Source: Acinetobacter sp. 10FS3-1
Lineage (GTDB): Bacteria > Pseudomonadota > Gammaproteobacteria > Pseudomonadales > Moraxellaceae
Assembly (NCBI RefSeq): GCF_013343215.1
Contig: NZ_CP039144.1
Coordinates: 186,001 to 250,000, forward strand
Length of the DNA stretch: 64,000 nucleotides
Direction: 5' to 3'
Part shown: one piece after another, positions 1 to 64,000 of the stretch
Numbering within the stretch: position 1 is the stretch's first letter
How the letters are laid out: each line of letters starts with the position of its first letter
Position numbers and translations under genes: made by a program
Notes under the pieces: model-generated
The model's database searches: none
What the model saw: only the letters and a program-made list of their open reading frames with translations
Told to the model about the DNA's origin: nothing

Positions 1-507
1 GACGCATTCAATAAAACGGTTGGCTGCTGCATTCTCTTCTTTGGTGCTCTAGGCTTATCTCATTTTAGTATGCAAGCATTTGAACAAAAGAATCCTCTGA
101 CCCAGATGGTTCAAGCAAATGAAAAAGAATCAGCATTTGCTTATATTGAACAGAATTTCAATGCCTATGAAAAACAGAGTTTTATGAAAGCTCAGGTGCT
201 ACTAGCAATGAATAAAGGTCAGCAGCTTGATACTGCGACTCAAACCGAGCTTCGTAATCTAGCTCAAGATTTCGTGCCAGTAGACAACATTGATGATGTT
301 AAATCTTGGAGCCAAGTAGACATTAACTATCCAGGAATTGCAATTAAAGAAATTAAAACTGCCCTATTTGCACAAGATCAGTCAGGATTTCACCAGAACA
401 AATCATTCTTACAGTTTTTGTTAGTTCTTATTTCTTTTACTATGGCGTTTACAGCTTTCCAGTCATACATCACGAAAAAGACTTTTGAGAACGGTAGCAA
501 TCAATAA
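1..507 (+). CDS. Membrane protein of unknown function, 5' end outside window
   Basis: The reading frame is open from the first base of the window, so the ATG at 70 is probably internal and the gene starts upstream. The residues before it (GCCILFFGALGL) form a hydrophobic segment, and a second one (FLQFLLVLISFTMAFTAF) lies near the C-terminus. The product is therefore likely a membrane protein with a hydrophilic middle of about 100 residues facing one side. I recognise no family. It ends 8 bases before the next membrane-protein gene on the same strand, and the two probably form one transcription unit ending at the terminator near 1934. Its place next to the conjugation block suggests a transfer-related role, but that is inference only. 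Confidence 0.6.
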   Translation, partial: DAFNKTVGCCILFFGALGLSHFSMQAFEQKNPLTQMVQANEKESAFAYIEQNFNAYEKQSFMKAQVLLAMNKGQQLDTATQTELRNLAQDFVPVDNIDDVKSWSQVDINYPGIAIKEIKTALFAQDQSGFHQNKSFLQFLLVLISFTMAFTAFQSYITKKTFENGSNQ

Positions 508-515
508 ATTAAGAA

Positions 516-1925
516 ATGACAGATCGGGGCAAAATTTATATGACTTTAACAGCAGACAGCATTGATTCAGCGATTGCTACATTACCACGACACTATGCAA
601 GTGTTGTGAACTACCTCTTTGGAGACGGTCAACTGCGTAGCGATACGCTTGGAGCCATTTTACAGCGACTAGAGCTGATTAATGCTTCGGCTGCTGCTTC
701 TAAGTGTGTGTATCGTTCAGGTGACTACGATACTGACACGAAATTTCAGGAATATATTTTTGATGTAATCAAGAAAGGTGCTGTAGAGAAAACTATTCTT
801 GATTCACCTCGATCTCTACTTAAAACGGAAATTTCACGAGCATTTAAGATTCCAGAATTTCTTAATCGCTGTATTGATTTTGAGTTGAATACCCCTGACC
901 AAATTGCTGATGTTCTTTTAGGTACTGCTAAGTCTGCCCCACTTGAGCAAACCGTACTTCGCAATATGTTTGTCCAGACCCATGTGAGCATCATCCTGTT
1001 ACTACTTGCTGTTGAGCTTGGTCTGCCTTTAAGTAGAGAAAATAAGCAACTCTACAAAGCTGTAAAGCGTCCATTTGTAGGGCATGAAATAAAGTTACTG
1101 TTTAGCGATCTGTGGAATCGCTACAAGTACATTGGTCTAGTAGTTGCCAGTTTCGCACTTATGGCATTTGCCGGACCTCAGGGATGGAGCTTACTCACGG
1201 AGCCGGCAATTTACTTACCGTATATGGATATCAACCAGAGTGTCTTATCACCGAAAAATCAGGTTTTATTTAAACTGTATTTAATGATCATTTTTGGCTT
1301 TATGCTTTATTTGATTATTGGTAATAAATTTCATTACTTAGTACAACCAGACCGCAAGACTAATCCAGAAACCCAAGAGAAAGTTAGAAAGGTTGTTCCC
1401 GCTTTTTACATCACTCTCTTAATGTATCTTACAGGTCCGGCTATTGAGTTTTTTGACAATCTTAATCAGCCTACCCACCCTATTGAAGCTGCTGTTGAAA
1501 AACGCGACTTCAAAGAAGCTGAACAGTTGGCAATCAAAAACACATATTGGTCTACAGAACAGAAGGATTTTGTATTAGCCCAACTATTACTTAAACAACG
1601 CTATGAAATGCCTAAGGCTGAGTACAATGAGAAACTTGCACAATATAGCCAGAGCATTATCAAGGAATATTCCTTTGGGCGTTTCAGCACTGAATATGCT
1701 GAATCCTACGGCGTTAAAAGAATCCTAGATGCGAATAATATAGAAAACTCGTTGGTTCCATACGAATCTCACCGGGCAGTTCTTTTTATCTGGTTGATGG
1801 TATTGGTTTATTGCTTTGTATCATTGGCAGTTGAAGTAGATTACTTCGGTATTAAGAAACATCGGAAGAAGAAACGGAAAGCTAATCAGACTGAATTGGA
1901 TTCTAACGATCAAATTAAGGTTTAG
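516..1925 (+). CDS. Polytopic membrane protein of unknown function
   Basis: A 469-residue protein with a soluble N-terminal region of about 200 residues. Hydrophobic segments follow near residues 203-220 (YIGLVVASFALMAFAG), 250-272, 293-312 and 425-445. A hydrophilic, charged domain of about 110 residues lies between the third and fourth, and the tail is Lys-rich. A start at 540 (MTLTADSID) is equally possible, because neither ATG has a strong ribosome-binding site. It follows the partial membrane protein by 8 bases and is probably co-transcribed with it. I recognise no family. It converges with dotL at a shared hairpin terminator, so it is outside the main Dot/Icm operon even though it is adjacent to it. 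Confidence 0.7.
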   Translation: MTDRGKIYMTLTADSIDSAIATLPRHYASVVNYLFGDGQLRSDTLGAILQRLELINASAAASKCVYRSGDYDTDTKFQEYIFDVIKKGAVEKTILDSPRSLLKTEISRAFKIPEFLNRCIDFELNTPDQIADVLLGTAKSAPLEQTVLRNMFVQTHVSIILLLLAVELGLPLSRENKQLYKAVKRPFVGHEIKLLFSDLWNRYKYIGLVVASFALMAFAGPQGWSLLTEPAIYLPYMDINQSVLSPKNQVLFKLYLMIIFGFMLYLIIGNKFHYLVQPDRKTNPETQEKVRKVVPAFYITLLMYLTGPAIEFFDNLNQPTHPIEAAVEKRDFKEAEQLAIKNTYWSTEQKDFVLAQLLLKQRYEMPKAEYNEKLAQYSQSIIKEYSFGRFSTEYAESYGVKRILDANNIENSLVPYESHRAVLFIWLMVLVYCFVSLAVEVDYFGIKKHRKKKRKANQTELDSNDQIKV

Positions 1926-1933
1926 ACCAAGCC

Positions 1934-1963
1934 AAAAAAACCGCTCATTTGAGCGGTTTTTTT
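1934..1963. terminator. Bidirectional intrinsic terminator
   Basis: A perfect 12-bp inverted repeat (AAAAAACCGCTC and its complement) encloses a 3-4 base loop, with A and T tracts on its two sides. It lies 8 bases after the stop of the + strand membrane-protein gene and 8 bases beyond the stop of the - strand dotL gene, so it can end both transcripts. Confidence 0.9.
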
Positions 1964-1971
1964 ATTGGGTA

Positions 1972-4755
1972 TTATTTCTTTTGGATGACTACCTGAGATT
2001 TCAATGCTTGCCAGTCATACTGATTCAAGTGATTCAATGCGTCTGACAGATTTTGAATTACGCTATCTAATTCAATCTTATCATCATGGGCGAACATTTG
2101 TGTTTTGTGCACTTCTTTAACAAGCGTTGCAGCCTTTAAGGTACTAACAACGTGATCAGCGTTCTCACCTATCGTAGCTGCCAAGTTTTGCTGTTCTAAT
2201 GTTTCAGCACGAGCAAAATCTTGAGCAGCAGCCAATATGCGCGTCTCGATTTTATCAAGCGTATCACCATGAGCATTTTCAAAGTCACCTTGAATCAGGC
2301 GATACTTAGAAATATGTTCTGGTGTCAGATTCACAGACTTTAATTGCGCAGCAATATCGTCATAAAAAGCATCTACGTTGAAAATCGTTATGGGTTTATC
2401 AAATGTAGCCAGGTTAATTTCTTTACCGTGAATATCAGTATATTCTTGTAGCGTGTCGTAGTGACCTGTTTGCACTAATGACGACGGTTCAGAGCCGTGT
2501 TTCAGAATATCGTGAAGCTGACGCATTTCACGCTCTTTTTCTTGCTGATCAAGTAGCTTGTTTTTGCCTACATGAATGATCTCAACAAGTTTTTCACGGT
2601 GTTCAGATACCATAGCTGAACCATGATCAGAGCCACCAAAGTTTACAGACATATCCTCAGAAAGCTGTGCACTACTAGAAAGGGTAATCTTCAACTGCAT
2701 TTCTGGCATCTGGTATGAAGCCACTGCTTCCATAATTGCCTGACTTGGGCTTGATTGAAACAAACTCAAGTTATTTTCAGCAGCCAAGAAGATTTCAGTT
2801 AGATCAGAATTTACAGCTTCGGTCGTCAAATTGGTGTTATCTGAACGCAAAGTGTAGTCAATATTGATTTGACGTACAAACTCTGAAATCTGATCATAAG
2901 GGTTAAAAATATCCTCTTTCTCTACTGTCAGAATTGGAGCCAAGTCATTCAAACGCAGTGATTTAGGTTCTGGACCGGCAGTATAGAATCCGTAGATACG
3001 TGATATAGAAACACTGGAAATCTTACCCCCATCAGATTTTTTGGATAGTAAGAGTGTAAATTCACCATTCTCTTGACCGGCTAAGTCCTCATTCGGCAAG
3101 CGAGAAACCTTGTGGTATTGAATATTATTACTAACAACATGCTTATCGAAGAAGTCACCCACTTGACGTTCTGTGGACACTGCTTCTGATTGTAATTCCT
3201 GCCCTGCAAAACCTGCGATCTTTTTATATGAATCACCATCTTCACCAGTAGTAAGACGACCAATTACTTTTACAGTAGAGTTCGCCCATGTTGCTTCGGC
3301 TTCTTCTTGCGAACCACGCTTGATATCAGAGAAGTCTTGAGCAGCAAATACGATAGAGAAATTGAGTGACCGGGCTTGAGCAGGCATCACGGACGCGCCT
3401 TTAACTACGATATAACCCCATTCGTCCAGAATGAGTTTGCATGAGTTTGGCGAGTTCGTTGGTCGTGAATCCAAGATTACACGTTTAAGCCCTTCGATAC
3501 GGTTTCCGAGTGAACCCGCCATCATCTGCTTAATCGCACCCACAATCAGTTTACCCAACATTTTCAATGTTTCTGGTGTACGTTCCAAAGCCGGTAATGG
3601 TACTGTTAAGCAACGACGATTCAATACTACGTCGAAAATATCAATATCGCCTTGTTCAACACCAAAAATGTGACCATAAGAGAACGTCAGGTCGTTAATC
3701 GCACGAGTAAGCTGCATGGAAATAAAGCCATGCTGTTCAAGTGTTTTAGCTTCTTGCTTCTTTCGCTTTTTCGGGTCGGTGTTATAACCTGGTAATGTGC
3801 GAATATAAGCCGTCAAAGACTGACAAACCTTATCGAACATTTTGCCGTATTTACCTTCATGGTTAAAAACAAGCTCTTCGAGAGCTGCTAATTCCATGTA
3901 TTCAAGGTACGTTTTAGGGCTTAACTGGATATAACCGAGGTCACGTAGATACGTTAAAGGTGGTGTCAATGCAGCGATAAATGCCATTGCACGACCCTTC
4001 CACATATCACCCCCACCACCGCCATCGTCGAGAAGGTTATTCAGCAACTCAACAAGCATACCGCTTGATGTGTTTGACATCATATTGAAAGTATTAGTGA
4101 TCTTATCGCGTTGCGCCTTAATCAAGTCACGACCAGAGGTAATGAAGTTGATCGTTAAAAGGTCATCATCACGCCCAAAACGGCGTACCAAACGGTAAAT
4201 ATGTCGTTGTAATGAAGGGTCGCCTTTAGCATCACAATAAATAAAGCCCGCATTTTGGACAAGTTGATTTACAACTAAGCCAAGTAAAAATTCTGTTTTA
4301 CCTGAACCGGTTGTACCCAATACAACCATGTGTGTACGGTCATCACTATTAGAGGAATATGCCGGTAATTTCTTTTGATGATCAAACCCTAAATAAGTTA
4401 CGCCCTCACCATAGAATTTCTCAGGCTTATCAACCATTTTAAACGGCAAAATAGCCTCATTTCTGGAACCATCAGGCAATTTGGCATGAATAGGTACACG
4501 CCAGGGAAAATTTGTCCAACGCTTCTTTGGAAAACCATAGCGTTTAATTAAAAGGAAACAGATTGCTAAACCGATTTCACCGCCGAACGGTAAAAAGAAT
4601 CCAATAAACATGATAGCAACACCCAAAAACAGGAGCCACATCGAACCGTCGAGCGTAAACAGCTCTTCGTCGATAATCTGCCCTATGCTTCGGGTATCAC
4701 GCCGGATTGAACCAGGATTAAAGCGTTCTGACGACCCTTTAGATACGAAGCTCAT
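1972..4755 (-). CDS. dotL: DotL/IcmO-type (TrbC-like) type IV coupling ATPase
   Basis: A 927-residue inner-membrane AAA+ coupling protein, which brings substrates to the type IVB channel. Two hydrophobic stretches lie at about residues 40-70. Walker A (GTTGSGKT) is at 147-154, a CDAKGD block is near 174-179, and Walker B (LILDEWG) is at 441-447, followed by AAQDF. A long C-terminal tail of about 300 residues lacks recognised motifs; in Legionella DotL the C-terminal region docks DotN and adaptor proteins. AAGGA stands before the ATG. The gene begins 3 bases after the Rep_3-like gene, so the two are probably co-transcribed. In R64 the corresponding protein is TrbC. The DotL-type identity rests on the motifs, the length and the surrounding Dot/Icm genes. 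Confidence 0.9.
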   Translation of the reverse strand: MSFVSKGSSERFNPGSIRRDTRSIGQIIDEELFTLDGSMWLLFLGVAIMFIGFFLPFGGEIGLAICFLLIKRYGFPKKRWTNFPWRVPIHAKLPDGSRNEAILPFKMVDKPEKFYGEGVTYLGFDHQKKLPAYSSNSDDRTHMVVLGTTGSGKTEFLLGLVVNQLVQNAGFIYCDAKGDPSLQRHIYRLVRRFGRDDDLLTINFITSGRDLIKAQRDKITNTFNMMSNTSSGMLVELLNNLLDDGGGGGDMWKGRAMAFIAALTPPLTYLRDLGYIQLSPKTYLEYMELAALEELVFNHEGKYGKMFDKVCQSLTAYIRTLPGYNTDPKKRKKQEAKTLEQHGFISMQLTRAINDLTFSYGHIFGVEQGDIDIFDVVLNRRCLTVPLPALERTPETLKMLGKLIVGAIKQMMAGSLGNRIEGLKRVILDSRPTNSPNSCKLILDEWGYIVVKGASVMPAQARSLNFSIVFAAQDFSDIKRGSQEEAEATWANSTVKVIGRLTTGEDGDSYKKIAGFAGQELQSEAVSTERQVGDFFDKHVVSNNIQYHKVSRLPNEDLAGQENGEFTLLLSKKSDGGKISSVSISRIYGFYTAGPEPKSLRLNDLAPILTVEKEDIFNPYDQISEFVRQINIDYTLRSDNTNLTTEAVNSDLTEIFLAAENNLSLFQSSPSQAIMEAVASYQMPEMQLKITLSSSAQLSEDMSVNFGGSDHGSAMVSEHREKLVEIIHVGKNKLLDQQEKEREMRQLHDILKHGSEPSSLVQTGHYDTLQEYTDIHGKEINLATFDKPITIFNVDAFYDDIAAQLKSVNLTPEHISKYRLIQGDFENAHGDTLDKIETRILAAAQDFARAETLEQQNLAATIGENADHVVSTLKAATLVKEVHKTQMFAHDDKIELDSVIQNLSDALNHLNQYDWQALKSQVVIQKK

Positions 4756-4758
4756 ATA

Positions 4759-5463
4759 TTAATCCTTTTTCTGCTTAAATCTGAAAGTCAGATACATTTC
4801 CTTGTGCAACGTCTGACCAATGAAGCCACTTTCAATAATTTCGATATTTGTTTGTAGATTGATTTGCTCACACAAGCGCAGTACAAGGCTCCAAAAGTTA
4901 CCAACTACCTTGTAATCTTCATCCGATACACCTAGAAAAGTGCGAATTTCTTTAGCATTTAGATGGACTGTTACCCTTCCGTGATGCAAAGGTTTGAAAT
5001 TTTTTAAGAGATAATTCAGGAACAAATAAAAACGTAGAGAGTGATTACTTCTTAGTGAAGAAAAATCACATAGCTTTGCCAGATCAGAAATTTTTAAAAA
5101 TTTTGACAGGTCTTGTAACTGTTCTTTGAAGAATCCAATTTGAGTAAAGGTCGCTTTTTTTCCATTTCCGCTTGAATACACAACCGACTTAAAAAAATTG
5201 CTCTCCTTTAAATCCATAACTGCTTTTTTAATAGAAAGATAAGCACCGCTATTGTTGCCATTCCTTGCACCATATACCGCGATATAGTTTTTAGTTGGAA
5301 TAGTGATCACTCCATCCTGTTCAATATCGTGTGGCAGATCAGCAAGCATCAATAAACGTAAAGTTATGGTGTTAAAGCTCATTGGATAACAACCAAGACC
5401 GGCTATTACCTCGTTTATAAGTATTTGCTTTATCTCTGATTGATTAATTAGTGTAGCTATCAA
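4759..5463 (-). CDS. Rep_3-like replication initiator (tandem winged-helix), TTG start
   Basis: A 234-residue protein that resembles the Rep_3/RepB initiator fold. The first winged-helix-like half contains ITLRLLMLADL and an IPTKNYIAVYG stretch, then AYLSIKKAVMDLKESNFF. The second half has RSNHSLRFYLFLNYLL and LNAKEIRTFLGVSDEDYKVV. These match the usual pattern of initiators, including the conserved RFY/RLYE-like helix. The TTG start is preferred because GGAG lies 9 bases upstream; the next possible start is ATG at residue 28. It sits between dotO and dotL, an unusual place for an initiator, and I see no clear iterons next to it. It might instead be a regulator built on the same fold. Function is inferred from sequence pattern only. 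Confidence 0.5.
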   Translation of the reverse strand: MIATLINQSEIKQILINEVIAGLGCYPMSFNTITLRLLMLADLPHDIEQDGVITIPTKNYIAVYGARNGNNSGAYLSIKKAVMDLKESNFFKSVVYSSGNGKKATFTQIGFFKEQLQDLSKFLKISDLAKLCDFSSLRSNHSLRFYLFLNYLLKNFKPLHHGRVTVHLNAKEIRTFLGVSDEDYKVVGNFWSLVLRLCEQINLQTNIEIIESGFIGQTLHKEMYLTFRFKQKKD

Positions 5464-5497
5464 TTCGAGAACTCCAATAGTCGCTTAGCTAGACGAC

Positions 5498-5525
5498 AAA
5501 AAGGCAGAGAGGGTATCCCCTCCAC
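5498..5525 (-). terminator. Possible - strand terminator after dotO
   Basis: On the - strand an imperfect G+C-rich hairpin (GAGGG paired with CCCTC, with partial extension of the stem) is followed by five T residues. It lies just after the dotO stop and before the Rep_3-like gene. It could end or attenuate the long dotJ-dotO transcript, leaving the Rep_3-like and dotL genes as a separate unit. The stem is imperfect, so this is tentative. Confidence 0.4.
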
Positions 5526-5535
5526 CTCAGTAAAA

Positions 5536-8500
5536 TTACTTAACTAAACCTGAACCTTTGCCAGAATTTATCAAACGAGAACGGCGTTCTTTGATCTCTT
5601 CAAGTTTTGCGTCAGCGATTTCGCGTGGAGTAAGCAGTTCATCAGGACGTTTAGCTTCACGGTTCATACGCTCTAAACGCTCGCGTTCTTCACGAATGTA
5701 GCCATCCATGATGCGGTTTGCCATAAGCGTAGTAATCGAAGCTGATGCTTTGTTCTCGTCAAACTTCTCCGAACCCATAGTAGACTCTGTTTTCAGACGT
5801 TGACGTTCAGCAGTAATCGCTTTCTTAGCACCACCTGGATATGCTTTCGCTAACAGACGCAATGCTAATGGACGGTCGTTATTACATACCTGGTACATCG
5901 TTTCACGCATGAGTCGGTCATCTGCGTCTGTAGTCAACGACCATAGACGTTGTGGACCGATAGTAAGAGTTAGTAGAGAAGTAAATGTCTCTGTCTTACA
6001 TACGATACGAGAAAGGTAAGTCAAACCACCTGGACCCAAACCGACGAACATAGACAGTGCACGTTCTTCTTCTGGTTTAAGCGAGATTTTTTCACGCATC
6101 CATTGACGAGTTTCGGCAGTACCGGAATCGGCAATCACGAAGCGGGTGGCAATATTGATCAACATACCGAAGTCATCAAGCATCTGTGATGCCAAGCAAA
6201 GCTCAGTACCCCATTTACGTGCTTCACGACCATCACGTTCCAACTCAGCAAACAGAGTTTTATCTTTTGCAGCGTTGTGTAATTCATCCATTGCAATGAT
6301 CTTACGATCTTCTGCCAGTTCCTTAATTAGACGGTCGTAATAAGAACGATAGTTTTCAGGAATTAAAGGTAAATCCTCAGAAGAGAAAGCAACTTTCTTC
6401 TTAGAGTAGATACGTGCGATCTGGAAGAACAATGAAGTTTGTTTAGTGTTCCCAGACGAACCAATAACGTCCTGTAAGTCGATAGATACTACGCGAGCGT
6501 ATGACAAGTCGAAGCGAGTATGCTGTGAGAACACAGGATACATCGTAACGGCTTCGGTGATGTTGCGTTGGAAGTAAGCTGCGAATGCTTCACCACGTTT
6601 GGTACGTGTCGTGTCATAGTTAGCTTTAATATCTGGGTGCTGTGCTGCTGCGGTCAAGTCAGCAAGTACCGGCATTGCATAACGGTGGCAAAGGTCACGC
6701 GCACGTTGAAGTTCAAGACGCTCTCCACCTTCGTACATTTCAGACAAACGATGTGCTTCATCACGAAGAGCATAGTAAGTCGGCTTTGTAGTGCCTTTAT
6801 CTGTTGGGTCGGCTAATGAGTATTTCACCAAGAGTTTATCTAGCTCTTGATTACGATACGCTTGATAGTAATGCGGATTACCAGTAGTGGTTCCATCTAG
6901 TTTTTGACGGAATGCAATACGAATAATCTGGTCCACATAACTTGTCATGCCTTCTTCTGGCTCACCATGAGCTTCAACCGGGGTGATCAGTGAAGTAACA
7001 AACGATACCATTTGCGCCATTTCGTTTGCCGGTGGCTCACAGAAGCCTACAGAACATTCGAGAGGGTTAATCGCAAACGCTTCGTTGTTCTTCATACGAG
7101 CGTAGACCGCTAAGTGACGTTGATTTTCTGGCAAGTGGTCACGTAACAGGTCGATAGGACCACGAGACGACACCCCTACGTCAATAATGGAAATGATTGG
7201 CAGACGTTTCAAGCCAGGCATCATACAGGCTTCGATAATGTCATTGTTCATTGCCACTGACTTACCAGAACCCGGTTTACCTGAGTAAATCGTAATCCAT
7301 GTATTTTGCTTGCCAGAGAATTTTTCCAGACAGATCAGCTTACCGTCGATAGTACGGTGGAATACCGTACCCATGTCGAAAGGTGATGCTTGGCGCGTCC
7401 ACGGAAGTAAATAGAACGCATCAAACATACGTGCCGGACATGGTGGCGCGTGGTGTTTGTGGCTTAGACCTGGAATATTAGAACGCCATGACAGTAATGG
7501 GTCGCCACCCTGCTCCATTACACGCGCAGAACCCCACGCCTGAACAATACGAGACAGCTTTTGACGGCGATTAATCAATACAGCAAGACCTTCTTCTGTA
7601 TTTTTCGCCCAAGTCATAATTCCCATCTGGAATTTGACAATGATACCGCCCTCTTTTTCATACTCACGCAATGCCTTCGCTGCTGCGTTCAAGTTTGCAT
7701 TAGAGGAAGAAGCAAAAGTCAGAATAGAAGCCAATTGAGCGCGTAGAGCTGTACCCGCCATGCCATCAGCAGTGATGTTGTAGCTTAGAGAGTAAGGAAT
7801 TACTTTAGGCTCACCATCTTCGTCCATAGTGACAGCACTATTCAGGGCATCAAACAGGTTTTGGAAGGTCACTCGTGATGACGGTGGAATATCAATCATC
7901 AATGGCGCATAGACAATATCATCTGTAATCACGGAGCCTACAGGATATGATGCTGAACGCTTCTCACCAGAAACGATACCATGCGTCATAATCTGATCTG
8001 GAATAGTACGGTATATTACAGCACTTAGATCATCCTCAGGACCGGGACCTTTCCAGCGTAAAGCCAGACGGCTACTCGCTAGAGGGATTTCAGGCTCCCA
8101 AGTTACAGGTGTAGAGTTAGGTGTTACCGCTTGCTTAATCACACGCAATGCGTCTACTACGTTCAATAATTCAGCTTGAGCACTAAAACTCTTATGCGTC
8201 ACGATTTGTAGGAACTGGTCTACATACGTTTCATGTTGAGCACGTAAAGCAGAACCACACATCAACAAGTTTTGAGCATCACGCATAGATGGCAGATCAT
8301 ACCCACGCAATTCATCAAACCGTTTCTTTTTATCTTGATCAATCTCACTAGGGTCTAAACGCATTGGCTCAGTTGTTAGGACAAAATAACAAGATTCATC
8401 ACATACTTGGTTGGCATAGACATTTACTGCTTCCTCAATCAAAAAACCCATGTTGAGTTTGGTTTGTTTGATTGAATCACGTTGAATATCAGCTACACGG

Positions 8501-8811
8501 TGTAGATCGCTTGTAGGGTTAATATCACGCTTAAATACGACCTGGATATGATGACCACGTTCTTCAAAGAAGGTTGCCATCGTTTCTGTTATACGAGTTA
8601 CGTGATCATAGAGATCATCCGTAGATACCAGGGTACGTGTACCCTCGTATTTAATGACTGAGACTAAAGCGCCCTTGTTGGTAACAAGTGATACCGGACC
8701 ATCAATCGTTTCCAGATCACAATAATCTTCGACGTTCAGCTTGAGTGCCGAACCTATTAGCAACATTGCTGTTTCAAACTTTGAAACACCCTTATTCTTA
8801 GTTTTTGACAC
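5536..8811 (-). CDS. dotO: DotO/IcmB-type (TraU-like) secretion ATPase
   Basis: A 1091-residue cytoplasmic ATPase of the VirB4/DotO type, which powers the type IVB conjugation channel. Walker A (GKPGSGKS) is at residues 511-518 and Walker B (IIAMDELH) at 838-845, followed by an ARKWGTELCLASQ stretch typical of the family. The N-terminal 500 residues form the membrane-docking half, without obvious transmembrane helices. The length is close to that of Legionella DotO/IcmB and R64 TraU. The start is GTG with GGAG about 11 bases upstream. It lies 39 bases after the 420-residue unknown gene, and in Legionella the same gene follows icmJ. The C-terminal 150 residues are rich in charged residues and probably helical. 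Confidence 0.92.
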   Translation of the reverse strand: MSKTKNKGVSKFETAMLLIGSALKLNVEDYCDLETIDGPVSLVTNKGALVSVIKYEGTRTLVSTDDLYDHVTRITETMATFFEERGHHIQVVFKRDINPTSDLHRVADIQRDSIKQTKLNMGFLIEEAVNVYANQVCDESCYFVLTTEPMRLDPSEIDQDKKKRFDELRGYDLPSMRDAQNLLMCGSALRAQHETYVDQFLQIVTHKSFSAQAELLNVVDALRVIKQAVTPNSTPVTWEPEIPLASSRLALRWKGPGPEDDLSAVIYRTIPDQIMTHGIVSGEKRSASYPVGSVITDDIVYAPLMIDIPPSSRVTFQNLFDALNSAVTMDEDGEPKVIPYSLSYNITADGMAGTALRAQLASILTFASSSNANLNAAAKALREYEKEGGIIVKFQMGIMTWAKNTEEGLAVLINRRQKLSRIVQAWGSARVMEQGGDPLLSWRSNIPGLSHKHHAPPCPARMFDAFYLLPWTRQASPFDMGTVFHRTIDGKLICLEKFSGKQNTWITIYSGKPGSGKSVAMNNDIIEACMMPGLKRLPIISIIDVGVSSRGPIDLLRDHLPENQRHLAVYARMKNNEAFAINPLECSVGFCEPPANEMAQMVSFVTSLITPVEAHGEPEEGMTSYVDQIIRIAFRQKLDGTTTGNPHYYQAYRNQELDKLLVKYSLADPTDKGTTKPTYYALRDEAHRLSEMYEGGERLELQRARDLCHRYAMPVLADLTAAAQHPDIKANYDTTRTKRGEAFAAYFQRNITEAVTMYPVFSQHTRFDLSYARVVSIDLQDVIGSSGNTKQTSLFFQIARIYSKKKVAFSSEDLPLIPENYRSYYDRLIKELAEDRKIIAMDELHNAAKDKTLFAELERDGREARKWGTELCLASQMLDDFGMLINIATRFVIADSGTAETRQWMREKISLKPEEERALSMFVGLGPGGLTYLSRIVCKTETFTSLLTLTIGPQRLWSLTTDADDRLMRETMYQVCNNDRPLALRLLAKAYPGGAKKAITAERQRLKTESTMGSEKFDENKASASITTLMANRIMDGYIREERERLERMNREAKRPDELLTPREIADAKLEEIKERRSRLINSGKGSGLVK

Positions 8812-8850
8812 GGTAGTTAAACTCCCTAGTAGTCTGACTGATCTACTCTG

Positions 8851-10113
8851 TTAAGCAGCTTTCAAATGTTGAATAATCGACTTAACTGCTGCGGTATAGT
8901 CCTGATTGTTAATAAGTTCAGAAATTTCATCAAAAATAGGCTTAGGCTCATTAGCCGATAAAATCAATAAAAGCAAAATGTAGATTTTTGCCTGGTCGCT
9001 GATCTCCTTACTAGCAGCAAATAGATCAACTTGTTTTTTTGTAGATTCGGTGAAGGCATTAGGTTGAAGGCTAGGCGTAAAACTTAATCTACTATCCATC
9101 CCCTTAATACGTGTTTCACCTAAAATTAAGAAACCTTCTTCATACAAGTGCCAGAATAGCCCGGACAATCTGCTATCCAGAACTGCTTTTTCACCATTCA
9201 AATCCTTTGAAAACACATAAAAATTAAGCCCTGTGTTAGTAAAAAGCTGACCGTCATACAGTGTTGAGCAATCAATATCGAATGAATCAATAAATTCATA
9301 AGACATGAGCTTCTTCACTAGACTTAGGCGTAGTTGTTGGTGCAGCAAGAAAGACTGCAAGTAGTAGAAACAAAAGCTGTTTTGCTCTAAAGCACTTGCT
9401 GATTGAGCTTGGTTTTTCGGCATATTTGGGAATTGGTTATATGCGTACTCAACATTTGTCTTAATACCATCAAGGTTCTTGAGAACCAGTAGGTCAAAAG
9501 GCGACTTAAATTTATAGTCTGATACCAGATCAATTTCTTTCTTGTACATCGACATTTCTTTATGGTGATGTATCTCAAATTCACCACTAAGCTGTTCCTG
9601 TATATACAGAAGCACCGGAGCCGAAACGACTACCGGTTCATTGATTGCCAGACCTAATACCGTCAGAATCTTTTGCCATTTAGACTGCGTGTAATCTTCG
9701 CCTGAATCATCACTGAGATTCACCTCTACTTCCGTTGGTAATAAGGTCTTTTTCAGCTCTATAACACTGATCTTCACCTTCTCACCTGTTGGTTTTAATG
9801 AGGGGATTTCCGCATGAGATAGTACGTCAAACGCTTTGGTGTACGTGGCTTGCAGTAAAAATGATTCATCATAATAAGGGGCAACCGAGTTCGCTAAATA
9901 TGGAACCCGGCGAAAGCCTGAACCTGATGCTGATGTGGGAACAAACAAATGCTGTAGATATGCAAATTCCTCGTGCCCTAGAACGTCCTTCTCAAAGAAT
10001 ACTGCTGAATGAACAATATTTTGTGTGTTCTTGCACAAAGCCATACCCTGTAGCTTTACAGCTAAGGATGACGGCTCTACCAAGAAACTTTCTAGTGAAG
10101 TTTCTGTATTCAT
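8851..10113 (-). CDS. Unknown protein between dotN and dotO
   Basis: A 420-residue protein with no signal peptide or clear transmembrane segment. Its only strongly hydrophobic stretch, KIYILLLLILSA near residue 378, is short and probably part of a buried helix. I recognise no domain. The gene starts with ATG preceded by AAGGA and begins 9 bases after dotN ends, so it is certainly in the same operon. Legionella icmJ and icmB are neighbours without a gene between them, so this is an addition at that point. It could be a plasmid-specific partner of the DotO ATPase or of DotN, but this is inference from position. Confidence 0.75.
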   Translation of the reverse strand: MNTETSLESFLVEPSSLAVKLQGMALCKNTQNIVHSAVFFEKDVLGHEEFAYLQHLFVPTSASGSGFRRVPYLANSVAPYYDESFLLQATYTKAFDVLSHAEIPSLKPTGEKVKISVIELKKTLLPTEVEVNLSDDSGEDYTQSKWQKILTVLGLAINEPVVVSAPVLLYIQEQLSGEFEIHHHKEMSMYKKEIDLVSDYKFKSPFDLLVLKNLDGIKTNVEYAYNQFPNMPKNQAQSASALEQNSFCFYYLQSFLLHQQLRLSLVKKLMSYEFIDSFDIDCSTLYDGQLFTNTGLNFYVFSKDLNGEKAVLDSRLSGLFWHLYEEGFLILGETRIKGMDSRLSFTPSLQPNAFTESTKKQVDLFAASKEISDQAKIYILLLLILSANEPKPIFDEISELINNQDYTAAVKSIIQHLKAA

Positions 10114-10122
10114 ACCGTGTCC

Positions 10123-11139
10123 TTAACCTAGATCAACTTTCATTTTACGGAGCTGATCATCTACATCAGGAATCATTTTGGAAGCATCAAAAGTCTGCAT
10201 TACTTCTGAAATATCGAAATCAGAACGTGAGCTGTAATATTCGATCTGTTCTGAGGTAAAGATATTTTCAGTAAAGCAAAGAAGGATGTTGTGATGCCCG
10301 AAGTGAAATTGCTTATAAGCTTCATCTTCGCATTCTTTAAGAGCCATAGCCAACTGAAAAACACTAAAGTTTTTATTGTTTTTCATGCGTTCCCGATACC
10401 ATTTTTTGTATTCGGCTAACTGATCTTGGAATTTAACCTGACGTTCATTTACGACTTCATCATCTTCGCCAGGCTGTCGCTTCATGGCTTCCAGATCGTC
10501 AAATTCACCTTTGAAATAAACTTCTAAATCCAAAGGCTCTTCTTTAGAACCAATAGGAGCTTTAGCACTCTTCTCACTGATTCGTTGCATAGCTTCTTTG
10601 TATTTCTTAACGTCCTCCAACATCATTGTTTGGAAGTCGTAATCAGTAAAATCAGTGAATCGACGACGTTCATGCAGGGAAATAGGGTCATCAAAACATA
10701 GACTACCTAAACGCCCTTTACGGCTGTAGACAGCACGTATTTTGTCGCTTTGATGATGATTTAGAACCAGAAGTAAACGCTGTAAATGATTGAGGTTTGT
10801 TTGGGTAATATTATCCTTAAACAAACCGAAAACAGCACTTTGGTTCTGGCTTATCGCAAATAAGTGATGTGGTGCATGACACAGCGTACATGCCGGTACA
10901 ACATTCTTCTCTGAATGATCTGTATGGTCGCCATTCAGGTGATGCGGCTCAATAAAAAGAGGGTCATGGAATCCACAGAAATAGCAACGATGATCGTGTG
11001 TTTTTAAGATAGCTTGGATTTCAGGCAATTCTTTCATGCCACGATGAATTACGCCGTCTCTTTTCCAGAGATCAGGATTTTTGGAGTGGCGCAATACACC
11101 CATTCGAGGTTGTTTAACCTGATGTAATTGTTGTGTCAT
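10123..11139 (-). CDS. dotN: DotN/IcmJ-like zinc protein with HNH-type fold
   Basis: A 338-residue protein with a clear HNH-like zinc site in its first third. CYFC has Cys52 and Cys55, PHHLNGDHTDH has His66 and His67, and CTLCH has Cys84, Cys87 and His88. Legionella IcmJ/DotN has an HNH-like zinc fold without known nuclease activity and binds DotL in the coupling complex. R64 TraT is the reported counterpart. The product here is much longer than Legionella IcmJ (about 208 residues) because of a Lys/Glu-rich C-terminal extension. Gene order (dotP, dotN, dotO) supports the call. An active HNH endonuclease cannot be excluded, since the two histidines and the asparagine after them are present. 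Confidence 0.75.
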   Translation of the reverse strand: MTQQLHQVKQPRMGVLRHSKNPDLWKRDGVIHRGMKELPEIQAILKTHDHRCYFCGFHDPLFIEPHHLNGDHTDHSEKNVVPACTLCHAPHHLFAISQNQSAVFGLFKDNITQTNLNHLQRLLLVLNHHQSDKIRAVYSRKGRLGSLCFDDPISLHERRRFTDFTDYDFQTMMLEDVKKYKEAMQRISEKSAKAPIGSKEEPLDLEVYFKGEFDDLEAMKRQPGEDDEVVNERQVKFQDQLAEYKKWYRERMKNNKNFSVFQLAMALKECEDEAYKQFHFGHHNILLCFTENIFTSEQIEYYSSRSDFDISEVMQTFDASKMIPDVDDQLRKMKVDLG

Positions 11140-11202
11140 TATCTAAAACTGCTTTAACTAATACAGTGCATTCAATAATACTTTATTTATAACAGTAAAG
11201 AA

Positions 11203-11226
11203 GCACTTTTTTTGCGAAAAAAATGC
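11203..11226. promoter_or_regulatory. A/T-rich pseudo-palindrome shared with the dotD promoter region
   Basis: GCAC, seven T, GCG, seven A and TGC form a 24-bp near-dyad between the dotP terminator and dotN. Almost the same sequence occurs at 19246-19270 ahead of dotD. Two copies before two separate Dot/Icm transcription units suggest a shared operator or curved promoter element. No binding protein is known to me. Confidence 0.35.
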
Positions 11227-11250
11227 TAAATAACTGCTGTTTAAAGTAAA

Positions 11251-11278
11251 AAAAAGCGAGGTTTGAACCCCGCTTTTT
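11251..11278 (-). terminator. Intrinsic terminator after dotP
   Basis: The stem pairs AAAAAGCG with CGCTTTTT and GGTT with AACC, with one A/C mismatch and a 3-base loop. On the - strand it is followed by a T run. It lies 16 bases after the dotP stop. It would partly separate the upstream dotJ-dotP genes from dotN-dotO. Confidence 0.75.
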
Positions 11279-11294
11279 CGTGACCAGAAACAGA

Positions 11295-11696
11295 TTACGA
11301 AGTAGTTGTAATCGTGTTGGCTGCTGTGAATAGAACCCACGGCAATACAACTAGACACGCACCAATACCGATTAACCACCAACCGCTAGATGCTTGTATG
11401 CCAGAAGAAGGGTCTTGAGACTTTTTAAGCTTCATAAAGCCACTGAAAGCGAAGCCCAGACCAACCAAAGTTGCAAGAGAACAAAGAACAATCCACACCA
11501 TTTCAAACGATTTGGTTGCGTTGTTAGAAACTTTAGTTAAGTTCGCACCCGCACCATATTGTGCTTGCGCATTGTTAGAGCCAAAGTCTGATGCGCCTAC
11601 ACCATTAGAAGCAAGAGCAGCAGTTGTTGGGCCTAAAGAAAGCAGAGTTAAAAAACAAAGGAATTTTGCGTAGCTGTTTTTGATTTTAGCTAACAT
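11295..11696 (-). CDS. dotP: DotP/IcmD-like small membrane protein
   Basis: A 133-residue protein, the same length as Legionella IcmD (132). A signal-peptide-like N-terminus (FLCFLTLLSLGPTTAALA) is followed by a Gly/Asn-rich segment. Two hydrophobic helices lie near residues 67-88 and 104-125. Together with dotE, dotF and dotG it occupies the same place as icmD in Legionella. The role in the type IVB inner-membrane complex is not well defined for the family. The start has GGAGC 6-10 bases upstream. In its leader, about 43 bases before the ATG, lies a copy of the 14-bp GGGCTAAATGCACC motif seen before other genes of this block. A strong terminator follows. Confidence 0.75.
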   Translation of the reverse strand: MLAKIKNSYAKFLCFLTLLSLGPTTAALASNGVGASDFGSNNAQAQYGAGANLTKVSNNATKSFEMVWIVLCSLATLVGLGFAFSGFMKLKKSQDPSSGIQASSGWWLIGIGACLVVLPWVLFTAANTITTTS

Positions 11697-11738
11697 GAGG
11701 TTGCTCCAAAAAGCACTTTTTTCTATATTTCAAAATAA

Positions 11739-11752
11739 GGGCTAAATGCACC
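11739..11752. promoter_or_regulatory. GGGCTAAAWGCACC motif, copy upstream of dotP
   Basis: GGGCTAAATGCACC lies about 43 bases upstream of the dotP start. Near-identical copies occur before dotJ (two) and before the recombinase gene (one). The shared sequence and similar placement suggest an operator or a leader element. Confidence 0.4.
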
Positions 11753-11822
11753 TTAATTTGCTTTCGCAATTATTACTCAAGAATGTTGGTAATTTGACGC
11801 AATGATAATCACATTTTTTTTT

Positions 11823-11871
11823 AAAGTAAACAAAATAAAGCAACTGAATCACTTTATTTTGCTTACACTTT
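11823..11871. repeat. Inverted repeat between dotE and dotP
   Basis: AAAGTAAACAAAATAAAG (11823-11840) is matched almost fully by the complement of 11852-11871, around an 11-base centre. The right arm contains CTTTATTTTGC, which also occurs at 19237-19247 in front of dotD. No T run follows on either strand, so an operator or mRNA hairpin is more likely than a terminator. Confidence 0.55.
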
Positions 11872-11889
11872 AGACAACAATTCAAATTT

Positions 11890-12477
11890 CTACATAGCGA
11901 ATAGTTGTGCTAAATCCCAACCAAGAACACCCGATAAAAGTTGGTGCATGAATCGGATTTGGAAACAACATACGCCGAAGAAAATGAATGCAAAACCACG
12001 ACCAATCGTGTGTTGAGACACACCATCAGCAACTTGAATCCAGATACGAATACCATGTAATACCGCAAAGATACCAACGACCTGAGCAGCCATAGTAATC
12101 AGAGTTAAACCGGCACGAGCTTCAAAATTCTCTACTGAATTACTATACGATTCCAGAGTAATTAAAGAGTTTGATGTAAAAGACCCATCATCAAGCATTG
12201 AAGTTACCACACCGATTGTAAACAACCCATCAGCCGTAACGAATAAAAGTGCAGCGAGTAAAACCTTTCCAATCACGCTACCAATAGTCGGTTGTTGCTT
12301 GGACGAGAAATACTTCTGCCCTTTGTTGCTCATACAAGCTGAGTCTAAGAAAGCTGAATAACAACACCACAGCGCAATTAACATAAATGCGCCCTGACCG
12401 ATAATCATAATATATGGTATCTGGTCGATCAGGCTCAATACTGTAGATAGTGCGGATGGAGCATTTGCTTGAGACAT
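11890..12477 (-). CDS. dotE: DotE/IcmC-like membrane protein
   Basis: A 195-residue protein, matching Legionella IcmC in length (194). Four hydrophobic helices lie near residues 17-40, 69-91, 123-147 and 162-186. The pattern, and its place between dotF and dotP, identify it as the IcmC/DotE inner-membrane component of the type IVB machine. Its biochemical role is unknown in the family. The start has AAGGAG about 8 bases before the ATG. The 193-base gap to dotP carries an inverted repeat and one copy of the 14-bp block motif, so dotP may be regulated separately. Confidence 0.75.
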   Translation of the reverse strand: MSQANAPSALSTVLSLIDQIPYIMIIGQGAFMLIALWCCYSAFLDSACMSNKGQKYFSSKQQPTIGSVIGKVLLAALLFVTADGLFTIGVVTSMLDDGSFTSNSLITLESYSNSVENFEARAGLTLITMAAQVVGIFAVLHGIRIWIQVADGVSQHTIGRGFAFIFFGVCCFQIRFMHQLLSGVLGWDLAQLFAM

Positions 12478-12526
12478 ATAGCACTCCTTTTGAAGTGAGG
12501 TAGAGGTTTCCCCCTACCTATTCAAC

Positions 12527-13450
12527 TTATTTAGCCAAGATCACTTTGTTGTGTAGTGAGTCAATCGCTTTCACACGCACGTTGGAACCAGGTAATAAAT
12601 CACCCACACGTACAGGAATAGATTTACCTTCATGGCTTACCCATGCCATGTCACCAGAAACAGCGTCAACCTCTACCGAACGGTTCTTACCTGTTAAAGC
12701 CACTTGTACTTTTGGTTTTGATTGTTGAGCAGCATGCTCAAATACAGGCTGCATTTGAGTTACACGGTTCGTCAGGTTTGTAATCGTTTGAGTTTGCTTG
12801 TCTGCATAAGCTTCCAATTGCTCAAGCGTACTTTGCAGATTTACTTTTTCTTGCTCAAGTGCATCAATACGCGCTTGTTGAATAGCGAGTTGTTGATTCA
12901 CAAGTTCCTGTTGCTGTTGAGCAGCAGTTAATTGACCTTGACCATTTGCTTGACCCTCTGTAGCAGCTTGGTTTTGCGCCAACCATTCAGCACGTTTCGC
13001 ATCGTAATCCTGGATATATGCTGCGCCTTCTGCTGAACCTACCAAAAGTGGACCATTTGGTGTTTCAACCATCTTCATGCCGGTAGAAGGGTCAGTAAAG
13101 TAAATAAGCTCTTTGCTGTAATCTACTTCGGCAGTTTGCGTAACAATATCTCGTTCACTGGTCTGGTAAACATCAACACCCTGACTAGCAGAAGCAGTAG
13201 CCGTTGCATCTGTATAGGTCTGCTGAGTAGCTTGTTCTTGCTGTTGTTCAGTTTTCTTACCACTGAACGCCATTATAATCACGCCAATAACGAGCAAGAC
13301 GAGAATAGCCCCTACGATATAAACAGCTTTAGGTACACCCCCACTGTTACCACCTTTTTTTACGCCACCACCGGCTCCGGCAGTACCTTTAGCAGTACCT
13401 TTGGTTTTATCTGCTGCGGTTTTAACGGCAGCTTTTGTGTCTATTGCCAT
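12527..13450 (-). CDS. dotF: DotF/IcmG-like inner-membrane coiled-coil protein
   Basis: A 307-residue bitopic protein. The N-terminal 40 residues are Lys/Gly-rich and cytoplasmic, a single transmembrane helix (VYIVGAILVLLVIGVIIMAF) lies near residues 43-63, and a Gln-rich coiled coil follows at about 174-240. It ends in a small compact domain (KVQVALTGKNRSVEVDAV onward). This layout matches Legionella IcmG/DotF, which contacts DotG and has been linked to substrate handling. R64 TraP is the likely counterpart. GGAG precedes the ATG, and the gene sits 63 bases after dotG. The low-complexity N-terminus makes sequence searches unreliable there. Confidence 0.75.
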   Translation of the reverse strand: MAIDTKAAVKTAADKTKGTAKGTAGAGGGVKKGGNSGGVPKAVYIVGAILVLLVIGVIIMAFSGKKTEQQQEQATQQTYTDATATASASQGVDVYQTSERDIVTQTAEVDYSKELIYFTDPSTGMKMVETPNGPLLVGSAEGAAYIQDYDAKRAEWLAQNQAATEGQANGQGQLTAAQQQQELVNQQLAIQQARIDALEQEKVNLQSTLEQLEAYADKQTQTITNLTNRVTQMQPVFEHAAQQSKPKVQVALTGKNRSVEVDAVSGDMAWVSHEGKSIPVRVGDLLPGSNVRVKAIDSLHNKVILAK

Positions 13451-13513
13451 TTTTATTTCTCCAAATTCTTTCTAAACGCTTAAATAGTCGTTTGCTTAAC
13501 GCTTAAATAGTCG

Positions 13514-15262
13514 TTACTGGTTAGCTTCTTCGGTTACGTTCTGGTTAAAGTAAAGATTAAATACTTTGCCTGAATAAGTGATGTAAGTTGTTGGGTGATT
13601 AGTACGCTTCAAAATGTCTTGTGAAACAGATTCGCCCATTTGACCTACAATACGACCAGCAATTTCCTTGTCATCTGGCTTAGTTTTGACTTGGATTGTT
13701 GAACCGTTTGCATTATTAACAGTTGTTCCGATCTCACTCCAAGCTTCACCGTAGCCTTGCATGCCGCTCGCTAACACCATTCCAGCATAGCGTTTAAACG
13801 TATGCGTTTGAATGTCATCAGCCATTCCCATTTTGTTCGTACCAATTTCACGAGCGATAGCTTCAATTTTTAACTCTTTACCCTTTTTAGGAATTAGGCG
13901 AGTGAAAACAAATTGAATGTTCTTATTGGCTTGTCGAACCGTACCAATTAATTGAGCATCTTTATAAGGACCACTTGTGATACGTGCTAAAACTTCCGCA
14001 CCTTCGTCAGTATTTACCTCAGAAACCAGTTGAGTAACATAGGATGTACCCGCACGGATTAAAACTTTCTTTGAATCACTTACACTATACGGGCCATTGC
14101 TGCTATTAATATTCTGGTATTGCTCTGTTTGATTTGAGTATTTGCCATTTGAAGAGCTGCCACTACCATTTTCACCTTCCTTATCACGCGCCATATAATT
14201 ATATTGAACATGACGGTTACTGTTACCTACCGAAGCCTGGTCGCGCTTAGGCTTAGATGAAAGTAAGTTGTTCAATTGCTCTGTAAATGCAGTTTGAGCA
14301 ACCTCTTCTGTTTGAGCAGCTTTCTTCAACCAATAATCAGCAGTACCATTTTGCCAATCTTCAACATTCTTCCCCGCAGCTTCTAATGCAGAAATATTCC
14401 CTGCATATTTGTCTTGTGGAACAGTTGGAGTTTTTGGAACTGCTTGTGCTTGCTGACCACCATTGACCGGTTGGTTATTTCCATAAGCTTGTTGCTGACC
14501 ATTTCCATTTTGGAAATTATTTACAGGTTCTTGACGAGAACCATCCGATGCAGCAGTTGTAGCACCGCCGTTATGTGCTAAAGCAGGGTCAAAATCAGCA
14601 GCAAAGTTATTTGGATTCACTGGACGACCATTAGCATCCACTTCAACTTTTACGCCTGGAACCACACCATCACCAACTAAATATTGTTGATCAGCGTCAC
14701 GCTCAACGATTACGGATGGAATATATGTTTCACCATTTTGTTCAGCGTTTGATGCTTGAGCCTGTTGATTCCGACGTTCAAATTCAGCTTGCTCTTTGGT
14801 TAATGTTGCATTGCCGGCAACATTGGCTTTTGGTAGATCAACAGCACCCGCCATATCAGCTTGTACCTGTTCATCATTCCCAGAAAAGTAAAGTAAAGCA
14901 CCACCACCAAGAAGAACAGCAGCGATACCTCCGGCAATTGCCACACGACTAATACCGTTAGATGCAACACGCGAAGCGTTGTCACCCAATGTCTTTTTAC
15001 GAAATGCCTGTGTACGAGCTTCAATTGCTTGCTGCTGCTTCTTCTCGTCAATTTCTTCCTGGGTCAAACCCTGTTGAGGTTCATCTAGGTCATTATTAAT
15101 GTTTGCCAATACGTCTGCCATTTCCTGTGAATGCGCTGTATTAACATCAGCACCTACATCCACTGGTGAAGCAGTTTGATTTTCAATATGAACATTCTCT
15201 GTCACTTGAGCATTGTCAGCATTCGGGGCTGTCTCAGGCAGATTTGTTTTATTTCCTTCCAT
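13514..15262 (-). CDS. dotG: DotG/IcmE-type (TraO-like) channel protein, VirB10-like C-terminus
   Basis: A 582-residue protein. The N-terminus is cytoplasmic, one transmembrane helix lies at about residues 105-126, and a long Gln/Asn/Gly-rich periplasmic linker follows. The C-terminal domain from about residue 390 (VLIRAGTSYVTQLVSEVNTD) is of the VirB10/TrbI kind. DotG spans the envelope and lines the type IVB core with DotC, DotD and DotH. Legionella DotG is about 1048 residues and contains many short repeats; this protein lacks them and is closer in size to plasmid versions such as TraO. The start has AAGGGG upstream. It lies 11 bases after dotH, so they are certainly one operon. Confidence 0.9.
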   Translation of the reverse strand: MEGNKTNLPETAPNADNAQVTENVHIENQTASPVDVGADVNTAHSQEMADVLANINNDLDEPQQGLTQEEIDEKKQQQAIEARTQAFRKKTLGDNASRVASNGISRVAIAGGIAAVLLGGGALLYFSGNDEQVQADMAGAVDLPKANVAGNATLTKEQAEFERRNQQAQASNAEQNGETYIPSVIVERDADQQYLVGDGVVPGVKVEVDANGRPVNPNNFAADFDPALAHNGGATTAASDGSRQEPVNNFQNGNGQQQAYGNNQPVNGGQQAQAVPKTPTVPQDKYAGNISALEAAGKNVEDWQNGTADYWLKKAAQTEEVAQTAFTEQLNNLLSSKPKRDQASVGNSNRHVQYNYMARDKEGENGSGSSSNGKYSNQTEQYQNINSSNGPYSVSDSKKVLIRAGTSYVTQLVSEVNTDEGAEVLARITSGPYKDAQLIGTVRQANKNIQFVFTRLIPKKGKELKIEAIAREIGTNKMGMADDIQTHTFKRYAGMVLASGMQGYGEAWSEIGTTVNNANGSTIQVKTKPDDKEIAGRIVGQMGESVSQDILKRTNHPTTYITYSGKVFNLYFNQNVTEEANQ

Positions 15263-15273
15263 TGTTTTTCCCC

Positions 15274-16212
15274 TTATGGCTGTTCAACGAAAATGGTCAC
15301 TGGCTTACCTTCTTTGCTTAATGTGATATTGCGAACATCACCATCAAACTTATAAACCGTCATGCCGTTTGAAGCGCGTACAGAAGTACGGTAAGCCGGA
15401 TAGATCACTTGGTTCATAGTGCGAATAATCACATCATCACCGTAGACCCATGCTTTCACATCAGGGTTTTTAGTTTGCTGCTCAATGGCTTCTGCTGGCG
15501 GTACACCATCAACAAACATTAAAGCCATATCATCAATAGTTGTTGAAATGCGAGAAGCTGAATAACCTGAGAATCCGCTATATTTGGTATCTGGGCTAAT
15601 ACCAGGTACTTTCGCATCTACACGGAAATCAACATCATTCTGACCTGTAGTAAGTAAGAAGATAATTGGAGTAGTTAAACCTTTTAAAGTGATTGCTACG
15701 TTACCGTATGCGACTGGCGTAAGTGGTTCTAAAGATAGGACGTTTGTTTCAACCATATCTTCTTTTGAACTTGCTGATGCTGCACCAATACCATCATTAA
15801 ATAAGGCACGGTTTAACGAGATTTTTTCGATATTCCACGGCTGCCCTGCATTATCTGTGAATACAATACTTGTCAACATCCCTGCACTTAAACGTAATGC
15901 CGGGGGTGCTTCACCAGGGTTTAGTGACAAGCCAACACTGCGCGTTACTGGTTTTGCAGTTGTTGGATACGGTGAAGCAACATGGCGTTGTTGATCAATA
16001 ATATATTGCTTGAGCAAACGGACCTGTTCAGGCGAAAGCTGCAATTTACCGATCTCTTGCACCTTGCGATCAATTTCTGCGGTTGTATCAAAAGAACTAC
16101 CAGGCACATTGATAAGCTGTGAAGCTGATTGGAATGTATTTTGTGGCTCTTCCGCAAATGCAGTAGCAGTAGTAAGCGCAACAACCGAAGATAATAAAAG
16201 TTTCTTAAACAT
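15274..16212 (-). CDS. dotH: DotH/IcmK-type (TraN-like) outer-membrane core protein
   Basis: A 312-residue exported protein. The N-terminus is a signal peptide (MFKKLLLSSVVALTTATAFA) cleaved before EEPQ. The mature part has the IcmK features, an N-terminal helical region and then beta-rich segments. With DotC and DotD it forms the outer-membrane core of type IVB systems. I place the start at the second ATG, because AAGGTGG touches the first one (16218) and is well spaced for the second; the difference is two residues. It lies between dotI and dotG with gaps of about a dozen bases. Legionella DotH is 361 residues. Confidence 0.88.
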   Translation of the reverse strand: MFKKLLLSSVVALTTATAFAEEPQNTFQSASQLINVPGSSFDTTAEIDRKVQEIGKLQLSPEQVRLLKQYIIDQQRHVASPYPTTAKPVTRSVGLSLNPGEAPPALRLSAGMLTSIVFTDNAGQPWNIEKISLNRALFNDGIGAASASSKEDMVETNVLSLEPLTPVAYGNVAITLKGLTTPIIFLLTTGQNDVDFRVDAKVPGISPDTKYSGFSGYSASRISTTIDDMALMFVDGVPPAEAIEQQTKNPDVKAWVYGDDVIIRTMNQVIYPAYRTSVRASNGMTVYKFDGDVRNITLSKEGKPVTIFVEQP

Positions 16213-16223
16213 ATTCATCCACC

Positions 16224-17087
16224 TTAATCCACTGGATGCAGAGTTAGAGTTTTCACGCCAACACCACGAGGGTTGAACGCATTACGTTTGGTTTGAACAA
16301 GTCGAATTTGAGCGATATAACGCTCACTTGCCTTAGGCATTGCAGAACCGGCATAGAAGTCAATTTTGACCGGCACACGGACAATCCAATACAAGTTGTT
16401 ATACTTGTCACGACCTTGATTCTCTAACTTTGGAGCAGAGAGGACGACAGCTTTAATAGAAAGCTTGTTGGCTAAAATATGGTTTACAAAACCAGAGTTG
16501 TTTAACGCTCTGTTGAACAGCTCTTTACCTTCTTCGGTGAAGTATTTAGACGTTGCTGTATGAAGCATGTCAGCATAGTTCACATAGTCGAATGAGTAAG
16601 CTGCGAGTACAGAGTTTTTAGCGAAATCTTCCAGGGCAACATGAGAAAACTCAGGGTTGGTATCTGGGTTCAATTCGCATATCACACTATTGTCGATTGT
16701 CTGAACAGTTTTATATTTTGGATACTGGAAGAAAGCCGACAATAATACGATGTTACCAATAAGTGATGCAGCAGCAATAACCATACTCAATCGAACTGTT
16801 TTACGCGATTGATAAAGGTTTTGTTCAACACGTAAATTTTCTTTGTGTACCGTTAAAATAGCCGGTGATGCAGCTCCAAATAGCTGTTTTTCAAGATTAG
16901 ATAGCTGCTCAAGTGCTTCTTCATAAGATAAAGGCTCTTGAGGTTCTTCGTCCACGATCTGATCGTCGTTTTCGTTTTCGATTTCGTTTGCTTCTGCTTG
17001 AGCCTGTTCAGCTAATTCAATTTCGTTATTAAGAGCTTGCTCTGCATGATTTAGTGGGTTTTCATTGCTGTCATTATTGGTAGACAT
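16224..17087 (-). CDS. dotI: DotI/IcmL-type (TraM-like) inner-membrane protein
   Basis: A 287-residue bitopic protein. An acidic, Gln/Glu/Asn-rich N-terminal region of about 70 residues precedes a transmembrane helix at 100-120 (LSMVIAAASLIGNIVLLSAFF). A periplasmic domain of about 165 residues follows; in this family it has a VirB8-like fold. The N-terminal extension makes it longer than Legionella IcmL (212). It overlaps the end of dotJ by 14 bases, which indicates translational coupling. DotI and DotJ form a membrane complex in Legionella, and adjacent overlapping genes fit that. Confidence 0.88.
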   Translation of the reverse strand: MSTNNDSNENPLNHAEQALNNEIELAEQAQAEANEIENENDDQIVDEEPQEPLSYEEALEQLSNLEKQLFGAASPAILTVHKENLRVEQNLYQSRKTVRLSMVIAAASLIGNIVLLSAFFQYPKYKTVQTIDNSVICELNPDTNPEFSHVALEDFAKNSVLAAYSFDYVNYADMLHTATSKYFTEEGKELFNRALNNSGFVNHILANKLSIKAVVLSAPKLENQGRDKYNNLYWIVRVPVKIDFYAGSAMPKASERYIAQIRLVQTKRNAFNPRGVGVKTLTLHPVD

Positions 17088-17382
17088 GCTGTTTTAACTC
17101 CCCTGTATTTGGCTCAAGCACACACACTGCTTCTGTGCCGTCATCAAAAATAATTACTTCGTATTGGTTCTTAATAAAAAGAAAGACGCAAATGCAACCA
17201 ATGAAAACTATGACGTTTAACAGTCCAAACCATCGGAATGCAGCACCCATACCAGTGAGGAATTTGGTGTATCGACGCTTAACATTCGGGTCAAGATCAC
17301 TGTAAGTTAGGGATTTACCCCATGTAGTTTCTTTAGGGTCGCTTAGACGCATTTCGTTTATTGAACTTTCGTCTTTTGACAT
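17074..17382 (-). CDS. dotJ: DotJ/IcmM-like small membrane protein
   Basis: A 102-residue protein with one transmembrane helix near residues 53-74 (LNVIVFIGCICVFLF) and about 28 residues after it. DotJ is a short paralogue of DotI that keeps the membrane helix but lacks the periplasmic domain; Legionella IcmM is 94 residues. I prefer the ATG at 17382 (MSKDESS) over a TTG six codons earlier. The gene is first in the - strand Dot/Icm run. Two copies of a 14-bp motif lie 23 and 44 bases upstream, so the main promoter of the block probably lies here. The call rests mostly on position, size and topology. Confidence 0.65.
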   Translation of the reverse strand: MSKDESSINEMRLSDPKETTWGKSLTYSDLDPNVKRRYTKFLTGMGAAFRWFGLLNVIVFIGCICVFLFIKNQYEVIIFDDGTEAVCVLEPNTGELKQHVYQ

Positions 17383-17404
17383 AGTTTTTGACCTATTCAA
17401 TCCT

Positions 17405-17439
17405 GGGCTAAAAGCACCATTAACCGGGCTAAATGCTCC
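17405..17439. promoter_or_regulatory. Two copies of the GGGCTAAAWGC motif upstream of dotJ
   Basis: GGGCTAAAAGCACC (17405-17418) and GGGCTAAATGCTCC (17426-17439) are spaced 21 bp apart, two helical turns, just upstream of the first gene of the Dot/Icm block. The same sequence recurs before dotP and before the recombinase. In-phase spacing is typical of operator pairs. Confidence 0.45.
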
Positions 17440-17458
17440 GATCAGTGTGAAAACAGAT

Positions 17459-18931
17459 TTATAAATTTAGACCATTGTTTTCGCTCCGCTTATCATAGTG
17501 AGTTGTGGTTTCATTTACCACGTTTGCTTCACTTAAATTTTGATCAATCGTAGAGTAGTAATCGTTTTCACAAGTTTCTAAAAACTCATATCCACCCGAC
17601 ACTTGTAATATTGATTCGGCGGTTGGGCTGAACTTAAAGTCTCCCCAACCACTCCATCCGTGAGCTTTTTTACCGTAATGATCACGATTAGTTTTGATGC
17701 TCGCGTGACCAAAGAATCCGGCAATTTCATGTGGTTCTTTATCCCCCGCTTTGGCATTCGCAATACATTGATGGCGAGTGCTATATAGCGTTGGACGCTT
17801 AGAAATATCCATTAATTCCTGACCAATAGAAGTAAGGTATTCCTTATATTTCTTGTACAACTCATTTTGCAGTGCACGATTTAACTTATCGGCACACCCC
17901 GCTTGAGGTACGCCGTTGGCATCAATCATTTGCTCTAATGTCGTATTTTTTAGGTACGTCTGGGTATGAGTTGCAGCCAGATTAACAGGGATATTTGTTA
18001 GCTGATCTGCGTCATTTGATTTGATTCCAGAATCAGCGAATAAACTTTGTTGAGAGAAAAATTCGTTATTCTTATAAAGGAAATCCATAGCTTTCCTTTC
18101 AAGACTAACTTGGTAAAAACAGTAGTATTCCATCAAATAGCGGGTTTCGGTTTCATCAATATCGCTGAGAACCAAAATACGGTGTGTGCCATTAGCGCGA
18201 CCATGTGTATGCTTTGCATTTTTGACGCGCATAATTAAATCTTTTGTCTTAATGTCACAAAGGAAAGTAGCTTCTAACCATTCAATCGGTCGTAGACCTA
18301 CAAGCATGTTCGCTTTAACAAAGCATTTTAATAAATCAATGATACGGATAGGCTTATCGTAATTCAGACTGACTAATGGAACTGGCTTTGGCTTTTTGGG
18401 TGTCCGTGTCAATTGACGTTTAGGGATATTTACTAGGTATTCATAAAAGCCCTGCTCAAAGCGTTTTGCCTTTAATGATGATGTTTCCGGCTTTTTATCA
18501 AATGCAGCAACTTCTTCATCGGTGAAGTCAATCTTTCGGATAGCTAGTTGGTATATGTCATTCAATACCATCATTGATAATGACGCGCTGACTTCTTGAT
18601 CTAATTCATTTCTGCGCCATTTTTCATAATACGAAGCAATACCATAACAAAGGGCTGCTCTGTATATACGGAAAGTTGCATAAGTGAGTTCGGATTGATT
18701 GTAGCGATCAAATACGTCTGAAACTGTTGCAGACAAAGCATCAACAATAGGCAAGTGTGAAAACTTGCTAAAGTTAATTTCAAACTTACGCTGATAGTCC
18801 ATCTGAGTTGAATCTTCCAACTGAGTGAACTTATGGAGCATATAGTCTCTAAGTCTTTGCGGATATTCCTCTACACTAAATTCCTTAGTGTCGATAGGAT
18901 TAACCACCTCAACGATTTCTGCGTCAGTCAC
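17459..18931 (-). CDS. Tyrosine recombinase-like protein
   Basis: A 490-residue protein with the tyrosine recombinase active-site pattern in its C-terminal half. Arg214 is in VGLRPIEW, a Lys-rich hairpin (RVKNAKHTHG) is near 236-244, Arg386-His387 are in YSTRHQ, His409 is in GFFGHAS and the candidate nucleophile Tyr419 is in RDHYG. The usual first His of box II is Tyr383, a change seen in some active members. The N-terminal 170 residues would hold the core-binding domain. The start is GTG with GGTGG upstream. It is just upstream of dotJ in the same direction. It could resolve plasmid dimers, integrate DNA or invert a segment; I found no obvious recombination site beside it. Confidence 0.75.
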   Translation of the reverse strand: MTDAEIVEVVNPIDTKEFSVEEYPQRLRDYMLHKFTQLEDSTQMDYQRKFEINFSKFSHLPIVDALSATVSDVFDRYNQSELTYATFRIYRAALCYGIASYYEKWRRNELDQEVSASLSMMVLNDIYQLAIRKIDFTDEEVAAFDKKPETSSLKAKRFEQGFYEYLVNIPKRQLTRTPKKPKPVPLVSLNYDKPIRIIDLLKCFVKANMLVGLRPIEWLEATFLCDIKTKDLIMRVKNAKHTHGRANGTHRILVLSDIDETETRYLMEYYCFYQVSLERKAMDFLYKNNEFFSQQSLFADSGIKSNDADQLTNIPVNLAATHTQTYLKNTTLEQMIDANGVPQAGCADKLNRALQNELYKKYKEYLTSIGQELMDISKRPTLYSTRHQCIANAKAGDKEPHEIAGFFGHASIKTNRDHYGKKAHGWSGWGDFKFSPTAESILQVSGGYEFLETCENDYYSTIDQNLSEANVVNETTTHYDKRSENNGLNL

Positions 18932-19245
18932 AGTAAACCACCAGTAATTTTAATATTTATCTCTTGGATTCGGCTAAAAGCACGAACAATTTGGAACTGC
19001 TAATCTATCATTTATTAAAAAGAAATCCAAAAGAACAGCGTCTTTGAAGGTCAATTATTATGATAAATAGGTCGCAACTCCTTAAAACCGTCTTGAGTAT
19101 ACTGTTATAAATGAAATTTCTGAATATCTTTTAAACAGGAATTTAAGCTTTTTTCCCAAATTCCTCATTCATAAAAAATTCTTTAATCCGCACAGCTTTA
19201 CCAATTTTGTTTAAAAAAATACTACATGAAAATTAACTTTATTTT

Positions 19246-19270
19246 GCACTTTTTTTGCTAAAAAAATGGC
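19246..19270. promoter_or_regulatory. Pseudo-palindrome matching the one before dotN
   Basis: GCAC, seven T, GCT, seven A and TGGC occur just upstream of the dotD promoter candidate. The sequence matches 11203-11226 almost base for base. It is a candidate operator for the Dot/Icm genes. Confidence 0.35.
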
Positions 19271-19285
19271 GAATTATGTCTGAGG

Positions 19286-19315
19286 TTGCATTTATTTTGT
19301 ATATCTCGGCATAAA
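19286..19315 (+). promoter_or_regulatory. Candidate promoter for the dotDCB run
   Basis: TTGCAT and CATAAA are separated by 18 bases. If used, transcription would start near 19322 and leave a leader of about 260 bases before the dotD start codon. The match to consensus is moderate. Confidence 0.35.
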
Positions 19316-19584
19316 TTGTGCTTTTTCTTTGGAAAAAGCTTGGTTTATTCTATATGCTGATAGCGTCGATTAGTTGTTTTTTAGGCACTGAGGATTTCAG
19401 TAAAAATAAAGATGCCTGTTTTAATCTTTTTCTCTACAAAAACAAGGAAAATAGATTAAGATTTGTCAGCTTGCCTAAATCTCAATTTAGTCATGCACCA
19501 ACGCACCTAGTCATAGTTAATGCTAACCGCGTTGGATGGTTGGAGCCTTACGCCCAAATTTATAATGAAAAACCGGAGCTTAAA

Positions 19585-20067
19585 ATGCCGAACAAACGTA
19601 ATTTAACCACGTTAGCCCTCGCTATTGCGGTTTCATCTCTAGCACTTGTTGGTTGCCAAACCACATCAAATACTTCTGCACTGATCACTCATAATGATGC
19701 TGCTAAACTTAGCGTTTTAAGCATTGTTACCGAAGAATCTCAAAAGGCTTTGTTAGCTCAACAAACGCTTAAAAATGCTCAAAAAGCTCAAGTAGAAAAA
19801 CTGCGTGTTCAACAATCAAAAATTAATCACGACATTATCCTGGTTGACTATATCGGTGCGCCAGAGCTACTGCTTACAAGCACCGCTCAACACTTTGGTT
19901 ATCGCTACCTTGAAAGTGGTAAAAAACGTGCGCTTCCAGTCGTAAATTTCACAAACCGTAAAGTTACTGGTACTGAACTGGTTAAAGACATTGCTACGTT
20001 CATTGATGGTCAGGCTGATATCACTCTTGATCACCAAAACAAAACCATCTTGCTTTCTTACCGTTAA
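19585..20067 (+). CDS. dotD: DotD-type outer-membrane lipoprotein
   Basis: A 160-residue lipoprotein. A signal sequence ends in the lipobox LVGC with Cys24. A helical Gln/Lys-rich region follows, and then a C-terminal domain (VDYIGAPELLLTSTAQHFGYR onward) resembling the secretin N-domain fold known for DotD. The length matches Legionella DotD (163). I start at 19585 because GGAG lies 8 bases upstream and the lipoprotein signal begins there; the frame is open further back to a GTG at 19318, but that segment is unlikely to be translated. DotD, DotC and DotH form the outer-membrane core. The order dotD-dotC-dotB is the same as in Legionella. Confidence 0.88.
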   Translation: MPNKRNLTTLALAIAVSSLALVGCQTTSNTSALITHNDAAKLSVLSIVTEESQKALLAQQTLKNAQKAQVEKLRVQQSKINHDIILVDYIGAPELLLTSTAQHFGYRYLESGKKRALPVVNFTNRKVTGTELVKDIATFIDGQADITLDHQNKTILLSYR

Positions 20068-20121
20068 TCAAACCTCAGTTTGCTAAATAAACGTCAAAGA
20101 ATGATTTACGGAGCATAAGAA

Positions 20122-20934
20122 ATGATCGTAGATAATAGTCATGCGGAACTGCAAGAACTGTTAATGCAAGCAAACAATCCTATTACAGTGAATGAGGTTG
20201 CTACGCAGTTAAAGCAAGAAGAACGCCTAAGAATCATCATGGAACATGCCTATAACCATGCTGTTGCTCGTGGTATTGAAAGCAAAATGAACGAAGTTCG
20301 CCAAGCTGTTGCATTAAATGAACGCCAGTTTGATGCGATCTACAACTTTCAGCCATTAATGATTCAATCCAAAATTGTTCCACCGGTAATCACTGAAAGT
20401 CGTGACATTATCCAGAACCCGGATAGTCTGACAATCAAAACTACTGGTGCAGTGTACAAGATTGACCAACAAGCTCGTTTTGCCACGCTCCCCCCAAACT
20501 GGCGTACTTACCTGACCTTCCCAGAAGATCGCTATAAAGTTGGTACTAATGAAACTATTTCCGGTGATTTAGCACCTAAAAACCGCCTTGAGCGCGAGAA
20601 GGTCAAAAAAGAGATCATTCGTGGTTTTAAAGATGGTCAAGCTCAAGGTGTTGATATCTTCCAATACGCATTCAATAAGTTGAATCGTGATTACACTGGC
20701 ATGATCAAATTCCATGAATTTGTTATGGCGGGTAAGCTGACTATGCCGGCTTTTGCTAGTCAAACACTTGCTGTTGCATCTACAGGCAACTCTCTATCTT
20801 TAGATCAAAACCTTTTAACTATCACTCAGTTGCCATCCTTCAATAGCAATATTGATACATGGAAATCTTGGATTACTCCAATTAAGGCTAAACCAGGTGA
20901 AGTTCAAATTCGCGTGAATAAAGCCGAAGATTAA
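20122..20934 (+). CDS. dotC: DotC-type (TraI-like) core protein, without visible signal peptide
   Basis: A 270-residue protein with the DotC features. LNERQFDAIYNFQPLMIQ is followed by KIVPPVITESRD, and then a TLPPNWRTYL stretch. Legionella DotC is a 303-residue outer-membrane lipoprotein that pairs with DotD and DotH. Here the N-terminus (MIVDNSHAEL) has neither a hydrophobic segment nor a lipobox, although GGAGC precedes this ATG. No in-frame upstream start with a signal sequence is evident. Either export works differently, or an upstream exon-like part was lost, or the start lies elsewhere. It is between dotD and dotB in the same operon. Confidence 0.82.
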   Translation: MIVDNSHAELQELLMQANNPITVNEVATQLKQEERLRIIMEHAYNHAVARGIESKMNEVRQAVALNERQFDAIYNFQPLMIQSKIVPPVITESRDIIQNPDSLTIKTTGAVYKIDQQARFATLPPNWRTYLTFPEDRYKVGTNETISGDLAPKNRLEREKVKKEIIRGFKDGQAQGVDIFQYAFNKLNRDYTGMIKFHEFVMAGKLTMPAFASQTLAVASTGNSLSLDQNLLTITQLPSFNSNIDTWKSWITPIKAKPGEVQIRVNKAED

Positions 20935-20955
20935 AAATAGGTTTTGGGCTAAAAG

Positions 20956-22335
20956 ATGAAGATTACACTAAGTGAATCATTGGATACTGCATCATCTTCT
21001 GCTCAAACTGCCGTTGTTAATGCAGCAGAGGTTATATCCTCTGCTAACGGCTTGAATAAAGATGGTGAATATCTAGGCGAAACTCATATTACAAGCCATC
21101 GTAATTATGAGGTGGCTTTAAAGACCTCTGAGGGTGATAACCTCTATAGGATTAACAACAGTGGTCTGTACGCTGTAGATTGGAAATCTGAATATCAAGA
21201 CCCAGATCGGTTTGAAACATCAGATCATGTTGACGCTTTATTCCGTGAAATTCAGCATCAAGACGTATCTGATATTTACATTTCAGAGTTGTATCCAATC
21301 ATCATCAAAAAGAACGGTGATTTATACGGTATTACACGCCGTACAATTGACCGTGGTGAAGCCGATTTCATTCTGCTGCACATTACTCGTGCCAGTGCAG
21401 TATCAGAGCTTAATGGTGGTAAACCAGTAAACTCGTGCTTTACCATGCTTGATGTTGATAGGAGTAAAAAGACAAAAATGGGCGCACCGGCTCGTGTGAG
21501 CTTTCGTGTAAACGCATCTGCAATCACAATTGCCGGGCGTGAAAGCTTCCAGGTTGTAATGCGAGCTATTCCATCTGAACCTTTGCACTATACAAAAATC
21601 GGTTTAGATAAAGAGTTCGTCTATTCTTGTTGCCCTACAAACGGCATCGTAATTATTGCCGGTGAAACAGGGTCAGGAAAAACTACAACGATTGCTTCTA
21701 TCATTCGTGAAATCTTAGAGGGTGACACCCTGATCAAAGGGAATATTCTTACTCACGAAGAGCCGATTGAGTTCAACTATGATTCGATCTTTAGTAAGCA
21801 TTCGATCATCAGCCAAAGCCAAATTCCAGAAAATTTCAAGTCGTTTAAAGATGCAAACCGCGAAGCTATGCGCCGTAAACCGGCTGCTGTATTGCTAGGT
21901 GAGTTGCGTGATGAAGAAACGATTGAAGCTGCTGTTGAACTTGCGCTTACTGGACACCCGGTATATGGAACCGTCCACTCTACAGAAGTCTCAACAATCA
22001 TTCCGCGAATGGTGTCTCGATTCCCTGAATCAGCTCAAGTTCGCGCTTGCTTCGACTTAATTGACTGTGGACGAGTGTTTATTTCTCAGCGTCTTGTGAA
22101 AAACATTCAAACAAATCGACTGTTTGGTGTTCGTGAGTACCTTTACCTTTCTGCTGATCTACGTGTGAAGTTGAAATCATTAGGCAATCCTATTGCGATC
22201 AACAATGAAATCACTCGCATCATGCACGAATCTGATGGTAAAGGGTATGCAAGTTTAAGTTTTGCAAAACAAGCAGCAATCTTTCTGCAACAAGGAATCA
22301 TTAATGATGATGGCTACCGCCGTCTTACTACATAA
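20956..22335 (+). CDS. dotB: DotB-type (TraJ-like) secretion ATPase
   Basis: A 459-residue hexameric ATPase of the VirB11/PilT class. Walker A (GETGSGKT) is at 236-243, an Asp-box equivalent (THEEPIEF) at 266-273, Walker B-like VLLGELRD at 312-319 and the His box (TGHPVYGTVHS) at 332-342. DotB cycles to the DotO-DotL base of the machine and powers export. It is longer than Legionella DotB (377), with about 80 extra N-terminal residues. The start follows a GGGCTAAAAG stretch that resembles the 14-bp motif of the - strand block. It is 21 bases after dotC and 11 bases before icmT. Confidence 0.92.
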   Translation: MKITLSESLDTASSSAQTAVVNAAEVISSANGLNKDGEYLGETHITSHRNYEVALKTSEGDNLYRINNSGLYAVDWKSEYQDPDRFETSDHVDALFREIQHQDVSDIYISELYPIIIKKNGDLYGITRRTIDRGEADFILLHITRASAVSELNGGKPVNSCFTMLDVDRSKKTKMGAPARVSFRVNASAITIAGRESFQVVMRAIPSEPLHYTKIGLDKEFVYSCCPTNGIVIIAGETGSGKTTTIASIIREILEGDTLIKGNILTHEEPIEFNYDSIFSKHSIISQSQIPENFKSFKDANREAMRRKPAAVLLGELRDEETIEAAVELALTGHPVYGTVHSTEVSTIIPRMVSRFPESAQVRACFDLIDCGRVFISQRLVKNIQTNRLFGVREYLYLSADLRVKLKSLGNPIAINNEITRIMHESDGKGYASLSFAKQAAIFLQQGIINDDGYRRLTT

Positions 22336-22346
22336 AAGGGGCATTT

Positions 22347-22610
22347 ATGGCTGTAAATCATTGGTCGCAAATGCGACAACCGGTTCTCATGTTAGGGATG
22401 GATGCGACAGTTATTTTCCCTATTATGATCATTCTGTTCAGATTTCCTCACCTTAAATGGTGGCTAATCGCGCTTTCAATGATGCTTATTATTGTCATTA
22501 TTACGCGATTTTTTAAATACCAATTCCGTTACGTTCCCGCAGGGCTGCGTAAATTTTTCTTTGGGGCGGATAAGCGCACCAAAAAAGCTAACCGTAACTT
22601 CAATTTCTAA
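22347..22610 (+). CDS. icmT: IcmT-like (TraK-like) small membrane protein
   Basis: An 87-residue protein, the size of Legionella IcmT (86), with two hydrophobic segments near residues 20-33 and 38-55 and a basic tail. The family is a small inner-membrane component required for export. AAGGGG lies 6 bases before the ATG. It directly follows dotB, as traK follows traJ in R64, which supports the call. Confidence 0.78.
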   Translation: MAVNHWSQMRQPVLMLGMDATVIFPIMIILFRFPHLKWWLIALSMMLIIVIITRFFKYQFRYVPAGLRKFFFGADKRTKKANRNFNF

Positions 22611-22642
22611 TTTGGTTTTATAATTCGGGTATCGAGATAAGT

Positions 22643-23788
22643 ATGTCTACAAAAACTAACGCTGTGATTGAGGATGGTGTTATTTACCTCATTGATGAAC
22701 ACGGCAATAAATCAGAATATGTCCATTTGCTAGGGATAGATGATGGACATTCCCATATTAAAATTTATGGTGGCTTACACCCACTGACTAACGAGCCGAT
22801 TATTTTTAAAATCCCATCAAAGGCTGCTATCGGTATCACTTTAACAAGTGACAAACAAGATAACGTCGATGGTCAGGTTGTGTCTGTTAATCAAAATAGC
22901 TTCACTGTATCCGATATCGTTACCCACCCTATTGATACTCGTACAGCCGACTATCCGTTAAGCGATTTCAATAAAGCATTAATTCACCAATGCTTATCCT
23001 TAGCTGAGCGCAAAGGTATTTTGCCTACTACAGATCGCAGAGTATTTGCAGCCACAGGCTTACCAGTGGAGTTGTTTTATTCCGGTCCTGGACGCAATAC
23101 TTCACTGATTCAAAACAAAATTGATTTTCTAAAAAATGAAGATCAAGTCTACAATCACTTGGATGAACGTCAGGGCAGAAATCAGTTTAAGTTCATTGAA
23201 CATGAAGTGTTCTGTGAAGCTCAAGCTGCATATTTTGATGCTTGCATGACTGATGAAGGTGGTTTAACCGAAATTGGTGCTGACTTATTAGAATTTGGCG
23301 CGGGTGTTCTGGATATCGGTGGTCGTACTACTGACTGTCTTGTTTCGGCTCCTGGTGGTCAAACTTTTTATCGTGAACGTACCAAAACCTTAGAGCTTGG
23401 TGTTTTAACCTTGTTCGATAATATCCGTGAGCGTATCAAACATAAGCTAGGTAACAATGCCACGATTAATAATAAATTTTTGGAAAAAGCTATCCGAACA
23501 GGTCAATACGGTTTAACCGGTAACAGTATTGATGTGTCAGATATCATTGCCGAAGAAAAACTCACTATGGCTAACAATATCAAAAACTTCTCTGACAAGA
23601 ATATTGGGGATGGTAATGATTTAGCCGGTGTAATTTGTGTTGGTGGTGGTGCTACATTCCTGAAAAAAGAACTTCAAGAATGTATGCCAAACCTAATTTT
23701 TGTGGATGATAGCGAGTTCGCTAATGCGCGTGGCTTCTATAAGATGGCTCGACACATTTATGCACTACAAGAAAAAACTGCATCCTAA
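22643..23788 (+). CDS. parM: ParM/StbA-like actin-fold ATPase
   Basis: A 381-residue protein with the actin-fold nucleotide motifs. Phosphate-1 is LLGIDDGHSHIKIYG (29-43), phosphate-2 is VLDIGGRTTDCLV (222-234) and an adenosine-type motif VICVGGGATFL follows near 330. Such proteins polymerise into filaments that push plasmid copies apart, with a ParR adaptor bound to a centromere. It sits between icmT and dotM, inside a transfer operon, which is unusual for a partition gene. A role in positioning the transfer machine or DNA is possible. A second, ParA-type, partition gene lies 10 kb away. Confidence 0.8.
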   Translation: MSTKTNAVIEDGVIYLIDEHGNKSEYVHLLGIDDGHSHIKIYGGLHPLTNEPIIFKIPSKAAIGITLTSDKQDNVDGQVVSVNQNSFTVSDIVTHPIDTRTADYPLSDFNKALIHQCLSLAERKGILPTTDRRVFAATGLPVELFYSGPGRNTSLIQNKIDFLKNEDQVYNHLDERQGRNQFKFIEHEVFCEAQAAYFDACMTDEGGLTEIGADLLEFGAGVLDIGGRTTDCLVSAPGGQTFYRERTKTLELGVLTLFDNIRERIKHKLGNNATINNKFLEKAIRTGQYGLTGNSIDVSDIIAEEKLTMANNIKNFSDKNIGDGNDLAGVICVGGGATFLKKELQECMPNLIFVDDSEFANARGFYKMARHIYALQEKTAS

Positions 23789-23813
23789 TACTTAATTCAA
23801 AGAGAGCATATCT

Positions 23814-24683
23814 ATGAGCACTAAGCATCTTCGGTATTCGCTTTCTTTGTCTCGATTGCCAAATGACTGCTGTTCATTAGCTAAATCTATTTTGGCTAAT
23901 GAACAAAGCAACAATGAAAGATCATTTTTAAATAGTTTGCTTGCATATGGTTTTATGAATCGACGCGACAGAGATTGCAACTTCTTCACCACGAGCTTTG
24001 TAGGCAATACATCGAATGAAAGGCTACATCAATTTAGTATGCCGATCAGTGAAGAAAATAAAATTTTTGTCGATCACATTCTTAGTTTTAGGCAAGGAAA
24101 ACTAAGAACCACTGAATACAACTATTTGTTATTTTGTGGTTTTAATGCTTTTATTGAGACATGCAAAAGATATGTTTTTAGCGAGAAATATCTTTTGGTC
24201 AATCTGCAAAATGAGATAAAGAACGAAATTTATTTATCAGGATTGTACCCTTTTCTTCTCACTCTAATTAACTTGGTTGATATAAAGGAATCCGAAGAAA
24301 AGTATTATTTTGATATTTATAAAACTTCAATAAATGAAATATTTAATGCCAACTTCCAAAGTTTTAGTGACTTTGTAAGTCGTACTTGCAAACAAGGTGA
24401 TCAGTCAGACGCTATTGCAACGAAACAAAAGATGCCGGTTCCAGTGATTGAAACAGAAGTTATTAACCAGGCAGTAAGTGAGAAAAAAGACCAAAATACT
24501 AAAACAGCTCCAACCAAAGCTGTAAATACGTCTACCCCTCAAACTACTGATGATAAGCTGACTTCAACAATTTCTAGACCTGCAACCGTGGTAGAGAAAA
24601 CTCCAAAAGATGATGACAAAAGCAATAAAAGTGCCGGTCAAAAAGCAAATTCTTTTTGGAAAGGCTTTAATTTGCAGCAATGA
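23814..24683 (+). CDS. Unknown protein after the ParM-like gene, possible ParR
   Basis: A 289-residue protein that starts 25 bases after the ParM-like gene, where a ParR adaptor is normally encoded. The N-terminus (LRYSLSLSRLPND, then a helix ending FLNSLLAYGFMN) could form a ribbon-helix-helix DNA-binding unit like ParR, but I cannot confirm it. The last 90 residues are a Lys/Thr/Pro-rich, probably disordered tail ending in FWKGFNLQQ; a short terminal peptide of this kind is how ParR contacts ParM. The base composition is more A+T-rich than its neighbours. The possible ParR role is inference from place and layout. Confidence 0.55.
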   Translation: MSTKHLRYSLSLSRLPNDCCSLAKSILANEQSNNERSFLNSLLAYGFMNRRDRDCNFFTTSFVGNTSNERLHQFSMPISEENKIFVDHILSFRQGKLRTTEYNYLLFCGFNAFIETCKRYVFSEKYLLVNLQNEIKNEIYLSGLYPFLLTLINLVDIKESEEKYYFDIYKTSINEIFNANFQSFSDFVSRTCKQGDQSDAIATKQKMPVPVIETEVINQAVSEKKDQNTKTAPTKAVNTSTPQTTDDKLTSTISRPATVVEKTPKDDDKSNKSAGQKANSFWKGFNLQQ

Positions 24684-24692
24684 GGTTAGGTA

Positions 24693-26189
24693 ATGGCTCA
24701 AGGTGGCGCACAACAACCTAAACAAGATGACGGTATCGTGGTATTTTTATGCGTAATCGGAATGCTGTCGTTTGTGACAATCGTTCTTTGGTTCCGCTTT
24801 CATACTGAATTAACAATAGCTACAATTTGGATTCGTGGCATATTTACCTCCCCTATCTGGGTACTCAATGTATTTCTGGCAAAGCTGTTTGGTGGTGCTG
24901 TACCAGGCATTTATCATTTAGTCCAAACAACTGCTGAAATTTGCAACCCTGCCGGCTCATATAAATTCTGGGCGTGTACTCGTGACCCTTCTACAGTTTC
25001 ATGGTCTGAAATCCAATTCGCAAGTTTCTGGTGGAATGGGATTTACGCGATTATTGCTGTCTTTTATTTGGGTAAAACCTTCTTCCGAATCCAGAATGAA
25101 CACCCAAGCGGTAAATTTAATAGACCGCACAGCCTGGAATCTTTCATTAAAGAAATGACCCCGATTTACCCTCACCTATCTGTTTTTGGTCCATTAAATC
25201 TATTAGACCGAGACAATATGCGTGGTTGGTATAGAGGAATGGACAGTGTTCGTGAATTTGCTTTTAAGCATAAGTTAATTAAAGGGATTCAGCACCGTAA
25301 GATTGACTATGTTGTAGAAGGTACAACTCAACAACATACTGATGAAACAGAGGTTATTCCTGTAGCTAACACTGAAAAGCTAACTACAATTATGAAAAAG
25401 CAGTTAGGTGAGCTTTGGATTGACGTAGATCACTTGGAAGATGGTGAAGTTATTATCTTGGCTTATTACATTGCTCGTGCAGCTTCCACTCAAGAAACAA
25501 TGGAAGATGAAGAGTTTTATGCAATCGCTAAAACTACCCAAGAAATTGAAGATATGTATTGGAGTATTGCAGCAATTGACCTTAAAAATAAGCCAGAATT
25601 TGCTTACGATGAAAAAGATGAATCAACGTATATGTATGAGACACCTCATTCTTTTGATTCTTTTCCAATCGACGATCTGAAAGATCACATTAAAGCTTAT
25701 ATTGAGTATCCGGTAATTAAAAAGCTTCTTAAAAAACATGCTTATGCTAGAACTTTTATTATTGATGTAATCTATGAAGCACGTAAATTAGGGGTACTAG
25801 CTCCAACTTCAATTCGTTGGTTAAAGCTATATGATCGTACCTTATGGGCTATGATTGAAAACGTAGGTCGTCCTTCCTTGTTCTCAGAATGTTTAGGTGC
25901 AAATGCTCATTATGTTGTTGAATCTATTATGGGTAGAGCAATGCACGAGCCTAACTTTGTAGTAGCTATTAAAGGTTGGGAGCATCAGCTTCAATTCTAT
26001 TCCTACAATGAGCAATTCGCTGATTTGAATGTTGGCACAATCAATGAAATGATCTTCAATCATAAAGGTGAAATTGCTGACGTTTCTCCATTCGATGTAA
26101 CACGTTTTGATTCTTTAGGTACTAATGAAATTAAGTCGGAGGAATCACAAGCATCTTCACCAGTAGAAGAAAACATTAAGTTCTCTTAA
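24693..26189 (+). CDS. dotM: DotM/IcmP-type (TrbA-like) coupling-complex protein
   Basis: A 498-residue protein with hydrophobic segments near residues 15-34 and 110-131, then a large soluble domain. A PHLSVFGPLNLLD stretch and a long helical C-terminal half match IcmP/DotM. In Legionella DotM binds DotL and reads Glu-rich signals of substrates. The acidic insert around residues 240-330 makes this version longer than Legionella IcmP (376). It begins 9 bases after the possible ParR gene and is followed by a strong terminator, so it ends the dotD operon. R64 TrbA is the counterpart. Confidence 0.8.
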   Translation: MAQGGAQQPKQDDGIVVFLCVIGMLSFVTIVLWFRFHTELTIATIWIRGIFTSPIWVLNVFLAKLFGGAVPGIYHLVQTTAEICNPAGSYKFWACTRDPSTVSWSEIQFASFWWNGIYAIIAVFYLGKTFFRIQNEHPSGKFNRPHSLESFIKEMTPIYPHLSVFGPLNLLDRDNMRGWYRGMDSVREFAFKHKLIKGIQHRKIDYVVEGTTQQHTDETEVIPVANTEKLTTIMKKQLGELWIDVDHLEDGEVIILAYYIARAASTQETMEDEEFYAIAKTTQEIEDMYWSIAAIDLKNKPEFAYDEKDESTYMYETPHSFDSFPIDDLKDHIKAYIEYPVIKKLLKKHAYARTFIIDVIYEARKLGVLAPTSIRWLKLYDRTLWAMIENVGRPSLFSECLGANAHYVVESIMGRAMHEPNFVVAIKGWEHQLQFYSYNEQFADLNVGTINEMIFNHKGEIADVSPFDVTRFDSLGTNEIKSEESQASSPVEENIKFS

Positions 26190-26213
26190 CTTTTTGTTTT
26201 TATTGGAATTAAT

Positions 26214-26249
26214 AAGAGCTGATAAAATTTTTTTTATCAGCTCTTTTTT
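26214..26249 (+). terminator. Intrinsic terminator after dotM
   Basis: A 14-bp perfect stem (AAGAGCTGATAAAA and its complement) with a four-T loop is followed by a T run. It marks the end of the dotD-dotM operon. Confidence 0.88.
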
Positions 26250-26269
26250 CTTATTCAATGTGATCAAAA

Positions 26270-26292
26270 ACTGTTATTATTCAATTAACAGT
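26270..26292. promoter_or_regulatory. Dyad upstream of the DsbC-like gene
   Basis: ACTGTTA and TAACAGT form a perfect 7-bp inverted repeat with a 9-base centre, 39 bases before the start codon. It is placed as an operator would be. Confidence 0.35.
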
Positions 26293-26330
26293 ATATCTGT
26301 TTGTTCCTGTATTTAACGGACTTTTATAGA

Positions 26331-27236
26331 ATGAATAACTTAAAAATGAAGAACGCTTTATTAGCGTTGTCAGTGTCATTGTTTGCGTCAACTATTTATG
26401 CTGCTCCAAGTGCTGAACTGCAAAACCGTATGAAAGCAATGGGAACAGTGCAAAATCATCAAGTTATTGACGGTGGACTAACTGCATGGACCATATCTTC
26501 TAAGTCTGGCAAAGTTGCTGTTTTTTACACCACTCCTGATGAAAAGGTGTTAATTAAAGGCAACCTCTGGAAAACGGCAGATCGCAAAAATATCTCTGAT
26601 GATATTAACTTAAAAGCACTTAACTACGCTTCTCCTGAATTTAAACAACGTGTACTAGGTAAAGCCACCCAAACTACAACAGCGAATGGTAAACATGCCA
26701 ATCAGCCTATACAGCAAAACTTTACTGCTGAAATCGTTGGCAAGTTTAATGGTCCAGTGCCAGAAATTATTAAATTATTAGATCAAGCTGCCGGTTATAA
26801 GGAAGGCAAAGGGAATGCAACGGATACTCTTTATGTATTCTATGACCCACGCTGCAAATGGTGTCACCAAGCTTATTACGAAACTCGCAGATATGTTGAT
26901 AAAGGTTTCACAATTAAGTGGCTCCCTACCCTGGCGTTAGGACAAAGCGAAAGCGGTTATCGAATGGCTGCTTCTATCCTTCAATCACCTAAGGCTGATT
27001 CATTAGAAAAAAACTTTAACCGTGATGCGTCTTATCAAGTAGACCCTACTGATAAAAGCCGGAAAAATATTGATACCAACCTTGAACACCTCCTTGCTTT
27101 AGTGGCGGGTTTTGATGGAAAAGGTGCGCGTGTATCAGTTCCAACAGGCTTTTACATCAATAAACGTACCGGGAAAATCAAAAAAGTTGATGCCCTCTCT
27201 GAATCCATTAATTTAGAAATGGTTTTCGGCAAATAA
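26331..27236 (+). CDS. DsbC/DsbG-like periplasmic thiol-disulfide protein
   Basis: A 301-residue exported protein. The signal peptide (LLALSVSLFASTIYA) is cleaved near residue 24. An N-terminal dimerisation-like region precedes a thioredoxin-fold domain with the active site CKWC (Cys175, Cys178) in YVFYDPRCKWCHQAY. Such proteins isomerise or reduce disulfides of envelope proteins. IncI plasmids encode a thioredoxin-like TrbB next to their transfer genes, and this is probably the equivalent. I start at ATG 26331; an ATG five codons later and a TTG ten codons earlier are also in frame. Cys-containing exported neighbours at 34845-35768 are possible substrates, which is inference. Confidence 0.78.
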   Translation: MNNLKMKNALLALSVSLFASTIYAAPSAELQNRMKAMGTVQNHQVIDGGLTAWTISSKSGKVAVFYTTPDEKVLIKGNLWKTADRKNISDDINLKALNYASPEFKQRVLGKATQTTTANGKHANQPIQQNFTAEIVGKFNGPVPEIIKLLDQAAGYKEGKGNATDTLYVFYDPRCKWCHQAYYETRRYVDKGFTIKWLPTLALGQSESGYRMAASILQSPKADSLEKNFNRDASYQVDPTDKSRKNIDTNLEHLLALVAGFDGKGARVSVPTGFYINKRTGKIKKVDALSESINLEMVFGK

Positions 27237-27246
27237 GAGGTTATCA

Positions 27247-28134
27247 ATGAAATCTAATCATCAGGTATTCCAACATTTACCACTCTTAAACTTCCAGTTA
27301 ATTACTGAAAAGAATGAAAATGGTAATCCCATAGCAACAAAGCTCACCATCTTTGTCGATTCAGATGAGGATGATCTAAATCGCAACCTTACAGATATTT
27401 CTTTAGATCATCCTCATGTTTATGACTTTTCATTGAAATTTGAGGGTTTTCAAAGCTTCTTAGGTGGCTCAGAAAATGAGAAGTTAATCTCAGGTAAAGT
27501 TATCTTGGTTGCTAAGGTCAATGAGCTGAGTGAACGTCTCGATATTGCAGAACGCATGTCGGTTCAAGACAAATTGATCGAGTTAGCTGCTCCAAAATTA
27601 CGTGTTTTACCGGTTAAGGCTGCGACCTCAAAACATCCGGCAATTTGGGCTTCGCCAGAAGATATTGCGCGTCAAATTAAAAGCAATTGGCTTGATGTGT
27701 TTTCAAGTGCTTTAAGTGGATACCTAGTACAAAGCTATAATTTGTTCAACGCTAAAAGTATTGCCGAAGCAATTGAAGCGAATAACGAGCAAACTGCCCT
27801 TTTTCACACTTCCACTAATACTAATGCCAAAACAAATAGTGGTGATTCTCAAGAATCATCACTATTCGGTAATTTAAACAGCAAACAGAGAAAACTCGCC
27901 TATTCAATTAGTGGTTTTACGGCTGTATTTTTATTCGTTATTGCTGCAACCCTAGTGAAGTCAGTGTTCTTCCCAGGTAACTCTATAAACCAAGCTCAAT
28001 TAGCAAATAATAACTTCCAGGTTCCAACAAATGTTATGAGCCTAGAAGAAGCAAAAAAAGCCCAATTGCGCGAACTGGGAATCAACCCGGATGATCTTGC
28101 AGCCGATCTAGGTTGTTTTGTAGAAGAAAACTAA
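27247..28134 (+). CDS. Single-pass membrane protein of unknown function
   Basis: A 295-residue protein. Its soluble N-terminal part of about 215 residues has a beta-rich start, and one transmembrane helix (ISGFTAVFLFVIAATLVKSVFF) lies near residues 220-242, followed by a tail of about 50 residues. A Ser/Thr/Asn-rich linker precedes the helix. It follows the DsbC-like gene by 10 bases and is certainly co-transcribed. I recognise no family. The position in a run of transfer-associated genes suggests an accessory envelope component. Confidence 0.68.
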   Translation: MKSNHQVFQHLPLLNFQLITEKNENGNPIATKLTIFVDSDEDDLNRNLTDISLDHPHVYDFSLKFEGFQSFLGGSENEKLISGKVILVAKVNELSERLDIAERMSVQDKLIELAAPKLRVLPVKAATSKHPAIWASPEDIARQIKSNWLDVFSSALSGYLVQSYNLFNAKSIAEAIEANNEQTALFHTSTNTNAKTNSGDSQESSLFGNLNSKQRKLAYSISGFTAVFLFVIAATLVKSVFFPGNSINQAQLANNNFQVPTNVMSLEEAKKAQLRELGINPDDLAADLGCFVEEN

Positions 28135-28147
28135 AGGTTAGCAACGT

Positions 28148-28711
28148 ATGGCATCAAGCAAATATTCAGAAGAAGCTCTTGAAAAGCTGAATGATCTTCG
28201 GACACAAATTGACAATGACACTCTTGATTTGATCGCCCGACTATCAGCTTGGCGTTATTGTCTGGCATGGTTAAGTTCATTTAGCCGAGTAGTCAGCAAA
28301 GGTAATGGTTTAGAAGATATACAACTAAATATTGCTCAAAGAAATCAATTCGCTTTCTCATACAATAGAAGTAAGTCTGAACATTTTGGAATAATTATCC
28401 AGACACCAGATTACTTCTGGATGCGTGATATTAAGATTCAATCAGCCACTATTCTTGAAGATGGTGTGGTTTTATTCCTTAGCGAGCTTAAAACCAACGG
28501 CTTTTATGTAGCCGGTCTTGCCATCAAAATCCCATTCGCAGAAACGCACCGTGAAATACTTAAAGATGCAAAATTAAAAGCAAAACATTTATGGTTAATC
28601 CGCATGGATAACAAAAATGGCAATTTAACTTTTAATGAGATTCACCGCCAATCTATCCCGATCACAGATAAGCCGTATAAAAGCGTAAAAGGCAAAAAGA
28701 GGTCTTTCTAA
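28148..28711 (+). CDS. Unknown soluble protein
   Basis: A 187-residue protein with no signal peptide or transmembrane segment. It has a helical N-terminus and a mixed middle with FGIIIQTPDYFWMRD, and ends in a strongly basic tail (KSVKGKKRSF). AAAGG precedes the ATG. It sits in the tight run that begins with the DsbC-like gene. No family is recognised. Confidence 0.65.
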   Translation: MASSKYSEEALEKLNDLRTQIDNDTLDLIARLSAWRYCLAWLSSFSRVVSKGNGLEDIQLNIAQRNQFAFSYNRSKSEHFGIIIQTPDYFWMRDIKIQSATILEDGVVLFLSELKTNGFYVAGLAIKIPFAETHREILKDAKLKAKHLWLIRMDNKNGNLTFNEIHRQSIPITDKPYKSVKGKKRSF

Positions 28712-28712
28712 T

Positions 28713-29123
28713 ATGAATACAGCCAATAATACTACTTTGAAAGCACTCGTAATTGGGTGTTTAACATGGGCTATGTGCCAAACTGGTTACACTGCATTTA
28801 AAGAAATCAGTACAGCCGGGAATGTGACTCAAGCATCACATAATACCCAAAACATTCAACGTACTTCTATTGAAAGTCCAGATTTAAATATTCAAGCCCC
28901 CCAGAAATCTAGCGATATCTGGTCAAAAATCAGTGAAAGTACACGTTATAAATCTATCGGCAATGACGAGCAAATAGCCAATACCACAGCATCAAATAGC
29001 GAAGTTAAAGAGCTACGTGAAGAAGTTGCTCAAATGCGTATTGAAATGGCTCAAATTAAAAGCGATCTTCAAGCTCTACAAATTGAATCAATGCCAGGTT
29101 CAAAAATGTTAGCTAAAAACTAA
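28713..29123 (+). CDS. Small membrane-anchored coiled-coil protein
   Basis: A 136-residue protein with an N-terminal hydrophobic segment (LKALVIGCLTWAMCQTGY, about residues 9-26), then a Ser/Asn-rich stretch. A C-terminal coiled coil follows at about 92-125 (VKELREEVAQMRIEMAQIK). It starts 1 base after the previous stop, using an AGAGG inside the upstream gene. It is the last gene before a terminator. Function is unknown; the layout resembles small bitopic accessory proteins of secretion systems. Confidence 0.65.
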   Translation: MNTANNTTLKALVIGCLTWAMCQTGYTAFKEISTAGNVTQASHNTQNIQRTSIESPDLNIQAPQKSSDIWSKISESTRYKSIGNDEQIANTTASNSEVKELREEVAQMRIEMAQIKSDLQALQIESMPGSKMLAKN

Positions 29124-29139
29124 TGCAGAATGCCCTTTT

Positions 29140-29163
29140 AAGCCCTTCCGAGGGCTTTTTTCA
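29140..29163 (+). terminator. Intrinsic terminator
   Basis: AAGCCCT pairs with AGGGCTT around a short TCCG loop, followed by a T run. It ends the DsbC-like operon. Confidence 0.85.
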
Positions 29164-29188
29164 CTTCTATAAGTATGAGTAGTCAACC

Positions 29189-30661
29189 ATGCAAAAACAA
29201 GCCACAGAAGAACAATTAAGCGTTGTTGACCGGTATATGTCCGGCGAGAGTTTTAAAGTTATGGCTTTTGCCGGCGCGGGTAAAACAACGACATTAAAAA
29301 TGATCAGTGACAGATCGCCTTCTAGGAAAGGATTGTATCTAGCATTCAATAAAAGACTGGCTGATGAAGCTAAAACAAAGTTTCCTAAAAATGTCCAGTG
29401 CGCAACCTTTCACTCCTTTGCTTTTCGGAATACCCCAAGATGGTTGACTGAAAAACTTAAACGCCCACGAATATTGCCTAGTCATATTTCCGATAAATTT
29501 GGACTAAAACAAATAGAACTGAAAAATGGTTCTGACAAATTTACATTGACACCCAACCAACAAAGTAGCCTTATCCTTAAAGCTATTAATGATTACTGTG
29601 ATTACAGTGGAACTAAGATTACCTATAAAAATGTTCTAGGTGTAATGCCAAATCATATACCTGAAATTTTGCATGCAGATATCGCAGATTATCTCACCAA
29701 ATATGTTTATCAATTGTGGTGTGATTTCTTATCTGAAAAAGGTAGTTTTGCAATAAATCATAATATTTATTTTAAAGAATGGTGTCTGTCTAACCCTATT
29801 TTAAATTACGATTATTTATTAATTGATGAAGCTCAAGATTTATCAGCTACACAATTTAAAGTTCTTATTGGACAACAGCAATCTCAAGCAGTGTACGTGG
29901 GAGATAGTTCGCAGCAAATTTATGAATGGCGGGGAGCTGTAAATAGCATGCAAAATCTACCTTTAAAATCTGAATATTTAACTCAAAGCTTTAGATTTGG
30001 TGAAAGCATAGCTACCGTATCAAATATCATTTTGCAACGTGCACTAAATGAAACTAGACCAATGCGAGGGAACAAACTAATAGATTCTAAAGTCTTTAAT
30101 GATAAGAATATTGAAAATTCTAATGGAATTTTGTGTAGAACAAATGCCGTAGCATTTGCTAAATTTGTTGAATTAAGCTCGAAAAATATTCCGGCAAGAA
30201 TTGCTTTTGAAACAAATACCATTTTGAAATTTACAGAAGATGCTCAGAAATTGAAAGCTAATATTCCGGTTGATAGTGGTGACTTAATGGGCTTTCAATC
30301 TTGGTTTGATCTACTTGATTATATCGAGCAAAGTGGTGATGCAAACTTAAAAACACTGGTTAAAATTATTGATGAATATGGTCCAGAACAAATCAAATCC
30401 TTGATAAATAAGTCGCAAAATATTGAATCAAATATCCTAGTAACTACAGCCCATAAAGCAAAAGGTCTTGAATTTGACCGTGTAAGTATCGAAGATGATT
30501 TTCAATATAAGTTAATTGGTAATGAGCTTCAAATGTCAAAAGAAGAAGCTAGACTGATCTATGTTGCCCTAACAAGAGCAAAGAAAAATCTTCATTTACA
30601 AGGCGTATTTGATTTAATCCAAGCCCTGAAAAATCCAAACATCACAATTAAATTCAAGTGA
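29189..30661 (+). CDS. UvrD/Rep-type superfamily 1 DNA helicase
   Basis: A 490-residue helicase. Motif I is AFAGAGKTT (26-34), motif Ia TFHSFAF is near 73-79, motif II LLIDEAQD is at 210-217, motif III GDSSQQIYEWRGA at 238-250 and motif IV QSFRFG near 265. Motif V TTAHKAKGLEFD and motif VI YVALTRAKKN are near the end. It is shorter than UvrD (about 720) because the 1B and 2B inserts are small, more like the compact Fbh1-type helicases. It could act in plasmid replication or in processing of transferred single strands. It lies between transfer genes and the repeat-rich region, and it is more A+T-rich than the Dot/Icm genes. Confidence 0.88.
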   Translation: MQKQATEEQLSVVDRYMSGESFKVMAFAGAGKTTTLKMISDRSPSRKGLYLAFNKRLADEAKTKFPKNVQCATFHSFAFRNTPRWLTEKLKRPRILPSHISDKFGLKQIELKNGSDKFTLTPNQQSSLILKAINDYCDYSGTKITYKNVLGVMPNHIPEILHADIADYLTKYVYQLWCDFLSEKGSFAINHNIYFKEWCLSNPILNYDYLLIDEAQDLSATQFKVLIGQQQSQAVYVGDSSQQIYEWRGAVNSMQNLPLKSEYLTQSFRFGESIATVSNIILQRALNETRPMRGNKLIDSKVFNDKNIENSNGILCRTNAVAFAKFVELSSKNIPARIAFETNTILKFTEDAQKLKANIPVDSGDLMGFQSWFDLLDYIEQSGDANLKTLVKIIDEYGPEQIKSLINKSQNIESNILVTTAHKAKGLEFDRVSIEDDFQYKLIGNELQMSKEEARLIYVALTRAKKNLHLQGVFDLIQALKNPNITIKFK

Positions 30662-30666
30662 TTACC

Positions 30667-31248
30667 ATGAAAGATAAAGATCAAATTTTAAAAATGTGTA
30701 TCGAAAGTTATGCAAATCCTAATGGTATTTTAGGATTATTTGCTAAAAAAAATTCACAAACTGCAAACCAAATACCTTGCCTTGTTGAGTTTTATATCCT
30801 TTTAGAACAAGTCTTATTAGAAGATAAATCTTTATATGTTTCTGGAAATCCAGAGAACTATGAGTACAAGCAAGGAGTTTATTTCTTCAATGAAAAGATG
30901 ATTGTTTGTCTCGATATCGAACCTAACACACTTCAATATCAAACCTACTGGACTACTGGGTTTATCAGAGAAAGTAAACATTTTACTGAGTGTTCTGGTT
31001 CTTTTCTTTTTACTTTTGATTTTGTATCAAATGAAGATTTTAACGCTTCATTCATTCCCCATATCTACAGTTATTTTGTAATTGATAAGAGTTCAGAAGA
31101 GATTGTACCTATTCTAAGCATGACATATTTAGAAGATTTTAGAGAAAATTTAGATTTTGTAACTGATGGCATTAACTACCTTTCTGAAACTTTTGGCTTT
31201 AAGGTTAATCCAGAAAAAATTAAAAACAAAATATCGTTAAGTATCTAA
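30667..31248 (+). CDS. Unknown protein after the helicase
   Basis: A 193-residue soluble protein of no recognised family, acidic and rich in Phe and Tyr. The ATG at 30667 is preferred; a GTG at 30658 overlaps the helicase stop and would add three residues. Tight spacing to the helicase indicates co-transcription and perhaps a joint role. It is the last gene before the 1.9-kb gene-free region, and an 11-bp inverted repeat follows its stop. Confidence 0.65.
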   Translation: MKDKDQILKMCIESYANPNGILGLFAKKNSQTANQIPCLVEFYILLEQVLLEDKSLYVSGNPENYEYKQGVYFFNEKMIVCLDIEPNTLQYQTYWTTGFIRESKHFTECSGSFLFTFDFVSNEDFNASFIPHIYSYFVIDKSSEEIVPILSMTYLEDFRENLDFVTDGINYLSETFGFKVNPEKIKNKISLSI

Positions 31249-31260
31249 TTGTTAATATGT

Positions 31261-31294
31261 TATAGACCTATTAAACTATTTTTATAGGTCTATA
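31261..31294. repeat. Perfect 11-bp inverted repeat
   Basis: TATAGACCTAT and ATAGGTCTATA enclose 12 bases, starting 12 bases after the stop of the unknown gene. No T run follows, so it is a weak terminator candidate or a protein-binding site at the edge of the repeat region. Confidence 0.55.
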
Positions 31295-31540
31295 TCCCCC
31301 TTATATTTTTCAAGACTAATAGAGCTACAATCCAAACTATGAATCCAAAAAACCTAGTTTACTATAAAAATAGGTTTTTATTCTTTAGCACTATAGTTTA
31401 CTAATTTACTCCTATAAAAAGCTAGTTTCATAGTTTCATAGTTTCATAGTTATCTGCAATCAGCCTACGAGGAATTTTGATTAAAAACATAGTTTTATAG
31501 TTTTCTATTTTTCTATTTTTTCAATGTCGAAGATTGTTTT

Positions 31541-32398
31541 AGTTTCATAGTTATCTATTTTTATAGATAACTATTTATATATTTTCATAGTTTCCTATTT
31601 AGCTATTTTTGTAGTTACCTACCTTCCTATTTAAGTGGCTTCCCAGTTTCATAGTTATCTATTTTTATAGATAACTATTTATATATTTTCATAGTTTCCT
31701 ATTTAGCTATTTTTGTAGTTACCTACCTTCCTATTTAAGTGGCTTCCTAGTTTCATAGTTATCTATTTTTATAGATAACTATTTATATATTTTCATAGTT
31801 TCCTATTTAGCTATTTTTGTAGCTACATACCTTCCTATTTAAATGGCTTCCTAGTTTCATAGTTATCTATTTTTATATATACCTATTTATATATTTTCAT
31901 ATTTTACTATTTAGCTATTTTTGTAGCTACCCACCTTCCTATTTAAGTGGCTTTCTGGTTTCATAGTTATCTATTTTTATATATACCTATTTATATATTT
32001 TCATATTTTCCTATTTAGCTATTTTTGTAGTTACCTACCTTCCTATTTAAGTGGCTTCCTAGCTTCATAGTTATCTATTTTTATAAATACCTATTTATAT
32101 ATTTTCATAGTTTCCTATTTAGCTATTTTTGTAGTTACCTACCTTCCTATTTAAGTGGCTTCCCAGTTTCATAGTTAGCTATTTTTATAGATACCTATTT
32201 ATGTGGGTTCATAGTTTTCTATTTAGCTATTTTTGTAGTTACCTACCTTCCTATTTAAGTGGCTTCCTAGTTTCATAGTTATCTATTTTTATAGATACCT
32301 ATTTATGTAGGTTCACAGGTTTATATTTAGCTATTTTTGTAGTTACCCACCTTTCTATTTAAGTGGCTTCCTAGCCTCATAGTTGTCTATTTTTAAAG
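31541..32398. repeat. Eight tandem 104-bp repeats plus a partial ninth
   Basis: Units start at 31541, 31645, 31749, 31853, 31957, 32061, 32165 and 32269, each exactly 104 bp. A degenerate partial unit begins at 32373. Each has AGTTTCATAG at its start, a TATCTATTTTTATAGATA-type dyad (perfect in the first three units, decayed later), a second CATAGTT half-way, and ends near CTATTTAAGTGGCTTCC. The constant length despite base changes suggests selection on spacing. Confidence 0.95.
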
Positions 32399-33066
32399 AC
32401 TCACACCCAACTTTCAATTTGGCTTCCTGGGTTGGTAAACAAAAATACAAAACCGTGCTCAACATTCTTTACGTCCTCAAGGCAAAATCTGATTGAACAA
32501 ACCCATTCAAAGTATTCTGCATACAACCAAATAAAAACACCTCACACGATTGAGCAGATTTTAATTCGCAGACTTCGAGATCAATGAAGTTTGCGATCAG
32601 CTAAGAAAGTATTTTCAAAGCACAAACCCCATTAAAGGCTTTTAAAAGATCACCTCAAAATCCCTTAATACAAGAAGAAACTCCCTGTAATTTTTTCATA
32701 AAGCAAAGCATGGGTTTGATAGCAACACTCAAGCACAAGTAGCTCTACAGGAGCACAAAACTATTTTAATAGTTTACTATTTACCCAGTTTGCTATTTAA
32801 CTATTTTTATAGTTTCACATATACCTATTTACCTAGTTTTCAATGGTTAAAAATCACACATACAGCACACATAGTTTTCTATTTTCACACTTACCTATTT
32901 TTATATTTACCTAGTTTTATAGTTTTATTTTTAACTTTTTTCTAAATCCTATATAGCTGTTTTATATATGATTTTAGTTAATAAAAACTATTTTTATAGT
33001 TTTTACTTTTATTTTTTTAAATTTTATTTGTGTATGAATTTTTTTCATAAATTAAGTACATACATA

Positions 33067-33095
33067 TTGTTGTGTTTTATTTTTTAGTGCATAAT
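33067..33095 (+). promoter_or_regulatory. Candidate promoter for the ParA-type gene
   Basis: TTGTTG and CATAAT are separated by 17 bases, 51 bases upstream of the parA start codon. Spacing is ideal and both boxes are fair matches. Confidence 0.5.
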
Positions 33096-33145
33096 CGCCC
33101 TTAACAACTTGTAGCTAAGGCAAGTTATTTTCAAAGGGTATTGTT

Positions 33146-34075
33146 ATGAAAAATTTAGTTAGTAAAAAAATTAATGGACCGGGATATGTAATTGTTGTCC
33201 ATTCACCGAAGGGGGGTTGTGGTAAGTCCACAACGTCAGGGAACTTGGTCGCTACTCTTATTTCCAATGGTTATAGCGTTCAAGCAGTTGATCTCGATCA
33301 ACAAGGTAATTTTAAATCTGCTTGTAATTCTTATTTCCAAAATTATATGCAAGATGGCTATGGTCGTTTGAAAGTTAAGCATGACCCAATCATTAATAGT
33401 GAAGAATCTTATAATAAGATGAGCCTGAACTTGAGACGCTCTGTTAGTGAACCTAAAGCGGGGCGTAATACAGGTGATGAATTAATGCAAGTTCGTGTTC
33501 CACTTGCTTTATTATCAGAAATTGAATATTTACGTGAAGAAAATGATTTTATCGTTATTGATACACCGGGGATTGAAAACCCATTCTTAACACAGCTTAT
33601 TTTATTGGCTAATTTAACCGTTGTGCCTGTTTTGCCATCTAACTACGATATTTTGGCTTTAAGTCGTCTTGTAAGCAGCTTGGTAAATACTGCAAATACA
33701 TTAGGTGTAAATCCGGCAAGCATTCCTATTATCTCAATGATTAATATTTGTGATAAACGTGACCCAATGGTGAAACAAATTCGGGAAGTCTTAAATATGA
33801 CAGGATTACCTTGCACTCAAACAGTCATTCCGCAGCGTCAACAGTATCGTAGAATGACTTTTTCTGGTGTGCTTGGTGACATGGCTGATGCAGGTAAACC
33901 TTACTTTACTGGTCCTAAACGCGCAGTTGCGCCATGTATTGAAGATCAAGAAAGCTTAATAAAAGAAATTTTCTATTACTTAGAACATGGTGTTTTACCT
34001 GATCTGTCTAAGGAAGATGAAAACACTGATACTGATAACGAATTAACACATCAAGAAGCAAAAGCAGGGGAATAA
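33146..34075 (+). CDS. parA: ParA/MinD-type partition ATPase
   Basis: A 309-residue ATPase with the deviant Walker A motif KGGCGKST (22-29), a switch AVDLDQQGN near 49-57 and a FIVIDTPG block near 132-139. Such proteins position plasmids by patterning on the nucleoid, together with a centromere-binding partner. There is no N-terminal helix-turn-helix domain, so this resembles type Ib or MinD-like ParAs. A clear AAAGGG precedes the start. The next gene begins one base after its stop. The 104-bp repeat array 750 bases upstream is a candidate binding site for the partner protein. Confidence 0.87.
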   Translation: MKNLVSKKINGPGYVIVVHSPKGGCGKSTTSGNLVATLISNGYSVQAVDLDQQGNFKSACNSYFQNYMQDGYGRLKVKHDPIINSEESYNKMSLNLRRSVSEPKAGRNTGDELMQVRVPLALLSEIEYLREENDFIVIDTPGIENPFLTQLILLANLTVVPVLPSNYDILALSRLVSSLVNTANTLGVNPASIPIISMINICDKRDPMVKQIREVLNMTGLPCTQTVIPQRQQYRRMTFSGVLGDMADAGKPYFTGPKRAVAPCIEDQESLIKEIFYYLEHGVLPDLSKEDENTDTDNELTHQEAKAGE

Positions 34076-34076
34076 T

Positions 34077-34811
34077 ATGACTACCAATAATAAAGGCAAA
34101 GCCGGAACACCTAATGTTCAGCCTATTGGCGGTGGCTTATTAAGTGGTGCTCGAACTAATCCTGTTACACAACAGATTAAACAAAATGCTCAGACTTCTG
34201 CTGCTGATGACGCTGAAAAACTAGCTAAAGCTCAGGCAGAAGCTAAAGCTGCTGCTGATGCTAAAGCTGCTGCTGATGCTAAAGCTGCTGCTGATGCTAA
34301 AGCTGCTGCTGATGCTAAGGCTGCTGCTGATGCTAAGGCTGCTGCTGATGCTAAGGCTGCTGCTGATGCTAAGGCTGCTGCTGATGCTAAAGCTCAGGCA
34401 GAAGCTAAAGCTGCTGCTGATGCTAAAGCTGCTGCCGATGCTAAGGCTGCTGCCGATGCTAAGGCTAAAGCGGAAGAGAACACAAAAAATGAAACCTCCG
34501 ATCTCAGTGACAATTCAGGAGAGCAGGAGGGGGGCGATACAGAAGATTCAAAACGCACCTTAAAGCGCAATGTGATCTACCGCTTTGCGGGATTAACAAC
34601 TGAGGGGCGTATAACTCAATCCAATTTTGGAATTGATGCAATTTTGCATTCTAACCTAAGAAGCACCCTCATTAATAATGAGCGTAATCTGTCTTATAAG
34701 GACTTCTATACCCTTATGAGTGTAGCAATGGTCGAAGGTTTAATTGACGTTGAGAAAATCATGCGTGATCTATACAAACGCAATTTAATTAAACTAAAAG
34801 AGTCCAAATAA
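34077..34811 (+). CDS. ParA partner with KAAADA hexapeptide repeats
   Basis: A 244-residue protein in three parts. An N-terminal region of about 45 residues is Gly/Asn/Gln-rich. A middle from about 49 to 135 is built of hexapeptides (eight KAAADA, one KAQAEA, three more KAAADA), which should form a long single helix. A C-terminal domain of about 75 residues (NVIYRFAGLTTEGRITQSNF onward) looks like a compact helical fold. Its start overlaps the ParA gene region by one base spacing and has GGGGA upstream. Its position is that of a ParB or adaptor, but it has no ParB domain I recognise. The helix may act as a spacer between DNA or membrane contacts. Confidence 0.75.
   Translation: MTTNNKGKAGTPNVQPIGGGLLSGARTNPVTQQIKQNAQTSAADDAEKLAKAQAEAKAAADAKAAADAKAAADAKAAADAKAAADAKAAADAKAAADAKAAADAKAQAEAKAAADAKAAADAKAAADAKAKAEENTKNETSDLSDNSGEQEGGDTEDSKRTLKRNVIYRFAGLTTEGRITQSNFGIDAILHSNLRSTLINNERNLSYKDFYTLMSVAMVEGLIDVEKIMRDLYKRNLIKLKESK
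34242..34463 (+). repeat. Tandem 18-bp coding repeats
   Basis: Eleven near-identical 18-bp units (GCTGCTGCTGATGCTAAA-type), split by one GCTCAGGCAGAAGCTAAA unit after the eighth, encode the KAAADA hexapeptides. The bases are almost identical between units, so the array has expanded recently and is prone to changing length. Confidence 0.9.
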
Positions 34812-34812
34812 T

Positions 34813-34839
34813 AAAAAACCCGCATCATGCGGGTTTTTT
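34813..34839. terminator. Bidirectional intrinsic terminator
   Basis: AAAAAACCCGCAT and its complement form a near-perfect hairpin with A and T tracts on both sides. It separates the converging ParA-partner gene and the - strand exported-protein gene. Confidence 0.9.
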
Positions 34840-34844
34840 ATGCT

Positions 34845-35276
34845 TTATTTTTTTGGTTTAGGATAGTGCATTTCAATTGCTGCTTCGGCTAAAGAGAAAT
34901 AGAAATTAGCTTCACATTCAATATCTAAATAGCCAGTGAAATTTGAATATGGCACTGAATTTGAAATTTCTGTACAAGCCTGGACACCCTTCTGATGATT
35001 CAGGTTTATTTCTTTCCATTCAGCTTCATTTATCGCCTGTTTCTTTGATGTGCGAATACTCTTAATCTGAGAGGTTAGCGCATCTTGCGCTGAATCATAA
35101 CAATTCAGGATCGTATTTTTACTGTCGTCACCATTTTGTTTCAATGTAGTAGAAATACAGCTACCAAATTGATTTTTGATTGAATCATAGCGAGCTTTTT
35201 CAGACGCACAATCAGCATGAGCTACAGTAGAGAACAAACCGACAATGGCACAGCTCATAAAAAATTTAAGTTTCAT
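34845..35276 (-). CDS. Small exported Cys-containing protein
   Basis: A 143-residue protein with a signal peptide (MKLKFFMSCAIVGLFSTVAHA) cleaved before DCAS. The mature part has about five Cys residues, spaced so that disulfides are likely, and is helical. The pattern of a Cys followed by helices and EAEWKEINLNHQKGVQAC is faintly like LprI/DUF1311 lysozyme-inhibitor-type proteins, but I am not sure. It is 12 bases downstream of another small exported protein and in the same run as a peptidoglycan hydrolase, so a role in controlling or guiding cell-wall cutting during conjugation is plausible. Confidence 0.65.
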   Translation of the reverse strand: MKLKFFMSCAIVGLFSTVAHADCASEKARYDSIKNQFGSCISTTLKQNGDDSKNTILNCYDSAQDALTSQIKSIRTSKKQAINEAEWKEINLNHQKGVQACTEISNSVPYSNFTGYLDIECEANFYFSLAEAAIEMHYPKPKK

Positions 35277-35288
35277 TCTAGGTGCTCC

Positions 35289-35768
35289 TTATGAACTGTA
35301 AGGCAATGAACGGAAAGCAATAAAATTGATGCGTTCAACTTGCAAACGTAACTTACAACTTAAAATCTGGTTCTTAAAGCGTTTCTGCATTCGAGCAGGG
35401 TAAGCACTTTCACAGCCTTTCATTGCTTTTTGAAAGCCCAAATCAATACCAGTCGTGTAATCACTTCTATCATATTGATCTAACTTCGAGTACAGCATTG
35501 AATTAGCATTAGTTAATTCAGAGTTGATTTTCTGTAGACAGCGATATTGCTTCTCAGAGGTTAAATCCATATCAACTGACGAGCACTTATTTAACACCAG
35601 GTTAATGTTGGTATATTTCTGCTTAAAAGCATGGTAATCCTTAAAATCACCAGTCTGAAATTGATAGAAACTTGTTTTTGGCGTTGCTTCACCGGCTTGT
35701 AAGCCACTAACTGACAGCGAACTTGCTGCGATCAAAACCATTGTTACTACGGTTTTTAAGTTTTTCAT
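35289..35768 (-). CDS. Small exported protein of unknown function
   Basis: A 159-residue protein with a signal peptide (LKTVVTMVLIAASSLSVSGLQAG). The mature part is helical with four Cys residues. It lies between the peptidoglycan hydrolase (26 bases upstream) and the other Cys-containing exported protein, clearly in one operon. The family is not recognised. Similar size and build suggest the two small proteins are distant paralogues. Confidence 0.65.
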   Translation of the reverse strand: MKNLKTVVTMVLIAASSLSVSGLQAGEATPKTSFYQFQTGDFKDYHAFKQKYTNINLVLNKCSSVDMDLTSEKQYRCLQKINSELTNANSMLYSKLDQYDRSDYTTGIDLGFQKAMKGCESAYPARMQKRFKNQILSCKLRLQVERINFIAFRSLPYSS

Positions 35769-35794
35769 ATCTGCACCGCTACACTACAATTTTA

Positions 35795-37888
35795 TTAAGG
35801 ATATTTCGGGAAATATTGACATAAGTATGGATAAAACTTAGGGCTTGTTGCTGCTTCCGCAGGGGTAATCTTGCCATCACCATTAGTATCCATACCCCGG
35901 TTAATTCGATATTGCTCACTTGGGCTAACGTATGTTGCGGAGCCTAAAACAAGCGGGTACAGGTGACGAATATCTTTTAAAGCAATATTGCCATATTCAT
36001 TACGCCACCGCCTATTCTGGGCTACTTTTACTGTCAAATATGCTTCACCTAGAGACATTTGCTCAGTGACACTCATTGATAGAATTGTATTTCGATGTGA
36101 TTCAGTAGTTGTACCAAAACCCCAATGACCCTTTTTATTTTTTGATGGTGCATATTTAGGATATAAACCTACTTTCTGGAATAATGATTGTGAAATGTCA
36201 GCAATACCCATTCGTGTCCACTGCATCAAACCAGTAGCAGAAGCATTCGGATTCATACCTCTAGGATTGAAGCCACCAGATTCAAAACCGATCACCGCAG
36301 CCAAGTCATTCGGGTTAAAACCAAATTTTAATGCTACGCGCTCGATTTCCGGTAGTAGGTCAGGGTATTGTTGTAATTTTCGGTGTTGAGCAATACCACC
36401 TTTACAAACACGAGGTACTTCACCTTTTGCAGAAGCTAAGATTTGACTGAAATCTTCCGAATCAGTCACGGTTGTATAGTCAAAATCCTCTGTAAATAAT
36501 CGCTCTAAAGGCATATCGCTTACAGCAGCATTTACGCGAGCTTCCTCAGTAGCAGCATACGCTCGATCAACATAACCAGAGAAACGCTGCGCTCGTTGTG
36601 CAACATAAGCTGCCATCAAAGCTTCAATACGTTCTTGCTGTCTATATTGTTCTTTAGTGAGGTAATTATTAGCAGTAGTCATATTGAGGTATTCAGTTAG
36701 CATACCGCGCATAGACATTGCTGATAGGTTTTTAGCCCACCCCTCATTACCAAATCGAGACAAACCTAGCTTAGTGATCTGCTCAGAAGGCGATAGGTTA
36801 AAATCACCTGTATCCAGAGCCACTTCTTCCGCATTACCACCAAAAATAGTTCGCGGTGTCATATAACGAGATAGATCAGCAGGGGATACATAATCTTGGT
36901 TAGCCATTTCAGCAGGGATAGAGCCGTCAGCCATACCTTGTGCAATTGCGGTATTAGCTGCTGCATAAGCATCCATGTTTCCCACCTGTCCACCAGCTAA
37001 GGCAACCTTCGGAAATTTTTTGCCATGAATTACTTTTGTACATCCACCACGAGTTTGAATGCAACTTGGAACTTGGAGCGTAGTACCAGTTACACCGCTA
37101 TACAATGCGTTCCATTGGGTACGCATTGTATTACCCAAATAAGGGTTCATAGCTTGGTCGGCTGCATTACCAAAGACAAATAATACATCCTCAGGCAAGT
37201 AGGGAGCAGGGTTTGTTAAGGACATTTGCTTGCTGGTATAGTCATGCCCATTATTAATTAGAGCTTTGAGTGAGCTTGACCCTTTATAAGAGTTAGCCAC
37301 ATTATCTGACTTTAAATGGTGAGCAAAAGCACGTTTGTTTGGCACTGCATAACTAAAGTGTAGATGCACAGGTCCAGTACCACTGTTACCCATGATAGCA
37401 ACGTCCTGACCACGAGTTACACGTTGCCCTACTTTAACTAAATTCGATTGGTTGTGCAGATAAGCAATCTGATCGCCATTATCCAAAGTGATAACCAGGG
37501 CATTCATAGTACCACCCCTGAATGTTACCTTACCGTCATTGATGGCAACCATCTTTTCATTTTTCTTATTCGCCGTAGCATAGTTTATATCTACACCCCC
37601 ATGACTACGACCATTACGGTTTTCACCGAAACGCCCCGCGCCTTGACGTACAGAGTGAGTTTGTAGTGGGAATAAGTTATTGTTGGACTGTCCTGTAAAT
37701 GGCACTGTAGTTGGTGCTTTTTCAGTTTTCTTTTCTTCTGCTGCTTTTTCTACGACCTTTTTTGTCACCGTATTGACAGAACTCGTCGTATTTTCAGCAG
37801 CATATAAGCTTGAAGAAGCTATAAATATAGATAGAAATAAGGTGCTAAATTTAAGCCCACTTCCTATACTAAGTTGATGTGTGGTCAT
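35795..37888 (-). CDS. M23 peptidase / lytic transglycosylase / EF-hand fusion
   Basis: A 697-residue exported cell-wall enzyme. The signal peptide ends near residue 30. An M23 (LytM-type) endopeptidase domain occupies about 80-185, with zinc ligands His96 and Asp100 (HGGVD) and His175/His177 (HLH). A linker of about 320 residues leads to a soluble lytic transglycosylase domain at about 510-640, with catalytic Glu536 in GFESGGFNP. Near the C-terminus an EF-hand loop DTNGDGKITPAE lies at 667-678. Conjugation machines use such enzymes to open a hole in peptidoglycan, and this one could cut both stem peptides and glycan. The three-part combination is unusual. Confidence 0.88.
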   Translation of the reverse strand: MTTHQLSIGSGLKFSTLFLSIFIASSSLYAAENTTSSVNTVTKKVVEKAAEEKKTEKAPTTVPFTGQSNNNLFPLQTHSVRQGAGRFGENRNGRSHGGVDINYATANKKNEKMVAINDGKVTFRGGTMNALVITLDNGDQIAYLHNQSNLVKVGQRVTRGQDVAIMGNSGTGPVHLHFSYAVPNKRAFAHHLKSDNVANSYKGSSSLKALINNGHDYTSKQMSLTNPAPYLPEDVLFVFGNAADQAMNPYLGNTMRTQWNALYSGVTGTTLQVPSCIQTRGGCTKVIHGKKFPKVALAGGQVGNMDAYAAANTAIAQGMADGSIPAEMANQDYVSPADLSRYMTPRTIFGGNAEEVALDTGDFNLSPSEQITKLGLSRFGNEGWAKNLSAMSMRGMLTEYLNMTTANNYLTKEQYRQQERIEALMAAYVAQRAQRFSGYVDRAYAATEEARVNAAVSDMPLERLFTEDFDYTTVTDSEDFSQILASAKGEVPRVCKGGIAQHRKLQQYPDLLPEIERVALKFGFNPNDLAAVIGFESGGFNPRGMNPNASATGLMQWTRMGIADISQSLFQKVGLYPKYAPSKNKKGHWGFGTTTESHRNTILSMSVTEQMSLGEAYLTVKVAQNRRWRNEYGNIALKDIRHLYPLVLGSATYVSPSEQYRINRGMDTNGDGKITPAEAATSPKFYPYLCQYFPKYP

Positions 37889-38069
37889 CTTATAATCCGT
37901 ATCTTTAGTGGGCTACAACTCAAGCAACAGCTATCGTCTCTAAGTCCCAATACACAACTAATTAGTTAAATTTCGTATGTTTGAATATTACCCTATATTT
38001 AAAAAAAAATTAATCTACGTTGTTAAATAAGATAGATTTAGATTTATACAACTGAAACAACAATATGTG

Positions 38070-38098
38070 TTGACTTATGCCATGTTTTAGGTTATTTT
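38070..38098 (+). promoter_or_regulatory. Candidate promoter for the coiled-coil gene
   Basis: TTGACT and TATTTT are 17 bases apart. A TATAAT also occurs at 38102. The region is 86 bases upstream of the start and lies between divergently transcribed genes. Confidence 0.35.
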
Positions 38099-38183
38099 TT
38101 TTATAATTAAATCCGTTGCAACAGTTAAGTATATTTGCAATTGAAATCAGTAAAAGTGTTAAGATAAATGGAGCCAGATTAAG

Positions 38184-38846
38184 ATGTCAAACTTTAACTA
38201 TGCTAATAATATTTTCGCCGTTCAAGAAGCGGTGAATAACTGCGCTATGGAAATTCTTAATGCTCATGCTGATTACGAACATGGTCGTAGTGTCCGTAAG
38301 CAAGCACAGGCTAATGATGATGAATACAATGAATTAGTCGATGCTTATAATGTCCTTTTGGCTAAAGCTAAAAAATTGGCTCAGTTTCATCGTGAAGCGC
38401 AAAATAATAATGCGTCTCTACAGGAACATATTTCAACTATTAGTCAACAGTACAATGAGTTAGTGGACGATAATCAAAATTTATCTAATGCTTTTTCTCA
38501 AAAGGATGATGAAATTCAGTCTTTAAAAGCTCAATTAAAAATTAAAGATCAAGAACTTCAAAAATCCAAAGCAAAGGTTAAAAATTTAGGTGAGACTGTA
38601 TTTACCTTCACTCTTGTTAATACCATTTTAAGTACACAAACTACCGCTTTAAAGAATGTTCTGGGGAGTTGGGAAAATGGTAAAATTTATCAGAAACAGG
38701 GCTTCATTAATGCTTTAAAAGAAGCTGCAAAAAAAGTAGATTTTGCTAAAAACCAAGTTCCTACAACCAACTCTGTTGAAGCGTTTGCCTATTTAGAAAA
38801 CAGCAATAAACCTTTATTTGAAAAATTACAGAACTTGTCTTTGTAA
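38184..38846 (+). CDS. Coiled-coil protein of unknown function
   Basis: A 220-residue protein with no signal or membrane segment. From about residue 50 to 135 it is a continuous coiled coil (AKKLAQFHREAQNNN, then KDDEIQSLKAQLKIKDQELQ), and the C-terminal 70 residues are mixed. GGAG precedes the ATG. It is alone on the + strand between the cell-wall enzyme and dotA, with its own promoter candidate and terminator. No family is recognised; structural or single-strand-DNA-handling roles are both possible. Confidence 0.68.
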   Translation: MSNFNYANNIFAVQEAVNNCAMEILNAHADYEHGRSVRKQAQANDDEYNELVDAYNVLLAKAKKLAQFHREAQNNNASLQEHISTISQQYNELVDDNQNLSNAFSQKDDEIQSLKAQLKIKDQELQKSKAKVKNLGETVFTFTLVNTILSTQTTALKNVLGSWENGKIYQKQGFINALKEAAKKVDFAKNQVPTTNSVEAFAYLENSNKPLFEKLQNLSL

Positions 38847-38863
38847 TTAATAATCTGGGTAAA

Positions 38864-38893
38864 AAAAAGGTCACTTTAAAAAGTGACCTTTTT
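38864..38893. terminator. Bidirectional intrinsic terminator
   Basis: AAAAAGGTCACTT and AAGTGACCTTTTT form a 13-bp perfect stem with a TAAA loop, between the converging coiled-coil gene and dotA. Confidence 0.92.
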
Positions 38894-38905
38894 ATATTTT
38901 ACAGA

Positions 38906-41900
38906 TTAACCGCCTTTTTTGCCGTTACCTGTTTTCCCCCTGGCTCCACCGCTAGATGAAGTTTTGCCAGATGACATAGGAGGGGTTACAGAAGCATTAA
39001 AGCTCATGCCTTTTGGTTTTTGGCTATTTAAGCTAGTTGTCATCGTTGCAGTGTTGCTTGACTGGACATTGCTTGTTCCACCCGCATAACTACCGCCACC
39101 ACCAACAACAGTCGCGCCGTTAGCACCGTATGACTGAGTGCGAGCAGGGTTTGAAGTTGTGCCATTAGCACCCGCTCCACCTGTAGCACCCGCACCACCT
39201 GTAGCACCCGAACCGCCTGTAGCTCCGGCTCCACCAATTCCCCCCGCAGTAGGGTTTGAAGTTGTGCCATTAGCACCGGCTCCACCTGTGGCTCCCGAAC
39301 CGCCCTTACCGCCACCTGTTAGACTATGGCTAACTGGCATTTGTGTTAAGCCGTTAGCAGGGGATTTTCCACTATATGCGGTTGAACCACCACCGCCAGA
39401 AGGTTCATTACCGCCATTTTTAGGGTTAGAGTTAGGGCGTTTCAATTCCTTACCACCGCCACCACCTTTAGGCGTATTTCCAGAAATACCTTGAATAGAA
39501 GTTTGCGCGTTGCTTTCACCCCAGTTACCCGCGTTCAAGCTACTACCCAACCACTCAAGTACAGTGTTTGGTAGTTGCGAGCAGAGACCGAAGATCATAT
39601 AGCAAACAGCTAATATCAATGTGCAGTAAGCTGTCATCCAACCGGCGAAGGTAACAAAGCCGAAGAATACGGCTGAAATATCACCCCCCTGTGTCGAGTT
39701 AAATTGAAGTAACTGTGAACCCCAGAAAGCATCAGTAACATAGAACAGGATAGGGTTCGATAAGATGAAACCGAACCACAGACCTACAAGTGTCAAGATC
39801 GGACGTAAGAATAACGCAATGATCGTCACATAGCCTTGTGTCTGGCTGCCGGCAAAGGTTCGCTCAGGAATCATGTGCATTAATGACCACAACGGTAGAC
39901 CCGCCATAGCTTGAATAATGTGAATAAACCATGCAACGACTGCCGTGGTAAAGAACAGGGTAGGCATTGATGGAATAATTACAGCCATGTATAGACCTAA
40001 AGCCATACATGCCATCATTAATGTCGTTAGAATTGGATAGGCGATACTAGAAACAAAGTGATAAACAGCATCAAGTACCTGATTCTTTTTATCTTCAAAG
40101 AAGAATCCTGGTAATAACCTTCCAGATAAATAAACTGATTCAACACTGATTTTCAACATATTGGCAGCTACAGATGCAGCCATCATGTATTCACCGGCTT
40201 TTTGCATATTAGCAATTACATCAGTCTCAGAATTGTATTTAGACAAAGGGTTTACTGAGTTTGATTTTTGCTGTGCATATTTTTCGCTAGGTCCACTACC
40301 ACCATGTAATAGCGCATAAACAACTGCGGTTTGAAGATCATTAATCCAAGTGGTGTTTGTTGCAATGTAGTTTTCTGCTGATCGTTGGGCTGCTGCTGCA
40401 TCAGTAGCATTTGAAAGCCCCTGAGAAGCACCAAGTTCTCCTAATCCCACGTTCCAGTCTTGTCGGGTAATGATTTTAGCTGTAAATGCGTCAAAAGCTT
40501 CCACAACAGAAGCACGAATCGCTTTACCTTGTTCCCCCGAAACGACAGTTTCATTCAAAACAGGGTCAGAGAAAGTGAAAACTTGCGCCTTATTCGCTTT
40601 CTGCATTTCATTCTGGAAGCCTAAGACACGTTGGCGAATACTCGAAGCCTGTGTCCAACCTTTTCCTACCAACATATTTGAAAGTGCATCAAGCGCAGCA
40701 CCAAAGGCAGCATCATGTCCTGAACTTAGAAGGTTTTTAACAATTGTATTGGCTTGAGTGATATTACTGTCCACCAAATTATCTAAGGACGCTATGCTTG
40801 CATTCTTAAATGGATTTTCCCCCACGTTTTCAGATGCAGTCACAATGATGTTTTGGTCCATGTACCATTTTTCCAGTTGCATCAAATACGAAATCATAAA
40901 GTTGTATTTTTTTGCCTGGATAGATTGGTTCAATGTAACAATCGCATTTAAAGCAGTTTTTTGTTCATCAGAACTCAGACCAACTGCTTTTTTCAGATCG
41001 CCGTCATAAGTTAAATCTTTATCATTTGGGTTATTAATACTGTCAATAAAGCTTTGTACTTGCGTATCAAATCGCTGAATTGTCAGAGTTCTATAACCAC
41101 AGATTCCTGATGTACTGGTTCCAATTTTCCCGCCTTTATCGGATGTTGCGTAGAAGAATGTGGCTTTAGTAAAAGTTCTTGTATCACTGGCATCAACACT
41201 TTGTTTGTTATAGGCTTTATCATAATGTCCGTACATGAAAGTTCCCATGACACGATCACTAGGAATTATATTAGCCGTCCATCCCGGCGGTACAGAAATA
41301 TTGGCATTTGTTGAAGATCGGGCTAACCAGACATTTGTTTTAGGCTCTTGTCCATAAAATTCAGCATTAAGTACAGAGACACAGTGAATCTGACGCAATG
41401 CTTGAATTGCGGTAGCACGTAATCCCCAAATATCACGAGTTGCGTCAGTTGGCTGACTTAAACCTCTTGTGGAGAACAATGCTTCTTTAATTGAATCTTG
41501 ATAGAGCTTGTTGGTGGAGCCATTACTCCATAAAACAAACGTCATCAAAATAACCTGAATAACACTATAACCACTAGGCGTAGGTAAAAGCATTAGCCAG
41601 GAAAATAGGAAACGCATAACAATGGTTGCTTTGGAACTGCCTGTGCCAAAAGCTTCACCATCTTGTGCGGAGTTGAGTAGTGCTGTTAATAATAAGCAAG
41701 ACGCAATTACTATCGAGAGAGAAAACGCAATAGACGCAATACCACCCATTAATACAGGTGCTAAGGTTCCCACTTCTGGCTGTGCATTAGCCGGACTGGA
41801 ACCAGATATAAACGCATCTATAAAGTTCTTCCCGAATATCGACCCCAACATCGTAATGGCTTGGTCATTACTACAGTCAGGGTTCGATGCGATCTGACAA

Positions 41901-41911
41901 TATATAGACAT
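38906..41911 (-). CDS. dotA: DotA/TraY-type polytopic membrane protein with Gly-rich tail
   Basis: A 1001-residue protein. The N-terminal region has membrane helices near residues 50-80 and 105-125. A periplasmic domain of about 450 residues follows, and then a cluster of six or so helices (about residues 600-780), as in DotA of Legionella and TraY of IncI plasmids. The last 200 residues are soluble and Gly/Ser/Asn-rich, with two copies of GAGANGTTSNP and many G-X-Y triplets (GAT, GGA, GAN) that look collagen-like. AGGA precedes the ATG. It is transcribed alone, away from the other Dot genes, as dotA is in Legionella. The tail is not part of the classical family and could be a plasmid-specific surface or assembly element. 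Confidence 0.88.
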   Translation of the reverse strand: MSIYCQIASNPDCSNDQAITMLGSIFGKNFIDAFISGSSPANAQPEVGTLAPVLMGGIASIAFSLSIVIASCLLLTALLNSAQDGEAFGTGSSKATIVMRFLFSWLMLLPTPSGYSVIQVILMTFVLWSNGSTNKLYQDSIKEALFSTRGLSQPTDATRDIWGLRATAIQALRQIHCVSVLNAEFYGQEPKTNVWLARSSTNANISVPPGWTANIIPSDRVMGTFMYGHYDKAYNKQSVDASDTRTFTKATFFYATSDKGGKIGTSTSGICGYRTLTIQRFDTQVQSFIDSINNPNDKDLTYDGDLKKAVGLSSDEQKTALNAIVTLNQSIQAKKYNFMISYLMQLEKWYMDQNIIVTASENVGENPFKNASIASLDNLVDSNITQANTIVKNLLSSGHDAAFGAALDALSNMLVGKGWTQASSIRQRVLGFQNEMQKANKAQVFTFSDPVLNETVVSGEQGKAIRASVVEAFDAFTAKIITRQDWNVGLGELGASQGLSNATDAAAAQRSAENYIATNTTWINDLQTAVVYALLHGGSGPSEKYAQQKSNSVNPLSKYNSETDVIANMQKAGEYMMAASVAANMLKISVESVYLSGRLLPGFFFEDKKNQVLDAVYHFVSSIAYPILTTLMMACMALGLYMAVIIPSMPTLFFTTAVVAWFIHIIQAMAGLPLWSLMHMIPERTFAGSQTQGYVTIIALFLRPILTLVGLWFGFILSNPILFYVTDAFWGSQLLQFNSTQGGDISAVFFGFVTFAGWMTAYCTLILAVCYMIFGLCSQLPNTVLEWLGSSLNAGNWGESNAQTSIQGISGNTPKGGGGGKELKRPNSNPKNGGNEPSGGGGSTAYSGKSPANGLTQMPVSHSLTGGGKGGSGATGGAGANGTTSNPTAGGIGGAGATGGSGATGGAGATGGAGANGTTSNPARTQSYGANGATVVGGGGSYAGGTSNVQSSNTATMTTSLNSQKPKGMSFNASVTPPMSSGKTSSSGGARGKTGNGKKGG

Positions 41912-42681
41912 TTCGTATCGTCCTAAGGCATATCGGATGAAGTCACGATATTTGTTTAAATTTTTGGTTTTTGTACCAATTTTCTTTCATTCGTCTAACA
42001 GATCGAATGTACATAGACCCCTCTAATATACGTCATTTCTACTTATCAGAGGTAGAACAATTTTCACCAAGCTTTACTAATAAAACTGATAACTTTTGTA
42101 TGGTTTTTTTCTCAACAAATTTATATTAAATATTAAAGGGTGTTTAATATGTGTACTTGCCTATCTCAAAATAAATAGGTAAAAAAATATTAATACTATT
42201 TATTAGATTACTAACAACCTATTCGGAAATGTTTTTATTAAGCTTTTTGGTTGATATAATTTGTATTTTCAATTACTTACTTAAAGATGTGTTTTTTATG
42301 CTCCTTTTGTTAAAAAAGATTTTGAAAAAACACTTACTTCTTTTAACTAATATGTGTTTTCCAAAGTATAGCCTTTTTATTTTTTTGTTTACTGATTAGT
42401 TGAACCACTATCAATAACTTACAAAAACGTATTAAAATAAAACCTGAATTACCACTGTCTTGCTTTTGTTTTATTACATGGAATCAATAGCACAAGGAAA
42501 TGTTAGATTTCACACTTGTATTTTTACAATTGTTTACGCCTAACAGCTTGAAATAGAAGTCAAAACAGGGTTTATAGTGTTACGACAGTTTGACAACATA
42601 GTATGTGCTACTTTTTGAAGAGCTTGTTAGTGATGTATTTAGAGAAAGGCTTAGTTTGCTAACCTTTGCAGGATAATAGAA
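41912..42681. other. Gene-free A+T-rich region between dotA and the next + strand gene
   Basis: About 770 bases with no convincing gene. It must carry the divergent promoters of dotA and of the 42682 gene. A TATAGT box at 42573 with TTGAAA 19 bases before it is the best candidate for the latter. A GTGTTTTTT/AAAAAACAC inverted pair near 42289-42335 is the only other structure seen. Confidence 0.5.
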
Positions 42682-43344
42682 ATGAGTGCTTACAAATCAC
42701 CGGCTGACCTAACAGGCGGTTTACTAGGCGTAAAGCAGATATTAGATAGTCAAACCAGTAGAAATCCTGATTTGAAGCATAAGCTTGATGCTTTTGTAAT
42801 ACTGAATCTAGCCCAAAACTCGAATCATAAAGGCGCAGAATTGCGCAAATTTATCTTGCAAGAAACTAACAATCTCAAAACAGAAAAAGAGTGGGATAAA
42901 AGCTTTAGTCCGAGCAAAATAGAGATCAACGACCGTGAAATTTTGACTTATAAAAAAGTGACTAAAGTTAGTAAAGCCATCCACGCAGCATTTAACTCAG
43001 CCGTACTATTAGCAGAACCGAATCCAGAGACAAGCAATTCCTATACCTTCTCCAATGCAAATAGAAAAGTTGTAACAGACAAAATAGTTAATGCTATTAG
43101 TCAAATTGAAGGTTTATCTGTTGATCGTACTACGAAAGCCAGTCTCACAAACCAGATTCAAGCCGGTTTGGAATCTGTTACGAATGATCAGCGTTTGACT
43201 TTGGATTTGATGCAAGAATCAGTGAATACTATTACTGCACAACAGCAAAAAACACTCGACAAAACGCTTGCTAAAGAAAATAATGTTTCCAGAGATAAGC
43301 AAAATGAGCACCGTCAAGTCTCAACACCAAACATATCTATGTAA
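42682..43344 (+). CDS. Unknown soluble protein
   Basis: A 220-residue helical, hydrophilic protein with no signal or membrane segment. AGGA precedes the start. The last 60 residues are Gln/Lys/Asn-rich and probably disordered. It is followed after 22 bases by a second unknown gene and the pair shares one terminator. I recognise no domain. The two genes stand alone between two - strand blocks. Confidence 0.6.
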   Translation: MSAYKSPADLTGGLLGVKQILDSQTSRNPDLKHKLDAFVILNLAQNSNHKGAELRKFILQETNNLKTEKEWDKSFSPSKIEINDREILTYKKVTKVSKAIHAAFNSAVLLAEPNPETSNSYTFSNANRKVVTDKIVNAISQIEGLSVDRTTKASLTNQIQAGLESVTNDQRLTLDLMQESVNTITAQQQKTLDKTLAKENNVSRDKQNEHRQVSTPNISM

Positions 43345-43366
43345 ATATTAATTTTAGGATTTTGCT

Positions 43367-43795
43367 ATGTCACAACCAACTTATGAAACAAGTATCCCTG
43401 TTTTTTTGCGTGATTTTACAGGTAGTACATTCCCTTGTGGTGACAAATTAGTTGCTGCTGAACCTTTGATGCCTGATACGCCAATTTTCCCCCAGGACTG
43501 TTTAAGTCAACAACGTAAGAATCTAACCGCTTCGTTAGAAAACAACTTACCGCTTGAGATCGCTAATGACTTTATGGACAATCATATTGTTCCAGTTCAA
43601 GCTAAAAATGATGCTTTAAGCCTGATTTCTACTCAAGCCTTTAACCGTCAACGCCGTGACCTTGATCTTGGTAATACTAATGAGAACTCGGTTCGATTTG
43701 GTGAAGGTCCAGATAGCACAGCAGGGGTAGAGTTTGATGCGAATAATGCTGAAAATTACAACAAGCCTGATGAATGGTTAAGTCCATCCCCTTAA
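43367..43795 (+). CDS. Unknown small soluble protein
   Basis: A 142-residue acidic protein rich in Asn, Asp and Pro, without signal peptide or membrane segment. AGGA stands before the ATG. Its C-terminal 50 residues look disordered (NANNAENYNKPDEWLSPSP). It is co-transcribed with the preceding unknown gene. Family and function are not recognised. Confidence 0.6.
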   Translation: MSQPTYETSIPVFLRDFTGSTFPCGDKLVAAEPLMPDTPIFPQDCLSQQRKNLTASLENNLPLEIANDFMDNHIVPVQAKNDALSLISTQAFNRQRRDLDLGNTNENSVRFGEGPDSTAGVEFDANNAENYNKPDEWLSPSP

Positions 43796-43798
43796 CCA

Positions 43799-43834
43799 AA
43801 AAAAGAAGCCCTGAAAGTTCAGGGCTTCTTTTTT
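43799..43834. terminator. Bidirectional intrinsic terminator
   Basis: A 15-bp perfect stem (AAAAGAAGCCCTGAA and its complement) with a two-base loop lies between a + strand stop and a - strand stop. The last codon of the - strand gene overlaps the end of the hairpin. Confidence 0.92.
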
Positions 43835-46460
43835 ATGCGAATGACAAAAGTTTTTCGGGGGATATCCTTCTACGAACAAATGGCTCAATATCCATTAAGA
43901 TTGCTTGGACATAAAATTTATCTTCGTTCAGTCCATCGAGCTTACGTGCATCATGGAAGTCTGCCTTAAATTCAGATAATACAGAGAAAATATCATCCTG
44001 AAATTCTAATGAATAATCTGCTGTCTCATGCGCATTCAAAACTAATAAATCAAAGATTATCGCTGCTAGACGGAAAATATGGCTTGCACCTGGATACTTG
44101 CCAAATACCTTTAAATAATTAGACTGAACATTGTCATAGAGTTGAGTAAATGCCGTTTTTAAATCTGAAATTTTATCTTTTCGCATTTCTGGTAGAACAA
44201 TGTCGAATTTATACTGGAAAGATTCTATGAACAAGCTTTCTTGTAGTTGCTCTTCTGTCAGTTTCGCCCACTCAATAGTTTCATGCGTAGTCAGGTTATA
44301 AGCACAACGTATCTTAGTTATAGAAACTGCCTTATCAATTACTGTTTTAGACATATCATCAAGATATTGTCGATATTCCCAAGTTTCGTAAATCGTATTA
44401 AAAACATCAAAAGCAATGCTCTTTAAATACTGATGCTGTAGATAGCCACTTTCCAACTTACTCCATGATTTAAGTACGTTTTGCTTTAAGCACATTAAAT
44501 CAAAATAAGTAGATCGGTTCGCAATTGGAATATTGACTATACTTTTGGTTTCAACGAAAGAAAGCAAGTGTAGCCATTTTTTTGTTAGGACAGTCCATGC
44601 AGCCACATCAGTTAAACGCGGTACAAAAGGATGTTTTACTTTTACAGCATCGTGCATAGCTACGACCGCTTTTCTTTTCTCTTCAATGCTTACTAACTGA
44701 CGAGATTCAGTTACTTTTTTAACAATATCGTCATGCTGAACAGTTGTGTCGTGAGTGATAAAGGTTTCTGTAGAACGTAAGTCAAACGTGCTATCAAAAT
44801 CATTAGCACGAGTTTCTACCTCTTGTTCCTTCTGCTTTAGAACTAGATCAACACTACCTTTGGCATTGGCTATACGAATATTTGCAGATTCATCATAAGG
44901 CGAGTTAAGCATTGCTTTTATTATGCTTGTTTCGCTTAGTTCTGGAATATTTTTTACTGTAATCGGGGGAGGGCTGCTATCAACTTCTGTAGATTTAGTT
45001 TCATTGGCAGTATCAATCTGTCTGCGTGTAGAGCTATTTACACTAAAAAAATCGAGAGCTGGGATATTTTTTTCTTGTTCTGCTGACTGATTTGGTTCCG
45101 AGGATTCCACTTCGATCACTACACATTCAGTTATATCTTCAAGGTCCAAGATACCAAAATCATCTGCTGAGATTTTCTTAGCTTGACTGCCTGAACTTAC
45201 CGGCTGTTTAGGAGCTGTATCATCAAAATTAAAATCTGGCAGTAAGGGCTTTTTAGGTATTTCCTCTTTAGGTTCTAAACTGAAAGAGTTACTTGTTTTA
45301 TTAAGCTCTTCAACATGGACAAACTGAATTGCATCACTATTTGCTTGTTGTGGAAAATCAATAGGCGTATCTAAATCAAAAGTTAGATCAGGAACTATCT
45401 TTTTGTAGTCCGATTCTGTTTCAGTTGTATTGAAAAAGCTGTCAGTATCATCATCTACAGGCTGATAATTCACACCATTTAGCTGATCAACGATCTCTGC
45501 GCTTTCCATTTTTTCAAAGCTATAAAAATAATCGTCCTTAAATAATTGATATATGCTTTCAGAATTAGTGCCGTGAACTTTGGCTGTAGCCTTTTCTTTT
45601 AAAATGATCAGATCATCAATAAAACCAAAAATAGCATTTAGAGCTGCTGAGAAGAACATAGTGTAGTCACCAGTTACTTCCGCACTCCAGGTATAAAGCT
45701 TTGCATCCAGATAATCACAGACCACTTGTGTTTCGATACAGAGGAATCGACCAAGTATGTGCATCATCATAATTTTGGCATTGGTCAGACGCTTTTCTGA
45801 GTAGTCTACACGTAATATTTTGTTCTGATCGAAGATATAAGATTCAAAGAAGCTCAAGACATATTTTTTGGTCTTGAAATCCTGAACCCCTAATTCTTTA
45901 AATAGAGGAAAATAATCTTCGTAGCTGACCAGATTAAATGAATTATTTTGAGATAACTTTACATAGTGCAGGGGATAACTTGCATGTGTATATGGCTTTT
46001 CATCTTCACGAACTGATAGATCAGCATGAAATTCAGCTTTGGTCCAAGTGGCAATTAGAACAGGCTCTTTTGCTGAAGAAACAATTTTTATTGGTTCGGA
46101 TGTATCAATTCGTGTTTGTAGATCAAAACAATAAGCACCAGAATAACCAGTCCGTGATTCTTCTAGTTTTACCCAGGTATCTAAGTGATATTTAAGAGCC
46201 AGGTGCAGTTCAGCTAAACCGCGAATCTGGAACCCAGAAAGATAATAGTATTTTGCAGTTGAAAAAAATCGTGTTTGTTCGACACGATTTTGGTCTTGGA
46301 ATTGGTTACGCCATAAGTTTTGCTCACATACCTTTTGAAGAAGCTCGTAGACCTCTTTGTATGCAGCATTTATGTTTTCAGTGCTGATTTGGTCGTCTAT
46401 TTCTTTAGGTAGCTCATAACCAACAGGAGGAAATCCAAACGGTGAAATTAAATAATCCAT
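43833..46460 (-). CDS. Large unknown soluble protein
   Basis: An 875-residue protein without signal peptide or membrane helix. The N-terminal 320 residues look folded and aromatic-rich. A middle of about 320-540 is acidic, Ser/Pro/Asp-rich and probably disordered. The C-terminal 260 residues are helical. No motif is recognised. It is the last gene of the - strand run that begins with the giant polyvalent proteins and ends at a strong terminator. The start codon has no clear ribosome-binding site, and the gene begins 22 bases after its upstream neighbour. Confidence 0.68.
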   Translation of the reverse strand: MDYLISPFGFPPVGYELPKEIDDQISTENINAAYKEVYELLQKVCEQNLWRNQFQDQNRVEQTRFFSTAKYYYLSGFQIRGLAELHLALKYHLDTWVKLEESRTGYSGAYCFDLQTRIDTSEPIKIVSSAKEPVLIATWTKAEFHADLSVREDEKPYTHASYPLHYVKLSQNNSFNLVSYEDYFPLFKELGVQDFKTKKYVLSFFESYIFDQNKILRVDYSEKRLTNAKIMMMHILGRFLCIETQVVCDYLDAKLYTWSAEVTGDYTMFFSAALNAIFGFIDDLIILKEKATAKVHGTNSESIYQLFKDDYFYSFEKMESAEIVDQLNGVNYQPVDDDTDSFFNTTETESDYKKIVPDLTFDLDTPIDFPQQANSDAIQFVHVEELNKTSNSFSLEPKEEIPKKPLLPDFNFDDTAPKQPVSSGSQAKKISADDFGILDLEDITECVVIEVESSEPNQSAEQEKNIPALDFFSVNSSTRRQIDTANETKSTEVDSSPPPITVKNIPELSETSIIKAMLNSPYDESANIRIANAKGSVDLVLKQKEQEVETRANDFDSTFDLRSTETFITHDTTVQHDDIVKKVTESRQLVSIEEKRKAVVAMHDAVKVKHPFVPRLTDVAAWTVLTKKWLHLLSFVETKSIVNIPIANRSTYFDLMCLKQNVLKSWSKLESGYLQHQYLKSIAFDVFNTIYETWEYRQYLDDMSKTVIDKAVSITKIRCAYNLTTHETIEWAKLTEEQLQESLFIESFQYKFDIVLPEMRKDKISDLKTAFTQLYDNVQSNYLKVFGKYPGASHIFRLAAIIFDLLVLNAHETADYSLEFQDDIFSVLSEFKADFHDARKLDGLNEDKFYVQAILMDIEPFVRRRISPEKLLSFA

Positions 46461-46482
46461 ATCAGCACCAATAGGAATAAGC

Positions 46483-47028
46483 CTATTCCGTTAAATCAAA
46501 TGAGAAAGTTTCTGCTTCTTCTCTTTGCGCTTTGTGATAAAGCGTAGTGAAGTGGCTATGAAGATCGCATATTAGATCGTCATTTTGTAGGGCATAAAGT
46601 ACCGCACTTTCAATCAAAGCAACGCTGATACTTTCTTGTACTTTTTTTTCGGCAGCAATGAGTTCAGCATTGTGACGAGTAGAAAGGAAATGCAAGGCAC
46701 GAATCTGTAGAAGGCTATCTGTAGCTTTAATATCAGCAGCACGTTCACTTAAAGCTTGGTTCTCTATTTTGAGATCAGTTCCTTCAACTTCTGTAATGAA
46801 CTTAGCCAAAGCACGATAAGTTAATGGGTACTTAGTCAACCAATCGGTACGACTACCAAGTGGAGTTTCAATAACTTCATCCACAGCCAAAATTTGTGAG
46901 AGATTCACACGATTACTTAGAATAAGTGTTTGTGCATCTACAGATACTTGAGCAATAAATGGTTCTGCTGAGAACTCTTTTAACAATACATAGCTCAATG
47001 GCGCATATTTTTTATCTTCGGTCGTCAT
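46483..47028 (-). CDS. Unknown soluble protein
   Basis: A 181-residue protein with a beta-rich first third (FIAQVSVDAQTLILSNRVNL) and a helical remainder ending in an acidic tail. No signal, membrane segment or known domain is seen. It sits 7 bases after the 268-residue unknown gene, so the two are probably translationally coupled. Confidence 0.6.
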   Translation of the reverse strand: MTTEDKKYAPLSYVLLKEFSAEPFIAQVSVDAQTLILSNRVNLSQILAVDEVIETPLGSRTDWLTKYPLTYRALAKFITEVEGTDLKIENQALSERAADIKATDSLLQIRALHFLSTRHNAELIAAEKKVQESISVALIESAVLYALQNDDLICDLHSHFTTLYHKAQREEAETFSFDLTE

Positions 47029-47035
47029 GGGTAAC

Positions 47036-47842
47036 TTACTCCAAGTTTATATAGGCTTTTTGACCATATTCCATATTATAAACTTTATTCATTTTAATTC
47101 CTATAATTATATCACCATTTTCGTTTAAGCCTTTTGTTAGGTCTTTTCCTTTATATAGATAAACAAGCTCTTTTCTAGCAAGATTTATTGTATTTTTTAG
47201 AATAAAACTTTCTATATTTTTATTCATACAAATACACATCAAAGTAATGCTTTTATTTTTAGGTATATACTCTTCATAAGGGTTTACCTCAAAGAAGCGC
47301 ACACCCTTAATAAACTCACCCGCATCAATCAAACGCTGAACAGAAACACCTTTGGTTTCTTGCTGTATGAGGTTGAAAATAGAGCTTAAATCCTTAACTT
47401 TTTTGAGGTTCTTTAGATCAATTTCCAAGCCAATACCAATTTTCTTAGATAAGAAAAGCGATAATACCTTTTCATAATCAATATCATTTTCTTGAATAAG
47501 AATACTGTTTATACGCTCAAATATTTCATCGTTTTCAATATCATTATATACAAGACGAAGAGTGGGTTTATTATATCGAAGGGTATTATAATTTTCGTTG
47601 AAAGAAATATCATTAACCTCAATTAATATTTTTTTAAACTCTAGCCTAATAGAATCTTTTAATATTTTAATTATGCGTTCATCTATTTCATTTGAACCAA
47701 CAGTAATATTCTTAATATACATTTCTTGAAATGCAGCAAGGGATAATAGCAAAGGAGCTTCTGATGGTTTAATATCACCTTTATTTAAAAATACACTAAC
47801 TGTATTTTTCAATTTATCAGGAATAACAATAGGTTTATTCAT
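47036..47842 (-). CDS. Unknown A+T-rich protein
   Basis: A 268-residue protein rich in Ile, Asn and Lys. Codon use is clearly more A+T-rich than in the neighbours, which hints at a separate origin. No membrane segment or known motif is seen, and the start has no clear ribosome-binding site. It lies in the - strand run behind the giant proteins. Confidence 0.55.
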   Translation of the reverse strand: MNKPIVIPDKLKNTVSVFLNKGDIKPSEAPLLLSLAAFQEMYIKNITVGSNEIDERIIKILKDSIRLEFKKILIEVNDISFNENYNTLRYNKPTLRLVYNDIENDEIFERINSILIQENDIDYEKVLSLFLSKKIGIGLEIDLKNLKKVKDLSSIFNLIQQETKGVSVQRLIDAGEFIKGVRFFEVNPYEEYIPKNKSITLMCICMNKNIESFILKNTINLARKELVYLYKGKDLTKGLNENGDIIIGIKMNKVYNMEYGQKAYINLE

Positions 47843-47916
47843 ATAATTTTATCTTTAACGTCTGACAGATCGTTTAATAAACTTAATTGAAAAGGGGGAA
47901 TATTTCACCCCTTTGT

Positions 47917-48375
47917 TTATGGATTGATTGCAGCAATATAATTGTGCAAATCTACACGATGCGCTTTTTCTTTGAAGTATGTATTAAAGACAAATATAAG
48001 AGCTGATGACACCAACATAAACATTGGTGGGTTTTCACGGTTAATGCCTACTACGCTCACCATATTACCGGCACGTTTTTCGTGCGTGAACTGAAAAATA
48101 AAGTTATCTTGCTTGGTTCCAGTAAATGCCCCTAATTTATGCTCAACCATTCGTATAATAAAAGGGAAAATGAGCTTTTGAATCCGGTTAGCATTACGCA
48201 TCTTACGATTATTATAGATAAAGCAGTGATCTTCATGCTCACCTAAATATTCAGTAATGAGTGAGTTCGTAATGTGCTGTAAAGAGCTGATTACAGCTTT
48301 GTCCTGTTCAGTTTGGACATATTCAATTGATTCAATCGTCTGTGTTTCAGACGTTTGTTGAGTATTATTTTCCAT
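47917..48375 (-). CDS. Unknown small protein
   Basis: A 152-residue protein. After a polar, Gln/Thr/Glu-rich N-terminus of about 25 residues the rest looks folded, with IQKLIFPFIIRMVEHKL and FMLVSSALIFVFNTYF as hydrophobic parts that could be buried strands or helices. AAGG precedes the ATG. A 6-bp hairpin lies just upstream of the ribosome-binding site (48393-48412). No family is recognised. Confidence 0.58.
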   Translation of the reverse strand: MENNTQQTSETQTIESIEYVQTEQDKAVISSLQHITNSLITEYLGEHEDHCFIYNNRKMRNANRIQKLIFPFIIRMVEHKLGAFTGTKQDNFIFQFTHEKRAGNMVSVVGINRENPPMFMLVSSALIFVFNTYFKEKAHRVDLHNYIAAINP

Positions 48376-48439
48376 ATATGTACCTTAAAGGTGAGGGTCT
48401 AACAGAACCCTCGTTTTTAACTGCTTCTACTGTGTGAGA

Positions 48440-48458
48440 GGGCTTACATTGTAAGCCC
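48440..48458. repeat. Near-perfect 19-bp palindrome over the giant gene's stop codon
   Basis: GGGCTTACA and TGTAAGCCC flank a single T. It overlaps the stop codon of the 2.8-kb-codon gene and lies 65 bases before the next start. It has no T run, so it is more likely a binding site or an mRNA-end structure than a classical terminator. Confidence 0.55.
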
Positions 48459-51400
48459 ATCTTCACGTTCTAACTCCTGACCTTTCTCGTTCTTACACTC
48501 TTTATCTTTTTCAGCATCAAGAGTGTTTTCTTTAGATTGAGAAAGTTCATTTTCCGCAACATTAACTTTGCTTGATTGTAGAATGTGCTGACCAATATAT
48601 TCAACCAGAGCATCCACCTTTTTCTCGATTTCTTCTAGCTCAGGACCAACCGGTAAGATCGGACTTTCTATTGTGCTGTTACCTGATGCCAAAAATGTGT
48701 TTTTAAAGCCCAAATCTTCAAGCTTTTTATTTATATACGCTTCACCGGTACGAGCAAACAATTCCCACGGCGTAGCCCAATAGTCCTTGCCACCTCGTTT
48801 GTCCTGGCGTTGAGCGAAACGATAGAACTCAGTAGGAATTTTCTCAGCCACGGCTTGAGCATCAGCAGAAGCAACAACCGCTACCGCAGCCGGAGTAGGT
48901 TTAGGCAGCTCAAGTAAATTTGTAACGCTATGGCTGCGTACAAACTCACTAACCTTATCTTCGCTCTTGAGGTGATCAGGAGCATATTTAAGTATCTGAT
49001 CACGCATGTATAGCGCAGACTGGACAGCCATCAACTTACAATGCAATCCACCCATTTGATCAGCAATAGATTGAGAGGAAATATCCTTCACCAAGCCATC
49101 AATTACTTCTTTACGTTGCTTTTCACTGTAATGTGGGTATTGGGTCTTAACAAAGGTAGTGACTGACGATATACCGAACTGTGGTGTACTCTTTTCAATG
49201 AGGGTAGAGAATTGATCAGAAGCATATTTAAACCCACTCAGATTAGTATCATCCTTGCAATGCTTGGCATCCTTAGCAAATACCTTCTCAACTTTGTTGT
49301 TATAGTTCTCCGCGATAGATTCAGACTTTTTGAGCGTCCATTTCAGATACTCTTCAAGGTCGTTACCTTTCGGTTCCACACCGGCAACACTGAAAGTTGG
49401 TCCAGTACCTTGCAGTTTGGATGCTTTGTCATACCACTCAAGCTGTAGCTCGCTCTTTTTAGCACTCAATAGGTACGATAGTTTCTGGTTGCCTGGCTCT
49501 ACCTCTGCCGGAGCAGCTTTAGGCTGTTCAGGAGATTTGAAGCGCATACTTTCCATAATATCGACCATCATTTTCGCCATAGGTGTGCGTGGTTCATAAC
49601 CACGAGCAACCATATCGGATAAAAAGTGAGTAGCGTTCACGGTAGCGGTTGGCAAATCAAACTTCTTATCTAGGAGGTAGTTCTTTTCTAGTTTGCCGAG
49701 GTAATTGTCTAGGCTATGGAACCATTCATGGGCGAGTGAACCCGCGCCATTTTGACCAGACAGATTAATGATATTGTTTGCCAGGTCATAGTGAGCTGCT
49801 GCGCCCTTGCTACCACGAGAAGCGAATGCCAGTCCAGTACCTAAGGAAATCTTAGATTCATCCAGATTCAAAACTTTCGCCAGATCACGCATTGCATCAA
49901 AAGCAAGGTTCGCTACTTCTTGACGGACATACAGAGGGGTAGAGTTACCAAACTCAACGGCGTTCATACCGAAGGTATTTCGCAGATCAAACGCATCAGC
50001 ATTTTTGCCTTGACGATAATCTTCACCAATACGAGTAGAAGAGAGCATACCCCAACGAGAAGATTTCACTTCCTGATGAATAACTCCTTCACGACCATCG
50101 ACAGGCGTTACTACTGCCATTGTCTTGCTGTCACGATCAAGTGAGTTTTCTGGTGCAGAAGGTTTAGGTTCCTTTGGTTGCTTCGGTGTAGCTTCTTTCT
50201 CCTGAGTAGGTTCAGGGAGTTCAGCCAACACTTCTTCGTAGCTACGGACAGGTACGTTGCTTTCTTTAATCTCTTTGGCAGCATAATAACCAAGCTTATC
50301 TACCAGGTTAGTAGTCAGCTCACCGGTCTGTATATACAGAGCAAATTCTTTGCTGATCTGTTTGTCTTTTACAGGGTCCTCAGAGAAGTCATTTATGTGT
50401 TCATAGATGTTCTGGAACTCATACTTACTATTTTTCGGATTTAGCAGCTTTCCTGTAGCCTTTTGAAGTGCTGTATTCAAAAGTGGATGAAACGGATAGC
50501 TTTTTAGATTTGGTTCGCGCAGTTCACTAAATAGTGGGTTAATGTAGCTAGGAGCATCCAATAAGATATTTGATACGGAATGGTCCGAATAGCTCTTTTT
50601 GGTTGAGTACAATCTTTCAAGGTTATGTACCCCAAGTGACCTACCATACGAGTTATTCAGTTCGCTAGACAACTGAGATATTTTTGACGCGAAATCAGTC
50701 AGGCTGTTTGATAGGTTTGTCGCGTTACGAACACCTGATACCATGTCGTTGTAGAAGCCAAGACTATAAACGCGCTTCATAATGTCTTTTTCAGCACTCT
50801 CAAGCAATTTAGGTTTTCCAGGCAACATATCGTAGAAAGCCTGAGCAACGATAGCGAATTTCATATCACCTGTACGCGCTGCAACTTCTTTGAAGTCTGG
50901 CTTCGTCCAGATTTTACTTTTGTTCACTAATGATTGAGCTTCGGCATTAGACATTTGACGGATATTGTCAATAGAGAAGTTATAGCCATAGCGGTCTTTA
51001 TGTGCACCTCTGAGCTTGGTTCCTACATCCCCGAAATAGCCCCGGTTATCATTTCCGGTTGCATTATCCTTACCAGACAACAATTGGCGAGTAGCTTCAA
51101 AATCTTTTGGTAGTAGATCAGATGCTTGAAGCATGGTATTCAGTTTTTCAGCCTGACTAACTTCTTGATACTTATTACCCGAATCATCAAAGCCGTGGCT
51201 TGTAATCACTTTCCAACCATCTTCCACCGCCTTGTGAGCGTCTGACTGGCGTACATCAACCAATTTGAAACGTGCAAGCTCCGTATCTGTTGAAGGCTTC
51301 ATTACTAGGGCGTGACCTAAAGCAGACTTTTTGCTATTAAGAATATTAGCGAAATGCCAAGCAATGTTGTTTTGCAGATCACTAGCACATCGAGCTTTAA

Positions 51401-54400
51401 CCAGTTCAGTTGTATTCGGGTCCAAGTCTTGAGCCTTCAACGGCGACAGCGTGATTTCTGTGGTATCAAGAACCAAACGCTCTACCAGATTGTTAGATTC
51501 AACAATAGCCCCGAAGCCAGTTGCTTTGGTGATATTGTCAGCTTGTAGCTCAAGGTTGGCTTTATTACCTAAATCCACTGAGCCGACGCTGTATACAGAA
51601 CCCTTTGCAGAAATCGCATGGCGATTCGTGTCTTTATGGTCAACAACAAGTATTGGGAACTTGTCATCAGCATAATTCACCAGGTACACATTCGCAGTTT
51701 CCAGTTCTGATTGTGGCATATTGTGTTTTGGATGATTCGGGTCAGCTTTGATCTTCTCCACAGCATTTGCCAATAGTTCTGCTTGATATATCAGGCTTTC
51801 ACGGTAGTAGTCTTTAAGACTATTATGATCAGTGATCATCTTACTCGACATATCTTCGTGAATAGCAACTTCATCCAGATCAGCTTTAATTGTGAATGGG
51901 TCATAGAAAGGATGGTTCTTGTTGTCCAATTCATCTTTGAAAAGATTGATCGCTGATGCAGTAAAGATAGTGCGAGGAATATCTACTGGTTCAGCATTTT
52001 TCAATTCCTCAATATGCTGATCTAGGTCAAATCTTTCATTGAACGCATTTGGTCGTAAGTTTTGAGCAAGCACCGCTTTTGAACCCAATGGCTCTAAATT
52101 ACTAGAATCCGGGATTTTCACATAGCTTGGTACTGCGCGTAAGTGAGACAAGTCATTTGCATTAAAACCGCGAGACTTGTACAGCACCATCGGCACACCC
52201 ACAAATGGCTCTTTAAGCTGTGCGTCGATTAGGTCATCTACAGACTGCGCATTCTTAAATTCCGGCTTTTGTGTGTAGTTATCAAAGTGACTGAATGACC
52301 CAAACATCGGTTTAGTATCCAATAATGCGATATCACGCTTTATTGCGCCGTAGTCTAGGTTTGCCAGAAAATCAGCTTGGATACTACGCAAATTGTAGCT
52401 TTGTGCTTGTGGGAATGAAGATATAGACGCTACTTGTTTGTTCTGCTTATTCAGAAAATCAAACAGCTTTGGTGTGAAGTTGATATTTGCCTTGTATTCA
52501 TCACTTAACTGGCTGTTATCCAGACGAGGGAAATACATCATTGGTTTATCAATGTACTCGTCTCGTCCGTTATGTCGTGCCAGAGCTTTGATGTAGCCAT
52601 TCACATTAAGTAAAAGGGCATCATTTTGGCTAATCGGCATATTTTTCGAGCCGACAAAGTTTTCAATGTAGTCAGTCAGGTAAATCGTCGCTTCACTGAC
52701 TTTCCAGTTTTCAGCAGCAGCACCTAAACCAAGATCGCTATTCAACCCTTTTAATGCTTTGTAGCTAATCGTTTCTGGCAGCAAGCGATAGATTGGACTA
52801 TCCATATTGCTGCTCATTGTTGGCAAGACAATATCCAGTTTGTCGCTTTGGATTTGTGGCAGCATAGTAATTAAATCATTCCAAGCCTGTACAGCACGTT
52901 CACTCATATCATTCACGTACTGCGTTGGGTTCTCAAACTTAATGCTGAGATCATCTAGGCTAGGACGGAAGTATTCGCGTAGGGCTTTGAACTCCTGGCT
53001 TGGCTCTAAAGTTTTAGCGTATACAGTCGCAATGCTGCTTTCAGGTAGAACATCATAGTCCAGACGTTCAATTGGTCCATCAGCAAGGATTTTTGCCAGT
53101 ACCGTTGTACGAGTTAAGCGGTCTACTTCATCACCTGAAAGACCTGAAATCACTGTATTACCTACAGTCAGATCATGGGCTACATCAGCTTTCTGTTCGT
53201 CTGTTTCAGGCTCAATCAGTTTGAAATTCGCATCTTTAAAATCGTCATAACTAAGTTCTGCGAACCACAGCTCTTTAGATAACGCCTTAAATTCAGCTTC
53301 ATTCTCAGGCTTGGATGAACGAATGAGTTTGGCAATCTGCTCGATCTTTGGTGCTTCTTCCGCTTCAATATTCAGTTGGCTGAATACATAGTTCAAGCGG
53401 AACTGGTCATAGGATTCTTCCAGAGCAACTTCATAATTTCGGGATTTCATCGGCTGATACTTGGCTGTATCCAGATCAGCATTTAGATCGTATGGAATCA
53501 CCTTGAATTGATCTACCTGACCTGGGCGACCCATAGCCCAACCAATTGACTTAACGCCATCTAGGGAAGGTTGTACAGGTGGTACGAAATTAGTAGTGAA
53601 ATAAGCTGCTAGGGCAACTTGGTTATTGATATTGTTCTCATGCTGAACAAAATCACCTACTGTTCTGCCATCTTTGAACAGAAGCGTCTCTTTCAGTTTA
53701 GGGTTTGATTCCTCAACTTGAGCAGCAGTCCATAAGTTCAGCTTATCCTTAGCATCCTTAAATGCCTGGTCAGAGTATCTAAAACCATAGGTATCTTTAA
53801 TTTCTTGACTACCGCGCTTAATACCATTCATGTAGTTGGTAGAAGCACTGTCATTCAGGTCTTTATCCGCAAAGCCACGCATCATGCGGGTTAAGTTGCT
53901 TGTTGGGGTATCAATATCAAATTGGTTTTCACCAGTAATATTTTCCAGACCTTTAAGCATCACAGCCACATCAGAAACAATACCCGCAGCTTTTCCAAAG
54001 CCTTTTAAATGATCGCCAATTTGATTATGGAGAATCTTTAAAGCCGGCATTTCATTGGTAATGGTGTGGTGCTTTTTAGCCTTCTTAATGCGCAGTTTTG
54101 CTTTCAGGAAACGGCTGTTCTGATAGCGACGACCGAATGCACGATTAAAACGTGGCAGACGCGATTTATTAATAACAGTGATATCGCGTAATGGATATTG
54201 AGATTCCATCATTGTGCGGGTCGCATGATCAACCAGTAAATCCAGTTTCTCCGGCTGACGATATGATTCATTGGAGAATAAGGTTTGATATGCCTTAGTC
54301 ACACGATCATCTAGTGCTTGCTGATCTTCTTTCTCGTTTTCCGAATATACCAGGCGCGAAGATTCTAAAGAGCGATCAAAAGCCACTTCAATGCGGTTGA

Positions 54401-56864
54401 TACGATTAAGGATTGCATCTTGGTTCTCTAGGGAAATCGAGAGTTGATTTTGAACTTTTTTCCATTCATCCTGAATTTCAACCAGTGAACGAGATTCTGG
54501 CATGGTGTAAGGGTAGAGGTCTTTTGTCAGACCCATGTTATTGACCATTTCACGTTCATAGACCGCATCACGCTCGTTTTTCAGCGTTACTGACAGGTCT
54601 TTAAGTGACTTAATCTCTTTTTCGATTTCAGGTAACAGGAATAGCTTTGCATACAAGCGATAGCTTTGCGCCGTTTGTACTTGCTTTACCATATTTGGGT
54701 CATCAGATTTGATGAATTGACGAGGAACGTAGGTCGCTTCCTGAACCACCAACTCCAATTCACTGTATAGCTCGTTTGGATTCTCAAAAACCAGAGTGTC
54801 TGCACCAGATTCAGCCACAGTATCAAGCTGTGTGCCATCTTGAGTGACTGGCAAAATTACGTCTGATGAAATCGGCTCTACTGCTTCATCGTCAATGTAC
54901 TCAACAAACTCTTGATGCTCTTCTGCAAACGTCACCGGTTCACCAGAAATAGATACAACTTCGGATTCCAGAGTGCTATCCGTGGCAGAAGCATTAGGTT
55001 CGGGGTTGTTGTCCTGGTCTAAATCGTTTCCCTGACTACCAATAGGAGCGATCTGTTCAAGAGCTTCATCCAGAGTGGCATTCACATCCACTTTGCCAAA
55101 TGCGCCATTCAAGGCAGCTTGCATGTTCTGGATATACTCTTCACGCGCCAGTAATGTTTTCTTGCGCTCTTCTGCACCGACTTGTTGAATGAATGCTAGG
55201 GCATCATTGTCGATTGAATTTGAGATCGCTTCTACGCTGATTGGTTGATCTACGTCTACATCCAGTGAAGCTTGTGCCGGAGCCGGAACGTCTGAATTTT
55301 CAAGCTGCTCAACTTCTTCTTCAATCTGAGCATACATGCCTTCAACAATTTCATTCACCTGAGCATCTGTTGGACCCGAAGTGATGGTTGCTTGTGGAGC
55401 CGACATTTCAGAAGCAGGGCGTAGATTGGTTTTGGCAATCAATTCCTCAAGTGATGTTGGTTCCATTTCATCAATAGCATCATTGTCGATTACCGGTAAT
55501 TCTGGCTCTACATAAGGTGGTGGCGCAGTATCGAGGTTAAAATCAAGCGGTTCTTCCTCTGCAACCGGAGTTGGCGCAACAGGTTCCACTTGAGCTTCCT
55601 GAACAGGCTCTTGTTTCAAATAGACCGCTTGGTAATCACGAGCAAACTGTAGAGCATCTGCAACGCTATATTTATTGTTTTCAGCAGAAAGAGGGTGGTT
55701 GCCAGAGAGGTTGTGAACATACGTTTCAACATAGTCTTGGCGTTCTTTCATTAAGCGGAAAAGGTTGTTCGGATTAAGCAGCTCTTTTTCAAACTCGCCG
55801 TCCTTATCGCGTGTCAGGAAGTACCATTGCTGATCTTCTTGATTTTTTCGTAAGTAATACAGGTTATCGTCTGCACCAGGACCTTTTATCGGCTCACGGA
55901 AGCTTAGCAATGACAGGGAAATACGGTTTAGGTCGCGCAAGTCTTGACTGAGTTTTTCGAGTTCAGCTTCAATGCTTTCTTTACTCAGACCATTTTCACG
56001 GACATTATTTTGGTTCAGCGTGTTATGTGCAGATCGGTTGAGAGTATTCAGCGTGAAATCTGCATCAGCGAATAGGACCGCCTTATCACCCCAGGTAGGG
56101 TGTTCACTAGGTAAATGATTGAAGATTTCAGGTACTTCGCGTAAATCTTCAAATGCCAGTATGGTTCCGTTCTCTTGAACAGACACCGCTTGCATAAATG
56201 GAGACAGCTTCTCTTTGCGAATGACAGAATCATCGTGACCATCAGCATAAGCAGCATCTTGTGACGGATATACTTTGATTAGGGCATTGCCTTTGTAACC
56301 AAATTCAGAAAGGGTTTCCATTGGCATACTGTCGATCTGGTGTGCACGTACATACAGAGAAGATGAGTTTTGAACAAAATCATCATATTCTTGCTTGAGC
56401 GTGTTTTCCTGATTACAGCTCACCACATAGTAATCTTTATTGTCTTTTTGGTACGCAGTACGGTTATTCAGGAATAGATTGCGCCATTCTGTATGAGACT
56501 GTTGCGGAGCCGTAAAAGGGGTAATCTCACTGCGAGGGATACTCTTAATATCACCACGCCCCATATTTAGAAAGACATTCTGGAAGTTACGAGGATTCAG
56601 ACCAGAGCTGCCATTAGGGTTGTTATAGACCAACGCCATACGGTTACGATGTTCTGGAATTTCAGAAGGAATGATTTTGAATCCGTTGTTTTTCAATGCT
56701 GCATAGAAGTCATCGGGCTTTTGATTAGAAAGCGCAATAGCTTGTTGAACATCGTTAATGAGTAGGACACTCAAACGCTCGCGGTACTTGTTCTGTTCAG
56801 ACAAAGCCAAATCAGCACCGAAACGTCTCAAGTCAAGCCAGGTAATCTGATCTTGTGAAGCCAT
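48444..56864 (-). CDS. Giant polyvalent protein with LPD1-type metallopeptidase domain
   Basis: A 2806-residue cytoplasmic-type protein. Most of it has no recognised domain. Acidic, Pro/Glu-rich linkers lie around residues 400-700, with long helical stretches elsewhere. Near the C-terminus is an LPD1-type domain. It begins FGMNAVEFGN, continues through LGTGLAFASRGSKGAAAHYD and reaches SLAHEWFHSLDNY with the HEWFH motif at about residue 2379. A later block YWATPWELFARTGEA, whose Glu could be the third zinc ligand, lies some 320 residues on. Such polyvalent proteins of conjugative elements and phages are proposed to travel with the DNA and act in the recipient. I start at ATG 56864; two GTG codons four residues earlier are possible but lack a ribosome-binding site. 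Confidence 0.82.
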   Translation of the reverse strand: MASQDQITWLDLRRFGADLALSEQNKYRERLSVLLINDVQQAIALSNQKPDDFYAALKNNGFKIIPSEIPEHRNRMALVYNNPNGSSGLNPRNFQNVFLNMGRGDIKSIPRSEITPFTAPQQSHTEWRNLFLNNRTAYQKDNKDYYVVSCNQENTLKQEYDDFVQNSSSLYVRAHQIDSMPMETLSEFGYKGNALIKVYPSQDAAYADGHDDSVIRKEKLSPFMQAVSVQENGTILAFEDLREVPEIFNHLPSEHPTWGDKAVLFADADFTLNTLNRSAHNTLNQNNVRENGLSKESIEAELEKLSQDLRDLNRISLSLLSFREPIKGPGADDNLYYLRKNQEDQQWYFLTRDKDGEFEKELLNPNNLFRLMKERQDYVETYVHNLSGNHPLSAENNKYSVADALQFARDYQAVYLKQEPVQEAQVEPVAPTPVAEEEPLDFNLDTAPPPYVEPELPVIDNDAIDEMEPTSLEELIAKTNLRPASEMSAPQATITSGPTDAQVNEIVEGMYAQIEEEVEQLENSDVPAPAQASLDVDVDQPISVEAISNSIDNDALAFIQQVGAEERKKTLLAREEYIQNMQAALNGAFGKVDVNATLDEALEQIAPIGSQGNDLDQDNNPEPNASATDSTLESEVVSISGEPVTFAEEHQEFVEYIDDEAVEPISSDVILPVTQDGTQLDTVAESGADTLVFENPNELYSELELVVQEATYVPRQFIKSDDPNMVKQVQTAQSYRLYAKLFLLPEIEKEIKSLKDLSVTLKNERDAVYEREMVNNMGLTKDLYPYTMPESRSLVEIQDEWKKVQNQLSISLENQDAILNRINRIEVAFDRSLESSRLVYSENEKEDQQALDDRVTKAYQTLFSNESYRQPEKLDLLVDHATRTMMESQYPLRDITVINKSRLPRFNRAFGRRYQNSRFLKAKLRIKKAKKHHTITNEMPALKILHNQIGDHLKGFGKAAGIVSDVAVMLKGLENITGENQFDIDTPTSNLTRMMRGFADKDLNDSASTNYMNGIKRGSQEIKDTYGFRYSDQAFKDAKDKLNLWTAAQVEESNPKLKETLLFKDGRTVGDFVQHENNINNQVALAAYFTTNFVPPVQPSLDGVKSIGWAMGRPGQVDQFKVIPYDLNADLDTAKYQPMKSRNYEVALEESYDQFRLNYVFSQLNIEAEEAPKIEQIAKLIRSSKPENEAEFKALSKELWFAELSYDDFKDANFKLIEPETDEQKADVAHDLTVGNTVISGLSGDEVDRLTRTTVLAKILADGPIERLDYDVLPESSIATVYAKTLEPSQEFKALREYFRPSLDDLSIKFENPTQYVNDMSERAVQAWNDLITMLPQIQSDKLDIVLPTMSSNMDSPIYRLLPETISYKALKGLNSDLGLGAAAENWKVSEATIYLTDYIENFVGSKNMPISQNDALLLNVNGYIKALARHNGRDEYIDKPMMYFPRLDNSQLSDEYKANINFTPKLFDFLNKQNKQVASISSFPQAQSYNLRSIQADFLANLDYGAIKRDIALLDTKPMFGSFSHFDNYTQKPEFKNAQSVDDLIDAQLKEPFVGVPMVLYKSRGFNANDLSHLRAVPSYVKIPDSSNLEPLGSKAVLAQNLRPNAFNERFDLDQHIEELKNAEPVDIPRTIFTASAINLFKDELDNKNHPFYDPFTIKADLDEVAIHEDMSSKMITDHNSLKDYYRESLIYQAELLANAVEKIKADPNHPKHNMPQSELETANVYLVNYADDKFPILVVDHKDTNRHAISAKGSVYSVGSVDLGNKANLELQADNITKATGFGAIVESNNLVERLVLDTTEITLSPLKAQDLDPNTTELVKARCASDLQNNIAWHFANILNSKKSALGHALVMKPSTDTELARFKLVDVRQSDAHKAVEDGWKVITSHGFDDSGNKYQEVSQAEKLNTMLQASDLLPKDFEATRQLLSGKDNATGNDNRGYFGDVGTKLRGAHKDRYGYNFSIDNIRQMSNAEAQSLVNKSKIWTKPDFKEVAARTGDMKFAIVAQAFYDMLPGKPKLLESAEKDIMKRVYSLGFYNDMVSGVRNATNLSNSLTDFASKISQLSSELNNSYGRSLGVHNLERLYSTKKSYSDHSVSNILLDAPSYINPLFSELREPNLKSYPFHPLLNTALQKATGKLLNPKNSKYEFQNIYEHINDFSEDPVKDKQISKEFALYIQTGELTTNLVDKLGYYAAKEIKESNVPVRSYEEVLAELPEPTQEKEATPKQPKEPKPSAPENSLDRDSKTMAVVTPVDGREGVIHQEVKSSRWGMLSSTRIGEDYRQGKNADAFDLRNTFGMNAVEFGNSTPLYVRQEVANLAFDAMRDLAKVLNLDESKISLGTGLAFASRGSKGAAAHYDLANNIINLSGQNGAGSLAHEWFHSLDNYLGKLEKNYLLDKKFDLPTATVNATHFLSDMVARGYEPRTPMAKMMVDIMESMRFKSPEQPKAAPAEVEPGNQKLSYLLSAKKSELQLEWYDKASKLQGTGPTFSVAGVEPKGNDLEEYLKWTLKKSESIAENYNNKVEKVFAKDAKHCKDDTNLSGFKYASDQFSTLIEKSTPQFGISSVTTFVKTQYPHYSEKQRKEVIDGLVKDISSQSIADQMGGLHCKLMAVQSALYMRDQILKYAPDHLKSEDKVSEFVRSHSVTNLLELPKPTPAAVAVVASADAQAVAEKIPTEFYRFAQRQDKRGGKDYWATPWELFARTGEAYINKKLEDLGFKNTFLASGNSTIESPILPVGPELEEIEKKVDALVEYIGQHILQSSKVNVAENELSQSKENTLDAEKDKECKNEKGQELEREDGLTM

Positions 56865-57114
56865 ACGTTTCACCACTTTTATAATTGATTTATCAAATAG
56901 GTCGAAATGAGCCTATGCCATCAAGTTTATATCAAAACCCTGCATTCCCATAGGTTAGAAGTTGTATATACAGACAAGTTTTTTGATTATTTTTCTCGTT
57001 TTTCACCGGGGGAAATTCGCCGTAGTAGAGCATTAAAAATTAAGATTTCTCCATTTCTTAAACAAGAAAAAATAATATTCAATGCTTTTCTTTATTTATC
57101 ATTGTCTTACAGTG

Positions 57115-57662
57115 TTTTTGGAGTAGAGGGTTTTTTAATTAATTTTAAAATTAATGTAGAATGTTTTCCTATAAATATCATAACTTTACTTAGTTTTTGG
57201 AGTGAAGGGTTTTTATAAGCTTAGAGAATTTATTTTTTGGAATTTGCTACCAGTCTGGGTCTACCATAAATCACCACCTCCAACTTCCCTATTGTAGAAT
57301 AAAAAAACAATGTAGATACTTTTAGCTTAAATATCAATAGTTTACTTATTTTTTGGAGTGAAGGGTTTTTAATTTAATTTTAGAAATTAATGATAATAGT
57401 TTTCTTATATTTATCATGTGCTTATAAAGTTTTTGGAGTAGAGGGTTTTTTAATAAAAAAAATTAATTCATCAAGAAACTTACTTTGCTATTCACCTAAC
57501 AACAGAAGGAATAATAAAAAATAATGTAGGTACTTTTTCCATAAATATCATTAATTTACATAACTTTTGGAGTGAAGGGTTTTTAGTTTAATTTTAAAAT
57601 CAATGTAGATAGTTTCCCTTTAAATATCAGTATTTTACAAATTATTTGGAGTGAAGGGTTTT
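57115..57662. repeat. Six copies of a GGAGTGAAGGG-centred repeat, about 79-bp period
   Basis: TTTTTGGAGTGAAGGGTTTT-type cores occur at 57115, 57194, 57350, 57430, 57565 and 57645. The spacing is 79, 156, 80, 135 and 80 bp, that is, near multiples of 79 with one irregular step. Between cores are similar A+T-rich stretches (ATTAATGTAGA, then TAAATATCA). The array lies upstream of the 2806-residue gene and downstream of the other giant gene. It holds no convincing gene. Confidence 0.88.
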
Positions 57663-57670
57663 ACTCCATA

Positions 57671-57697
57671 AAAAAAGCCACCCTAAGGTGACTTTTT
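57671..57697 (-). terminator. Intrinsic terminator after the second giant gene
   Basis: AAAAAGTCACC pairs with GGTGGCTTTTT (one wobble pair) around a short loop on the - strand, followed by T residues. It lies 15 bases after the stop. Confidence 0.75.
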
Positions 57698-57711
57698 GTG
57701 ACAACTAGGAA

Positions 57712-60700
57712 TTAAAGTGCCATTCCCAACTGTTCTTCTTCTGGTTTTTTCTTCGCTGCTGATACCTTCTCTAACCGCTCTGCCATTGCCAGACGTTGAG
57801 GGTCTTGCTTCAAGAAATTCTCATATTCCTTCTTGTAATGAGCATCGAACTCTTGAGGTGTCATTTTCTCAATCACATCGAGCTTACCGCGCAGTTCTTC
57901 TTCACGCTCAACATTACGCACATCCAGGCTTTGCAGTTCAGAAAGTTCATGTTTGATGTAAAGCAGATGGTCACGTAAACGCATTTCCGGCAAGTTTTCT
58001 TTAATGTGGTCCATTGCCACATTGATGAAATCTTTGTAGGAAGTAACGATCTGTTCACGCTCTGTACCCATTGGACGAGCATTACCCATGATTCTCTCTT
58101 GTTCAAAGCCAAGAGCGTTGTTATCACCACGGTCACGGCGTACCAACCAGTCGTTGTTACCCATGTTCTTTTCTTTTTGCCCTTCGATAGTGACAGCTTC
58201 ACCACAGCGAGCAAACTCTTCCAGAATGGTAGACCAGTAGTTTGTACTACGTCCTTGCATAGCGTCGAGATAAAGAGCGTCACGATGGAATACAGTAGTA
58301 TTCAGTACAGTATGGCGGTGAGCCATGTAATTGAATACGTCCAGTGCATGACCCTTACCGTTTTCAGCCTGAATGGTTTTTTCAGGGAACTGATCACGCA
58401 TTTTTTCCAGTAAGAAACGTGTTGCTGCAAGTGCATCCACATCCTCAACCAAGTCTGGGATAACAACTTTTGCAATGTGAGAACGTGCAGTTTGGCTAAA
58501 CGCATTGAATCTTGCTTTCAATGTTTTTTCATCCATACCCGCAGCTTCGTACTCTTCTGCCATAGTTTTACGATATTCAGGCAGTTCATAGTTATAGGCT
58601 GTATCCTTGTTACCAAAAATCCAACCAACCGCTTTTTCACGGTACTCTTCCATCTTAATGTTACGCTTGGATTTATCATTAAGATTCTGGTCCATGACAT
58701 GCTCCGTTAAGCTATCGTAGAAATAGTTTTTACGGTTTGCTTCACGCGCTTTGAACACTTTAACGATTTCATCAGCAGCAGCTTTGCCATATTCAGGTGA
58801 ATGAGCACCCGCTTTATGTGCCATAGCAATTACCCGCATCTTGTAATGTTCTTCCTTCTCGCGCAAATTACGAATCACGCCATCTAGGTCTACTTTCTCG
58901 TAGTTTGGACGACGAATATTCTCAATCATCACACCCATTACTTTTGCTGCATCACTAACAGCCTCCGAGCGAGTGCTTCCTAGCTCTTCGGACAAGAAGC
59001 GATTACGCATAAAGCGTTCAAGTTTAGGGTTTTTCTGAACCTCAATATCCATCATGGCATTATCGAGAGCATGGAACCATTCGTGAGCAAATGAGCCGTA
59101 GCCTTTCTTCTTGGTCAAGTTGATCACACGGAAATCGCTTTCATAGTGCGCCAATGCACTTTGACTTCCACGAGAACCGTTTGCCAGTGCCATTAAGCCG
59201 TCAAAGCCCACCATACGGTCAGGAATGTCGATCATCTTAGCAAGGGCAGCACAGCCGTCATAAGCTAGGTTAAGAGCTTCCTGACGGTCTTTCTGGTTCA
59301 AATAGTTACCAAACTCACATGCCTTGAATCCAAAGCGGTGTTGCAGCTCTTCTGCTGTGACATTACGCCCATTACGGTCGCTAAAGTCATTCACCATAAG
59401 TTTCGGGTCATCAACAGTCGGCATAAGGGATTTCTTCGACGACATTTCCTTCATTTCGTTGTTGATGCTATTCATAATCTCGTTTAGTTCTTCACGAGCA
59501 TTACGACGGCGTTCTTGCCATTCTTTTTTGCGTAGTGTTTCTTCTGTTTCAGTTTTCGGATTTAGTGCTTTGTACACCATATTCAACTGATCATCATTCA
59601 AAGAAGCTTTTAGCTGTTTGTTTTCAAGCAGTGAATAATAGTGAACACCCTTTGGTAAACGATCACGGAAACTTGAATGACGGAATACCTGTGAATAAGC
59701 TTTACCCATTTCATAAGAAAGATCAGTGATCTTGCTAAAATTCTGCGCAAGAGTATCAACATCCTTGAGACGAGCAGGGTCTTGATCAGCAAGGCGATCT
59801 CGTGCTTTTAGCACCACATCAAAACTTTGCTGTTCTTTCCAGAACTGCTGAATCTGTCTGTACGGAGCCTTGAAGTTACGTTGAACTTCCTCATGGAATT
59901 TAGGGTTTGCTTCCCATGATGAATACACATCACTTAATGCCTTGCGAATATCGGTCAGGTTGGTCTTGTCGATCACCGCATTACGGATATCCGTTACAAC
60001 CTGGTTATAAACTACACCTACACGAGTAATCTGTTCTGGGCTAGTGTTTACAGCAGTTGGAAAATCAGGCTGTGAAGGCATGATTTTACGCAGACAGTCA
60101 GTGATCAAGTATGCGCGAACATCAATACCTTTTTCCTGAGCATATTCAACGGAGGTCTTTTTCCACATTTTATTCAGTTTCAAAATACCTTCCATTTGTT
60201 TCAGTGTCATAGCTTCGATCTGAGAAACAGTCAATGTGACGTTATACAGGTCTTTTTTCGCACCAGGAATCTTGTAGCCAGTATCTTCAATTTGATCACC
60301 ACTTGGGGTTTTTGGCGTTGAAGATTTACGTGGAGCAGGGGCAATCGGAGTAGCTGATTCTTGCTGTTCAGAAGTAGGCTGCGGAATCTTAGGAGGTTCA
60401 ACTTTCGGCTCCTTAGGTTCCTTCGGCTCTGTAGGTTCTACTACAGGCTCCTTCGGCTCATTAGGCTCTACAACAGGTTCCGGCTGTGGTTGTGGTTTTA
60501 CTACAGGTTCCTTAGGTTCTTTTGGCGGTACAGGCGGTGAAATATGTTCCTGATTGTTTGTTGCTTCAATCACTTCAACCGCGTGTTTTTGCTCTTCCAG
60601 ATCAGCACCGGCTTCACAGTCTGATGCAATCATATTCAGTGTGGCATTCTTGTCATTTAGAATACTCGTATCCAGTCCTTCAATCACATTACGGATGTTA

Positions 60701-63700
60701 TGTGGCGCGTCTGGCAAGGCGGTTGGAACAGATAGTAAAACAAAACCATCAGACAACTTTTGCTTGTTGAACTCGTGCACAGACGGAAGCACAGCAATTG
60801 ACGCATGCTTGGTTTCTGTTGCCGGTTGGTATGCCATAACAGCATTGTGCGGGTTCAGGACGCTTTCAGGCGGTTTGCGGTTATGATCAGCCATGCTTGG
60901 CAGTAAAGCAGCCTTAGTCGCTTCATAGCCCTCTTTAATCAAGCGTGATGCTATTACCTGTTGATAAGGGCCAATACGGTGTGTACGAGCTACCGGAAGC
61001 GTAGTGCCTTGAATGTTTGCCAGATTATTAGCATTGTTCAGGACTTGGCTAACTGCGCGTGGACCCGCGAAATAAGCACTGTCTGAGGTACGGCGATTAG
61101 ATTCAACCACCTGGTCTTTAAACTCTTTTTTACTGTAGACATGACCAAAAGAAAAAGCTGTGTCGATTCGGTTGGTGTATTCCACTGGTAGATCAGGTGG
61201 AACCACCAGGAAACGTCCAACCAGTTCTTCATTACCAGTCAAGCGAACCACGTTGTAGTCATCAGGACTGCCAAGAGCTTCCATTTGGTTTTGAACGTCT
61301 TGCATTAAGAATTTATGCAAGTCATCAACACTGGCAATGTTGGCTTGACCAAAACGAACAGTATGCGCCGACAGCTCATGTTGAACGTCCACAATCGTCA
61401 TCAAAGCTTTGCTGTTGTCAGCAATTGGACTAACAATATCTGTGCCTAGAGAGTAGTAGATACCAGTGTTATAAGCTGCTTGATCTGAGAGAGCTGCACG
61501 GAGAGGGGCAACTTCCTTGCCTTTGGTCGCAATTTCATTTTCAAGTTGCGCTTTAAGAGCATTTTTCTCTTCAAGGTATTTGACCTGATAATTACCTTTA
61601 AGCTTTGCATCCTCAGGCGGTTTCACAAATTCCGGCAACAACACATACGCACCATGCTCTTTGCCTTTTGGTGGAATCTCATAAACAAAGAGGTCAGCAC
61701 GGTTGAACTGATGATTGTTAGGATGATCAGGGTTTTGCTTTTTCGCTTCCTTCTGATCAGAAAGATTGATGGCATCCAAGATCATTTGAGGTGGCATAGC
61801 AAACACGTTTTCACGCATTGAAGCTAAGGCAATATTGCCATACGCATCATCTAAGCCCTTAAAGACTTCACTAGAACGAATCTCAAGATCGGTATTATCC
61901 AAGCGTTTAAGCATACCCGCCGTAGGATAAGGTAGGTCGTGCAAATCAATCTTCGCTGTCATAGACAGAGGAATTGCAGCATCTACCGGGCGATACGGTT
62001 CCGGTGGGATTTCCTGACCAGTTCTTTCGAGATAATCTTCATACTCGCGTTTGTCCAGGTAATCGTCCTGGTCATCCTCTTCAAAACGTCTGCTTGGGCG
62101 AGCTACATCAAGTTCAACCACTTTTGCAGTAATCTCTTTGTTTAGCGCATCAAAAGACATTTCATGTAGGTTATCGACTGTACCTAAACGAGCACTGTTG
62201 ATTTTTTCCCACGCCAAGTCAGTATCAGTATTACGGTTTGCACCCGGACCATCACGGTATGCCAGTTGTTTAGCGATATCGTTTAGATCAGCCGGAAGAA
62301 TACGCATGTACGACAGATTTGCATTAGTGCGTGTCACCACATCCAAGTTCTGTTGATACGAAAATTCAGAACTTTCAAACATGCCTAAGTTGTTTTTGAA
62401 CTGATTTACCGCAGTGCCAATGAAGTCATGGGTAACATCAGACAGACTTTGTGGGTTCGGCTGAACTTCATAACGGCGTTCACGAATCGTCGGCTGCATG
62501 TATTCAAAGACTTGGCTGAATTGTTTATCAGAGTTCAAGGTGTTGGCAATGTAATCCGGCACTTTGCCTGTAGAGTTGTCATAAGGTTCAATTGATACAT
62601 TCTTATGGAACAACACATCAGCAGCTTGAATCGCAGTTAAAGCAGTCTGGTAGTCCAGGGCGTTATCGAATTGCGTAGTAACACTTGGGTCCGAAATCAG
62701 GCTGAGTTTCAGGTTTGCACTGTCTACAGTAAAGTCATCTAAAGATGGCACACCATTTTTGTAATAGTTCGCAGTCTTGTCATTGATGCTCTTAAACAAG
62801 CGTTCAGCAGCTTCAATTAATGCTTCTTCATCTTCTGCTTCTAGCTGTTTTTTGTGGACGGCAATCAGGTTTTCCATGTTGGTTGCCACATCACCGCTAA
62901 AGCCTAAATCTGTATAGAGCTTATTACGGCTATATGCAGCAAAACCGAGTGCAGCAGCATCACGCAGATTGCGTACACTCAACTCTTCTTGAGTGTCAGG
63001 CTTAATGTCGCCCAATTCGATACTGTTGATCTGGAATGGTTTATCGCTGTTTGCACGGTTCATCACCCAGACATGCTTACGGTCAGCAGGGTAGTCATCG
63101 TGATTTAGCGAAGGGATAAAGTTCTGAACATAGTGCAGGGCTTTACCTTGTTGATGTGTCGCGCTCGCACCTAAGCGATAGTAGCTTTCATTAAAATTCA
63201 CGCATGCTGCCTGAGCTTCAACATAGCTAGTTTTCACTTGGGTTACATCAAGTGTTGGGTTCTTCAAGGACTGATCGTAAGCGATCACACCTGGAACGAT
63301 GTGGCTTAAAATGTCTGCTGCTGCCTGTGCCTTGAACTGAATATGATCACCAACACCGAGCATTGGGTTAGTTATACCGTATTGTTCTTTGCTTTGTAGT
63401 TTTAACCAGTCCTGTACAGCTTTATTGCTAGACAGCATCGGAATAATACTTTGACCTGATGCACGTTCAATCATGTGAGCATCACGCGCAATTTTGGTCA
63501 GGTTGTCGAAGATACGTGTATCAGCAAGAATGTTATTTGGAGAAGAGTTTTCCAATTCAGCATATAGCTCTGCGCCATTTTGCAGCAGCAATTTAGCGTA
63601 TTCACGTAGACGTTCCTGAATAACAAAATCAGCTACCGCAGTGTTGATGTTTTCTTGAGGTTGAGCATTGTCAAAATCAGGAAGTTTAACCACGGTGATG

Positions 63701-64000
63701 CCTGAATGTGGCAATGTTTCAAAGCTGATTGGAGCCAGAGGTTCAGACGCAATGTTTTGGCGAGTGATAGTACGCGCTTCAACATTTTGAACGAACTGAA
63801 CCAGATCAGCATTTTCGTGAACGATATTGCCGAAGCCAAATGTTTCATTGGTGAAGTTAGCTTTAATTTCATTTTTGGCATCTTCAAAACCGGCTTCAAT
63901 CTCATGTTCGGTCATTGCTTTATGCAGTAAAAGGTTATCTACATATTCAGGCTTAACGAAGTCTGATTTGTAATCATGGATGTGCTCGCGCAGATCATTT
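57712..64000 (-). CDS. Giant polyvalent protein with LPD1-type domain, 5' end outside window
   Basis: The frame is open without a stop through the right edge of the window (28 further codons upstream of the ATG at 63915, reading LREHIHDYKSDF and on), so the gene is truncated here and longer than 2095 residues. It has large helical regions without recognised motifs. A Pro/Glu/Lys linker with repeated KEP and VVEP units is at about 60350-60545. A C-terminal LPD1-type domain begins FGFKACEFGN and runs through MALANGSRGSQSALAHYE to SFAHEWFHALDN (HEWFH at 59071-59085). A block YWSTILEEFARCGEA follows nearer the end. It shares this layout with the neighbouring giant, so the two are paralogues at least at the C-terminus. 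A predicted zinc peptidase acting in the donor or recipient is the family hypothesis. Confidence 0.82.
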   Translation of the reverse strand, partial: NDLREHIHDYKSDFVKPEYVDNLLLHKAMTEHEIEAGFEDAKNEIKANFTNETFGFGNIVHENADLVQFVQNVEARTITRQNIASEPLAPISFETLPHSGITVVKLPDFDNAQPQENINTAVADFVIQERLREYAKLLLQNGAELYAELENSSPNNILADTRIFDNLTKIARDAHMIERASGQSIIPMLSSNKAVQDWLKLQSKEQYGITNPMLGVGDHIQFKAQAAADILSHIVPGVIAYDQSLKNPTLDVTQVKTSYVEAQAACVNFNESYYRLGASATHQQGKALHYVQNFIPSLNHDDYPADRKHVWVMNRANSDKPFQINSIELGDIKPDTQEELSVRNLRDAAALGFAAYSRNKLYTDLGFSGDVATNMENLIAVHKKQLEAEDEEALIEAAERLFKSINDKTANYYKNGVPSLDDFTVDSANLKLSLISDPSVTTQFDNALDYQTALTAIQAADVLFHKNVSIEPYDNSTGKVPDYIANTLNSDKQFSQVFEYMQPTIRERRYEVQPNPQSLSDVTHDFIGTAVNQFKNNLGMFESSEFSYQQNLDVVTRTNANLSYMRILPADLNDIAKQLAYRDGPGANRNTDTDLAWEKINSARLGTVDNLHEMSFDALNKEITAKVVELDVARPSRRFEEDDQDDYLDKREYEDYLERTGQEIPPEPYRPVDAAIPLSMTAKIDLHDLPYPTAGMLKRLDNTDLEIRSSEVFKGLDDAYGNIALASMRENVFAMPPQMILDAINLSDQKEAKKQNPDHPNNHQFNRADLFVYEIPPKGKEHGAYVLLPEFVKPPEDAKLKGNYQVKYLEEKNALKAQLENEIATKGKEVAPLRAALSDQAAYNTGIYYSLGTDIVSPIADNSKALMTIVDVQHELSAHTVRFGQANIASVDDLHKFLMQDVQNQMEALGSPDDYNVVRLTGNEELVGRFLVVPPDLPVEYTNRIDTAFSFGHVYSKKEFKDQVVESNRRTSDSAYFAGPRAVSQVLNNANNLANIQGTTLPVARTHRIGPYQQVIASRLIKEGYEATKAALLPSMADHNRKPPESVLNPHNAVMAYQPATETKHASIAVLPSVHEFNKQKLSDGFVLLSVPTALPDAPHNIRNVIEGLDTSILNDKNATLNMIASDCEAGADLEEQKHAVEVIEATNNQEHISPPVPPKEPKEPVVKPQPQPEPVVEPNEPKEPVVEPTEPKEPKEPKVEPPKIPQPTSEQQESATPIAPAPRKSSTPKTPSGDQIEDTGYKIPGAKKDLYNVTLTVSQIEAMTLKQMEGILKLNKMWKKTSVEYAQEKGIDVRAYLITDCLRKIMPSQPDFPTAVNTSPEQITRVGVVYNQVVTDIRNAVIDKTNLTDIRKALSDVYSSWEANPKFHEEVQRNFKAPYRQIQQFWKEQQSFDVVLKARDRLADQDPARLKDVDTLAQNFSKITDLSYEMGKAYSQVFRHSSFRDRLPKGVHYYSLLENKQLKASLNDDQLNMVYKALNPKTETEETLRKKEWQERRRNAREELNEIMNSINNEMKEMSSKKSLMPTVDDPKLMVNDFSDRNGRNVTAEELQHRFGFKACEFGNYLNQKDRQEALNLAYDGCAALAKMIDIPDRMVGFDGLMALANGSRGSQSALAHYESDFRVINLTKKKGYGSFAHEWFHALDNAMMDIEVQKNPKLERFMRNRFLSEELGSTRSEAVSDAAKVMGVMIENIRRPNYEKVDLDGVIRNLREKEEHYKMRVIAMAHKAGAHSPEYGKAAADEIVKVFKAREANRKNYFYDSLTEHVMDQNLNDKSKRNIKMEEYREKAVGWIFGNKDTAYNYELPEYRKTMAEEYEAAGMDEKTLKARFNAFSQTARSHIAKVVIPDLVEDVDALAATRFLLEKMRDQFPEKTIQAENGKGHALDVFNYMAHRHTVLNTTVFHRDALYLDAMQGRSTNYWSTILEEFARCGEAVTIEGQKEKNMGNNDWLVRRDRGDNNALGFEQERIMGNARPMGTEREQIVTSYKDFINVAMDHIKENLPEMRLRDHLLYIKHELSELQSLDVRNVEREEELRGKLDVIEKMTPQEFDAHYKKEYENFLKQDPQRLAMAERLEKVSAAKKKPEEEQLGMAL

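Follow-up and report, generated by a model that had tools for sequence, protein, structure and literature searches.

Two paralogous giant proteins from a type IVB transfer region of Acinetobacter, each with a predicted zincin in two parts: candidates for conjugative escort proteases

What could be the role of two giant proteins encoded side by side next to a type IVB transfer system in Acinetobacter? The genes lie in a window of 64,000 nucleotides (G000:C2:186001-250000), the whole stretch of DNA analysed, inside a 395,494-base contig (C2) of a 3.65 Mb genome; C2, or at least its part containing the window, is most likely a megaplasmid. Both are read from the minus strand. The first, g1 (48444..56876), has 2810 codons if counted from a GTG and encodes 2806 amino acids from the internal ATG at 56864, which is also where its copy in the Acinetobacter indicus plasmid pB18-1 begins (2806 aa, no residue being different). 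The second, g2 (57712..64000), is cut by the window edge, where its reading frame (57712-63999) is still open, and is complete in the same contig (C2:243712-251781, minus strand) with 2689 amino acids, one of which differs from the pB18-1 copy. The original prediction of two adjacent giants, of 2806 and more than 2095 residues, is therefore borne out, the former figure being the ATG-start length, and both have conserved orthologues. A search of the literature other than subscription papers returned no report on g1 or g2, nor the phrase “LPD1 domain” in full text.

The proposed association with a type IVB transfer system is conserved in other Acinetobacter megaplasmids; indeed, reciprocal best hits link the window to genes that carry the annotations DotL, DotG, DotH, DotI, DotD, T4SS ATPase, DotM and DotA/TraY in pM3-1-68 and/or pAB3. 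The window contains a DotL-like coupling protein (1972-4755, minus strand; Pfam and reciprocal best hits), a Rep3-like gene (4759-5463, minus) and a large ATPase-like protein (5536-8811, minus), followed by dotG-, dotH- and dotI-like genes (13514..17087, minus; Pfam and reciprocal best hits) and by dotD-, dotC- and dotB-like genes (19318..22335, plus) with reciprocal best hits to genes bearing the annotations DotD/TraH, T4SS DNA transfer protein and T4SS ATPase, the names DotC and DotB being presumptive and taken from the dotDCB order given in the accessible text of PMC10746170. Further on are an IcmP/DotM-like protein (24693..26189, plus; reciprocal best hits), an M23 peptidase (35795..37888, minus), a DotA/TraY-like protein (38906..41911, minus; pB18-1 annotation and reciprocal best hits) and, downstream of g1, four genes for 152, 268, 181 and 875 amino acids (43833..48375, minus), those for 152 and 181 amino acids having reciprocal partners in another megaplasmid.

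The order methylase/helicase giant, large hypothetical protein, small genes including an exported-looking trio, giant(s), small genes holds in C2, pAJ_082-2, pXBB1-9, pM3-1-68 and pAB3. The trio consists of three paralogous proteins (431, 398 and 292 aa) encoded directly upstream of g2, and was assigned by reciprocal hits in C2, pM3-1-68 and pAB3 and by position in pAJ_082-2 and pXBB1-9. DotA/TraY and M23 come next in C2, pXBB1-9, pM3-1-68 and pAB3, other genes occupying this place in the stretch of pAJ_082-2 examined. A Stutzerimonas plasmid likewise encodes a 1515-aa LPD1 giant between DotA/TraY and DotI-DotH-DotG. On the other hand, no annotated T4SS genes were found in the stretches around LPD1-core matches in Magnetospirillum, Paenibacillus and Vibrio pelagius plasmids, so that the type IVB link holds for the giants and not for the core.

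The LPD1-annotated giants of pM3-1-68, pXBB1-9 and pAJ_082-2 and the single giant of pAB3 are orthologous to g1/g2 and found in the same order and in the same cluster. The identity between g1/g2 and the LPD1 giants of other Acinetobacter megaplasmids is 26-34%, and the presence of such orthologues, in the same order, in pAJ_082-2 indicates that g1 and g2 are not chance ORFs. In this plasmid the first giant (AJ_A) is nearest g2, the A-type paralogue, and the second (AJ_B) nearest g1, the B-type paralogue, a pairing which implies that the duplication took place before these two megaplasmid lineages separated. In pXBB1-9 the two giants are near-identical to those of pAJ_082-2, at 99.3% and 98.7%; pAB3 encodes a single giant form of 1244 aa together with a 552-aa core.

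Judging from their sequence, both giants consist of an N-terminal domain, a long fast-diverging middle, a helical domain (D3) and a CLCA_X-type zinc peptidase. The regions that BLAST and HMMER find common to g1 and g2 (residues ~12-290, ~1085-1339, 1947-2071 and 2288-2397) are colinear, which makes the two proteins full-length paralogues; the second of these regions is weak (iE 0.012), the last has 43% identity and the LPD1 end is weak. The middle of g1 (residues ~330-1940; 51057..55889, minus strand) has no recognised domain. Between lineages the middle is left unaligned by BLAST at E 1e-3 (320-1856 in g1, 262-1765 in g2), both ends being aligned, and global alignments, gap-rich as they are, give 17-34% identity; profile comparison of the g1 and g2 families strongly recovers the N-domain alone (E 2e-35). 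D3 (g1 residues ~1947-2080, 50637..51038; in g2, from the g1-g2 comparison, 59911..60294; both minus) precedes the peptidase.

The expectation that a large part of the giants would be without recognised domains is confirmed with Pfam, NCBIfam, PHROGs and PADLOC, whereas the “polyvalent”, multi-effector content attributed to them was not found, the CLCA_X/LPD1 zincin being the only domain recognised in HMM searches. Beside it, nothing exceeded the Pfam or NCBIfam cut-off in either giant, PHROGs matched only families of unknown function, and no anti-defence domain was recognised in these four collections (PADLOC being empty at E 0.01), the first 594 residues of g2 having been scanned against Pfam and PHROGs only.

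The designation of this peptidase as “LPD1-type” in both proteins requires refinement. A metallopeptidase-type domain is present, but its HEWFH part resembles NCBIfam CLCA_X and PHROG families, whereas Pfam LPD1 corresponds to the YWxxxxExFAR block only. In g1, the CLCA_X-type first part (residues 2281-2400; 49677..50036, minus strand; NF041907 and PHROG matches, AF2) contains HEWFH at residue 2383 (49716..49730; sequence and alignment) and is separated by a long segment (residues ~2401-2680; 48837..49676, minus) from the LPD1 block (48588..48803, minus) with its conserved Tyr and Glu. In g2, the first part (59017..59379, minus) has HEWFH at residue 2233 (59071-59085) and the LPD1 part is at 58021..58257 (minus). 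The LPD1 score (PF18796, cut-off 27 bits) is above cut-off for g1 (51.9 bits, 57.5 in another search) but below it for g2 (24.8, 19.4 and 19.1 bits). HEWFH and the accompanying blocks had been read correctly in both, but for one block: VEFGN is the sequence of g1, and in g2 it is CEFGN.

HExxH is found in 10/10 rows of the alignment, g1 and g2 included, and the giants have HEWFHSLD and HEWFHALD, with an Asp two residues past the second His; in the accessible text on the CLCA_X family (NF041907; Lenart et al. 2013, PMC3650047) the motif is printed HExxHxxxD, the Asp being three residues past it. From what is seen of this paper, the giants share with CLCA_X proteins the HExxH with a nearby Asp, the mobile-element setting and the great length without other known domains. 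They differ in having some 2000 residues, including a genus-restricted N-domain, ahead of the peptidase and in the spacing of the zincin parts, the distance from HExxH to LPD1 being 309 residues in g1 and 276 in g2 as opposed to 59-103 in 27 other loci. Furthermore, with 114.3 bits for g1 and 93.5 for the window part of g2, they miss the curated NF041907 cut-off (260 bits over 250 positions), probably because the domain is split; solo CLCA_X proteins of 256-267 aa score 334-374 bits. Modelling predicts a lethal-factor-like zincin spanning the HExxH helix and the later Glu helix, so that the HExxH and LPD1 parts would form a single fold, in which the conserved LPD1 Glu is proposed to be the third zinc ligand. 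The zincin of the giants is very probably catalytically competent.

At the opposite end is the N-domain (g1 residues ~8-130; 56487..56855, minus strand), ~120 amino acids with approximately W-[LI]-[DN]-[LM]...G near the start and a low-confidence structure prediction (pLDDT 48). Among 299 genomes from the host's family it turned up in 7, the host being one of them and all belonging to the host's genus, and it was not found in viral contigs. It is common to g1 and g2 and, by profile only, to the methylase/helicase giant (2328 aa, C2:267427-274413). This protein has a Pfam Strawberry-notch helicase; Pfam gave no match for a methylase domain in the C2 copy, and the pAB3 relative also has N6_Mtase. 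An hhalign comparison of the giants' N-domain with the helicase family profile gave E 2e-7 and a probability of 94%; the match spans 101-119 columns and is colinear, starting at residue ~8. For 21 further N-terminal families from the same plasmids, 13 of which are channel or other transfer-region proteins judging by position, the best E was 0.029. When the helicase family was divided into 12 tiles, the first alone matched the N-domain, the others reaching 0.076 at best. Taken one at a time against the whole helicase family, the two paralogue families again had the N-terminus as their top match, but only at E 0.003 (probability 11%) and E 0.006 (6%), and an N-domain HMM hit the N-termini of two of three helicase members (whole-protein E 0.0081 and 0.039), the third having no N-terminal match. 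The same HMM run on the host genome listed g1 and g2 and not the helicase giant, and single-sequence comparison detected no N-domain likeness of the helicase giant to g1 or g2. In view of these weaker tests, the N-domain link to the helicase giant is a profile-level claim.

Two known systems invite comparison. As far as the accessible text of Iyer et al. 2017 (PMC5512222) goes, the polyvalent proteins are, like g1/g2, very large, plasmid-borne, encoded beside T4SS genes (a location beside T4SS or phage late genes being one of their criteria) and endowed with a zincin-like MPTase. Unlike them, g1 and g2 have one recognised catalytic domain each and no recognised ArdC-N, primase or other effector; set against the criterion of at least two unrelated functional domains, each giant offers one recognised enzyme plus the uncharacterised N-domain and D3. 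The same text reports that ArdC and TraC1, conjugation proteins ending in an MPTase, are transferred, that MPTases may process a large protein or act as effectors and that methylase/helicase dyads such as DarB shield incoming DNA. The Dar set of phage P1 likewise combines in one element a DNA methylase/helicase giant (DarB) and a metallopeptidase protein with HExxH (DdrB); it differs from the C2 cluster in that phage injection takes the place of conjugation and DdrB lacks the LPD1 motif as formulated here. No homology to DarB/DdrB was detected, neither the N-domain nor the helicase giant nor the zincin giving a significant match: the helicase giant had no match in P1 at E 0.001, and profile comparison reached E 0.011 for DarB and, for DdrB, 0.0043 in a domain away from its HExxH and 0.11 across it.

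The premise that we tentatively favor, while rating the whole chain at somewhat below an even chance, is that the two giants work as a pair of escort proteases for the type IVB conjugation system. The N-domain would be a sorting or docking module by which they reach either the Dot/Icm-like channel or the DNA in transfer, its profile-level occurrence in the methylase/helicase giant being the one further hint of entry into the recipient and of a role against defences; the giants would enter the recipient with the plasmid DNA and act early there, the peptidase cutting either itself, to release the middle, or a recipient protein, while the methylase/helicase would guard the incoming DNA. The set would thus resemble the Dar proteins in its working, via conjugation. 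That the type IVB system exports the giants is plausible from the linkage and from the work on pAB3, whose conjugation requires its own Dot/Icm-like genes according to the accessible text of PMC10746170. A possible secretion signal, a C-terminal tail with a polar stretch and a hydrophobic-x-hydrophobic end, is weakly enriched among the polar C-termini of the stretches examined in C2 (11/74) and pM3-1-68 (8/44) and absent in pAB3 (0/25), against a background of about 6% and with a pattern picked after looking. The more specific notion that Dot/Icm-like conjugation systems use the N-domain as a new kind of delivery tag, marking two zincins and a methylase/Strawberry-notch helicase as giants that accompany the plasmid, in a conjugative Dar counterpart assembled independently, is rather doubtful.

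Alternatively, though this is unlikely, the giants could never leave the donor and serve there as scaffolds or processing enzymes for parts of the transfer apparatus such as the exported-looking trio or the relaxosome, a role suggested by their position between the trio and DotA/TraY-M23 in C2 and next to the trio's reciprocal partners in pAB3 and pM3-1-68. Yet the plasmid records with a DotH relative number 3661, including 1367 from Escherichia, and those with an LPD1-core relative 282, at most two being Escherichia by genus list (both counts being limited by tblastn sensitivity); LPD1-core relatives thus do not appear to be general to type IVB plasmids, and related transfer systems manage without them. 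A further point against a donor-side role is that the N-domain is shared, at profile level, with a DNA methylase/helicase and with 0/21 control families. This sharing would also require a separate explanation if the peptidase were an inter-plasmid or anti-defence weapon that mainly cuts a recipient defence or exclusion protein, the methylase/helicase link being coincidental; the lethal-factor-like predicted fold, the fast divergence of the middle, as expected in an arms race, and the effector role already proposed for MPTases (in PMC5512222, as far as accessible) speak for such a weapon, which we nevertheless consider decidedly unlikely. Finally, it is improbable that the zincin is solely a maturation device cutting the giant into pieces, of which the unrecognised middle or the N-domain would do the actual work, for, although the lone recognised enzyme sits at the far C-terminus and autoprocessing has been proposed for polyvalent MPTases (PMC5512222, same accessible text), short CLCA_X proteins (~260-330 codons), which leave little to be processed, are frequent: among 29 LPD1-retrieved loci there are 23 with frames of 256-333 codons, three of which were checked.

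Overall, the giants are good candidates for conjugative escort proteases, the new points being the shared N-domain and the reassignment of LPD1 to the zincin. LPD1 is counted, in the accessible text of PMC5512222, among the domains of elusive function; seen instead as the closing portion of the CLCA_X zincin, it would place many proteins annotated as “LPD1 domain-containing” with the peptidases. The shared N-domain is a small candidate signal that is directly testable, and, if the giants do enter recipients, they would offer a conserved handle on the establishment of large conjugative plasmids.

Between the dot genes of the type IVB transfer system, a 490-aa tyrosine-recombinase-like protein with conserved motifs is encoded on the minus strand (window 17459-18931), next to an intergenic stretch at window 18932-19317, the gene being flanked by dotI and a divergent dotD in contig NZ_CP039144.1 (C2) as well as in pAB3 and pAYTCM-1. 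The GLRPxEW, STRHQ and GHA...T...YG motifs are retained in all three lineages aligned, and relatives of the protein occur in 206 plasmid records, 152 of which are from Acinetobacter. The protein itself yields no Pfam or NCBIfam match, and PF03432 has no match across C2. For related megaplasmids (group III-4a, pA297-3), PMC8490738 states that no relaxase was identified. Relaxases of tyrosine-recombinase-like type have been reported (MobK, PMC8152469). The 490-aa protein is a candidate for the missing relaxase.

In A. indicus, the giants (the near-identical counterparts of the paired zincin proteins g1 and g2) are on pB18-1 (NZ_CP044456.1) and the DotH and recombinase genes on a separate 33.9-kb record from pigeon stool (NZ_CP044459.1; 33,913 bp), these two being 100% and 99.8% identical, respectively, to those of the window; in C2, unlike this two-record arrangement, all these genes share one contig, a difference that may reflect a split assembly or a rearrangement.

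The next C2 loci all lie beyond the window. Directly upstream of g2, three paralogous exported-looking proteins of 431, 398 and 292 aa (C2:251974-255377) are mutually related (E 1e-39 to 1e-10, hhalign), have reciprocal partners in pAB3 and pM3-1-68 and are possibly pilus or surface components. Between the methylase/helicase gene and small genes lies a further giant of 2305 aa (C2:258976-265893), with no recognised domain above cut-off, whose pAJ_082-2 counterpart (1477 aa) is matched by position only. Elsewhere, a 1915-aa protein with Pfam N6-methylase and SNF2-type helicase domains (C2:39887-45634) is much like P1 DarB in Pfam make-up and ends in QLCLF, which resembles a sliding-clamp motif. 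The CRISPR-type genes (C2:137610-143969 and C2:281281-283719) include reciprocal partners of pM3-1-68 Csy1-3 and Cas3f, and a Cas6/RAMP set, from the pB18-1 annotation, is near the giants' cluster.

CAKLQH020000019.1 (69 kb), labelled "Acinetobacter phage MD-2021a", looks like a conjugative plasmid contig and not a phage, because it encodes TraY, TraJ, TraI and korB, and also proteins related to the zincin and to the methylase/helicase.

A polar stretch with a hydrophobic-x-hydrophobic end closes g1, g2, the 2305-, 298-, 490- and 920-aa proteins and five other C2 proteins, i.e., 11 of 74 polar C-termini against a 5.8% background (post hoc p 0.0035). In the stretches covered, the pattern recurs in 8 of 44 polar C-termini of pM3-1-68 (p 0.005) and in 0 of 25 of pAB3. 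Such an end may represent a secretion tail.
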